Part shown: piece after piece, positions 1 through 37,389 of the stretch
Position numbering within the stretch: position 1 is the stretch's first letter
How the letters are laid out: the number at the start of each line of letters is the position of its first letter
NCBI GenBank assembly: GCA_023664365.1
Contig: JAMPFR010000033.1
Span: 1-37,389 of the forward strand
Length of the DNA: 37,389 bases
Reading direction: 5' to 3'
From: Acetatifactor muris
GTDB taxonomy: Bacteria > Bacillota > Clostridia > Lachnospirales > Lachnospiraceae
Made by a program: the position numbers and the translations under genes
Notes under the pieces: generated by a model
Told to the model about the DNA's origin: nothing
Seen by the model: only the letters and a program-made list of their open reading frames with translations
Databases searched by the model: none

Positions 1-1
1 C

Positions 2-373
2 ATGAAAAGCGGTTACGGTGTAAAAACGGAAGTATCCGCCGTTTTATCCACCGATGCCCCTTCCGGGCATTACACCAATCCGCAGACAGCCTTTAGTGTC
101 TTCCCGGAATTCCAGTACCAGACCTATTTAAGACTGCTGCAGCGTACTTCCGGCGGGCGCAGCGCAAAATTTGCCTTCCGCGCAAATGAGTTTTCCACCT
201 ACGGGCGTTCCGTCCACTTTACCCCCGTGTGGTTCCCCGACAACACGGATTATGTCGTCTACACACAGGTATGGGATACCTGGACCCCCGATGGGATGCT
301 GTCCGTGAACCTGCATGACAATGTATCCATTCAGGACAGCCTCTTTGATGACTGGTATACCAACCGTGAATGA
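2..373 (+). CDS. Hypothetical protein upstream of prepilin peptidase, probably the C-terminal part of a longer gene
   Basis: The frame is open from the left edge. The first ATG is at base 2, so no ribosome site can be seen and the true start is probably outside the window. The 123 residues are rich in aromatic and polar residues (YTQVWDTWTPDGML, SLFDDWYTNRE), with no membrane segment, so the fragment looks soluble and beta-rich. Its stop overlaps the start of the prepilin peptidase, so it probably belongs to the same Tad-pilus operon. I do not recognise the family. A pilus-associated extracellular or assembly protein is possible from position only. Confidence 0.55.
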   Translation: MKSGYGVKTEVSAVLSTDAPSGHYTNPQTAFSVFPEFQYQTYLRLLQRTSGGRSAKFAFRANEFSTYGRSVHFTPVWFPDNTDYVVYTQVWDTWTPDGMLSVNLHDNVSIQDSLFDDWYTNRE

Positions 374-845
374 TACGGTATGCCTTTTATATGAGTTTGT
401 GGTCTTATGCTGCGTTGCCGGATTTGCAGTGTATGACCTGAAAAAGAAACGGGTGCCTGACCGGGCGCTCGTTTTCTTTTGCCCGCTCTTTTTCGCGGCT
501 CCCCTGTTCCGCTGTGGGTTCCTTTTCCCGGCACAGGCACTCCTGCCTGAGCTGGCGCTGTCCTTTGCAGGCATGGCGGCAGGATTTTTCGTGCTGCTTG
601 CCGCAGCGCTCATTTCCCATGACGGCGCAGGGATTGGCGGCGGGGATATTAAGCTGGCGGCGCTTATGGGCTTTGCCTACGATCCTTACCGTCTGCTGGC
701 AATCCTTTTGACCGCTGCATTCCTGGCAGGCTGCTTTGCATTTGTACTGCAGTTTAGGAAAAGGACTCTGCCGCTCTGCCTGCCATTTGTTCCGTTTCTG
801 GCAATCGGCAGCCTGATCATGACGGCTGCCACATTATTTAGATAA
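366..845 (+). CDS. Prepilin peptidase, A24 family (TadV/CpaA-like)
   Basis: This is an integral membrane aspartic protease that would cleave the leader of the pilin precursor before assembly. The two catalytic Asp contexts of the family are visible: YDLKKKRVPD near residue 24 and GIGGGDIKL with D94 (GxGD type). Several hydrophobic segments span the 159 residues, which is short, as in TadV/CpaA enzymes that lack the methylase domain. I chose GTG 366 because translation then begins right before the first membrane helix and overlaps the upstream stop. In-frame ATGs at 315 and 348 are alternatives, and none has a good ribosome site, which suggests translational coupling. The next gene, cpaB, follows after 14 nt. 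Confidence 0.85.
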   Translation: MNDTVCLLYEFVVLCCVAGFAVYDLKKKRVPDRALVFFCPLFFAAPLFRCGFLFPAQALLPELALSFAGMAAGFFVLLAAALISHDGAGIGGGDIKLAALMGFAYDPYRLLAILLTAAFLAGCFAFVLQFRKRTLPLCLPFVPFLAIGSLIMTAATLFR

Positions 846-859
846 GGAGACTTTTTGAT

Positions 860-1705
860 ATGAAACTGAATAACCGCTTTCTTTTCGGTCTGCTCAGCCT
901 GGTGCTGGCGGCCGTTATCGCTTTTGTTGCCCTGCCCACCATTGCCCGGCAGACCAACGGGAAAACAGAAATCGTCCGCATCCGCCAGGACATCTTAAAG
1001 GGCGAAAAGATTACCGCTGAAAACACGGAGCTTGTAGAGGTGGGCAGCTATAACCTGCCTGACAATATCGCCCGCTCCCTGGATGATGTGCTCGGACTGT
1101 ATGCCACTGCCGACCTGTCCCGCGGTGACTATATCCTGACTTCCAAGACCAGCATAGTCCCCATTTCCTCGGATGTGGCGCTGAACCAGATCCCCTCCGG
1201 AAAGGTTGCCATCTCCCTGACCGTAAAGACACTGGCCTCCGGTCTGTCTGACAAGCTGCAGCCGGGCGACATTATCCGCATTTACCATTTTCTGGATTCT
1301 GCCAATGAAGTTCCCGAACTGCGCTTTGTCCGGGTGCTTTCCGTGACCGACTCCAAAGGTGTCAATGTGGATAACACAAGGGAGCTTGCGGAGGACGAGG
1401 AAAAACAGCAGTCCGCCACCATTACGGTGCTTGCAAGCCCTGAACAGGCAAAGGTCATCACCGCCCTAGAAAATGACGGTGTTGCCCATGTGGCACTAAT
1501 CTCCCGGGGCAATGACAAGCTGGCGGAGGAGCTTTTGACTGAACAGGACAGGGCGCTCCAGGAACTCTATTATCCTGAAACACTGACCGAAGGCGCAGAA
1601 ACTGACAACCCGGATGCTCCCGCATCTGCCGGGGGCCAAGCCGCAGACAGTACGGATCCCGGTACACCCGAATCTGATGATACATCTGCCGTTTCCGGCG
1701 AATAA
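860..1705 (+). CDS. cpaB: CpaB/RcpC-like Tad pilus assembly protein with SAF domain
   Basis: This 281-residue protein has one N-terminal membrane anchor (about residues 7-27) followed by a SAF domain (about 37-105, around the stretch RIRQDILKGEKI and LSRGDYIL). That is the usual layout of CpaB/RcpC, the periplasmic or surface-side component of Flp/Tad pilus machines that may bind cell wall. The last 35 residues are acidic, Pro/Ser/Thr-rich and probably disordered. AAGGAG lies 9 nt before the ATG. It sits between the prepilin peptidase and TadZ, the usual Tad order in Clostridia. Confidence 0.85.
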   Translation: MKLNNRFLFGLLSLVLAAVIAFVALPTIARQTNGKTEIVRIRQDILKGEKITAENTELVEVGSYNLPDNIARSLDDVLGLYATADLSRGDYILTSKTSIVPISSDVALNQIPSGKVAISLTVKTLASGLSDKLQPGDIIRIYHFLDSANEVPELRFVRVLSVTDSKGVNVDNTRELAEDEEKQQSATITVLASPEQAKVITALENDGVAHVALISRGNDKLAEELLTEQDRALQELYYPETLTEGAETDNPDAPASAGGQAADSTDPGTPESDDTSAVSGE

Positions 1706-1724
1706 TCGAAAGGAGGATTTTCTC

Positions 1725-2543
1725 ATGGCAAAAATCATTACTGTATGGGGCAGCCCCGGCAGCGGCAAGTCCATGTTCTGCTGTATTCTTGCCAAGGCGC
1801 TGACAAGGGATAAGAAGAAGGCCATCATCATCAACGGGGACAGCAGCATTCCCATGCTCCCCGTGTGGCTCCCGGAACAGATCGTTGAAACAGGCGCCTC
1901 GCTGGGACAGGTCCTAAGCAGCGTGGAGATCGACACCTCGCTGGTCGCAAGCCATGTGACTGTTTTGAAGAATTACCCGTTTATCGGGCTTATGGGATAC
2001 TGCGGGGGTGAAAACCCACTCAGCTATCCGGAGGTTTCCTACCAGATGGTGCTCCAGTTGATCGCATCCGCCGCAAAGCTGGTCGATTTTGTCATTCTGG
2101 ACTGCTGTTCCAACATGACGAATGTATTTACGCCTGCTGCCATTGAGTCCGGCGACATTACGATCCGTATCCTGACCCCTGACCTGAAAGGTGTAAATTA
2201 TTTGAAAGCCCACCAGCCCCTGCTGACGGATGCCCGTTTCCATTACAGTGGTCATCTGACCTTTGCGGGCATGGCGCGTCCTTTTCATGCGCTGGATGAA
2301 ATGGGGTACATCATTGGCAGCTTTGACGGGCTGCTGCCCTATGGAAAAGAGATTGACCGCTGCGCAACCGAGGGCGGGATGTTCCGGGCGCTTAACTACT
2401 GCAATCCCAAGTACATCGCAGCATTAAATAAGGTGCTGGATATTCTGGAACAGCCGGAATCCGGAATGGCGCCGGACACGGACATACCCGCAAAAGACGG
2501 CACGGAATATGAGGAGGAATTTTCTGATGAACAACCTGAATGA
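1725..2543 (+). CDS. TadZ/CpaE-like MinD-superfamily ATPase
   Basis: The 272-residue protein starts with a P-loop (GSPGSGKS, residues 9-16), and the hydrophobic strand FVILDCCSN lies where Walker B is expected in MinD/ParA-type proteins. TadZ proteins place the pilus machine at the cell pole or membrane. There is no receiver-like N-terminal domain, so this is the short form. ATG 1725 is preceded by AAGGAGG. An upstream in-frame ATG at 1614 lies inside cpaB and lacks a ribosome site. The acidic tail overlaps the start of tadA by 17 nt, so the two are probably translationally coupled. Confidence 0.82.
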   Translation: MAKIITVWGSPGSGKSMFCCILAKALTRDKKKAIIINGDSSIPMLPVWLPEQIVETGASLGQVLSSVEIDTSLVASHVTVLKNYPFIGLMGYCGGENPLSYPEVSYQMVLQLIASAAKLVDFVILDCCSNMTNVFTPAAIESGDITIRILTPDLKGVNYLKAHQPLLTDARFHYSGHLTFAGMARPFHALDEMGYIIGSFDGLLPYGKEIDRCATEGGMFRALNYCNPKYIAALNKVLDILEQPESGMAPDTDIPAKDGTEYEEEFSDEQPE

Positions 2544-3900
2544 TATATTTTTTGCCCAGACTGCCAGCGAGGGCATGACCTATGAGCAGATCCTGGAGGA
2601 TGTCCAGCGGTATTTTTCTGAGAACCATGCCTCTACCATTGCCAGTGCAGGGGAAGGCGATTCGGAACGCGCCAGCGCACTGTTAAAGGAACTGATGGTG
2701 CAGTACCTCGTAAAACGCAAGTATACATTGGACGGGATGAGCACGGAAGACCTGTGCGCCAAGCTCTATGAGGACATGGCAGGATACTCCTTCCTGAAGA
2801 AATGGATCTACCGGCCCGGCGTGGAAGAGGTCAACATCAATGCCTACAACGATATCGAGGTCATTATGAGCAGCGGGCGCAGCGTCAAGATCCCCGACAG
2901 GTTTTCCTCCCCCCAGCACGCCATTGATGTGGTCCGGCGTATGCTGAACGCCTGCGGCATGGTGATCGACGATACCATGCCCTCCGTGCTGGGATTCCTG
3001 GATAAGAATATCCGTATCTCGGTGGACAAGACACCCATTGTAGACCCTGAAGTCGGGGTAAACGCCTCCATCAGGATCGTCAACCAGCAGACCGTTTCCG
3101 AGGAAAAACTGCTGGAATCCGGGAGCGCCACGGCAGAAATGCTCCATTTCCTGACCGCCTGCATCCGTTACGGCGTGTCGGTCTGCATCGCAGGCTCCAC
3201 CGGCTCAGGGAAAACCACGGTCATGGCATGGCTCTTATCCAATGTCCCCAACAACCGGCGCCTGATCACCATTGAGGAGGGCTCCCGCGAATTCGACCTG
3301 GTAAAAAGGGATGAAAACGGCAATATCCTGAACTCCGTCGTCCATCTCCTCACAAGGCCCCACGAAAACACCTCCATGAACATCAACCAGGATTTCCTCC
3401 TGGAGAGGGTGCTCCGCAAGCATCCTGATGTGATCGGGATCGGTGAGATGCGTTCCGCCGCTGAAAGCCTGTCCGCCGCCGAAAGCTCCCGCACGGGCCA
3501 CACGGTCTGCACCACCATCCACAGCAACTCCTGTGAGAGCACTTACCGCAGGATGATGACCCTTGCCAAGCGGAAATACAACATGGACGATTCCATTTTA
3601 ATGCAGATCATGGTGGAGGCTTATCCCGTGGTGGTATTCACAAAGCAGCTGGAGGACCGCTCCCGCAAGATCATGGAGATCATTGAGGGCGAGGATTACC
3701 AGGACGGGCACCTGCTCTACCGCTCCCTTTACAAATACGAGGTAGTGGACAACATCACGGGAACTGACGGGCATACCCGTGTGGTGGGCCGCCACCGCAA
3801 GACGGGGTACATCTCCGACACCTTAAAAAAGAGACTGCTGGATAACGGCATCTCCCACAAGGAACTGGAAGAATTCACGAAAACGAAGGAGGCGAACTGA
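2527..3900 (+). CDS. tadA: TadA/CpaF secretion ATPase of the Tad pilus
   Basis: This hexameric AAA+ traffic ATPase would power pilus extension. In the 457 residues I see a Walker A box GSTGSGKT at about 223-230, a degenerate Walker B region VIGIGEMRS near 302-310, and the His box TGHTVCTTIHS near 323. These define the VirB11/GspE-like superfamily, CpaF branch. The start at ATG 2527 follows GAGGAGG; the ATG at 2509 overlaps that ribosome site and is unlikely. The stop overlaps the tadB start (TGATG). All key catalytic motifs look intact. Confidence 0.92.
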   Translation: MNNLNDIFFAQTASEGMTYEQILEDVQRYFSENHASTIASAGEGDSERASALLKELMVQYLVKRKYTLDGMSTEDLCAKLYEDMAGYSFLKKWIYRPGVEEVNINAYNDIEVIMSSGRSVKIPDRFSSPQHAIDVVRRMLNACGMVIDDTMPSVLGFLDKNIRISVDKTPIVDPEVGVNASIRIVNQQTVSEEKLLESGSATAEMLHFLTACIRYGVSVCIAGSTGSGKTTVMAWLLSNVPNNRRLITIEEGSREFDLVKRDENGNILNSVVHLLTRPHENTSMNINQDFLLERVLRKHPDVIGIGEMRSAAESLSAAESSRTGHTVCTTIHSNSCESTYRRMMTLAKRKYNMDDSILMQIMVEAYPVVVFTKQLEDRSRKIMEIIEGEDYQDGHLLYRSLYKYEVVDNITGTDGHTRVVGRHRKTGYISDTLKKRLLDNGISHKELEEFTKTKEAN

Positions 3901-4832
3901 TGCACTGGATATACATTATCTGCTTTCTGCTGACTGCCGTGGGATTGTGCTCCCTGTTCGGGGTAAGGCCCAGAGATTTCATGGATGTCATTATGAAGTC
4001 ACAGCAGAAAACGGCAACCCTGACGGATGAGCTGAATGTCCTGATGGGCACCCCCGCCAAGGGGTTCTTTAACCAGGACTATGAGATCAAACAGATATTG
4101 AAGGATACCGGGCGGGCTGGTAGCTATGAGTCCATCACCCGCCTCACCCTGATCCTGTTTGCGGTGGGGGCTGTCCTGGCGCTGCTGATAGGCAATGTCT
4201 ATATGGTTCCCATCATGGGGATTGCTTTTTCCCTTATCCCCATCTGGTACCTGCGCAGCACTGCCGCCAGCTACAAAAAACATTTGAACGAGGAACTGGA
4301 GACTGCCATCTCCATTATCACAACTTCCTATTTGAGAACAGAGGACCTGCTGCGCGCCGTAAAGGAAAACCTGCCCTATATCAACGAGCCTGTGAAAGCT
4401 ACTTTCGAGGCATTCGTCTACGAGAGCGAATTGATAAACGCCAACACCACCAGCGCCATCAACTCCCTCAAAATGAAGATCCCCAATAGGGTCTTCCACG
4501 AATGGGCAAACATCCTGATCCAGTGCCAGTCAGACCGCTCCATGAAAAACACGCTGCCCACCATCACCCAGAAATTTTCCGATGTGCGCGTGGTACAGTC
4601 CGAGCTGGAGGCTATGATGCAGGGGCCGAGACGGGAAGCCATCACAATGATGTTCCTTGTCATTGCGAATGTACCGCTGCTTTATTTTCTCAACAAGGAC
4701 TGGTTTCATACGCTGCTCTTTACCACACCGGGCAAAATAGCCCTTGCAATCTGTGCCGCAATTATCCTGTTCTCGCTGACACAGATCATGAAACTGAGCA
4801 AGCCCATCGAATACGGAGGTGACAGCACATGA
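3900..4832 (+). CDS. tadB: TadB-like type II secretion F-domain membrane platform protein
   Basis: The 310-residue protein has an N-terminal helix, a paired hydrophobic region (about 80-125) and two C-terminal membrane segments (around residues 245-305). These frame a cytoplasmic helical T2SSF domain (about 130-240), as in TadB, the inner-membrane platform on which TadA acts. Its start overlaps the tadA stop by one base (TGATG) and its stop overlaps tadC by four bases (ATGA), so tadA-tadB-tadC are one coupled unit. Confidence 0.85.
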   Translation: MHWIYIICFLLTAVGLCSLFGVRPRDFMDVIMKSQQKTATLTDELNVLMGTPAKGFFNQDYEIKQILKDTGRAGSYESITRLTLILFAVGAVLALLIGNVYMVPIMGIAFSLIPIWYLRSTAASYKKHLNEELETAISIITTSYLRTEDLLRAVKENLPYINEPVKATFEAFVYESELINANTTSAINSLKMKIPNRVFHEWANILIQCQSDRSMKNTLPTITQKFSDVRVVQSELEAMMQGPRREAITMMFLVIANVPLLYFLNKDWFHTLLFTTPGKIALAICAAIILFSLTQIMKLSKPIEYGGDST

Positions 4833-5707
4833 CCCTGCTTGCCTTGATTGCCATTATCTTTTTTGGCTTTGCGGTTTATAACCTGACCTGCGCTTTTGTG
4901 GATATCCCTACTAAAAGGACTTCGCGGATGATGATGCTTTCCCGTAAACAACAGGGAACGAAGAAAGAGGGCCTTTTGGATGTCTACATAACCAAAATAT
5001 CCACCCTGGCTGCGCCTTTCTTCCATCTGGATGCCTTAAAGAGAAATAAGCTGCAGGCGGCGCTGAATATCGCAGGAATGACCTTTACCCCTGAAACCTA
5101 CACCGCAAGGGCGTGGGTGACTGCCGGGGGAGTCTGCCTGTGCGCCATCCCCATGGCTTTCATCATGCCCCTCTTTGTGTTTATCATGCTGGGGCTTGCA
5201 GTAGCCCTATGGTTTTCTACCTATTATGCCGTTTTCGACTATGTGAAAAAGCGGCGCAGACTGATTGAAACGGAAATTCCCCGTTTTGCCCTAACAGTAG
5301 GACAGAATCTGGAGAATGACAGGGATGTGCTGAAAATCCTGACTTCCTACAGGCGTGTGGCAGGGAAGGATTTTGGGGCCGAGCTGGACCAGACCATTGC
5401 GGATATGAAAACCGGTAACTATGAAAATGCCCTTATCCGCTTTGAGACCCGTATCGGGAGCCCCATGCTCTCGGATGTAGTCAGGGGGCTTATCGGGGTG
5501 CTCCGCGGTGACGACCAGCGTATGTACTTCAAGATGATCTGCTTTGACATGAGACAGATCGAACAAAACAACCTGAAGAAAGAGGCTGCCAAACGCCCAA
5601 AGAAAATCCAGCGTTACTCCATGATGATGCTTATTTGCATTATGATAATTTATCTGGTTGTCCTCTGTACCGAAGTCATGGGTTCCCTGGGTGCCTTTTT
5701 CGGATAA
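4829..5707 (+). CDS. tadC: TadC-like type II secretion F-domain membrane platform protein
   Basis: The 292-residue second platform protein has an N-terminal membrane segment, a central hydrophobic hairpin (about 95-140), a helical cytoplasmic region with the conserved-looking stretch RFALTVGQNLENDRD, and a C-terminal membrane helix ending in GSLGAFFG. TadB and TadC normally form a heteromeric base for the Tad pilus. It overlaps tadB by four bases. It is the last gene before a 159-nt gap that separates it from the pilin-like gene. Confidence 0.85.
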   Translation: MTLLALIAIIFFGFAVYNLTCAFVDIPTKRTSRMMMLSRKQQGTKKEGLLDVYITKISTLAAPFFHLDALKRNKLQAALNIAGMTFTPETYTARAWVTAGGVCLCAIPMAFIMPLFVFIMLGLAVALWFSTYYAVFDYVKKRRRLIETEIPRFALTVGQNLENDRDVLKILTSYRRVAGKDFGAELDQTIADMKTGNYENALIRFETRIGSPMLSDVVRGLIGVLRGDDQRMYFKMICFDMRQIEQNNLKKEAAKRPKKIQRYSMMMLICIMIIYLVVLCTEVMGSLGAFFG

Positions 5708-5866
5708 ACCTGTTGCCGCATGGAGGTGATGCCTATGTCCTGAAATGTTTCACATCCGCCGGATTTGCGGATGCAGATTTTACAGCCGGGCTGCCGTAAA
5801 TATGGTGTCCGCTGTTTCTGATAACAAAACTGAATACAACAATAAAATTTATTTTAGGAGGTTTCC
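5708..5866 (+). other. Intergenic gap between tadC and the pilin-like gene, with a perfect hairpin
   Basis: No gene is visible here. A perfect inverted repeat, CATCCGC (5753-5759) and GCGGATG (5767-5773), closes a 7-nt loop. There is no T-run after it, so it is more likely an mRNA-processing or stability hairpin than a terminator. AGGAGG just before 5867 belongs to the next gene. Confidence 0.5.
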
Positions 5867-6088
5867 ATGAAAAAACTTACAAACTATATCCACCACAAGG
5901 CTGACCGCCTTGTATGCCGTACCCGTGCGGCTCTCTCCAACCAGCGCGGAGATTTTTACATCTCGGATGCAGTAAAAATCATTATTGCTGTTGTCCTTGG
6001 CGCCCTGCTGCTGGCAGCCCTGACAGCAATCTTCAACGGTACGGTCATTCCGAAGATCACACAGGCAATCAATGATCTTTTCAGCTGA
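5867..6088 (+). CDS. Small pilin-like protein (DUF6133-like), candidate Tad/Flp pilin
   Basis: The 73-residue protein has a basic N-terminal half, then NQRGDFYISDAVK, then one long hydrophobic helix (about residues 38-58) and a short tail. This is the size and layout of a Flp-type prepilin. Cleavage after the Gly of RGDFYIS would leave a mature peptide with the helix near its N terminus. The +5 Glu typical of type IV pilins is absent; Asp lies at +6. I recall this family as DUF6133. It follows the Tad genes and is preceded by AGGAGG, and a strong terminator follows directly, which fits a highly expressed structural subunit. Confidence 0.72.
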   Translation: MKKLTNYIHHKADRLVCRTRAALSNQRGDFYISDAVKIIIAVVLGALLLAALTAIFNGTVIPKITQAINDLFS

Positions 6089-6098
6089 TGCGGTTTGG

Positions 6099-6135
6099 GG
6101 GATCGGATGCAGAAAATGCATCTGGTCCCTTTTTT
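6099..6135 (+). terminator. Intrinsic terminator after the pilin-like gene
   Basis: The 12-bp stem GGGATCGGATGC (6099-6110) with GCATCTGGTCCC (6118-6129) pairs fully if two G-U pairs are allowed. It has a 7-nt loop and is followed directly by TTTTTT. The next start codon (6178) is only 42 nt downstream. Confidence 0.85.
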
Positions 6136-6177
6136 AATTTTTAGATTTTGAAATGTAGGATAACGGAGGTGAAAACA

Positions 6178-6522
6178 TTGAATCAAAGTAACTGTAAACT
6201 TTACTCATTCCTGAAAGCAGCCCGCGGGAACTGGCACAATGCCCTGTTTGTCAAATGTACCCACAGTGCCTGTCCTTATGGACATTCTGGCATCTGCAAA
6301 GGTTTCCTATTGATTGCGGATGCAGATGGGACTCCTCTTCTTGCGGATGTTGAAACGGTACGCAGACTGACACATGAAGAAATAGAGCCGGAAGGCTGTC
6401 AGGGCATCCTGAACCAGCGCGCTTTTATATCCGCCTATTCCTCTTACCTGGAATGGCATACGGAGGATGATTCCCTCTGCCCGCTGCGGCAGCTTTGCCA
6501 GCTCTGCGACCACCCATGCTGA
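6178..6522 (+). CDS. Small cysteine-rich hypothetical protein
   Basis: The 114-residue protein is rich in Cys and His (CTHSACPYGHSGIC near the middle and CPLRQLCQLCDHPC at the C terminus), which suggests metal binding. TTG 6178 is chosen because GGAGGTG lies 7 nt before it. The in-frame ATG at 6148 has no ribosome site and lies close behind the terminator. I do not recognise the family. It opens a run of small backbone proteins. Confidence 0.65.
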   Translation: MNQSNCKLYSFLKAARGNWHNALFVKCTHSACPYGHSGICKGFLLIADADGTPLLADVETVRRLTHEEIEPEGCQGILNQRAFISAYSSYLEWHTEDDSLCPLRQLCQLCDHPC

Positions 6523-6582
6523 AACTGACTGCTCCGGAATGTGTAACCTCGTTTCAAACCGCATATCTCTGGAGGTGATGTG

Positions 6583-6990
6583 ATGAAAAAACAAACTATC
6601 TACTGCCCGTATTGTAACGCCCCTGCAGTTTTACGCCCTGCGCATATGATACACGGCGCAAAAACAAATAAAAAGAAAAGCTACCTGTACATATGCAGCC
6701 GCTGGCCGGAATGCGATTCCTATGTGAGCGCCCATCAGAAAAGCCTTCAGCCCATGGGGACCCTTGCCAACAAAACCCTCCGCCGCAAGCGGATTCTCGC
6801 GCATAAGGCGCTGGAACAATTCCGTATACAAAAACACATGGAAAAGTGGGCTGTCTATCTCTGGCTGCAGGGAAAATTAGGATTGACGGAAGCACAGGCC
6901 CATATCGGAATGTTCTCAGAGCAGATGTGCGAACAGGTAGTCACCCTATGCCGCCAGTCCCTCTCCGCTGCAAAATACAGCGCGGCATGA
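6583..6990 (+). CDS. Zinc-finger-containing protein, DUF3268-like
   Basis: The 135 residues begin with IYCPYCNAPAVL, followed about 30 residues later by CSRWPECDSYV and an His (SAHQ). This four-ligand arrangement resembles a zinc ribbon and the topoisomerase C-terminal zinc-finger style, and I recall it as DUF3268. The middle (LANKTLRRKRILAHKALEQ) is basic and helical, consistent with nucleic-acid binding. GGAGGTG precedes ATG 6583; GTG 6580 is a possible alternative three bases earlier. The protein is widespread in clostridial mobile elements; its role is unknown. Confidence 0.75.
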   Translation: MKKQTIYCPYCNAPAVLRPAHMIHGAKTNKKKSYLYICSRWPECDSYVSAHQKSLQPMGTLANKTLRRKRILAHKALEQFRIQKHMEKWAVYLWLQGKLGLTEAQAHIGMFSEQMCEQVVTLCRQSLSAAKYSAA

Positions 6991-7003
6991 AAGGAGGCAC
7001 CCT

Positions 7004-7585
7004 ATGAAAAAGCAAAAATATGTGCTTACCAGTAATCAAAGAGAGCTGGTTGAAAAAAATCTTTCAGTTGTTCATTGGGTTATTTTGCAGAATATTCATA
7101 CCCATGAGAGTATTTATGGTTTAGGATATGAGGATCTCTATCAGGAGGGCTGCATCTGGCTGTGCCACGCGGCAGTTACATATGAGGAAAAATACGCTTT
7201 GTTTTCCACTTACGCCAAAATCGTGGTACGCAACGGGCTTTTCTCTTATTGCCGGCAGCTCTATGCAAAGGAGCAGCATACCAGCCATTTAAGCCTCAGT
7301 GAATATGAAGAATACATTCCGGATGCTCTTATGCCAGCCGCCACGGATACGGCTGAAAAGCAAATCAGTCTGTTGGAAACGCTGGATCTTCTGGAAACCA
7401 GCAAACGGGCTTATCAGGGCGTTGCAAGGCTTGGCATTGAAGCACTGGAATTACAGATCAAGGGACTCAGCATATCCGACATTGCGAAGCTCTATGATGT
7501 TCCACCCTCTCATGTAGGCGCCTGGATCTCCCGCTCCGCACAGAAACTGAAAAAGGATAAGAATTTTTTATCCGGCATCCTGTAA
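7004..7585 (+). CDS. Sigma-70-like transcription factor
   Basis: The 193-residue protein has a region-2-like stretch (about 38-86: YGLGYEDLYQEGCIWL, then ALFSTYAKIVVRN) and a C-terminal helix-turn-helix resembling region 4 (LSISDIAKLYDVPPSHVGAWISRSAQKL). The linker is short, as in small sigma factors of mobile elements. AAAGGAGG precedes the ATG. It probably directs RNA polymerase to element genes or acts as a divergent regulator; which promoters it reads cannot be told. A second sigma-like protein of similar design lies at 12492-13028. Confidence 0.78.
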   Translation: MKKQKYVLTSNQRELVEKNLSVVHWVILQNIHTHESIYGLGYEDLYQEGCIWLCHAAVTYEEKYALFSTYAKIVVRNGLFSYCRQLYAKEQHTSHLSLSEYEEYIPDALMPAATDTAEKQISLLETLDLLETSKRAYQGVARLGIEALELQIKGLSISDIAKLYDVPPSHVGAWISRSAQKLKKDKNFLSGIL

Positions 7586-7610
7586 CCTTAAGGAAAGGAA
7601 GGTACAAAAC

Positions 7611-8321
7611 ATGGCAATGAAAACACTGAAGTGTAATACACTTTATACGGCGATAGGCCGCTTTGAACGCAGGACAAATGGCTGCGGCCGGTCCTGCCCT
7701 GTCATTCTGCTGGCAGGGAAAGAGCATATGGTCGATATGCAGGAAATGGTACTTTGGACAAGCCTGAACTGGCGCATTGTCAGGGCTGAAGATATTGCGG
7801 AATTATGTTCCTGGACTATTTCAGACACCTCATATCCCATCAGCCGCTCCTGGGAAGAATGTCTGGAGCGTTTATTGGTAAGGGGGCTTGTCATTTCGGG
7901 AAACGGGGATACGGAATATGATGCGCTGTATGACCTGCTTTCCCCGATTTATGTCATACCCTCCGGCGGCAGCTTTTTCCTCAAGACCCTGACCTTTATA
8001 AAGCTCACCCTTTTCCGCAATATCCCCATATCCAAGGCAAAGAGGCTTTTTACAAAGGACCGGCGCACGGATAAGGAACGGCAGGTAATGAACCTTGCAA
8101 GGCAGGCGCTTTTATCCACCGCTGAGATTATCAAATGCATTGAGATGGATATCCGCCGTCTGCCTGACGAAGAAAGCATTCTGGATCAGCTCTACAATGA
8201 TGCCTATACCACCAGCGACAACATCAACAGCCTTGTAAAGCACAGTTCCAGCAGCAAGCCTGTCACACTCGCCGTAGCAAACCTGTATCTGCGGCAGCAG
8301 ATCATTTTTGAAAGGATATAA
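7611..8321 (+). CDS. Hypothetical protein with winged-helix-like regions
   Basis: This 236-residue soluble protein has no membrane segments. The stretch around residues 40-100 (MVDMQEMVLWTSLNWRIV, then SWEECLERLLVRGLV) reads like a winged helix in which a short helix leads to a two-strand wing. The second half is helical. It starts 25 nt after the sigma-like gene with AAGGAAGG before the ATG and ends 5 nt before the next gene, so it is operonic. No family is recognised. A DNA-binding partner of the neighbouring sigma-like protein is a guess from context. Confidence 0.65.
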   Translation: MAMKTLKCNTLYTAIGRFERRTNGCGRSCPVILLAGKEHMVDMQEMVLWTSLNWRIVRAEDIAELCSWTISDTSYPISRSWEECLERLLVRGLVISGNGDTEYDALYDLLSPIYVIPSGGSFFLKTLTFIKLTLFRNIPISKAKRLFTKDRRTDKERQVMNLARQALLSTAEIIKCIEMDIRRLPDEESILDQLYNDAYTTSDNINSLVKHSSSSKPVTLAVANLYLRQQIIFERI

Positions 8322-8326
8322 GACTC

Positions 8327-8812
8327 ATGAACCCACAATCTTCTTTTCCGCCTGTTTTCAGGCGGAAGATTCTGCTTACCTTTATTTTGGGCTTTGCTTT
8401 TTTACTGGTTGCAGGTGCGGTTTTTCTGCTTTCCCACGACCATGTGCTGCTCTATCTGAGTGTCCTGCTGTTTGGCGCAAGCATTTATAAGGGATGGCAG
8501 CTCTACCGCACCGCTGCCCGCGGCAGTTATGAAACCGTTATCGGCATATGTACAGGTATTGCAGAACTGCCTTTTCGGAAACATAAGCGGATCACTCTTT
8601 TGCGGGAGGATGGAACGGAAATCTCCTTGCTCTTGGACAGACACGCGCAGCTTTGCCTGCAGGTTCCATACTGTTTCTATTTTCGGAAAACAGCAGGCTC
8701 CTGTTTTAAACAGGATTCCCTGAACCTGCTGCTCTCCACGGACAACCTTTTAGGTTACGAGGAAACAGATTCCTTTTTGCCTGAAGAACCTTCCCAAAGG
8801 GATCTTCCATAA
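8327..8812 (+). CDS. Small membrane protein, unknown
   Basis: The 161 residues have two closely spaced membrane helices (about residues 13-55, containing FILGFAFLLVAGAVFLL and LLYLSVLLFGASIY) followed by a soluble domain of about 100 residues facing one side. The start ATG lies 5 nt after the previous stop with AAGGA before it. No family is recognised. It is the last gene before a 249-nt gap carrying a strong promoter. Confidence 0.6.
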   Translation: MNPQSSFPPVFRRKILLTFILGFAFLLVAGAVFLLSHDHVLLYLSVLLFGASIYKGWQLYRTAARGSYETVIGICTGIAELPFRKHKRITLLREDGTEISLLLDRHAQLCLQVPYCFYFRKTAGSCFKQDSLNLLLSTDNLLGYEETDSFLPEEPSQRDLP

Positions 8813-8871
8813 GAAACTTTTTATTTTATCGACTGAGCCGCCAAAAGATACTATATATTGTTTAATTATCA

Positions 8872-8900
8872 TTGACACATACAAGATATGGTGCTATACT
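8872..8900 (+). promoter_or_regulatory. Strong sigma-A type promoter before the SSB-like gene
   Basis: TTGACA (8872-8877) and TATACT (8895-8900) are separated by exactly 17 nt. Transcription would begin near 8907, leaving a leader of about 155 nt before ATG 9062. The leader contains a hairpin GCGAA-TGTT-TTCGC (8932-8945) nested inside GTGC/GCAC, which may regulate expression. No gene is seen between 8813 and 9061. Confidence 0.82.
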
Positions 8901-9061
8901 TTTCTTGTAATTGATTTTTGTGCGTTTATGGCGAATGTTTTCGCATTGCACACGTTGTCAAGTTTGTAATTTAAGTGGCAGTGGCATTACTCCGCTTTTT
9001 TGCGTGGTATTCTCTGGCACTTTTTTATATAGATATCAATGCTGCGGCAGAAAGGAGCGTT

Positions 9062-9472
9062 ATGGCACAGATTTATGTATTCGGCCATGTTACAGAGGAC
9101 ATCATCCCCAAAAAAAGCCAAACAGATTCCACCTATGTCTGCTTCACTCTCAGGGAGCGGACCGGAAAAGACCATGTACAGTATTATCAGGTCTGGGCAT
9201 GGAGCGAAAATGCACAGCGCCTGATCCGCCAAAAGGTACACAAGAACAGTGTAATCTGGCTGACAGGCACTTTGGAACTGGTTGACAGCACTGTAAACAG
9301 GGGAAGCCAAAAAACCAAGCTATTGAAAGTGTATCTTTCTAACTGGGGCTTTGTTCCCTATGTGACAGGCAAAACGAATACGAACAGTATTTCAAATGAA
9401 ACAGAGTTACCCCCACCCATTCCGGCCTCTGCGGAGGTGCTGGATGGAGACCGGGAAGCCCTGCCGGAGTAA
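9062..9472 (+). CDS. Single-stranded-DNA-binding-like OB-fold protein
   Basis: The 136-residue protein begins AQIYVFGHVTEDI and continues with strands typical of an SSB/PriB-like OB fold (YVCFTLRER, QYYQVWAWSENAQRLI, SVIWLTGTLELVD). It would coat ssDNA during conjugative transfer or plasmid replication. The tail is Pro-rich and ends LDGDREALPE instead of the DDDIPF tip of housekeeping SSB; the same LDGDREALP peptide ends the protein at 11542-12387. GAAAGGAG precedes ATG 9062. In-frame GTG 8975 lacks a ribosome site. It has its own promoter and terminator. Confidence 0.75.
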   Translation: MAQIYVFGHVTEDIIPKKSQTDSTYVCFTLRERTGKDHVQYYQVWAWSENAQRLIRQKVHKNSVIWLTGTLELVDSTVNRGSQKTKLLKVYLSNWGFVPYVTGKTNTNSISNETELPPPIPASAEVLDGDREALPE

Positions 9473-9491
9473 ACAGCTTATTCCGGTTTAT

Positions 9492-9553
9492 AAGAGGAAC
9501 CGTATGGTTTTTCAGAATGACACTGAAAATCCCTGCGGTTCCTCTTTTTTTGT
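9492..9553 (+). terminator. Long intrinsic terminator after the SSB-like gene
   Basis: AAGAGGAACCG (9492-9502) pairs perfectly with CGGTTCCTCTT (9536-9546). An inner stem (GGTTTTTCAG with CTGAAAATCC, one mismatch) extends it, and a T-run follows from 9545. The next start codon (9586) is about 32 nt beyond the T-run. Confidence 0.85.
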
Positions 9554-9585
9554 TGCAATTATTTTCAGAAAGGATGGAAAAACAA

Positions 9586-10401
9586 ATGAAACATGACAAA
9601 CCCCTTTGGGGAAGTATCAGTATCCTGATCGGTGCGGTGATCCTGATCTTAGCGCTCGTAAGAGGCACTTTGCAGACCGCCCTCCTGATCGGAGTTTTCA
9701 GCATCTGGGGAATCTGGACAGTCGGTTTTCTGCTCCTGCCCTATATGCGCCAGTCGAAACGCCGCATACAGCGCAACCGGCAGATAAAGACCTTGCAGGC
9801 GGCAGGCATTTCTCCTGCCAATCCGCTGCCCGCTTTCAGCCAGGACGCGGAATCTGTAGAGCTTTTACTGCTGCGCCATGTCAATCACCGCATATCTGCT
9901 TACTTAAAAGCAGTTTATCCGGATGTGAAATGGGAATGGTGTGAGAAAAACCCTGAACAGATTATCCGTCAGGGCGGCGTAGGGCGCATCAGAGTATTTG
10001 GTGCAGCCGACTTCGACCATGCGGATATCACGGTAGATCAGCAGGCTAACATTTCCTGCAGCATGATCCACATTGTTCCTCTGGCAAATGCCCTTGGCGG
10101 TACGGACGGCTCAGAAAGCCTTCCTCCCAATAAACAGCCCGTTGACCCGCAGATATGGTATGAGCTGCAGGGGCGCAAGGTTCTGGAGGCTCTGGTTGCA
10201 GACTTAAATTCCAGGGGACACAGCAGTTTGACGCTCCGCGAAGACGGCGACATCTGCACCACGGAAAACGATGCGGAGGTTGCCAGAGAGCATCTTGCCA
10301 ACTTTCCGGAAAAGCTCTATTGGCCCCGTCTGGTACAGGTCTTTGAGCGTAACGGTCTTGCGGCGGAAATTACGGCAGAAGGTATTCAGGTCTCATGGTA
10401 G
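9586..10401 (+). CDS. Membrane-anchored hypothetical protein
   Basis: The 271 residues start with two membrane helices (about 10-55, with SILIGAVILILALV and LIGVFSIWGIWTVGFLLL) followed by a soluble domain of some 210 residues that is probably cytoplasmic. That domain has mixed secondary structure (VRDD-type acidic loops, DITVDQQANISCSMIHIVP). ATG 9586 is chosen from spacing to AAAGGA; ATG 9574 is an alternative start that overlaps the ribosome site. No family is recognised. It lies between the SSB-like and DUF932 genes, suggesting a role in element DNA processing or transfer, but this is inference. Confidence 0.62.
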   Translation: MKHDKPLWGSISILIGAVILILALVRGTLQTALLIGVFSIWGIWTVGFLLLPYMRQSKRRIQRNRQIKTLQAAGISPANPLPAFSQDAESVELLLLRHVNHRISAYLKAVYPDVKWEWCEKNPEQIIRQGGVGRIRVFGAADFDHADITVDQQANISCSMIHIVPLANALGGTDGSESLPPNKQPVDPQIWYELQGRKVLEALVADLNSRGHSSLTLREDGDICTTENDAEVAREHLANFPEKLYWPRLVQVFERNGLAAEITAEGIQVSW

Positions 10402-10431
10402 CTCTGCCCAAAGAAAGGAGTGAATTCCAAA

Positions 10432-11505
10432 ATGAAAGAAGGTCTTTCCCTTCAGCAAATGGCTATGGAAATTGAACGCCAGCACCAACTTAAGGAGGAT
10501 TATCTCGTCAACACGGACAACCTGAAACTGGAACCTTATAATTCCCAGGTTTACCTGCATATGTATGACGAAAAAGGCGTTGAACCTGTGGAACCCATGG
10601 AAATCAATCAGGTCGCCCACAGACAGCTCGGCAGCCGGTTGAGGATCCCTGCCTCCTACTATGACAGGATGCTTACCGAACATCCTGCTCTTTTGGCAGA
10701 CAATGTGAACGCATGGTTCCAAAAAGAACCGGCAACCAGGATGCTGCGGACCATGGGCGGCACCGTCAGGGCTTTCCTGAGCAACCGTTACCGCCGCATT
10801 GACAACATTGAAATTGCCAAGATCGTACTTCCCCTTATCGGACAGATGGAGGGCGCCCGGTTTGAGAGCTGCCAGATCACCGACAGCAGAATGTACCTGA
10901 AGGTCGTCAACACAAGGCTGGAGGCGGAAGTTGTCCCCGGAGATATCGTACAGGCCGGCGTCATCATCAGTAACAGCGAAGTGGGCGAAGGCTCTGTATC
11001 CATCCAGCCTCTTGTCTATCGGCTGGTATGCAGCAACGGCATGATTATCAATGATGCCCAGACAAGGAAAACCCATTTGGGACGTATCAACAGCACAGAT
11101 GAAAACTTTCTTCTCTTTTCAGAAGAAACCCTCGCCGCAGACGACCATGCCTTTGTCCTGAAGATTCAGGATACGGTAAAGGCAGCTGTGGAGGAGGCCC
11201 GCTTTTCCTGTGTGGTAGATATGATGCAGCGGGCTAAACAGGCTCCCATCAACACAAAGGATGTACCCGGCATTGTCCGGCTCGCCAGCAGGGAATTCAA
11301 TATCACGGAGGATGAAAGCAACGGAGTTCTCCAGCACCTGATCGAAGGTCAGGATTTAACGCTGTACGGACTTTCCAATGCAGTCACCCGTCACAGTCAG
11401 GATATTGAAAGCTATGACAGGGCCACCAAACTGGAAAGCATCGGCTATAACATACTTTCCATGCCTGCCAGACAGTGGAACAAAATCAATCAGATGGCGG
11501 CGTAA
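10432..11505 (+). CDS. DUF932 phage/plasmid-like protein
   Basis: The 357-residue protein matches the pattern of DUF932 (phage/plasmid-like protein family): an N-terminal segment on tolerance to repeats (HRQLGSRLRIPASYYDRML), the core LRTMGGTVRAFLSNRYRRIDN, and VYRLVCSNGMI. These proteins are common in plasmids, phages and integrative elements; their molecular role is not settled. AAAGGAG lies 11 nt before ATG 10432. The next gene follows after 36 nt with its own ribosome site, so they are likely co-transcribed. Confidence 0.85.
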   Translation: MKEGLSLQQMAMEIERQHQLKEDYLVNTDNLKLEPYNSQVYLHMYDEKGVEPVEPMEINQVAHRQLGSRLRIPASYYDRMLTEHPALLADNVNAWFQKEPATRMLRTMGGTVRAFLSNRYRRIDNIEIAKIVLPLIGQMEGARFESCQITDSRMYLKVVNTRLEAEVVPGDIVQAGVIISNSEVGEGSVSIQPLVYRLVCSNGMIINDAQTRKTHLGRINSTDENFLLFSEETLAADDHAFVLKIQDTVKAAVEEARFSCVVDMMQRAKQAPINTKDVPGIVRLASREFNITEDESNGVLQHLIEGQDLTLYGLSNAVTRHSQDIESYDRATKLESIGYNILSMPARQWNKINQMAA

Positions 11506-11541
11506 TCACCGCCGTACAACCAATCTAAGGAGGATTTGCTT

Positions 11542-12387
11542 ATGAATACCCAGAACAACACAACATCAGTAGCAGTAACAGAAAGAGAACAGTTTTTACT
11601 TCCCAGCATGAACATCACCGATTGCGATTTCACATCGGATGAACTGGCTGAGGATATGGATGGCCTGCAGGTAAGCTTTCCGAGGGTAAAAATTCCCTCC
11701 GGCGGTATGCTGCAGTTCGAGATTCCTTCTGATGATCCCGAAAATCCGGATTATGAAAAGAACCTGACCGGCATCATCCTGTGCAACCACGACAACTATG
11801 CCTATTGGCCGGAAGGGAGCGAGTATGACGACAACACCGCCCCGCTCTGTTCTTCCACTGACGGAAAACAGGGTATCGGTGAACCCGGCGGCACCTGCGC
11901 TACCTGCGCACTCAACCGCTTTGGAACGGGACCTGAAGGGCGTGGGAAAGCCTGCAAGAATATGCGTATGCTCTATCTGCTCCGCAGCGGAGAATATATG
12001 CCGATACAGCTTGCCCTGCCGCCCACCAGCCTGAGTCCTTTCCGGGAGTTTATGAATCAGTCCTTTATGATCCGCCGACGCGCCACTTTTGGAAGTGTTG
12101 TGCAGATTGGACTGAAAAAAATGAACAACGGCAAGGATGATTACAGCGTTGCCACTTTCCGCCGTCTGTATGACTTGGAGGGTGAGGAACTGGCACAGGC
12201 ACGCGCTTATGCAACCAGCTTTAAGGAACAGATCAAGATGATGCTCCAGCAGCGGGCATCTGCCATTCTGGAGCAGCGGGATACCGGCTGTGACTACGAG
12301 GTAACGGAGGCGCTGCCTGCCAATTCCGGCAGCCAGTTCTGTATTGCACCGCCGCTTGACGGCGACAGGGAGGCATTGCCTGCCTGA
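11542..12387 (+). CDS. Cys-rich probable nucleic-acid-binding protein sharing its C-terminal tail with the SSB-like protein
   Basis: The 281-residue protein has a predicted zinc-binding insert (CSSTDGKQGIG, GTCATCALNRFG, then GKACKNMR) in a largely beta fold. The design recalls phage and plasmid ssDNA-binding or recombination-associated proteins with a CxxC knuckle, though I cannot name the family. It ends LDGDREALPA, nearly identical to the tail of the SSB-like protein at 9062-9472, although the two proteins are otherwise unrelated. TAAGGAGG precedes ATG 11542. It is encoded directly after the DUF932 gene. Confidence 0.68.
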   Translation: MNTQNNTTSVAVTEREQFLLPSMNITDCDFTSDELAEDMDGLQVSFPRVKIPSGGMLQFEIPSDDPENPDYEKNLTGIILCNHDNYAYWPEGSEYDDNTAPLCSSTDGKQGIGEPGGTCATCALNRFGTGPEGRGKACKNMRMLYLLRSGEYMPIQLALPPTSLSPFREFMNQSFMIRRRATFGSVVQIGLKKMNNGKDDYSVATFRRLYDLEGEELAQARAYATSFKEQIKMMLQQRASAILEQRDTGCDYEVTEALPANSGSQFCIAPPLDGDREALPA

Positions 12388-12434
12388 CTGTAACTGATAA
12401 TTGATACTTTGCGGTTTTTACCGCATCCATGTGG

Positions 12435-12470
12435 ACAAGGGAGCTTTCGGTCAGAGGGCTTCCTTGTTTT
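12435..12470 (+). terminator. Intrinsic terminator-like hairpin before the second sigma-like gene
   Basis: ACAAGGGAGC (12435-12444) pairs with GCTTCCTTGT (12458-12467) with one G-U pair, followed by a short T-run. A smaller hairpin, GCGGT/ACCGC, precedes it at 12411-12424. The next start codon (12492) is 21 nt downstream. Confidence 0.6.
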
Positions 12471-12491
12471 ACTTTTCAGGAGGAAAAAATT

Positions 12492-13028
12492 ATGTGTGAA
12501 GTACCCTTAACTTATGAACAACAGCGATTTGCTGCTGACAACCATGGTCTTGTATTCAAGTTTCTCAATGAACACCAATTACCCGAAGATGAATTCTATG
12601 ATGTTGTAGTTTTCGGCTATCTGAAAGCAGTTCGAGATTACTTATCCCGTCCGGAACTGCAAAAGTATTCTTTTGCAACCATCTGTTGGAAGGCAATGAC
12701 CTGTTACCTTTCCAATCATTACAAAGCTCAATACCGCCAGAAACGAAACGCAGAGGTCATCAGCATTCACGCAAGCCTCTACGAAGACGGTCTGCCTTTA
12801 GAGCAGATGATACCTGCCACTGACACGCTTATGCTCCAGTTGGAATCAGATTTATTGATGCATGAGCTTGCCTCCCGTCTTTCCAGGCAGCAATTAGATA
12901 TGGTGCGGCAAAAGACCAGCGGCTACGGAGTCCGGGATATTGCCCGCCGCCATAAGACTACCATCAAACAGGTTCAGTCAATCTTAGAGGAAGTCAGAGG
13001 CATACTGCTCCAGTTAAGCTGTGAGTAA
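12492..13028 (+). CDS. Sigma-70-like transcription factor (second copy of the type)
   Basis: The 178-residue protein has a region-2-like part (DVVVFGYLKAVRDYL, then YSFATICWKAMTCYLSNHYK) and a C-terminal helix-turn-helix (GYGVRDIARRHKTTIKQVQSIL) that looks like region 4. It is about as long as the sigma-like protein at 7004-7585 but clearly divergent from it. CAGGAGG precedes ATG 12492; the in-frame ATG 12429 lies before the terminator hairpin and is unlikely. It probably controls expression of element genes. Confidence 0.72.
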   Translation: MCEVPLTYEQQRFAADNHGLVFKFLNEHQLPEDEFYDVVVFGYLKAVRDYLSRPELQKYSFATICWKAMTCYLSNHYKAQYRQKRNAEVISIHASLYEDGLPLEQMIPATDTLMLQLESDLLMHELASRLSRQQLDMVRQKTSGYGVRDIARRHKTTIKQVQSILEEVRGILLQLSCE

Positions 13029-13071
13029 ACACTGCCATACAATTTATATTCCGCAAAGGGGGTCAGAAAGA

Positions 13072-13317
13072 ATGAAGAAAGAGAAAAAAGAAGTCAGACT
13101 TTGTGGCAGCTTACTGTGTCCCATCATCATAGGCAGACCTGCCATCTTTGCATCCGGCGGGAAAGTCTACCATACTTCCCGCGTGGTGGCATTGCATGAG
13201 CAGACGGAAGAAAATATCCATTTTGAAACGGTAAATACCCATTACCATTTATCCACAAGCCCTTTTCCGCTGGCGGCCATGAGTCCGCTCCCTGTGAGAC
13301 TGGCCGCGTGCGCATAA
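13072..13317 (+). CDS. Small conserved-looking hypothetical protein
   Basis: The 81-residue protein contains the stretch FASGGKVYHTSRVVALHEQ and IHFETVNTHYHL, a pattern I have seen in small clostridial mobile-element proteins of unknown function. It probably forms a small beta domain. AAAGGGGG precedes ATG 13072; the longer frame from 13021 overlaps the sigma-like gene and lacks a ribosome site. Its stop abuts the next frame, so it is probably coupled to the DUF5688 gene. Confidence 0.6.
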   Translation: MKKEKKEVRLCGSLLCPIIIGRPAIFASGGKVYHTSRVVALHEQTEENIHFETVNTHYHLSTSPFPLAAMSPLPVRLAACA

Positions 13318-13356
13318 ATGGACTATAACAACCAACAAAGCGAGGTACAAACGAAA

Positions 13357-14247
13357 ATGACATTAAAAGAATTTGCGACAACGACACAGGCTAAAGTCGC
13401 TGCCAGACTGAATAAAGAAACAGATCTGAAAGAAGTGCTCAAGCTCAATGGCATTAAACGCTACGGCTTGATCATCTTTGACTCCGCTATCAATGTCTCT
13501 CCTACGATCTATCTGGAGCCTTTCTATGGGAAGTTTCTGGAAACCCAGGACTGGGACTGCGTGATTGAGGATATTATAAAACTTTATCGGGACAATATGC
13601 CGGGCGAGCCTATGGATACAAAGATATTCTTTGATTTCAGCCAGGTAAAGGAAAAGATATTTTACCGCCTTATCAACTATGCGGAGAACCGGGAACTGCT
13701 TGAGCAGATGCCCCACATCAGATTTTTAGATCTGGCAAAGGTTTTCTGTATACGGTATGAAAAAGAAGAAGTCGGCAGCGGGATCATTTCTATCTATCAT
13801 TCCCATTTGGAGCATTGGGGCATCAGCGCTGACGAACTGGAAACCGTAGCAGATGTGAATTCACCTCTCTTTATGGCACAGCGCATTTCCAATATGAGCT
13901 CAGTTTTAGTAGAAAACGGAGTATCACAGGAAGACCTATCAGTGCCTATGCCCGAAGAATTTTCGTCTGTATATGTAATGTCAAATATTTCTAAATCCAA
14001 CGGTGCGGGCACCATATGTTATCCCAATATCTTAAAGACTCTCTCCGAGAAAGCGGACCGGGATATTATTATCCTGCCCAGTTCTATCCATGAAGTCATC
14101 CTTATTCCTTTCAATGAGAATGAGAACATGGAAACATTCCGGGATATGGTTCACTATGTAAATGCAAACGCTCTGGAGCCTGAGGATTTTCTTTCCGACA
14201 ATGTATATATCTACCGGCGTAACACCGGACAGATAGAAATTGCTTAA
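13357..14247 (+). CDS. DUF5688 family protein
   Basis: The 296-residue protein resembles DUF5688: an N-terminal region on LKEFATTTQAKVAARL, the core VYVMSNISKSNGAGTICYPN, then DIIILPSSIHEVILIPF near the C terminus. The fold is expected to be alpha/beta and soluble. This family is abundant in gut Lachnospiraceae and in mobile elements, with no known function. ATG 13357 follows GCGAGG; ATG 13318, right after the previous stop, is an alternative that would add 13 residues. A perfect terminator follows the stop. Confidence 0.78.
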   Translation: MTLKEFATTTQAKVAARLNKETDLKEVLKLNGIKRYGLIIFDSAINVSPTIYLEPFYGKFLETQDWDCVIEDIIKLYRDNMPGEPMDTKIFFDFSQVKEKIFYRLINYAENRELLEQMPHIRFLDLAKVFCIRYEKEEVGSGIISIYHSHLEHWGISADELETVADVNSPLFMAQRISNMSSVLVENGVSQEDLSVPMPEEFSSVYVMSNISKSNGAGTICYPNILKTLSEKADRDIIILPSSIHEVILIPFNENENMETFRDMVHYVNANALEPEDFLSDNVYIYRRNTGQIEIA

Positions 14248-14254
14248 CAGTATG

Positions 14255-14287
14255 ACAGGGCGGCAGACAAAAATGCCGCCCTGTTTT
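14255..14287 (+). terminator. Intrinsic terminator after the DUF5688 gene
   Basis: ACAGGGCGGCA (14255-14265) and TGCCGCCCTGT (14274-14284) form a perfect 11-bp stem with an 8-nt loop and a short T-run. The next start codon (14326) is about 38 nt downstream. Confidence 0.85.
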
Positions 14288-14325
14288 CAACATAAAGGGA
14301 AATGCCCTTTAGAAAGGACTTTATT

Positions 14326-15225
14326 ATGGAACTATTAAAAAAATTCGAGGCAGTCACGGCGACCTCAAACTCCCGCATCTCAGATACTGACCGCGCTTTC
14401 TGCAAGGCACACCAGGCTGCCTATGACAATGCCAGATGCACCCTTCCGGAACTGCTCTGTTTCTGGGAGGATATGCAGCGCCAGCAGGCGGAACTGCTGT
14501 CCGGCACAGATACCCCTCCCACCTTTTTCCTTGCATCCAGGGATGGCATCAAGCTCTCAGAGGCAAGTATCCGGGAACAGCTTTTTTCCCTGCATTCCCT
14601 GTTTGTCGGGGAAGTGGTGTCATTCTTCAACAAGACCTACCAGCTTTCCCTCTCCATAAGGGATATCGAAGACAACCTGATCCCGCGGGAACCGGAAGAC
14701 AGATGGACGGATGACTATGAAGACAGGGTAAAGGCATACACCCAGGCCATGCAGGACCTCTCCCTCCGCTACACGGATATCTTAGACCGGATATTCCTTT
14801 ACACGGACGGGCGCGAACTGTCCGAGCAGGCCCTCCATGAACTGAAGGAACAATGCCACAGGGCTGCATGGAATACATCCAACGGGAAAGCATGGTTCAC
14901 GCTGAAAAAGCGTACCCTGCTGCTCAATGGCTATTCCTGCAGCTACCGTGACCTCTACGGCGGCGGCTATTGGGAACTCGCCCAGGATACTAAAAATATT
15001 TTAAGGGGGATCGCCCATTTTGAAACGGGAAGCTTTTCAACCATCCCTTACAGTATCAGCAGGCTTATCGGGGCATATGATCTCCGTTCGGATTCCCATG
15101 AATTCAACGGCTGCGACAAAGTCCTGTCCCTGAAGATGTATAAGAACCGCCGTGTAGACATCAAGTTCTCCACGGAAGAAAATGCCCGGCAGTTCGTAAA
15201 CGACTACCTGGGCGCCATATGCTAA
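14326..15225 (+). CDS. DUF4942-like protein preceding a DNA methylase-helicase
   Basis: The 299-residue protein is helical in the N-terminal two thirds (TDRAFCKAHQAAYDNA, SLFVGEVVSFFNKTY) and ends with the pattern VLSLKMYKNRRVDIKF, which resembles the C-terminal part of DUF4942. DUF4942 is often fused or adjacent to DNA methylases. Here the methylase gene begins 15 nt after the stop, supporting a joint role in DNA modification or defence evasion. AGAAAGGA precedes ATG 14326. The family assignment is tentative. Confidence 0.65.
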   Translation: MELLKKFEAVTATSNSRISDTDRAFCKAHQAAYDNARCTLPELLCFWEDMQRQQAELLSGTDTPPTFFLASRDGIKLSEASIREQLFSLHSLFVGEVVSFFNKTYQLSLSIRDIEDNLIPREPEDRWTDDYEDRVKAYTQAMQDLSLRYTDILDRIFLYTDGRELSEQALHELKEQCHRAAWNTSNGKAWFTLKKRTLLLNGYSCSYRDLYGGGYWELAQDTKNILRGIAHFETGSFSTIPYSISRLIGAYDLRSDSHEFNGCDKVLSLKMYKNRRVDIKFSTEENARQFVNDYLGAIC

Positions 15226-15240
15226 GGAGGTGGATCCTGA

Positions 15241-18200
15241 TTGAAATATTCCTATTACGGGGAGAAGATCCCCTTTGACCAAAGAAAAGAACTGAATGAA
15301 AAAGTCCTCAGCCTGATAGCGGACGGTATGCCGGAATCCTACGGCATCACCCGGGAGGACATATACAATGCCTATACGGGCGACGGCGGCCTCCACGGGC
15401 TGGACCGGGCCGACTTTGAGAATTACCACCAGTTCAGCGGGGCAAAAAAGGAGATCGAGAACGGGCAGTTTTTCACGCCTCCCGGTCTCTGCGAGTTTGT
15501 CACCGCCTGCCTGAAACCATCCCGCAATGACCTGGTCGCGGATCTGACCTGCGGCAAGGGGGATTTCTTCAACTATATGCCCGTGGAGACAAACCTCTAC
15601 GGCTGTGAGCTGGATGCGAAGGCTGCCAGGGTGGCAGGGTTCCTTTATCCGGGCGCTGCCATTGAGTGCGGGGATATCCGCAGCTACCAGCCGGAGGTAC
15701 GGTTTGACTATGTGGTAGGCAACCCGCCCTTCAACCTGAAGTGGTGGACCGAAGGCGGCAGGGAAATATCCTCGCAGCTATATTACTGCCTGAAATCGGC
15801 ACAGCTTTTAAAGCCCCTGGGCATCCTTGCGCTGATCGTACCCAGGTCTTTCCTTGCGGATTCTTTTACGGACGGCGGGCAGATCAGGGAAATGGAAAGC
15901 TGTTTCAGTTTCTTAGGGCAGGCCATGCTCCCGGAGAATGCTTTTGCCCATCTGGGCGTCAGCAGTTTCCCCACCAAGCTACAGTTCTGGCAGAAAAAGG
16001 GGAACAGCAGCCAGGGAAAGCCCCAGCCCTACCGGACGGAACCCGACTTTTACCTGTCCGCGGACTCCGACATCCAGAAGGTGGCGCAGCATACCCATGA
16101 GAAATATATCGCCTTTGCCAAGTCCGCGCTGGAGAACAACCAGCACAGCATCCTCCTGGAACTGGCAAAGTCCCAGAGCGTTTCCAGGGAATTCCAGTAC
16201 CAGACCCTGAAACTGCTGTACCAGATCAAGGTGCATCCGGCGACCAACGCCCTATATGCCAAGTGCAGCGAATACCTGTACCGCTTTTACACACAGAAAC
16301 AGCCGGACGATATGAACTATGAAAAATGGTGCGCATCAAGGATCACGGAGAAAAAGGTACTCACTTACCTGCAGCGGGCGCTGAAAAAACAGAACGCCGC
16401 GCCGGAGGAGGACAGGGTCGCCCTTGTCAAGCGGAACGGCGAATTTGCCTACAAGGGCTACAGTGCCGCCGCAAGGCGCCGCATCACGGAGGCAATGCGC
16501 ATCCCGGTACCCATCCACCAGGCGGTGCTTGATGACACCCCGGAAAAATACCCAGGCTATGAACGCCTGCTCCGCAGGAAACACCTAGAATACGAAACCC
16601 AGAACCAGCCCTTTGCGGAGATGGACGAGGACCCGCGGATAGCGGAATGGCTGTCGGAGTTCTGCCTGTGGGACCCCTCCCGCATGGAGATGATCCGTTT
16701 CAGCGAAGTGCAGCGGCATGACATCAACCTTACCTTACAGAAACGCTATGCCCTCCTGCAATGGGAACAGGGCAGCGGCAAGACACTTGCCGGCATTGCG
16801 ACCGGGCTGTACCGGATGCAGAACCAGAACATACACAGCACATGGGTGGTGTCCTCCGCGATCTCCATCCGCAACAACTGGAACGTGGTGCTGCCACTCT
16901 ATGATATCCCCTGCATCTTCGTGAAACGCCCTGCAGACCTGCAGCGTGTACGGCGGGGGGATTTTGTCCTGCTCACCTTAAACACGGTCAGCGCCCACAA
17001 AAAGCAGCTCCGGAAATACCTGAAACGCCTCGGGCGTAACATCCAGCTGATACTGGACGAGAGCGACGAGATCTCCAACCCGAACAGCGCGCGCTGCCAG
17101 GCGGTGCTCTCCTGCTTCCGCCGCTGCCGGATGAAGCTGCTCACCACGGGCACCAGCACAAGGAACAACATATCAGAGTTTGCCCCGCAGCTGGAGCTGC
17201 TCTACAACAATTCCATCAACATGATCTCATGGAACCGGTACATCTACCGCCACAGCCGGGATGCTGAGGCTGACGATGAGCCGGACCGTGAAAACAACTC
17301 TTACTTCGGGGAGCCCATCCCCGCCTACAAGAAAGGCTACTCCCTGTTCGCCGCCTCCCACCTGCCGGAAAAAGTCACCGTGTTCGGCCTGGAGAAACGG
17401 ACACAGGACATCTACAATGCAGACATTTTGAGCGGCATTGTAGGGAAGACCGTCATCACAAGGACCTTTGAGGAAGTGGCGGCCAAGGACATCAAGCGGA
17501 TACACCAGGTCCTGCTCCAGTTCCCGGAAGAGGAAAAGGAAGTCTACCGGAAAGCCATGAACGAGTTCAGCCTGATGCGGAGCAATTACTTTGCCTCCAC
17601 CGGCAATTCCAGGAAGGATTCCATGATGCGCCTCATCCAGCAGATCGTACTGCTGCTGCGGATCAGCGCGGCGCCGGACACCGTACAGGAATATGCGGGC
17701 GATACCCCCGTCAAGGTCATGACTGCGGTGGAAATGGTTTCCGGATGGCCGGACGAGGTCATCGCCATCGGGGTGCGCCACAAGGCAGTCCTTGCATCTT
17801 ACGAGAACGCCCTACGGGAATACCTCCCGGACCGCCCTTTGTTTGTCGTCACCGGCGAAAGCACCAGCTTTGCCAAAAGGCGGGCGCTGCACCAGACACT
17901 GAAAGAGAGCGGGAACGGGATACTGCTCTGCACCCAGCAGAGCCTCCCCTCCAGCGTCAACTTTGAGTATGTCAACAAGGTCATCATCCCGGAACTCCAT
18001 TACAACAACTCCGGCATGAGCCAGTTTTATTTCCGGTTCATCCGGTACACCTCAACGGAATACAAGGACATTTATTTCCTTACCTACGCGGGCAGCATTG
18101 AATCCAACCTGATGCAGATGGTGCTTGCCAAGGAAAAGCTGAACCTGTTCATGAAAGGGCAGGACGTGGACCTGGATGAGATCTATGAGCGGTTTGACAT

Positions 18201-18291
18201 TGACTATGACCTGCTCTCCCTGCTGATGGTACAGGAAAAGGACAAAGAAGGCAGGCTCCATATCCGCTGGGGCGAACAGAAAATAGCATGA
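15241..18291 (+). CDS. Fusion of N6-adenine DNA methyltransferase and SNF2-like superfamily 2 helicase
   Basis: This is a 1016-residue bifunctional protein. The N-terminal third holds an AdoMet methylase with motif I DLTCGKGDF (about 101) and motif IV NPPF (161-164), typical of adenine-N6 enzymes. The C-terminal half is a helicase with Walker A QGSGKT (near 511), motif II DESD (606-609), a motif III-like TTGTS, and a motif VI-like QFYFRFIRYTS (from 928). No nuclease motif is obvious, so it may mark or remodel the element's DNA rather than cut. TTG 15241 follows AAGGAGGTGG. Such fusions are frequent in clostridial mobile elements; an anti-restriction or defence role is inference. Confidence 0.85.
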   Translation: MKYSYYGEKIPFDQRKELNEKVLSLIADGMPESYGITREDIYNAYTGDGGLHGLDRADFENYHQFSGAKKEIENGQFFTPPGLCEFVTACLKPSRNDLVADLTCGKGDFFNYMPVETNLYGCELDAKAARVAGFLYPGAAIECGDIRSYQPEVRFDYVVGNPPFNLKWWTEGGREISSQLYYCLKSAQLLKPLGILALIVPRSFLADSFTDGGQIREMESCFSFLGQAMLPENAFAHLGVSSFPTKLQFWQKKGNSSQGKPQPYRTEPDFYLSADSDIQKVAQHTHEKYIAFAKSALENNQHSILLELAKSQSVSREFQYQTLKLLYQIKVHPATNALYAKCSEYLYRFYTQKQPDDMNYEKWCASRITEKKVLTYLQRALKKQNAAPEEDRVALVKRNGEFAYKGYSAAARRRITEAMRIPVPIHQAVLDDTPEKYPGYERLLRRKHLEYETQNQPFAEMDEDPRIAEWLSEFCLWDPSRMEMIRFSEVQRHDINLTLQKRYALLQWEQGSGKTLAGIATGLYRMQNQNIHSTWVVSSAISIRNNWNVVLPLYDIPCIFVKRPADLQRVRRGDFVLLTLNTVSAHKKQLRKYLKRLGRNIQLILDESDEISNPNSARCQAVLSCFRRCRMKLLTTGTSTRNNISEFAPQLELLYNNSINMISWNRYIYRHSRDAEADDEPDRENNSYFGEPIPAYKKGYSLFAASHLPEKVTVFGLEKRTQDIYNADILSGIVGKTVITRTFEEVAAKDIKRIHQVLLQFPEEEKEVYRKAMNEFSLMRSNYFASTGNSRKDSMMRLIQQIVLLLRISAAPDTVQEYAGDTPVKVMTAVEMVSGWPDEVIAIGVRHKAVLASYENALREYLPDRPLFVVTGESTSFAKRRALHQTLKESGNGILLCTQQSLPSSVNFEYVNKVIIPELHYNNSGMSQFYFRFIRYTSTEYKDIYFLTYAGSIESNLMQMVLAKEKLNLFMKGQDVDLDEIYERFDIDYDLLSLLMVQEKDKEGRLHIRWGEQKIA

Positions 18292-18319
18292 ATTTTTATT
18301 TTACGAAAGGAGGCTCTTT

Positions 18320-18799
18320 ATGTACTATCCTATCTTACAAGTATACACAGAACCACACCATGAAAGGGAATGGGCAACGGAGGATGACTTTATAAACCAC
18401 CCCGGCCTGATTCCCATTGCCAGCCATATAAAAGCAGTATATGACCGCGACTCCGCCATCCGTATGTTTGGACAGTGGATCATGAAGCACCATATGGGCG
18501 CCTTTTCCGGCGAAAGTTTTACCCTTTCCCCGGATGCCCGCAGGAACTACTTTGAGGGGCGTTTTCCGGAATTTAAGAAAAACCTGAAGGCTTTGGATGC
18601 CGTGACGGAACCCCTGTATATCAATGACTATGATTATGTGGGCAACCTGCTCTCGGATCTGGCCGCCAGTTTTTCCAATGACCGCAGCTGCTATATTATG
18701 GAATCGGATAACCCGCCTGTTCCTTTTGATATCTTTATCAGAACAGCCACACCCGGTATGCCCTATTATATCGGTGCTGCTCTGGAATACCATTGTTAG
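18320..18799 (+). CDS. Hypothetical protein, small soluble
   Basis: The 159-residue protein has no signal peptide or membrane segment and is rich in aromatic and acidic residues (EPHHEREWATEDDF, INDYDYVGNLLSDL). GAAAGGAGG precedes the ATG. It starts 28 nt after the methylase-helicase and is followed after 9 nt by the next gene. No family is recognised. Confidence 0.6.
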   Translation: MYYPILQVYTEPHHEREWATEDDFINHPGLIPIASHIKAVYDRDSAIRMFGQWIMKHHMGAFSGESFTLSPDARRNYFEGRFPEFKKNLKALDAVTEPLYINDYDYVGNLLSDLAASFSNDRSCYIMESDNPPVPFDIFIRTATPGMPYYIGAALEYHC

Positions 18800-18808
18800 G
18801 AGGCGCCT

Positions 18809-19348
18809 ATGGAAACAGATACTTTACGCAATACCCTTATGATGCATCTTGATACGCTCCGCCGTAATCTGGCGGCGGTTTCAAGGGAGGAATTAAGAAC
18901 CCGCTACCGCAAGCCCTATTATGCCCTGCTGCATGATATCTCTGCCGCCGCCTCTGCCTATGTAAAGGAGATTGCCCTGGCAGACCTGCGCATCCGAAAG
19001 GAATATCTGCAAGAAGCTGTGCCTGTCATAAACAACGCAATACAGGCATCAGGATTGCTAAAGCAGATCTCAGCGGCGGCTTACCGCAGGCAGGATATCC
19101 AGGAGATCGAGCAGCTTGCCCTTGCACTGAAAAAGCAGATAGCGGATGCACTGATCCCTTTTTATGAAAAGCATATGGGGCTATATCTATCGAATGAATG
19201 CTTTAGCGCCACACCACAGGCACCGCTGCTTTATAACCATGTAAACGGCTGTGTCCTGCAGGACGGGAAATGGATCCCCTTAAAAACAGGGCAGAAATAT
19301 ACTTTCCTGACCCTGCATATCAAAGAACGCAGCCAGACCGTTGCATAA
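18809..19348 (+). CDS. Hypothetical helical protein
   Basis: The 179-residue protein is mostly helical over residues 1-120 (TLRRNLAAVSREELRTRYR, EIEQLALALKKQIADALI), with a short C-terminal beta part (NGCVLQDGKWIPL). TAGGAGG precedes the ATG. It belongs to the run of four small genes between the methylase-helicase and the terminator at 20169. No family is recognised. Confidence 0.6.
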   Translation: METDTLRNTLMMHLDTLRRNLAAVSREELRTRYRKPYYALLHDISAAASAYVKEIALADLRIRKEYLQEAVPVINNAIQASGLLKQISAAAYRRQDIQEIEQLALALKKQIADALIPFYEKHMGLYLSNECFSATPQAPLLYNHVNGCVLQDGKWIPLKTGQKYTFLTLHIKERSQTVA

Positions 19349-19366
19349 TTTTAGGAGGATACTTAC

Positions 19367-19729
19367 ATGAAGATTTTTGATTTTGAGACAAACGGCAATA
19401 CCTACCGGATGAAACTGGATATCAGGACTTATTCCAACGGCAACCTTGCCCTCGCAATGCACATTGATACAGAGGACGGCTGGGAACCCTGGAATATTTT
19501 TACCGTAAACCTAGGCTTTCCTTTGGAAAAAGATATTGCCTACATTGACACAAACAACAACGGCGAATCCATCCTTGCATGGATCATCCGCAACAAACTG
19601 GCGGTTCCGACGGGGAAAACCAGCCGGAGCGGCTACTGTACCTATCCACAGTATAAGTTCCGTGAGGCTGCCCTCCGCGAGATTGATGCGGACGGCTATG
19701 ACAAATATCTGGCGGATCATGCCGCTTAA
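19367..19729 (+). CDS. DUF4313 family protein
   Basis: The 120-residue protein carries the DUF4313 pattern: SNGNLALAMHIDTEDGWEP, the strand FTVNLGFPL, then IDTNNNGESILAWI and a PTGKTSRSGYCTYP turn followed by a helix. This small family is common on Firmicutes mobile elements and has no known activity. AGGAGG lies just before the ATG. Confidence 0.75.
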   Translation: MKIFDFETNGNTYRMKLDIRTYSNGNLALAMHIDTEDGWEPWNIFTVNLGFPLEKDIAYIDTNNNGESILAWIIRNKLAVPTGKTSRSGYCTYPQYKFREAALREIDADGYDKYLADHAA

Positions 19730-19741
19730 AGGAGGAATTTT

Positions 19742-20146
19742 ATGAATATCAGCTTATCAAATACCTGTTCCTTTCCGGAAGTTTTTCAGAAAACAAAGAC
19801 CGTGGATTTCAGCGCCGTGGCCCATCCGGTCAGTGAAATAACTTATTCCCGGTCTGATCACCATGGCGGCCACTGGTGGACAACATGGTTCAGCTGCACC
19901 GAGACTCCTGTATCAGGAGAACTGGCGTCAGAAATTGATCTTTTTCAGAATACCCTGCTTGGGCTGGCGGCTTTCAAAGACCTCTCCACTATGAGGGAGC
20001 TTTGTAAAACAGCAGAAACCACCTCAGACCAGACGGAATATAACCTCTATTCGGAAACAGAGCATTTCCATATCTGGCTCAGGCTCATTACCAGGGCTAA
20101 TGACTATAACTTATATGTCCACTATTACCTGAAATCACTTCAGTAA
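19742..20146 (+). CDS. Hypothetical protein, small soluble
   Basis: The 134-residue protein has a His/Trp-rich segment (SDHHGGHWWTTWFSC) that could bind a metal or ligand, and a C-terminal beta hairpin (FHIWLRLITR). AAAGGAGG precedes the ATG. It is the last gene of the backbone array, followed by a strong two-way terminator. No family is recognised. Confidence 0.58.
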   Translation: MNISLSNTCSFPEVFQKTKTVDFSAVAHPVSEITYSRSDHHGGHWWTTWFSCTETPVSGELASEIDLFQNTLLGLAAFKDLSTMRELCKTAETTSDQTEYNLYSETEHFHIWLRLITRANDYNLYVHYYLKSLQ

Positions 20147-20168
20147 AAGTATGTTTTAAGAGCAAAGG

Positions 20169-20200
20169 AAAAGCGCTGGCACACAACCCCAGCGCTTTTC
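20169..20200. terminator. Bidirectional intrinsic terminator between converging gene sets
   Basis: AAAAGCGCTGG (20169-20179) pairs perfectly with CCAGCGCTTTT (20189-20199). Both flanks supply a T-run in the sense of the transcript that enters, so it can stop the + array and the minus-strand HTH_16 gene ending at 20207. Confidence 0.85.
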
Positions 20201-20206
20201 TGCTTT

Positions 20207-20389
20207 TTAGAAACGGAACATTCTGATGCTTTTGATCAGCGTGATGCAAAGTTCCTGATACAAGTCTTCATCAAACCTGCCACCAACGATTGCCCCTTTT
20301 ATCAAAAGAGGCTTGTACATCTCCAGAAGGGCAATGACTGCCGATTCCTGCCCAGTCTTTGCCTGTAATAGTATTTCCTTAAAATTCAC
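20207..20389 (-). CDS. HTH_16-type helix-turn-helix protein
   Basis: The 60-residue protein resembles the HTH_16 family found next to sigma factors in Tn916-like and other conjugative transposons (KGAIVGGRFDEDLYQELCITL). It is short and looks like an isolated sigma region 2. GTG 20389 overlaps the stop of the upstream sigma factor gene (GTGA), so the two proteins are probably made in fixed ratio and may work as a split sigma factor. It ends just before a bidirectional terminator. Confidence 0.78.
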   Translation of the reverse strand: MNFKEILLQAKTGQESAVIALLEMYKPLLIKGAIVGGRFDEDLYQELCITLIKSIRMFRF

Positions 20390-20796
20390 TTTCCCATCTC
20401 CTCCATCTTCTTTTTGATCTTCCGGATAGTACGGTAGTAAATTGCTGCCACACCCTTGTATCCAAGCCCCAGCTCCTCTGCAAGCGATTCAAAGCTCCTC
20501 TCATCCAATACCCTTGCAAAAAATATATTGCGCTCCCGCTCATTGACCTCTTTCAGCGCATGGATCAGGGCACTGTCCTCCAACTGCATAGACAAAGGCA
20601 GCCCCAGCAGCATATCTTTCTCCACATCACCCTTTTGGCGGTCTCCGATCACATCGGTCACAACCTCTGTCTGCTGCCGTCTGGTTATCTGCTGTATGTA
20701 TTCATTTCGGCGGTGCTGGACTGCTGTTGCCAGATATGCCGTAAACCTGTTTTGAAGAATTTCTGTTTCACTCTTCCCGTTATTTTTCTGCCACAT
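20386..20796 (-). CDS. Sigma-70 family protein of conjugative-transposon type
   Basis: The 136-residue protein starts WQKNNGKSETEIL and has a C-terminal region-4-like helix-turn-helix (RSFESLAEELGLGYKGVAAIYYRTIRKI in two helices). Region 2 is poorly represented here, but the overlapping HTH_16 gene could supply it. ATG 20796 follows AAGGAGG; the longer frame to 20862 has no ribosome site. A perfect 9-bp hairpin lies in its leader at 20814-20836. This pair normally regulates element excision or transfer genes. Confidence 0.78.
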   Translation of the reverse strand: MWQKNNGKSETEILQNRFTAYLATAVQHRRNEYIQQITRRQQTEVVTDVIGDRQKGDVEKDMLLGLPLSMQLEDSALIHALKEVNERERNIFFARVLDERSFESLAEELGLGYKGVAAIYYRTIRKIKKKMEEMGK

Positions 20797-20813
20797 GGCT
20801 TTCCTCCTTGATT

Positions 20814-20836
20814 TCAGATTTTTTGTGAAAATCTGA
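20814..20836 (-). promoter_or_regulatory. Perfect dyad in the leader of the sigma gene
   Basis: TCAGATTTT (20814-20822) and AAAATCTGA (20828-20836) are perfect inverted repeats with a 5-nt loop, just upstream of AAGGAGG. It may be an operator for autoregulation or an RNA hairpin that masks or exposes the ribosome site. No T-run follows on the minus strand, so it is not a terminator for that strand. Confidence 0.5.
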
Positions 20837-20990
20837 ATCAGGAGGCGAGCGGCAATGGACATTGCAATGGGGATATAAAGGGAAATGTAACTTTACGGAA
20901 CCCCTGTCCGCAAAAGAAAAAGAACCGTTACCCGCCCCGAATGCCGGATAACCGTCCTTTCCCTGTGTTTTCCATGTTTCCCCGAAATAG

Positions 20991-21260
20991 TAGTGTACTG
21001 CGCTACCATAAAGGGACTGTTGTATCCCATAAATGGATACGATTTTTTTAATGAATTTCCCCTGCCGCTGCCCGGCTTATGACCATTCCCCAATGCCTGC
21101 CATGCATCCTCTCCCATGGCACAAAAAAGACACCCAAATAAGACCCTGATGAACCATGTTTTTTTTGTTCACCGGAAGTCCGGGTGTTTAAGTAGTTTAT
21201 TACGCTATTTTTTAGTGTGGTACTGCCATTTTTACTTTTATGAAGTATGGCAATACACTA
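20991..21260. repeat. Three related TAGTGT...CCAT motifs before the broken XRE gene
   Basis: TAGTGTACTGCGCTACCAT (20991-21009), TAGTGTGGTACTGCCAT (21213-21229) and, inverted, ATGGCAATACACTA (21247-21260) share both ends. The last two form an imperfect inverted repeat just upstream of the ribosome site of the XRE-type gene, which suggests operator sites for that regulator. Confidence 0.45.
21020..21049 (+). terminator. Terminator-like hairpin in the 20863-21279 gap
   Basis: TTGTATCC (21020-21027) pairs with GGATACGA (21035-21042), with one T-G wobble, followed by seven T. It would stop + transcription, yet no + gene lies just upstream. The rest of the gap (20863-21279) has no supported gene: a minus-strand frame at 20893-21117 has no ribosome site and unconvincing composition. 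A palindrome CCGGAAGTCCGG lies near 21173. Confidence 0.5.
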
Positions 21261-21279
21261 CTATCAGGAGGTGATCAAG

Positions 21280-21667
21280 ATGTCTTTATCCATCAAGGAT
21301 GCCCGCGTGTTCAGCGCCGCCTTGCGGGATGCAAGGAAAAAAGAGGAAGCTCACGCAGGCTGAATGCGCGGAGCTACTCGGCCATTCCGTTTCCTTCCAG
21401 AAGGACCTGGAGCGCTGCCGCTGCTCCACAAGTATTGAAGGTTTTTTCCATATCTGCAGGGTTCTCAACATATCTGCGGATGACTGCATTTTCCAGGACG
21501 GGCACGACAGGACCGGCTCTGCATACCAGACCCTGATGCGGCTGCTCCCGCTGTGCGATGAAAAAGCCCTGGCCGCCCTTGCAGCCGCCGCAGCCGTACT
21601 TGCAGGGTCAGGTTCTGACAGCCTGCCTCCGGGAACACCGGAAGGCGGTGCCGACAGACAGGCGTAG
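21280..21667 (+). pseudogene. XRE-type regulator broken by a frameshift in an A6 run
   Basis: ATG 21280 follows AGGAGGTGATC and encodes MSLSIKDARVFSAALRDARKK before the frame runs to a TGA. The other frame then continues exactly where expected with RKLTQAECAELLGHSVSFQK, the second part of an XRE helix-turn-helix, and runs to 21667. Removing one A from the run of six (near 21337-21342) restores one frame of about 128 residues. The cause could be an assembly or base-calling error, a true inactivating mutation, or slippage. The second half has an Ala-rich helix. Confidence 0.68.
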
Positions 21668-21675
21668 TATCCCAC

Positions 21676-21985
21676 AAAAAAACAGAAAAGCCTGCCGTCC
21701 AGATTTTGTTATCTGCTCCGCTGGCTTTTCTGCGCTGTTCCATGGGAAAGTTTCCCCATGCCTGTGTCCTGTAATGGTATAAGTTTCAGCTGAATGATCT
21801 ACAAACATCTATGTCCCGCTGCCGGGACGGATTCCCCTTGATCCATACAGGGAGCTGTCTCCCTGCTTTCTGTGTGATTCCTTTTCTCCGGCTGCCGCGC
21901 AGCCTTTCTGTAGAGCTCTCCTTTCTTTGGCGGGAAGGGCATTTTTATTTCCAATGCCCTGAAATTACCGCAACACCATGTTACC
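21676..21985 (-). ncRNA. Predicted structured regulatory RNA under a LytTR-type promoter
   Basis: A minus-strand transcript would start near 21985, 5-7 nt after the TATAAT at 21996-21991, and end at a strong terminator (CAGAAAAGCC at 21732-21723 with GGCTTTTCTG at 21692-21683, then seven T). Between them lie perfect hairpins: AGGGCATT/AATGCCCT, AGGGAG-ACAG-CTCCCT, GTCCCG-GCAG-CGGGAC and CATGGG/CCCATG. Purine-rich linkers (AAAGAAAGGAGAGC, CAAGGGGAATCC) resemble ribosome sites or anti-anti-SD. The only frames (for example 47 codons from an ATG within the first hairpin) lack a ribosome site. The layout recalls RNAIII, the AgrA-driven RNA of staphylococci, but no sequence homology is claimed. Confidence 0.6.
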
Positions 21986-21990
21986 TTTTC

Positions 21991-22059
21991 ATTATATATG
22001 TAAAACAGGAAAAATCCCCAATTTTGCCCCACATACAGATTTTTTCCCTAAAGTACAGA
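21991..22059 (-). promoter_or_regulatory. LytTR-type tandem-repeat promoter D (drives the predicted RNA)
   Basis: Read on the minus strand: repeat 1 TCTGTACTTTAGGGAAAAAA (22059-22040), repeat 2 TCTGTATGTGGGGCAAAATT (22039-22020), 23 nt, then TATAAT (21996-21991). There is no consensus -35 box, as expected for an activator-dependent promoter. Three other copies of this design lie at 30372-30442, 32628-32698 and 35746-35815. Confidence 0.7.
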
Positions 22060-22096
22060 CGTGCTCTTACTTTCTCACAAATTGATGCTTTCCAAA

Positions 22097-22140
22097 CAAA
22101 GAGCCGACAAATTATGATTGCTCACAATTTCATCGGCTCT
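22097..22140 (-). terminator. Probable terminator of the KTR gene
   Basis: AGAGCCGA (minus strand, from 22140) and TCGGCTCT (ending 22100) pair around a 25-nt loop, followed by TTGTTTG. The stem starts inside the last codons of the KTR gene. The T-run is interrupted, so the call is moderate. Confidence 0.45.
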
Positions 22141-22318
22141 GCGTCTGCGCGTCTGGCTCTTTGATGATGGTTACTTTTAAATTCTTCGCTTCAATCAGAC
22201 AATCCTGCCTGCATTTCGGACAATAAAGTGGAAAATTTTTCAATTCTGTATCTTCCCGCATTCGCAACCTCGTTTTATTTCCACAGGCAGGACAGTGTAT
22301 CCATTCTGTTTTCTCCAT
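22130..22318 (-). CDS. Cysteine-rich KTR protein
   Basis: The 62-residue protein has two zinc-knuckle pairs (HCPACGNKTRLRM and YCPKCRQDCLIEA) and the KTR motif after the first pair, matching the small cysteine-rich KTR family common in conjugative transposons and clostridial mobile elements. GAGGTG lies just before the ATG. Its function is unknown; a DNA- or RNA-binding zinc ribbon is likely. It sits between a LytTR-driven RNA and a lantibiotic-type ABC transporter. Confidence 0.85.
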   Translation of the reverse strand: MEKTEWIHCPACGNKTRLRMREDTELKNFPLYCPKCRQDCLIEAKNLKVTIIKEPDAQTQSR

Positions 22319-22510
22319 AATGACACCTCATTTCCATAGCAAAAGTCAAAAGAATATTTAAATGCTCAAACTGTTTTTCGATTTTGCTAATTATAATCCT
22401 CCAAAATTATAATCATTTTCACATTTTCAGGTCTGCCATAATCATAATTCAATTTGCTATAAACATCAAAACCCTCATGTGTTCCTTTACATACATTTCA
22501 GAATCTCATA

Positions 22511-23239
22511 TTACAACTCTGCTTTATTGAAAATTACAGCACTAGCTAAAAACATAATCAGAATTATAAATATCGAAAAAATAAGTGCCATTTTGTAATC
22601 ATGGTAAGAAAATGTTTTTCCATAAATCATAGGGATCTGTATCGTCGGAAAAAGACGCAGCAGACTTTTATCGGGAATCGTGGTGGAGGAATACGCCTTG
22701 TTTGTAAATACAACCCCTAAAATAGAACCTGCCACTGAAATCCCCATTGTCATGGCTGTTTTTCTCGTTAGCATTGCAATGGCGAAAAAAAACATGTCAA
22801 CAGCCCAATGCAAAGGCAAAGAGAGGATAATGCTTTTAGCGGCATACACAATCAGGTCAGGCAGGGAAAGCCCGGTTTCCAGCACTGGCAATGAAACTAT
22901 CATGGAAACCGCCATATATGAAATTATGATTGCTGTACATCCGAGGATATAACGGCAGCCTTTTACTAACAGAATATGAAAGCGCTTGTTTCCATAGGTA
23001 ACTGAATAAATGATAGTACGGTCAGTAAAATCGTCCGTACATGAAAACCCGGCATAAATTGCACAAGCCAATATCAGAATCATGCTTTCCTTTCCCAAAT
23101 TTAAGACCATATTTTCCACGCTGTCATATACCCCCGTAAAAATAGAGATACCTGCACAGCAGACCAATACAAGAGTTATTACCCACACTGTCATGTCTTT
23201 TTTGAGTTTGTATAATTCTGTTTTCATTAAATTCCTCAT
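22511..23239 (-). CDS. ABC-2 type permease, lantibiotic-immunity/bacitracin-like
   Basis: The 242-residue protein has about six membrane helices and starts with the basic segment MRNLMKTELYKLKKDMTVW that is usual for LanE/LanG- and BcrB-like permeases. It overlaps the ATPase gene by four bases (ATGA) and would form a transporter with it. Such pairs export or expel cationic peptides and give self-protection or resistance. It is AT-rich, unlike the GC-richer backbone, suggesting separate acquisition. The 22319-22510 gap downstream holds only a short degenerate frame. Confidence 0.8.
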   Translation of the reverse strand: MRNLMKTELYKLKKDMTVWVITLVLVCCAGISIFTGVYDSVENMVLNLGKESMILILACAIYAGFSCTDDFTDRTIIYSVTYGNKRFHILLVKGCRYILGCTAIIISYMAVSMIVSLPVLETGLSLPDLIVYAAKSIILSLPLHWAVDMFFFAIAMLTRKTAMTMGISVAGSILGVVFTNKAYSSTTIPDKSLLRLFPTIQIPMIYGKTFSYHDYKMALIFSIFIILIMFLASAVIFNKAEL

Positions 23240-23961
23240 TGCCCGTCCTCCAATATCTTTTCATAATACTGTTCCAGACTACCCGCAGATTGAAGGATAT
23301 CAGATGCGGATATTTCCTTCAGCATTCTGCCATTATGCAGAAAACCGTAATGTGTTGCGACCTGCTCTAGTTCATTCAGAATGTGGCTTGATATAATGAT
23401 TGTGATATGGTGATCTGTATTGAGTTTCAAAATCAACTTCCTGAATGCAACAATTCCTATTGGATCAAGCCCATTGATAGGTTCGTCTAATATAAGCATT
23501 TCAGGATTGTGGAGCAATGCTGTTGTTAGGGCTAAACGCTGCTTCATGCCCAAAGACAGATGTTTTGCCTTCTTTCTACCTTGTTTAAGCAGTCCTGTCA
23601 GTTCCAAAGTTTTCTTTGCGCTTTCAGCATTTTTTTTACCTGAATACTGCATCTGTACAAGATACAGATTTTCCAGAACAGATAAATGGGGATAAAGCGC
23701 TGGTGTCTCAATCATAAATCCAATATTTCTGCGCTGCCTGATAATTTCGGCTTCTGTTTTTGCACCAGCCAATGCTATCACGCCGGAAGTTTGATGTGAC
23801 AGTCCTGCCAAAATACGGAACAATGTTGTTTTCCCTGCACCGTTTTCACCAATAAGCCCATAGATGCTCCCTGTCGGCACGGACAAAGACACATGGTCTA
23901 AAGCCATAGCACTACCATATTCTTTACATAAATCATTAACCTGCAAAACATATTCTTTCAT
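23236..23961 (-). CDS. ABC transporter ATPase, lantibiotic-immunity/bacitracin-like
   Basis: The 241-residue ATPase has Walker A GENGAGKTT, signature LSLGMKQRL and Walker B MLILDEPINGLDP, matching the BcrA/LanF subfamily. ATG 23961 follows GGGGGTTGG; upstream in-frame codons run into the IS110 left end and are not credible. The gene starts only about 25 bp from the inferred IS boundary, so its original promoter region has been displaced to the other side of the IS. Before the insertion it probably lay about 100 nt behind the small gene at 25604. Confidence 0.88.
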   Translation of the reverse strand: MKEYVLQVNDLCKEYGSAMALDHVSLSVPTGSIYGLIGENGAGKTTLFRILAGLSHQTSGVIALAGAKTEAEIIRQRRNIGFMIETPALYPHLSVLENLYLVQMQYSGKKNAESAKKTLELTGLLKQGRKKAKHLSLGMKQRLALTTALLHNPEMLILDEPINGLDPIGIVAFRKLILKLNTDHHITIIISSHILNELEQVATHYGFLHNGRMLKEISASDILQSAGSLEQYYEKILEDGQ

Positions 23962-24054
23962 GCACCAACCCCCTACTACAATGTATTTATGGTTAATACC
24001 CCTTACAGCCAGTAAGGAATTACCCATCTTGTTGCTTAAGCTGTTAGAATGAGT

Positions 24055-24225
24055 AAGGCAATAGGTCTGGCCACTCCTTCCTAGGACCTGGCGTCCGTAT
24101 AAAAGTCAGCCAACCAGCCCTCATTCGCAGCATTCGTTTTACGCAGGTTGAACCCAGAGGCGTTCGTGTGATACCCAGTAGATTGAACAGGCAATGAGTA
24201 AACCCGGTATTGACCATTGCTAAAT
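24055..24225 (+). ncRNA. Candidate bridge RNA of the IS110 element
   Basis: IS110-group elements are known to express a bridge RNA from the noncoding left end; its loops pair with donor and target DNA. Here the left end forms hairpin AGGTC/GACCT (24063-24067, 24085-24089) with a 17-nt loop, and hairpin GCAATG/CATTGC (24191-24196, 24215-24220) with an 18-nt loop. The second loop contains GGTATTGACCAT (24206-24217), complementary over 12 nt, with one G-T wobble, to ATGGTTAATACC at 23989-24000, the inferred left junction. RNA ends are estimates. Confidence 0.5.
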
Positions 24226-24247
24226 ACATTCAAAGGAGTATCCTGTT

Positions 24248-25471
24248 ATGAACATGAACGCTGTTGGTATTGATGTTTCCAAAGGCAAAAGCACTGTCAC
24301 GATCCGTAAGCCCGGCGACGTGGTCATCATGCCGCCCTGCGACATCCGTCACACCCAGTCCTCCATCAATGCCCTGATCGAGCGGATCAGGAACCTTGAC
24401 GGGGAAACAAAGGTCTGCATGGAACACACCGGGCGGTACTATGAGCCGGTCGCCACATGGCTTTCCGATGCCGGTATCTTTGTCAGCGCCGTGAACCCCA
24501 TCCTCATTAGGGAGTTCGGCGATGATTCCCTCCGCACCCCAAAGACGGATAAGGCGGATTCCAAAAAAATCGCGCGATACACCCTTGACCGCTGGGCAAA
24601 TCTGAAGCAATATGGAAGCATGGATAAAACACGCAACCAACTCAAAACCATGAACCGGCAGTTCGGCTTCTATACGGTCCAGAAAACCGCCATGAAGAAC
24701 AACCTCATATCCCTGCTTGACCAGACCTATCCGGGCGCGAATGACTTCTTCAACAGCCCCGCGCGCAGCGACGGCAGCCAGAAGTGGGTGGATTTTGTCC
24801 ACACATACTGGCATGTGGACTGTGTACGTTGTAAATCCCTTCCCGCCTTTACGGAACACTATCAGAACTGGTGCAGGCGCAAGGGCTACAATTTCAGCGC
24901 GGAAAAAGCGGAGAAGCTTTACCGGGCGTCCTGTGACCTCATTGCCGTGTTCCCAAAGGACGACAACACGAAAATGCTCATCCGGCAGGCTGTCGCAATG
25001 CTGAATACCGCTTCCGAGACCGTGGAGAGCCTGCGACTGAAAATGGACGAAACCGCTTCCACGCTTCCGGAATATCCCGTTGTTATGGCTATGAACGGCG
25101 TCGGTCCCACCCTCGGTCCCCAGCTCATGGCAGAGATAGGGGACGTCACCCGCTTCACCCACCGCGGGGCGTTGACGGCCTTTGCCGGCGTTGACCCCGG
25201 AAAGAACGATTCCGGGAAACATATCCAGAAAAGTGTCCCCACAACAAAGAAAGGTTCGCCACACCTGCGCAGGACGCTTTTCCAGATCATGGACGGGCTT
25301 ATCAAGCGTTCGCCCGCTGACGACCCTGTTTATGCCTTCATGGATAAGAAACGGGCACAGGGCAAGCCGTATTACGTCTACATGACCGCCGGTGCAAACA
25401 AGTTCCTCCGCATTTATTACGGACGGGTAAGGGAATACCTTGCCACACTGTCCGAAACAGAAGAAAACTAA
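24248..25471 (+). CDS. IS110-family transposase (DEDD RuvC-like and Tnp20 domains)
   Basis: The 407-residue enzyme has the RuvC-like N-terminal domain (GIDVSKGKSTV with the first Asp, CMEHTGRYYEP with Glu, DKADSKKIARY with Asp) and the C-terminal Transposase_20 domain (MNGVGPTLGPQLMAEIG, FAGVDPGKNDSGKH) carrying the catalytic-Ser region. It carries out seamless insertion guided by the element's bridge RNA. AAAGGAG precedes the ATG. It is GC-rich compared with the AT-rich ABC genes around it and reads against their direction. It appears full-length and potentially active. Confidence 0.92.
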   Translation: MNMNAVGIDVSKGKSTVTIRKPGDVVIMPPCDIRHTQSSINALIERIRNLDGETKVCMEHTGRYYEPVATWLSDAGIFVSAVNPILIREFGDDSLRTPKTDKADSKKIARYTLDRWANLKQYGSMDKTRNQLKTMNRQFGFYTVQKTAMKNNLISLLDQTYPGANDFFNSPARSDGSQKWVDFVHTYWHVDCVRCKSLPAFTEHYQNWCRRKGYNFSAEKAEKLYRASCDLIAVFPKDDNTKMLIRQAVAMLNTASETVESLRLKMDETASTLPEYPVVMAMNGVGPTLGPQLMAEIGDVTRFTHRGALTAFAGVDPGKNDSGKHIQKSVPTTKKGSPHLRRTLFQIMDGLIKRSPADDPVYAFMDKKRAQGKPYYVYMTAGANKFLRIYYGRVREYLATLSETEEN

Positions 25472-25603
25472 GACTAACTCCAATCCTTTTATCAGGCCGG
25501 CGTTCTGCGGTGGTCTGGTTTTTATGGTTTCAATTCAACCTGTATAAAATTTTCAAAGTTCACAAATTTCTGCTTGACTTTTTATTTGCAGACTTAAATA
25601 GAA

Positions 25604-25729
25604 TTATTCTCCCTTTTTCTCTTTTGAAGTTTGCTGTTCTTTTTTCTTCCTGTACTCTTTGATTGCTTTATTCCTAAGTGGTATCCCAACACCAATCAGA
25701 AGTCCCACGATCAAAACAGTAAAATCCAT
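25604..25729 (-). CDS. 41-residue small membrane protein in the GntR-ABC operon
   Basis: A short frame starts at ATG 25729, with GAGGTGAG overlapping the permease stop, and encodes a hydrophobic N-terminal segment (FTVLIVGLLIGVGIPL) followed by a strongly basic tail (KEYRKKKEQQTSKEKKGE). This looks like a real small membrane protein and could be an accessory subunit of the upstream ABC transporter. It starts 9 nt after the permease stop. It is the last visible gene before the IS110 element. Confidence 0.68.
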   Translation of the reverse strand: MDFTVLIVGLLIGVGIPLRNKAIKEYRKKKEQQTSKEKKGE

Positions 25730-25738
25730 ATTCTCACC

Positions 25739-26389
25739 TCACAATTCTTTTCCCTGCACTATTTTGACAGATGCCAATATAGAAATGACATACATGATAA
25801 CAACCAAGAACGCCGCCCACAAAACCAACATCACAGGTGAACTGAAAACCGTAATAAACCATCCACTGCCGTCAGCTGGAATCTTAGTGATCAAAAACAG
25901 TGTTGCCAGAAAACCTGCCACCGGGATATACATAAACACCCTGCCCTTGATAGAGCCAAATTTATAATATCCGGGAAGCTGAAATACCGTATAAAGGGCA
26001 AAAAGAAATATTCCCACAGCAGCGGCAAAGGCTATGTCAAATGCACTGACAGTTTCACCCAAACTGCTTAATATAACAGGGTGGGTAATCAGGGAAAACA
26101 TCAATGCAAGTAACCCCATGATAATGATAAAAACATACCGCCCGACCACAAGTTCACTTTTACGGACTGGCAATATACCGTAAAGCCGTTCCATATCATT
26201 TTTCTCCGTAATGGAAAACGTATATCCGCTGGTCATGGCAATAAAGCACATGGCAAAGGAGATCCCTGTCAGGAGTGAGCGGTTGATTGCTGCAAAGACA
26301 GCAGGCAGCACCATTGTGAAGCATATTGTTTTCACATAAGGTCTTACTAAAGAAAAATCCAGTTTTACAGATTTCAAAATATTACTCAT
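25739..26389 (-). CDS. ABC-2 type permease of the GntR-controlled transporter
   Basis: The 216-residue protein has about six membrane helices (for example FIIIMGLLALMFSLI, MYIPVAGFLATLFLI) with a short loop ITEKNDMERLYGILPVRKSEL that is typical of ABC2-type permeases next to YtrB-like ATPases. ATG 26389 overlaps the end of the ATPase gene by 8 nt, with GAGGTG just before it. It likely works with the ATPase at 26382-27242 in envelope stress or antibiotic response. Confidence 0.8.
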   Translation of the reverse strand: MSNILKSVKLDFSLVRPYVKTICFTMVLPAVFAAINRSLLTGISFAMCFIAMTSGYTFSITEKNDMERLYGILPVRKSELVVGRYVFIIIMGLLALMFSLITHPVILSSLGETVSAFDIAFAAAVGIFLFALYTVFQLPGYYKFGSIKGRVFMYIPVAGFLATLFLITKIPADGSGWFITVFSSPVMLVLWAAFLVVIMYVISILASVKIVQGKEL

Positions 26390-27242
26390 ACTGTTCACCT
26401 CTCTTACTGGTAAATACCACAATATCGTCAATCGTTGCCGGTTCCACATTAAGGTGTGCAAACTGCTTTAAATCTTCGGTTTTTATGAGTGCCTCAAATC
26501 CTGTGGCAAAATCCCTGATGCCAAATGCTTTTTTATCCAGAACATCGGATAGCTCTTCACGCCCTCCCTTGACTATCCTGAAACTGTCCACAAATTCATC
26601 CTTGCCGCCGCTGAAAAACAATTCGCCATAACTGATATAGGTAATGTAGTCAGCAGCACGTTCCAAATCTCCGGTAATATGGGTAGAGAACAAAATGCTG
26701 TGTTCCCCGTCTTCAATATATTCTGACAGGATATGAAGAAGCTCATCCCTTGAAACAGGGTCAAGCCCACTGGTAGGCTCGTCTAATATCAATAATTTTG
26801 CATCGTATGAAAAAGCACAGGCAAGCATAAGTTTCATCTGCATACCTTTGGAAAGTTCTTTTACTTTTTTTGCAGGCGAAATATGGAATTTATCCAGCAA
26901 TTCAGAAAACCTTTGCGTGTTCCAGTTCTCATAGAAAACCGACACTGATTTCTCAACCTGTGACACCTTCCAGTCATCACTGAAATAGTTGGAATCAAAT
27001 ACAACGCCTAAACTTTTCTTTGCCGCCTGCTCGTCAGCAATATTGTCCAGCCCTAATATTTTCACTTCACCATCTGTACGCTTCAGCATATTTAGTATCA
27101 GCTTGATAGTTGTTGTTTTTCCGGAGCCATTCGGTCCGATCAGCCCCATGATATACCCTTTGGGCAGGGTAAAAGTAATGTCATGCAGCCGGAAATTGTC
27201 AAAGGATTTTGACAGGTTTTTTACTTCCAAATAATTATTCAT
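26382..27242 (-). CDS. ABC transporter ATPase, YtrB-like
   Basis: The 286-residue ATPase has Walker A GPNGSGKTT, signature LSKGMQMKL and Walker B LLILDEPTSGLDP, then a C-terminal extension of about 80 residues, as in YtrB/YhcH-type ATPases paired with a GntR repressor. It overlaps the GntR gene by 8 nt upstream and the permease by 8 nt downstream, so the three genes form one coupled operon. Confidence 0.88.
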   Translation of the reverse strand: MNNYLEVKNLSKSFDNFRLHDITFTLPKGYIMGLIGPNGSGKTTTIKLILNMLKRTDGEVKILGLDNIADEQAAKKSLGVVFDSNYFSDDWKVSQVEKSVSVFYENWNTQRFSELLDKFHISPAKKVKELSKGMQMKLMLACAFSYDAKLLILDEPTSGLDPVSRDELLHILSEYIEDGEHSILFSTHITGDLERAADYITYISYGELFFSGGKDEFVDSFRIVKGGREELSDVLDKKAFGIRDFATGFEALIKTEDLKQFAHLNVEPATIDDIVVFTSKRGEQYE

Positions 27243-27618
27243 CCGTTTTTTCCTCCATTAAAATATCCAGAAGACGATGCAGTTCCTCTCCTGAAAGGTC
27301 AGCCACACGGGCAGCATCTATCGCTTCTGATAAACTGTTTTCAATTTTGCAGACCAGTTGTTCCTTTAAAAGTTCTGAACCCCGTCCCAAAACAAAGCAG
27401 CCACGTCCTTGAATATTCTTTACAAAACCCTCCTCTTCTAATTCCGTATATGCCCTTGTCACGGTCAGAACACTGATTTTTAAATTTTTGGCAAGCGTCC
27501 GCAAAGAAGGCAGTGTTTCATCCGCATGTAAATCACCGGACATAATGGCAGATTTGACCTGCTGCTTGATCTGCTCATATATTGGTATGCCCGATATATT
27601 TGAAATAATAAGTTTCAC
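27235..27618 (-). CDS. GntR family repressor, YtrA subfamily
   Basis: The 127-residue regulator has the short YtrA layout: a winged helix-turn-helix (PIYEQIKQQVKSAIMSGDL, then LPSLRTLAKNLKISVLTVTRAY) and a small helical C-terminal part without a large effector domain. GTG 27618 is chosen because AGGAGG lies 6 nt before it; GTG 27624 overlaps that site. YtrA repressors respond to cell-wall antibiotics and control the adjacent ABC genes. Dyads at 27651-27662 just downstream of its -10 box look like its own operator. Confidence 0.87.
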   Translation of the reverse strand: MKLIISNISGIPIYEQIKQQVKSAIMSGDLHADETLPSLRTLAKNLKISVLTVTRAYTELEEEGFVKNIQGRGCFVLGRGSELLKEQLVCKIENSLSEAIDAARVADLSGEELHRLLDILMEEKTDE

Positions 27619-27650
27619 AATCACCCTCCTACTGTTAATGTTGTTATACT

Positions 27651-27691
27651 GTTATACATAACATAATAACACATAAATCAGTAGTTCACAA
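27651..27691 (-). promoter_or_regulatory. Promoter and operator of the GntR-ABC operon
   Basis: On the minus strand TTGTGA (27691-27686) and TATTAT (27668-27663) are 17 nt apart. The dyad GTTAT-N2-ATAAC (27651-27662) and a second GTTATAC copy at 27643-27649 lie immediately downstream, where a bound repressor would block transcription. Autoregulation by the GntR protein is inferred. Confidence 0.7.
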
Positions 27692-27745
27692 GAGATTTAT
27701 ATAAATTTAAGAAATGAACCTTAGAGGTAACTTTTGAAATACAAC

Positions 27746-27771
27746 CAAAAAGGAGCCTTTGCAGCTCCTTT
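27746..27771 (-). terminator. Terminator of the three-gene cluster
   Basis: On the minus strand AAAGGAGC (27771-27764) and GCTCCTTT (27756-27749) form a perfect 8-bp stem with a 7-nt loop and end in a T-run. It lies about 80 nt after the stop of the gene at 27852. The 27692-27851 gap otherwise shows no gene. Confidence 0.8.
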
Positions 27772-27851
27772 CCCTCGTTTTATATTTTTCAAGCGAACAT
27801 TCTTGCACATTAACAGCGAAGAATTTTGCATATTGTTCTCCTATTTTAGCT

Positions 27852-28514
27852 TTATGCTTCCACAAAATTCTTCTCATAAGCCGCAGAAACCGCTTCCCTT
27901 GTTATGCCAGTCGTCTTATAATATTGGCTTCCTGCTGTTCCAATAATTTCCGCTAAACTCCCGGCTTCATTTTTGCCTGCTGCCGCTTCCTGCCCTGACA
28001 GATTTTTCAGCTTTTCAAGAAACGCCACATAAAATGCCCGCTCCATCGCAACATATTTCTGATCTTCTGTACTCCTTGCAGGCTGCCCGGCAAGCGGATG
28101 GTCTAAGTCGTATAGCCACTTATTTACTGCATTGATTGCACTTTCGACAGAACTCCCCAACAAATCCACCTGATCCGTCTCATTCAACTCACCCCTCATC
28201 CATTTGCAGGCAATCGGTCCCGCAAGCTGTGTAAACCAGGCGTGCTTTCCATCAGGAGTTATGTATAGCCCAGCTTTGGCAATATGCATACCCGTTTCTT
28301 CTTCTGCTTCCATCCAAGCCTGCTTCACTTCATCAGGTGCATTCGTTCCAAACAAATCTATGCTTGAAGTTTTTTCCGACAAAATTTCTTTTTCCGCCTC
28401 CGCCACTTTCCGGCTTGCAATCTCCGCAAAGCTATTTCCTGTTTCTGCTTTTGCGGCTTTATTGTTCCTATATACCATTTGATAATAATTTGCTGCTATA
28501 CCATAGATGTCCAT
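27852..28514 (-). CDS. Unknown protein A of the LytTR-controlled three-gene cluster
   Basis: The 220-residue protein starts MDIYGIAANYYQMVYRNNK and has no signal peptide or membrane helix. It is rich in Ala, Glu and Lys in the N-terminal third. Its C-terminal part (ERAFYVAFLEK, then GITREAVSAAYEKN) resembles the C-terminal part of protein C (29607-30284), suggesting a shared module. ATG 28514 follows AGGAG; the longer frame to 28568 lacks a ribosome site. Such soluble, Ala/Ser-rich proteins without classical signals may be substrates of a specialised exporter, but this is speculation. Confidence 0.66.
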   Translation of the reverse strand: MDIYGIAANYYQMVYRNNKAAKAETGNSFAEIASRKVAEAEKEILSEKTSSIDLFGTNAPDEVKQAWMEAEEETGMHIAKAGLYITPDGKHAWFTQLAGPIACKWMRGELNETDQVDLLGSSVESAINAVNKWLYDLDHPLAGQPARSTEDQKYVAMERAFYVAFLEKLKNLSGQEAAAGKNEAGSLAEIIGTAGSQYYKTTGITREAVSAAYEKNFVEA

Positions 28515-28574
28515 TTTCCCACTCCTATTATTTGTCACATATTGAAAAGCGCACTGCCGTCGCACCATTTGTAT

Positions 28575-29531
28575 TCAAAACTGTGTTAATGCCCTGCCTG
28601 GATAAATTATTTCTGTTGACGTAAATGCATCACCAACCGAAACATTGATATGTCCACTGCTGTCAACGGCATACTCTTTGCCATAAACAGAAAATGTATC
28701 TCCCTCTTTATAACCGATTTCTATCCAGTTTATATTGTTCAAATTTTTTATCTCTGCATCAACATTCGTGACCTTGCCGGATTCCTGCAATATATAAGTA
28801 TGTTTTCCGGCTCCCGCATCTATGGAAAAGAAGCCCGGCGTAATTCCGACTTTTTCACAGGTCGATAAAACCTCATCCCTGCTGTATCCCCACAAATCCT
28901 TTCCCTGTGCCAGGCACGTCAGGATATTTCCCGCCTTCCGCATCTCCCACTTATAATTTGTCCCCTTTTGGTTTGTATTCTCCGCCAGCAGCGACTCTGA
29001 AGCCGCCCAGCCAATTTTCTCATTATTGACAGCCCATGTGTATCTGCTGCCGCTGGATGTTGTCCACGAATAATAGCTTTTATTGTTCAGAACCAAAGAA
29101 TTGTTTACAGCACGAATGCCTGACAGAGTGCTTGTGTTAATCTTCGGCACTGCATAATTTGGCACTACCTGACTGCTTCCGTTATAATCAAAAGAAATCA
29201 CGCCATAATCCTTAAAATTTGGATTATAACCGCAGGAAACATTCTCCCCAAAATTGATTGCATCCAGAATAGTGCTTGGATTATTATAGTTTGTAAAATA
29301 AAAGGATAATTCACTTGCAGATACATTTGCGCTTTTGTCCATCAATGCAGCTATGGATTCCTTTGAAAAACTCCTTGCGCTGTCGGAAATGCTCAGGCTG
29401 TCCCGTCCGCTGCTTCCCATTTCTGATAACAGCTTAATTGCCTGCTGCTGTCTTGCTATTTTAACCGCTGATCTGGAATGAAGCAGCGACTGGCTCACTC
29501 CATTCACGCCTGTCAAATCTGTTTTAACCAT
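28575..29531 (-). CDS. Unknown protein B of the LytTR-controlled three-gene cluster
   Basis: The 318-residue protein has an N-terminal helical part with the segment GRDSLSISDSARSFSK, similar in style to flagellar or FlgM-like regions, then a large beta-rich Asn/Ser/Tyr-rich domain (SYYSWTTSSGSRYTWAVNN, INWIEIGYKEGDTFSVYG). No signal peptide, membrane segment or LPxTG motif is seen. GGAGG precedes ATG 29531. It has no obvious similarity to its two neighbours. The composition of the second half suggests a secreted or surface protein exported by a nonclassical route; a toxin-like or matrix role cannot be excluded. Confidence 0.64.
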   Translation of the reverse strand: MVKTDLTGVNGVSQSLLHSRSAVKIARQQQAIKLLSEMGSSGRDSLSISDSARSFSKESIAALMDKSANVSASELSFYFTNYNNPSTILDAINFGENVSCGYNPNFKDYGVISFDYNGSSQVVPNYAVPKINTSTLSGIRAVNNSLVLNNKSYYSWTTSSGSRYTWAVNNEKIGWAASESLLAENTNQKGTNYKWEMRKAGNILTCLAQGKDLWGYSRDEVLSTCEKVGITPGFFSIDAGAGKHTYILQESGKVTNVDAEIKNLNNINWIEIGYKEGDTFSVYGKEYAVDSSGHINVSVGDAFTSTEIIYPGRALTQF

Positions 29532-29606
29532 TTTTATCCTCCATGCCTTTTACAATGCAAAATTCCACAGAAACACCTATCAAGTGCCCCTGCGGAATAA
29601 GGCAAA

Positions 29607-30284
29607 TTATATCTGTAAATCTATTGAACTGCCTAATTTTTTCATGTCCGCTTCCACAGACTTTCTTGTAATGCCGTCCAATGCCCCGGACGGAATCGGC
29701 TTTCCCAGCTCCCACTTAGGATCAGCTTCCCGTACCGCCGCATAAAATGCGTTTCTGTATGCACGTTCATACTGCTCCATAGTATATCCTGCTGCTAACC
29801 GGTCATTTTTCTCTGTCTTTCTATACAGATTATCATACACGTCCCTGCGCTTTGTCGTATCGCCATTGTGGACACCGTTTTCCTGCAGAAACTCTTTCTT
29901 CGTCAACTCAAACATTTCATCTCTGCTGCTTTCCGGAATGGAGATGATACGTTTCTGACGGCCTGCATTTTCGTCTGTCAGCACAAGCCCGGCAAGCCCG
30001 TTCCTGGGATTGATATAATCTCCGTCCTTATCGTAACATTTCATGGAATTTTTAATGCACTGGATATTTGTGTACATCGCACCATTTCCTGCCTGCATCA
30101 TCTCTTTGATTGCTGCCTTATATTGCTTGCTGTTCGTATCAATACCCGCCGCCTTTAACTGCGACTGTATAGAACTGCTGTTTAACTGCGACAGCTGGAA
30201 ACTGCCTATAATACTTGTCCCTTTTGTGCTTTTTGTCCCAAACATACTCTGGAACAAAAAACTGTAATCGGTGATTTTTGACAT
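29607..30284 (-). CDS. Unknown protein C of the LytTR-controlled three-gene cluster, DUF3879-like
   Basis: The 225-residue protein starts SKITDYSFLFQSMFG, an N-terminal pattern I associate tentatively with DUF3879 and similar clostridial or bacillus proteins. The middle carries CIKNSMKCYDKDGDYINPRNG, an EF-hand-like acidic loop. The C-terminal part (YERAYRNAFYAAVREAD, GITRKSVEADMKK) is similar to that of protein A. AAGGAGG lies before ATG 30284. It is the first gene after LytTR promoter C. Confidence 0.66.
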   Translation of the reverse strand: MSKITDYSFLFQSMFGTKSTKGTSIIGSFQLSQLNSSSIQSQLKAAGIDTNSKQYKAAIKEMMQAGNGAMYTNIQCIKNSMKCYDKDGDYINPRNGLAGLVLTDENAGRQKRIISIPESSRDEMFELTKKEFLQENGVHNGDTTKRRDVYDNLYRKTEKNDRLAAGYTMEQYERAYRNAFYAAVREADPKWELGKPIPSGALDGITRKSVEADMKKLGSSIDLQI

Positions 30285-30371
30285 AACTTCATCCTCCTTG
30301 ATCCTGTTCTCAAAATCCATTTTCATTTCCGGTGCATGTACTGCACCTGCATATACTGCACTGTCACTCTT

Positions 30372-30442
30372 ATTATCGGAAACCTGTATATCAAATCTGA
30401 TATTTTTATCCCGAGGTACAGATTTTTTCCCCGAAGTACAGA
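30372..30442 (-). promoter_or_regulatory. LytTR-type tandem-repeat promoter C (drives the three-gene cluster)
   Basis: Read on the minus strand: repeat 1 TCTGTACTTCGGGGAAAAAA (30442-30423), repeat 2 TCTGTACCTCGGGATAAAAA (30422-30403), 25 nt, then GATAAT (30377-30372). A degenerate further repeat with TTTAGGGAAAAAA lies upstream near 30450-30470. The leader contains a perfect hairpin GGTGCA/TGCACC (30331-30347). The gene start at 30284 is about 80 nt after the expected transcription start. Confidence 0.75.
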
Positions 30443-30513
30443 TTTTTTTATGTTTTTTCCCTAAACCGGCTCTAAATTACCCTAAAGCACCTTGATAATT
30501 TACGCTATCACGG

Positions 30514-31806
30514 CTATCGGTTCAGGATCACATCACTGTAAAATTTCCCGTCACCATTTTTATAGAGGATGCTGCCCCCGTATTTCTCCACGCACCGCTC
30601 CACATTCAGACAGCCGATGCCGGTACCCTTCCCGCCTATGCCTACCGGCCTGCCGTTCTTTATCCTTACTTCCTGTTCCACGCTGTTCTCTATGCGGATG
30701 GAAAGCATCTCGTTATAGCTTTTGATATGCACCCTGATGTAACGCTCCCCGCTGCACTTTAGGACAGCCTGCATTGCATTTTCCAGAAGGTTCCCAAAGA
30801 GCGTTGTCACATCCACCGGCTCTATGAACCCAAGCCCTGTGCTTTCCACCTTTACCACGAACCGGATGCCGATGCTTTCCGCCGCCTGCTTCCTGTCCGC
30901 AAGGAGGATGTTCAGCATTGGGTTGTCAGAGTATTCCACCGGCACAAGGGGCTTTAGGATGCCCCCGATCTGCCTGGTGTACTCCATCGCCTTTTCCGTC
31001 ATGCCTGCCCGGTACAGCTCCTCAATGGAGCGGAGATGCTTGCTGACATCATGCAGGACTTCAATGGACCTCCCATATTTCTCCCTCTGCCTCTCATAAT
31101 GCTCAAACTGCAGACCCTCCTGCTGCTTCATCATGGCGATCTGGAACTCCATGCTGTTCTTTTCATCCTCCACCTTCAGAGAATAAAACAAGTAGAGGTT
31201 TGCAAAGATAAGACAGCCCATATTAGCACAAAGCAGGAAATAGTCCGCTTTCCTTGTAACTGCTGTCGCAAGCATCAAAATATTGACTATACCGTAAATA
31301 AACATAACAAGATAAAGAAATACCTGCGTCCGGCTCTGCCTGTAATCCTTTTTCAAGAACCGCCTCAACAGGGCATAGTAAAAGAAGATCATTACCAACT
31401 TGGAAAACGCCACCTCTATGCTGTTTCTAATCACTGTATCTCCCGGCATAAGTGAAAGCTGCTCCATCAGAAAATCAATCCCATATACGCCAATTCCTTC
31501 AAAAAGTGCATTTGTTAGGAAAAAGCAACTTGCTTCCAGTACCCTCCAGTACCTTCTGTTGCTCCTATCCTCATAAAAGAAAAAGCTGATGATACCATAT
31601 ATCGGAAAATTTACTGCCGCATTCCATAAAGCACTTCTTTTCAGGTTTACCAGCGTCACGATTACCACAGCTACAGCGGCGGCAATCCGGTAAATCCACG
31701 GATTTCCAAAAGCTTTCTCATAGCGGTCACCCATGAACTGGAACATCAGCCCGGCAATGATCACACATGACAGAAAGCAACTGAACAAATATACTAAATT
31801 TTCCAT
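30514..31806 (-). CDS. AgrC-like GHKL sensor histidine kinase
   Basis: The 430-residue kinase has about six membrane helices in residues 1-210, then a coiled region, an H-box EVLHDVSKH with likely phospho-His 252, an N-box NLLENAMQAV (about 339) and a G-box GGKGTGIGCLNV (about 391). This is the peptide-sensing HPK10/AgrC type. ATG 31806 lies four nt after the stop of the regulator gene, with GTGGGGAG before it. The gene is GC-rich compared with flanking ABC genes. No AgrB or AgrD gene is found in the window, so the ligand may be made elsewhere or be unrelated. Confidence 0.88.
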   Translation of the reverse strand: MENLVYLFSCFLSCVIIAGLMFQFMGDRYEKAFGNPWIYRIAAAVAVVIVTLVNLKRSALWNAAVNFPIYGIISFFFYEDRSNRRYWRVLEASCFFLTNALFEGIGVYGIDFLMEQLSLMPGDTVIRNSIEVAFSKLVMIFFYYALLRRFLKKDYRQSRTQVFLYLVMFIYGIVNILMLATAVTRKADYFLLCANMGCLIFANLYLFYSLKVEDEKNSMEFQIAMMKQQEGLQFEHYERQREKYGRSIEVLHDVSKHLRSIEELYRAGMTEKAMEYTRQIGGILKPLVPVEYSDNPMLNILLADRKQAAESIGIRFVVKVESTGLGFIEPVDVTTLFGNLLENAMQAVLKCSGERYIRVHIKSYNEMLSIRIENSVEQEVRIKNGRPVGIGGKGTGIGCLNVERCVEKYGGSILYKNGDGKFYSDVILNR

Positions 31807-31810
31807 GCCC

Positions 31811-32557
31811 CTACTCCCCACTGCTATGGATATATTCATTGAGCCGTTCCTTGAACTGCGCCACCCGTTTCTGCGACAGCGGCACCACCGCGCCGTTTTT
31901 CAGCACGACTTCATATCCCTTTGTCTTTGCCACATTTTCAAGGTTCACAAGGATGCCCCGGCAGCTCGTCTCAAAGCCGTATGGCTGCATCCTCTCCTCC
32001 AGCCCGCTGATGGCATCCGGATACTCGTACACCATGTTTTCCGCCACGATCCTGACCTTCTTTTTTGCCTTGACATATTCAAAGTACAGGATAGCATCAA
32101 CGGAAAGCAACAGGGCAGGCTTTTCCGACAGGATGCCGTTTTCCTCATAGGATACGTTCTTAAACTCCAGCCGCACCTCCTCTTTCCGGTACTGCCGCAG
32201 GAATGCCTGCAGCTGTTCCTCCAGTGCTTCCGCCGATACCGGCTTTTCCAGAAAGGCAAAAGCGTGTACGGTATTCACCGCATCCATGCAGTATTGCCCG
32301 AAATTGGTAGTGTATATGATCTTTGTGGAATGGTTCCTGCTGTAAAGCTCCTGCCCCGTTTCTATCCCGTTCCTGCCCTCCATCATAATATCCATAAAAA
32401 TCAGGTGGAAGCTGTCATCCGACTGTAACAGCTCCCCGCCGGAGGTAAAGCTTGTGATCCGGTATTCTTCTGTGTAATTGTCTAAAAGCGGTGTCAGGAT
32501 GCCTATGAGGTTATCCCTGTCCGCCTGTTCGTCCTCGCAGACTGCTATCTGAAGCAT
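31811..32557 (-). CDS. LytTR family response regulator (AgrA-like)
   Basis: The 248-residue regulator has a receiver domain with the acidic pair near residues 8-10, phospho-acceptor D56 in LIFMDIMM and K105 in LEKP, followed by a LytTR DNA-binding domain (about 140-243, with DAILYFEYVKAKKKVRIV). LytTR proteins bind direct repeats about two helical turns apart. The four tandem 20-nt repeats in this window fit that mode. AAAGGAGG precedes the ATG, and promoter A lies about 70 nt upstream, so it likely controls its own operon with the kinase. Confidence 0.9.
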   Translation of the reverse strand: MLQIAVCEDEQADRDNLIGILTPLLDNYTEEYRITSFTSGGELLQSDDSFHLIFMDIMMEGRNGIETGQELYSRNHSTKIIYTTNFGQYCMDAVNTVHAFAFLEKPVSAEALEEQLQAFLRQYRKEEVRLEFKNVSYEENGILSEKPALLLSVDAILYFEYVKAKKKVRIVAENMVYEYPDAISGLEERMQPYGFETSCRGILVNLENVAKTKGYEVVLKNGAVVPLSQKRVAQFKERLNEYIHSSGE

Positions 32558-32627
32558 TGCTCATACCTCCTTTGCTGTTTTATGTTTGGGAGATTGCTAC
32601 TACGGTGTGTATGTAATACCCCCTATT

Positions 32628-32698
32628 ATTATACATGATTTTTCGGCATATAGAAAATCGTAATTCCCGATGTACAAATTTTTTCCCCGAAAGACAGA
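32628..32698 (-). promoter_or_regulatory. LytTR-type tandem-repeat promoter A (drives regulator-kinase operon)
   Basis: Read on the minus strand: repeat 1 TCTGTCTTTCGGGGAAAAAA (32698-32679), repeat 2 TTTGTACATCGGGAATTACG (32678-32659), 25 nt, then TATAAT (32633-32628). A dyad GATTTT/AAAATC lies between repeat 2 and the -10 box. It indicates autoregulation. Confidence 0.75.
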
Positions 32699-32740
32699 TA
32701 AAAGATCGGGGAAGATACTTGACAAACCTTTCCCGATCTT
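32698..32740 (-). terminator. Terminator of the BceAB-type operon
   Basis: On the minus strand AAGATCGGG (32740-32732) pairs with CCCGATCTT (32710-32702), followed by TTTT. It ends directly at repeat 1 of promoter A, so one unit ends exactly where the next begins. Confidence 0.75.
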
Positions 32741-32770
32741 ATCCGTCACATATCAAACACTGGCTTCTGC

Positions 32771-34729
32771 CTATTTCTCTATACAAATATTCCTTTTAAA
32801 AAGATAATAAGTTGCCTGATAGTAAACAAAATAAATCACACCAAAAACCGCAAATGTAATCATTCCACTGACGGGTATGATATGATCCTGAAGAATAAAA
32901 GTGCCAAACATACTCTGCACCCCTATGATAAGCAATACCAGAACAATTACAGGCATAACAAGCGGTATCAAAAAAAAGGTTGCTAGTTCTCGGTGTATCA
33001 GATGTTTCTGTGTCTTTTTTGATACACCCATTTTATCTATGATTCCGTAATTTCGCCCATTATACTCCATTGCAGATAACTGTTTGAATGCAAATATCGT
33101 ACTGGACAGAAGAATAAACACAAGACTTAAATAAAGTCCACAAAAAGAAATTGTGGTAAAGCCAGTCAATGAGTTTGCAATTCCCCATGCCCTTACCGTA
33201 ACGCTCATTGTAATCCTGTCAGAAAACGCCTCGTCCTGCTGCATTTGTGGGTTCCACTCGCCTCCATTTAGGAAACGGTGTATCTCACCCCGCAGCTCTG
33301 GGTATCCATCATTTTCCAACTCCATCACAATCCGGATCTTGTCTGGTATCAGAAGTGAAGCCACATCATCAGGAACTACAAGAACATACCCATTTACCCC
33401 TGCTATCCGATATTGTTCCATCGGTTCAGTGTATAGAGTAGATTGGGGATTTATTAATACATTCCCTGCTAGAGTAACTTCATTTTGACTGGAAAGCGTC
33501 TCCATGATTTTCTTCTGATAGTTCCAAGTGTCGCAATGTACCAAATACTCACCGGATTGCAAGGATACCTCCGGCAATCCCAACAAGGAACGCAGATAGC
33601 TATAATCGGAATAAGACATCGCTAATATATTGTAATTTTCAAGGGTATAAAGATAAAATACCCTGCTGTCAAGAACAGAGGTGCTTTCGTTCACATAGGA
33701 AACCAATGGCAAAAAGCTGTCCTTTGTAAGCGGCGCATCAATCGCTACACCCACATCATAAGGATATTCCACTTCTACGTTGGCTCTGTAACCGTTCCCC
33801 ATTGCCAGACCAATAAACATAGTAGCCAAAGAAATTGTAAAAAGAATAGCTGTAACCGCCATCATTCGTCCGCCAGACTGTATCCGTCTTGTTATCTGTC
33901 CTAAATAAAACAAATTATCATTCGCGTATTTAATAGTTACTCTATTCCGGGCAAAAATTAGCAGCAGATAAGGAATATTGTAATAGATTCCATAGATTCC
34001 AAAGAAAAGACCGCAAACCGCAGCTATAAAAACCAACCATACCGCATTTGTCTGTATTGAAAGCCCTTTCCATATTCCAAACATACTCCCTGCAATCACA
34101 GCAAAAGAAAAACCTATAACCAATATTCTGCTTGCAATGTTTTTATTAGGTATCTGTTCATTTTTATGACTGTCATGCAAAAGATTTATAATTTTTGTAC
34201 GGCGGATAATACGGACTGCCCGAAAAATTCCCACTCCATACATCAGTAAAAAGAAAACAAATACCAGCATCAGGGCACTTATGGAACAAGTAACTTTATA
34301 TTCATGAGGGGCTTTAAAAATATTTACTACAATCTGTGAAAATACACCAGACAAAACTGTGCCTACAGCAATCCCAATACAAAAAGCAACTATCCCTATC
34401 AAGCAATTTTCCAACAAAAATAATTTCTGGATAGTTCCTACTTCCATTCCAAGCAGCTCATAAGTTGCAAACTCCTTTTTGCGCTGTTCCAACATAAACC
34501 GCACTGCATAACCAATCACAAAAGACACTGCCAATGCAACCAGCACCGACAAAACCGACATGCAAGTTGTCAACATTGCCATATTTTCTGACAGCGAAAT
34601 AATATCCTCCGAAAGCCCCAATGCAACAAAAGAATACATTAACGCTATTGTCAGAGAAACAGTAACAAAATAAATAAGATAGTTTTTGGCAGAACGCACC
34701 ATATTACGCATAGCTAATTTAAGATACAT
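32771..34729 (-). CDS. BceB-type ABC permease with FtsX-like domains
   Basis: The 652-residue permease has the N-terminal LKLAMRNMVRSAKNYLIYF start typical of BceB proteins, ten or so predicted membrane helices in two FtsX-like sets, and a large extracellular domain between them (about residues 310-520). BceAB transporters sense or remove peptide antibiotics that target the cell wall and signal to a partner kinase. ATG 34729 overlaps the ATPase gene by 11 nt, with GGAGGTG before it. No BceS/BceR pair is adjacent; the LytTR system lies directly downstream instead. The gene is AT-rich. Confidence 0.85.
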   Translation of the reverse strand: MYLKLAMRNMVRSAKNYLIYFVTVSLTIALMYSFVALGLSEDIISLSENMAMLTTCMSVLSVLVALAVSFVIGYAVRFMLEQRKKEFATYELLGMEVGTIQKLFLLENCLIGIVAFCIGIAVGTVLSGVFSQIVVNIFKAPHEYKVTCSISALMLVFVFFLLMYGVGIFRAVRIIRRTKIINLLHDSHKNEQIPNKNIASRILVIGFSFAVIAGSMFGIWKGLSIQTNAVWLVFIAAVCGLFFGIYGIYYNIPYLLLIFARNRVTIKYANDNLFYLGQITRRIQSGGRMMAVTAILFTISLATMFIGLAMGNGYRANVEVEYPYDVGVAIDAPLTKDSFLPLVSYVNESTSVLDSRVFYLYTLENYNILAMSYSDYSYLRSLLGLPEVSLQSGEYLVHCDTWNYQKKIMETLSSQNEVTLAGNVLINPQSTLYTEPMEQYRIAGVNGYVLVVPDDVASLLIPDKIRIVMELENDGYPELRGEIHRFLNGGEWNPQMQQDEAFSDRITMSVTVRAWGIANSLTGFTTISFCGLYLSLVFILLSSTIFAFKQLSAMEYNGRNYGIIDKMGVSKKTQKHLIHRELATFFLIPLVMPVIVLVLLIIGVQSMFGTFILQDHIIPVSGMITFAVFGVIYFVYYQATYYLFKRNICIEK

Positions 34730-35486
34730 TGGCAGTTTCACCTCCCAAAGTTGCAAGTACGCTTATTATCTCATCGAAAAAGACCTTTCTTTCACCTGTT
34801 CTTTTCAAAAGTTCTGTGACGATTTTTCCGTCTTGTAAGAATAAAATGCGGTTTGCATAACTAGCCGCATAAGCATCATGTGTCACCATAAGAATGGTAG
34901 CTCCCATTTGTTCATTCATACTTTGAATTGTTTGCAGCAACATTTTTGTTGAATTGCTGTCTAGTGCTCCCGTTGGCTCGTCCGCTAAAATCAGCTTCGG
35001 GCGATTGATAATTGCCCTGGCACAAGCGCAACGCTGTTTTTGACCTCCCGACACTTGATAAGGATATTTTGCCAATATATCTGTAATGTTAAGGCGGTCA
35101 GCAATCTCTCTCACCTTTCCATCAATCTGCTCTGCCTGCGTATGATTGATTGTCAACGCCAAAGCAATATTTTCTGAAATAGTCAGGGTGTCCAGTAAGT
35201 TAAAATCTTGAAAAACAAACCCCAAATTCTCCCGACGAAAGCGGGCTAATACCTTATCCTCAATTTTTGTTATGTCTGTGCCATCTAAAAAAACATGCCC
35301 CTCACTGACACTATCTATTGTTGAAATGCAGTTAAGCAAGGTGGTCTTTCCGGAGCCGCTTGTTCCCATAATACCAACAAACTCTCCGGTCTGGATGGAC
35401 AGACTGATATCGTTAATTGCCTTTGTCAAGTTGCTCTGGTCTCCATAATTTTTTCGAATATGCTCTAATCTCAATATTTCTCCCAT
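34719..35486 (-). CDS. BceA-type ABC transporter ATPase
   Basis: The 255-residue ATPase has Walker A GTSGSGKT (41-48), signature VSGGQKQR and Walker B LILADEPTGALDS, matching the MacB/BceA group. GAGGAG precedes ATG 35486. The leader is about 250 nt long, from promoter B, and contains a second possible promoter (TTGGAT, 16 nt, TATAAT near 35620) and tiny frames. It is coupled to the permease by an overlap. Confidence 0.9.
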   Translation of the reverse strand: MGEILRLEHIRKNYGDQSNLTKAINDISLSIQTGEFVGIMGTSGSGKTTLLNCISTIDSVSEGHVFLDGTDITKIEDKVLARFRRENLGFVFQDFNLLDTLTISENIALALTINHTQAEQIDGKVREIADRLNITDILAKYPYQVSGGQKQRCACARAIINRPKLILADEPTGALDSNSTKMLLQTIQSMNEQMGATILMVTHDAYAASYANRILFLQDGKIVTELLKRTGERKVFFDEIISVLATLGGETANVS

Positions 35487-35613
35487 ATGAATCTCCTCAA
35501 TTCTAACTACCTTAGAACAGCAAAATTATCATTTCCCCATGAAAACCGCTTGCCTATTCAAATCGCTGAGTTTTGTCCATTACAGTACCCCATTTATCTA
35601 ATAATTACAACTT

Positions 35614-35667
35614 TTAGATTATACCATACCATATTTTCCATCCAATCACAACAGAATATTCTTCCAT
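35614..35667 (-). CDS. Possible 17-residue peptide in the BceA leader
   Basis: ATG 35667 is preceded by AAAGGTAG at short spacing and opens the frame MEEYSVVIGWKIWYGII. The peptide is hydrophobic and aromatic, lacks Cys, and would be the first product of promoter B. It could be a leader peptide, a small signal or chance. Only the ribosome-site spacing and position support it. Confidence 0.25.
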   Translation of the reverse strand: MEEYSVVIGWKIWYGII

Positions 35668-35745
35668 TCTACCTTTACAAACTGATTCCGCTGTATAGCT
35701 TCTGCCTTATGAGACAGTAATGCAGTATAGTTACTACACCCTTTT

Positions 35746-35815
35746 ATTATACATAGTTTTTCGGCATATAAAAACTGTAATTCCCGATGTACAGATTTTT
35801 TCCCCGAAAGACGGG
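35746..35815 (-). promoter_or_regulatory. LytTR-type tandem-repeat promoter B (drives BceAB-type operon)
   Basis: Read on the minus strand: repeat 1 CCCGTCTTTCGGGGAAAAAA (35815-35796), repeat 2 TCTGTACATCGGGAATTACA (35795-35776), 24 nt, then TATAAT (35751-35746). A dyad AGTTTTT/AAAAACT lies between repeat 2 and the -10 box. It is closely similar to promoter A over its whole length. Confidence 0.75.
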
Positions 35816-35830
35816 TAGACACTTAAAATT

Positions 35831-35862
35831 GAAAAGACTGGAGAACGCTGATTCCCCAGTCT
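35831..35862 (-). terminator. Terminator of the small gene at 35897
   Basis: On the minus strand AGACTGG (35862-35856) pairs with CCAGTCT (35841-35835), with GGAA/TTCT extending the stem inward, followed by TTTT. Like the terminator at 32698, it sits just before a LytTR-type promoter. Confidence 0.72.
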
Positions 35863-35896
35863 CCATACCCTTTCGAGTGCCTAAAACCGCTGCCTG

Positions 35897-36241
35897 CTAC
35901 TGTAACTCCATCTTCTCCGCCCACTTAAGCCCCTCATTCTCCTTCAGAATCCCCATGTGGTGCAGTACCTGGATGCAGTCCGCATATCCCTGTATATAGG
36001 CACGCTTTTCCTGGGCGGATGCAAAGTCCTCCTGGCACTCCTTCATTCCTTCCGCTTTCTCCCTCTGCCCTTCGGGTAAGGTTTCCAGAAATGCCTCCCA
36101 TTCCTGCTCTGTTGCCTTCCACGCCTCCAGCGCATTTTCATATTCCGGGGTGCGCACATAGCTTTCCCTGTTTATATTCTCCCCGTTCAAGCTGCCCAGG
36201 AATTGGGCCATCTTTAACCATACATCATTTAACATTTCCAT
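35897..36241 (-). CDS. Small helical hypothetical protein divergent from an XRE regulator
   Basis: The 114-residue protein is almost fully helical and rich in Glu, Lys and Ala (YENALEAWKATEQEWEAFLE, QREKAEGMKECQEDFASAQ), with a possible coiled coil. AGGAG precedes ATG 36241; GTG 36244 is possible. It is divergently oriented to the XRE gene at 36401, and four CCATAG-type sites lie between them. No family is recognised. Confidence 0.62.
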   Translation of the reverse strand: MEMLNDVWLKMAQFLGSLNGENINRESYVRTPEYENALEAWKATEQEWEAFLETLPEGQREKAEGMKECQEDFASAQEKRAYIQGYADCIQVLHHMGILKENEGLKWAEKMELQ

Positions 36242-36306
36242 CACGCTCCTAATCTTTTTATCAAAATTATAGTCTCTTTGAACGCTCTTTTTTATCCATA
36301 TCTCTT

Positions 36307-36385
36307 ATTATATATGCCATAGAAGAATAAAATCAACCATAACCGCTTAATAATTCATACCATAGCAGATAAAATTTAACCATAG
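36307..36385. promoter_or_regulatory. Four repeated CCATAG-type sites in a divergent promoter region
   Basis: CCATAG or CCATAA occurs at 36317, 36337, 36360 and 36380, spaced 20, 23 and 20 nt. The first two overlap a minus-strand promoter (TTGATT at 36336-36331, 18 nt, TATAAT at 36312-36307), and the last lies just before the ribosome site of the XRE gene. They are likely operators for the XRE protein, controlling both directions. Confidence 0.6.
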
Positions 36386-36400
36386 CATGGAGGTATAAAT

Positions 36401-36742
36401 ATGGATGACTTATTAAACCAGATCGGAAACCGAATACTGAGCCGCAGGAAACAGCTGCGTATGACACAGGACGAACTTGCCGAGAAAGCCGGCATCACAC
36501 CGCAGACGGTCTCCACCGCAGAACTGGGTAAAAAAGCGCTGCGCCCGGAAAATATCATCCGCATCTGTTCCGCGCTGGAAGTCAGCACTGACTATCTGCT
36601 TTTGGGCGAAGTGAACAACTACGACCATTCCCTCCTGTCTGCCAAAATTTCCGACCTTTCCCCGGCGCAGTACCGGCATCTGGAAGATATGATAAACAGT
36701 TTCCTTGCCGCGCTTGGGGAAAAGAACACCCAGGGAAGATAA
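36401..36742 (+). CDS. XRE family transcriptional regulator
   Basis: The 113-residue protein has an N-terminal helix-turn-helix (RILSRRKQLRMTQDELAEKAG, split here as RILSRRKQLRM and TQDELAEKAGITPQTVSTAE) and the usual XRE ending DYLLLGE at about residue 67, followed by a helical dimerisation tail. GGAGG precedes the ATG. It probably represses both itself and the small gene at 35897 through the CCATAG sites. Confidence 0.85.
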   Translation: MDDLLNQIGNRILSRRKQLRMTQDELAEKAGITPQTVSTAELGKKALRPENIIRICSALEVSTDYLLLGEVNNYDHSLLSAKISDLSPAQYRHLEDMINSFLAALGEKNTQGR

Positions 36743-36767
36743 CTGTAAGATCTCCCCTGTGGTTTTT
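36733..36767. terminator. Possible terminator between converging XRE and ParR-like genes
   Basis: GGGA-GAT (36733-36740, one bulged A) pairs with ATC-TCCC (36050-56 of the 36xxx block, that is 36750-36756), with TTTTT at 36763-36767 after a 6-nt gap. The gap before the T-run makes it weak. Confidence 0.35.
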
Positions 36768-37176
36768 AGCTGTTCCTGAATGCCGACATGGTATCGGCAA
36801 TCATAGCCCATGTGTCCCCGCCTATTCCTTTTTGTTCCGATTCAGCATCATATCTCTGCTCAGACAGATCTGTAAATACCTGGTCTTCCCTTATTGCTTT
36901 TCCTGCATTTGTTACAACTCTGCCATCCTGCTGCCCGTTATCCCTGCTGCGCAGAATTTCCATCACAATCTTCTCTATGGATGCCCTGTCTGCAGCCTGC
37001 GGCAAGGAAATATCCGGCGCCTCCGGGCAGTTTATATAGTGCAGGACTGCATTGACGATAAACTGCGCCTTGCTGTGCGCCCCCTGTTTCTCCAGCAGGC
37101 GGATGACTGCGGCATGGGCAGGATCATTTTCATTGAACTTGATACTGAACCGCTCCCTGTTCTTCTTTCCGTCCAT
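36766..37176 (-). CDS. ParR-like plasmid partition DNA-binding protein
   Basis: The 136-residue protein starts MDGKKNRERFSIKFNEND, with a ribbon-helix-helix-like N-terminal part (RFSIKF strand, then a helix AAVIRLLEKQ and a helix SKAQFIVNAVLHYI), as in ParR/StbB centromere-binding proteins. The rest is polar and variable. ATG 37176 follows AGGTGAG, which overlaps the ParM stop, so the genes are coupled. ParR binds parC and caps the ParM filament. parC is usually upstream of parM and would lie outside this window. Confidence 0.75.
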   Translation of the reverse strand: MDGKKNRERFSIKFNENDPAHAAVIRLLEKQGAHSKAQFIVNAVLHYINCPEAPDISLPQAADRASIEKIVMEILRSRDNGQQDGRVVTNAGKAIREDQVFTDLSEQRYDAESEQKGIGGDTWAMIADTMSAFRNS

Positions 37177-37180
37177 AGGC

Positions 37181-37389
37181 TCACCTGTTCCTGGTTTCCA
37201 TCTGATAGAGGAACTCATACCCTTTCGCATTGGCATTGATATCCTCCACAAACAGGGTGTTCTTTACCTTGCCTGAGCTTTCAATCTGTTTCCGCAGGCG
37301 TACCGCCCCGCCGCCCACAAACACCACTTTTCCGGAGGACAGATCCAGCATACGCTCCCTCAGTCCGTTTGCAAGGTCATTGACAAAAT
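37181..37389 (-). CDS. parM: ParM/StbA-like actin-family partition ATPase, C-terminal part
   Basis: The frame runs off the right edge; only the last 69 residues are visible. They contain VVFVGGGAVRLRKQI, the phosphate-binding motif of actin-like plasmid segregation ATPases, and end near DINANAKGYEFLYQ, a typical ParM-family ending. Together with the ParR-like gene this is a type II partition system that keeps a plasmid, or a plasmid-like stage of an integrative element, stably inherited. Confidence 0.82.
   Translation of the reverse strand, partial: FVNDLANGLRERMLDLSSGKVVFVGGGAVRLRKQIESSGKVKNTLFVEDINANAKGYEFLYQMETRNR

What the first reader, a model, noticed from the sequence alone, without database searches (positions are those of the whole stretch)
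21991..35815. Four copies of one LytTR-type promoter architecture form a self-contained regulon
On the minus strand two tandem 20-nt repeats (consensus TCTGTACTTCGGGGAAAAAA) are followed by 23-25 nt and then TATAAT or GATAAT. This occurs at 21991-22059, 30372-30442, 32628-32698 and 35746-35815, always without a good -35 box. LytTR regulators bind direct repeats about two helical turns apart, and a LytTR regulator with an AgrC-like kinase is encoded in the middle. The four targets are the regulator-kinase operon itself, a BceAB-type transporter, a three-gene cluster of unknown proteins and a probable structured RNA. The match of repeats and spacing is seen directly; that the local regulator binds them is inference.
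Basis: partly seen in the sequence, partly recalled or inferred. Interest (0 to 1): 0.88.

Follow-up and report, generated by a model that had tools for sequence, protein, structure and literature searches.

The report
Tandem-repeat promoters of a LytTR regulon
A gut bacterium carries, on what looks like mobile DNA, a two-part sensor switch whose likely binding site, a repeated 20-letter word in front of a nearly fixed promoter, stands before several neighbouring genes and one RNA, and the same wiring recurs in related genomes with other genes behind it.

Summary
Four tandem 20-nt repeats lie on the minus strand, each followed 23-25 nt later by TATAAT or GATAAT. A matrix trained only on other genomes scores them 39.6-60.1; the best of 200 shuffles reaches 8.1. 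The 22 genomes behind the close regulator relatives all carry sites (64 in all; reversed-pattern control 0). Among 397 family genomes only three have a site: the two with the close regulator, and one with a single weak site. In three regulators only 35-37% identical, a diverged 20-nt tandem repeat stands just behind the kinase gene. Over 61 unique sites the -10 box is nearly fixed and the -35 box is close to random. The RNA target is a conserved, folded locus; 6 of 11 RNA loci carry the site. New points: the regulon is wider than four targets; promoter and leader stay conserved to the start codon while the gene behind changes; the LytTR domain lacks the common FhRhHRS motif. I file it as a new variant of the LytTR (VirR/AgrA-like) kind.

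The parts
35776..35815 (-). tandem repeat site 1, upstream of the BceAB-type transporter genes
   Evidence: matrix score 51.3 with outside-only training, shuffles at most 8.1
35746..35751 (-). -10 box TATAAT of site 1
   Evidence: offset 64 from repeat start
34719..35486 (-). BceA-like ABC ATPase
   Evidence: PF00005 E 4.8e-34
32771..34756 (-). BceB-like FtsX-domain permease, 661 aa as listed; a start at 34729 gives 652 aa
   Evidence: PF02687 E 4.3e-15
32659..32698 (-). tandem repeat site 2, upstream of the regulator-kinase operon
   Evidence: score 54.4
32628..32633 (-). -10 box TATAAT of site 2
   Evidence: offset 65
31811..32557 (-). LytTR response regulator, 248 aa
   Evidence: PF04397 E 1.1e-12, PF00072 E 1.5e-12
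30514..31839 (-). AgrC-like membrane kinase with GHKL domain
   Evidence: PF14501 E 5.2e-19; hydrophobic segments within the first 221 residues
30403..30442 (-). tandem repeat site 3, upstream of the DUF3879 gene cluster
   Evidence: score 60.1
30372..30377 (-). -10 box GATAAT of site 3
   Evidence: offset 65
29607..30284 (-). DUF3879 protein, first gene behind site 3
   Evidence: PF12995 E 2.9e-93 for the longer frame from 30326; start by ribosome-site rule
28575..29531 (-). 318-aa cargo protein of unknown function; a 90% identical relative in L021 has its own site
   Evidence: no Pfam match
27852..28568 (-). 238-aa cargo protein of unknown function; a 47% identical relative in L013 follows a site
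   Evidence: no Pfam match
22020..22059 (-). tandem repeat site 4, upstream of the structured RNA
   Evidence: score 39.6; same place before the RNA in five other loci
21991..21996 (-). -10 box TATAAT of site 4
   Evidence: offset 63
21672..21984 (-). conserved structured RNA ending in a terminator-like hairpin; both ends are estimates
   Evidence: fold z-score -5.23; homologues; consensus fold

Best explanation
The locus is a two-component regulon on what is probably a mobile element. A membrane kinase of the AgrC/GHKL kind senses an unknown signal and phosphorylates the LytTR regulator. The regulator binds the two in-phase 20-bp repeats as a dimer and helps RNA polymerase at promoters that have a -10 box about 45 bp after the start of the second repeat and a poor -35 box. 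It so switches on its own operon (positive feedback), a BceAB-type transporter, a swappable cluster of DUF3879-type cargo genes and a small structured RNA. Shown by sequence: repeats, near-fixed geometry, poor -35, protein families, conservation, co-occurrence. Inferred: mobility, binding, phosphorylation, activation rather than repression, and the signal.
For: Four sites far beyond chance. The 22 genomes behind the close regulator relatives all carry sites, 64 in all, reversed control 0. Among 397 family genomes, sites with at most one mismatch occur only in the two that have the regulator at 88% or more. In three regulators of 35-37% identity a diverged tandem repeat of period 20 lies 40 to 270 nt behind the kinase gene (L064, L067, L069). 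60 of 61 unique sites have at least 4 of 6 TATAAT matches at offset 62-68 and 48 of 61 at least 5 of 6, against about 33% and 6% at random positions; TTGACA matches are close to random. The two L064 repeats, same geometry, have TTGACA at offset 42. Reckoned from a -10 box starting at -12, the pair is centred near -63; AgrA repeats are put near -60 (passage).
Against: No binding or transcript data. The genomes were found through the regulator, the sites are related by descent, and the whole element may travel together, so counts are not independent. G176 has one site (3 mismatches) but only a 36% identical regulator. L008 lacks a site behind its kinase. Seven of ten divergent loci show no strict tandem repeat near the operon. 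With the relaxed consensus one distant locus, L034, also reaches the threshold, as does one reversed control. The common motif FhRhHRS is not met. Period 20 is a minority form in the LytTR table read, where 21 is usual.
Confidence: 0.82

Rival explanations
1. The repeats are bound by a different regulator that travels with the element, such as the XRE protein, the sigma-like protein sig158 or an OmpR-type protein, and the LytTR protein acts elsewhere.
For: Such genes lie near some sites; G176 has a site with no close LytTR relative.
Against: Of 21 window proteins compared, L064 and L067 share only regulator and kinase, and L069 these and DUF3879, yet a diverged repeat stands behind the kinase in each. 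The three divergent regulators with CHQC instead of CRG/SRG have no site found; five of the seven others do, L062 only at the threshold and L062 and L066 away from the operon.
Confidence: 0.1
2. The regulator binds the repeats but represses, or has mixed effects.
For: Strong -10 boxes, 22 of 61 with a TG just upstream, could fire alone.
Against: The repeats lie upstream of the polymerase core site and the -35 is poor, the layout of activators; AgrA and VirR activate from like positions (passages).
Confidence: 0.06
3. The repeats are a recombination or cassette-capture sequence, and their place before genes is a by-product.
For: Site and leader are conserved to the start codon while the gene behind changes; extra units in L010, L015 and L016 carry kinase or regulator remnants.
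Against: The -10 keeps a nearly fixed distance over the target classes, including the regulator operon and the RNA.
Confidence: 0.04

Closest known systems
VirSR regulon of Clostridium perfringens (passages seen, PMC2838878)
   Same: LytTR regulator (family recalled; also named so in a passage) with membrane sensor; paired direct repeats in fixed phase upstream of the promoter; targets include regulatory RNAs; accessory targets, some on plasmids
   Different: VirR boxes are described as separated by 7-8 nt and just upstream of a -35 element; here full 20-bp repeats, a poor -35 and other targets; repeat word different (recalled)
AgrAC of Staphylococcus aureus (passages seen, PMC4227749)
   Same: LytTR regulator with a GHKL-type kinase (kinase kind recalled); two direct repeats centred near -60; suboptimal promoters; own operon among the targets
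   Different: no agrB or agrD gene noticed here; motif FFRCHNS there, FETSCRG here (lined up by eye)
LytTR Regulatory Systems such as HdrRM and BrsRM (passages seen, PMC6193735)
   Same: LytTR protein that activates its own operon and others through paired direct repeats of 9 bp, mostly 12 bp apart
   Different: those pair a LytTR protein with a membrane inhibitor; here receiver domain and kinase; period 20; poor -35
ComE (solved structure 4cbv, sequence match E 4.1e-06)
   Same: match over residues 40-240, that is receiver and LytTR part
   Different: weak similarity; other binding word (recalled)

Membership tests
LytTR-family response regulator | LytTR domain with receiver domain | tested here: met
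   PF04397 E 1.1e-12 and PF00072 E 1.5e-12, both over cut-off
LytTR-family response regulator | most conserved motif FhRhHRS in the DNA-binding domain | tested here: not met
   motif from PMC4227749 (passage); window has FETSCRG, relatives mostly CRG (lined up by eye). The paper calls it the most conserved motif, not an absolute requirement
LytTR-regulated promoter | paired direct repeats about two helical turns apart | tested here: met
   period 20 in the four sites; published 9 bp repeats with 11-13 bp between
LytTR-regulated promoter | repeats just upstream of a weak or suboptimal core promoter | tested here: met
   -10 at about offset 65, -35 close to random
LytTR-regulated promoter | binding of the regulator to the repeats | not testable with these tools
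   needs gel shift or footprint
agr quorum-sensing system | AgrB processing enzyme and AgrD peptide precursor encoded beside the kinase | tested here: inconclusive
   neither seen among the genes scanned around the operon, but no dedicated search for AgrB or short peptide genes was made
BceAB-type transporter | ABC ATPase followed by a large FtsX-type permease | tested here: met
   PF00005 and PF02687 on neighbouring genes; the large extracellular loop was not tested

The most novel reading that the evidence does not exclude
A portable regulatory head. The promoter with its tandem repeats and its leader up to the start codon, often with the tail of the kinase gene, is the constant unit; different DUF3879, DUF6033, FlxA and other cargo genes are exchanged behind it by recombination. 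One element-borne two-component system so commands an open, growing set of cargo genes and transporters together with a structured RNA, across many gut Lachnospiraceae.
Probability: 0.45. Interest if true: 0.7.

Novelty: new variant of a known kind. Interest (0 to 1): 0.56.

Why it matters
It gives a clear, testable binding word and promoter geometry for a LytTR subfamily that lacks the common recognition motif, ties several uncharacterised protein families and an RNA with no Rfam match to one switch, and suggests how a mobile element may keep new cargo under one command by swapping genes behind a constant promoter.

Tried and rejected
Ideas rejected. Chance repeats: excluded by shuffles. More sites elsewhere in the own genome: only four tandem sites, and the single-repeat hits on C112, C128 and C139 lie inside unrelated genes. 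DUF3879 as always LytTR-controlled: rejected, 3 of 30 DUF3879 loci looked at carry a site (30 of 44 matches were given as loci, with about 1.5 kb on each side). A viral origin: no regulator relative and no exact tandem site in viral contigs; in phage records 38 matches, all below 60% identity, the best listed 35%. A plasmid match for 21900-36400: none by megablast. The RNA as a known Rfam family: the only match, E 0.71, lies elsewhere and below its cut-off.

Led nowhere. The structure prediction of the DUF3879 protein was poor (mean pLDDT 60.6), so no fold search was run. A DNA pattern for the 3' part of the RNA found nothing in viral contigs. NCBIfam gave no family above its cut-off for the regulator, kinase or cargo. 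Paper searches for DUF3879, LytTR with Lachnospiraceae and direct repeat, and the repeat letters or DUF6033 returned no paper; FlxA, DUF6033, DUF4885 or DUF3879 gave 77 papers, and the 15 listed hold FlxA only and none is on this by title; LytTR with integrative and conjugative and two-component gave three, none on this by title. Passages of PMC6222199 concern an OmpR-family regulator and were not used.

Limits. In some searches the site matrix did not include the -10 region, but sites are related by descent. The controls (0 of 7 genomes) are other phyla and thus weak. The C-terminal pattern in the passing notes was written after seeing the ends. Positions of -35 and start are reckoned, not mapped. 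The regulator search scored at most six first-look candidates per genome at E 1e-30, so absence there is not proof; G008, for instance, has a kinase part and a site on a contig of 4451 bases with no regulator match.

Full report
Setting. The window is the whole of contig C101 of a genome with 174 contigs. The record titles of its regulator's close relatives are mostly Lachnospiraceae or other Clostridia. The left half holds Tad-pilus-like and other genes. The right half, on the minus strand, runs from a BceAB-type transporter through the regulator and kinase to a DUF3879 cluster, further ABC transporter genes and the RNA. That this is a mobile element is inferred from an IS110 transposase, varied neighbourhoods in relatives and the spread of the locus; no ends or transfer genes were tested.

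Observation. A matrix built from 32 sites of other genomes only scores the four at 39.6 to 60.1; the best position that is not part of a site scores -6.8, and the highest of 200 dinucleotide-preserving shuffles is 8.1.

Recurrence. A search for the regulator in one genome per species gave 32 loci, 25 of them close (L008-L032, 83-95% identity over the matched part, some cut by contig ends or broken) and seven distant. The window and the 25 close loci hold 53 sites, 46 of them unique, with 26 or more of 33 letters matching; L026 and L031 show none in their stretch. I then searched the 22 genomes behind the 25 loci (L022, L028 and L031 were left out as sharing genomes with L018, L026 and L015, judged by contig and record names): 22 of 22 have sites, 64 in all, with 0 in the reversed-pattern control. 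The seven genomes with distant regulators, of other phyla, have none. Of 397 family genomes, three have a site: the own genome (4), G370 (2, with 0 and 3 mismatches) and G176 (1, 3 mismatches). The regulator at 88% or more is in the own genome and G370 only; 33 of 397, the own included, have some relative at E 1e-30.

Diverged regulators. Ten stretches around regulators of 35-48% identity were examined. With a strict test (13 of 16 letters repeated at period 18-23 within 450 nt before the regulator or behind the kinase; 20 stretches) four stretches in three loci have a tandem repeat, best at period 20 and with a TA(C/T)-x-T-(C/G)-G core: L067 and L069 behind the kinase, L064 behind the kinase and also before the regulator, there pointing at a gene on the other strand; 81 of 2000 random stretches show any such repeat. 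A relaxed consensus adds L062 (at the threshold, far from the operon) and L066 (two places, 1.5 to 2 kb away); the distant locus L034 and one reversed control also reach that threshold. A second relaxed test gave the same loci with 2 reversed-control hits in 262,888 bases. L059, at 48% identity, shows only a half-decayed version behind the kinase by eye. The regulators of L061, L063 and L065, which have CHQC where the others have CRG or SRG, have no site found; numbers are small and descent is not separated from function.

Promoter geometry. Over 46 unique sites the mean -10 score peaks at offset 65 from the start of the first repeat (3.14; next best 0.26). Over 61 unique sites from 40 sequences (window, L008-L032, L136-L148, L153), 60 have at least four and 48 at least five TATAAT matches at offset 62-68; random positions give about 33% and 6%. 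TTGACA matches at offset 40-44 are close to random: 20 of 61 with four or more, against about 22%; two have five, none six. The two L064 sites have the same layout but carry TTGACA at offset 42. If the -10 begins at -12, the repeats start at about -77 and -57. Passages of published work put AgrA repeats near -60 (PMC4227749), LytTR repeats of 9 bp mostly 12 bp apart and often 10 bp upstream of the -35 (PMC6193735), and VirR boxes in fixed phase just upstream of the -35 (PMC2838878).

Targets. Pfam found among these 59: 11 with a receiver domain (6 members have LytTR), 10 DUF3879, 9 with an OmpR-type DNA-binding domain, 7 CPBP/Rce1-like, 5 with sigma region 4, 4 DUF6033, 3 ABC ATPase, 2 FlxA, 2 with sigma region 2, 1 MATE, 1 GHKL kinase (in L021, where the gene finder skipped the regulator). 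Classes overlap. For the RNA sites the listed gene is sig158, more than 1 kb further on, so the RNA is the nearer target. Sites in L008, L012 and L025 precede genes whose starts look like lipoproteins by eye.

Cargo exchange. Eleven units that I chose from other loci were compared with the window's DUF3879 unit. The two repeats are 82-98% identical and the leader from offset 75 to the start codon 59-92%. The first 150 bases of the gene are 91% and 72% identical in the two DUF3879 genes but 32-47% in the nine others. In nine of eleven the 170 bases upstream, mostly kinase tail, are also 80-90% identical; in L021 (second unit) and L143 they are not (35%), so site and leader can occur without the kinase tail. 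L010, L015 and L016 carry extra units with kinase or regulator remnants. This fits exchange or capture of genes behind a constant head; no breakpoint test was made.

The RNA. Window 21984-21672 folds at -112.8 kcal/mol, z-score -5.23 against 100 shuffles. Searched with the window's stretch, 2 of 397 family genomes match, the own and G264. Searched with the L140 copy, 8 of 25 chosen genomes give 10 matches, L140 itself among them. With the window that makes 11 RNA loci. Six have the site with its -10: window, L138/L155, L139/L157, L140/L149, L148/L150 and L153; four of these were found through the site. L151 and L152 keep the RNA behind other upstream DNA, and L154, L156 and L158 match only in part and show no site. 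The consensus fold of eight sequences has 66 pairs, 15 with a two-sided change that keeps the pair, but the covariation term is small (-1.09) and the L138 row aligns poorly. The terminator-like hairpin is the best conserved part. Rfam has no match there.

Assessment. That the local LytTR protein binds the sites is inferred from co-occurrence, co-divergence and geometry. Activation, phosphorylation and the signal are inferred from the families. The recurring transporters and CPBP proteases hint at peptide or envelope stress, but this is a guess. It is a new variant of a known kind: unusual are the full-length 20-bp repeat, the poor -35, the changed LytTR motif and the change of cargo behind a constant head. 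The paper searches named in Tried and rejected found no description of it; the library lacks most subscription journals.

Noticed in passing
window:29607-30284 and cargo genes of L010, L014, L017, L021: Cargo proteins of different families end alike (SSIDLQI, VSVDIRL, NNFDYSI, ANLDLKV, GVDIKI). A pattern written after seeing them fits 12 of 406 reading frames of 120 aa or more, all of these cargo kinds or, once, an unidentified frame with a DUF3879-like end; perhaps a shared sorting or secretion tail. Not all cargo has it.
   Followed up: partly
window:20386-21990: The RNA lies with an XRE-like gene on the other strand and a sigma-like gene (sig158); relatives of both stand near the partial RNA match in genome G264 (L105), where no site is seen.
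   Followed up: partly
L136, L137, L141: A site subtype (CTGTATTTC with CTGTAAGTCGG) precedes a 234-aa protein starting MERKILILC or MERWILILC; G176 has a similar site although its LytTR regulator is only 36% identical.
   Followed up: partly
L011, L014, L015, L016, L018, L024, L029: In these loci a CPBP/Rce1-like membrane protease gene stands between the site and the regulator.
   Followed up: no
window:24248-25471: An IS110-type transposase (PF01548, PF02371) lies between two sets of ABC transporter genes.
   Followed up: no
window:860-3900: RcpC/CpaB and T2SSE matches suggest a Tad-like pilus cluster on the same contig.
   Followed up: no
window:15241-18291: A 1016-aa reading frame joins N6-methylase and SNF2 helicase matches.
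   Followed up: no
window:35897-36244; L020, L022, L023, L147: A DUF6809-like gene (orf115; Pfam match below cut-off) or, in L147, a protein that looks alike recurs near a site and may belong to the backbone of the element.
   Followed up: no
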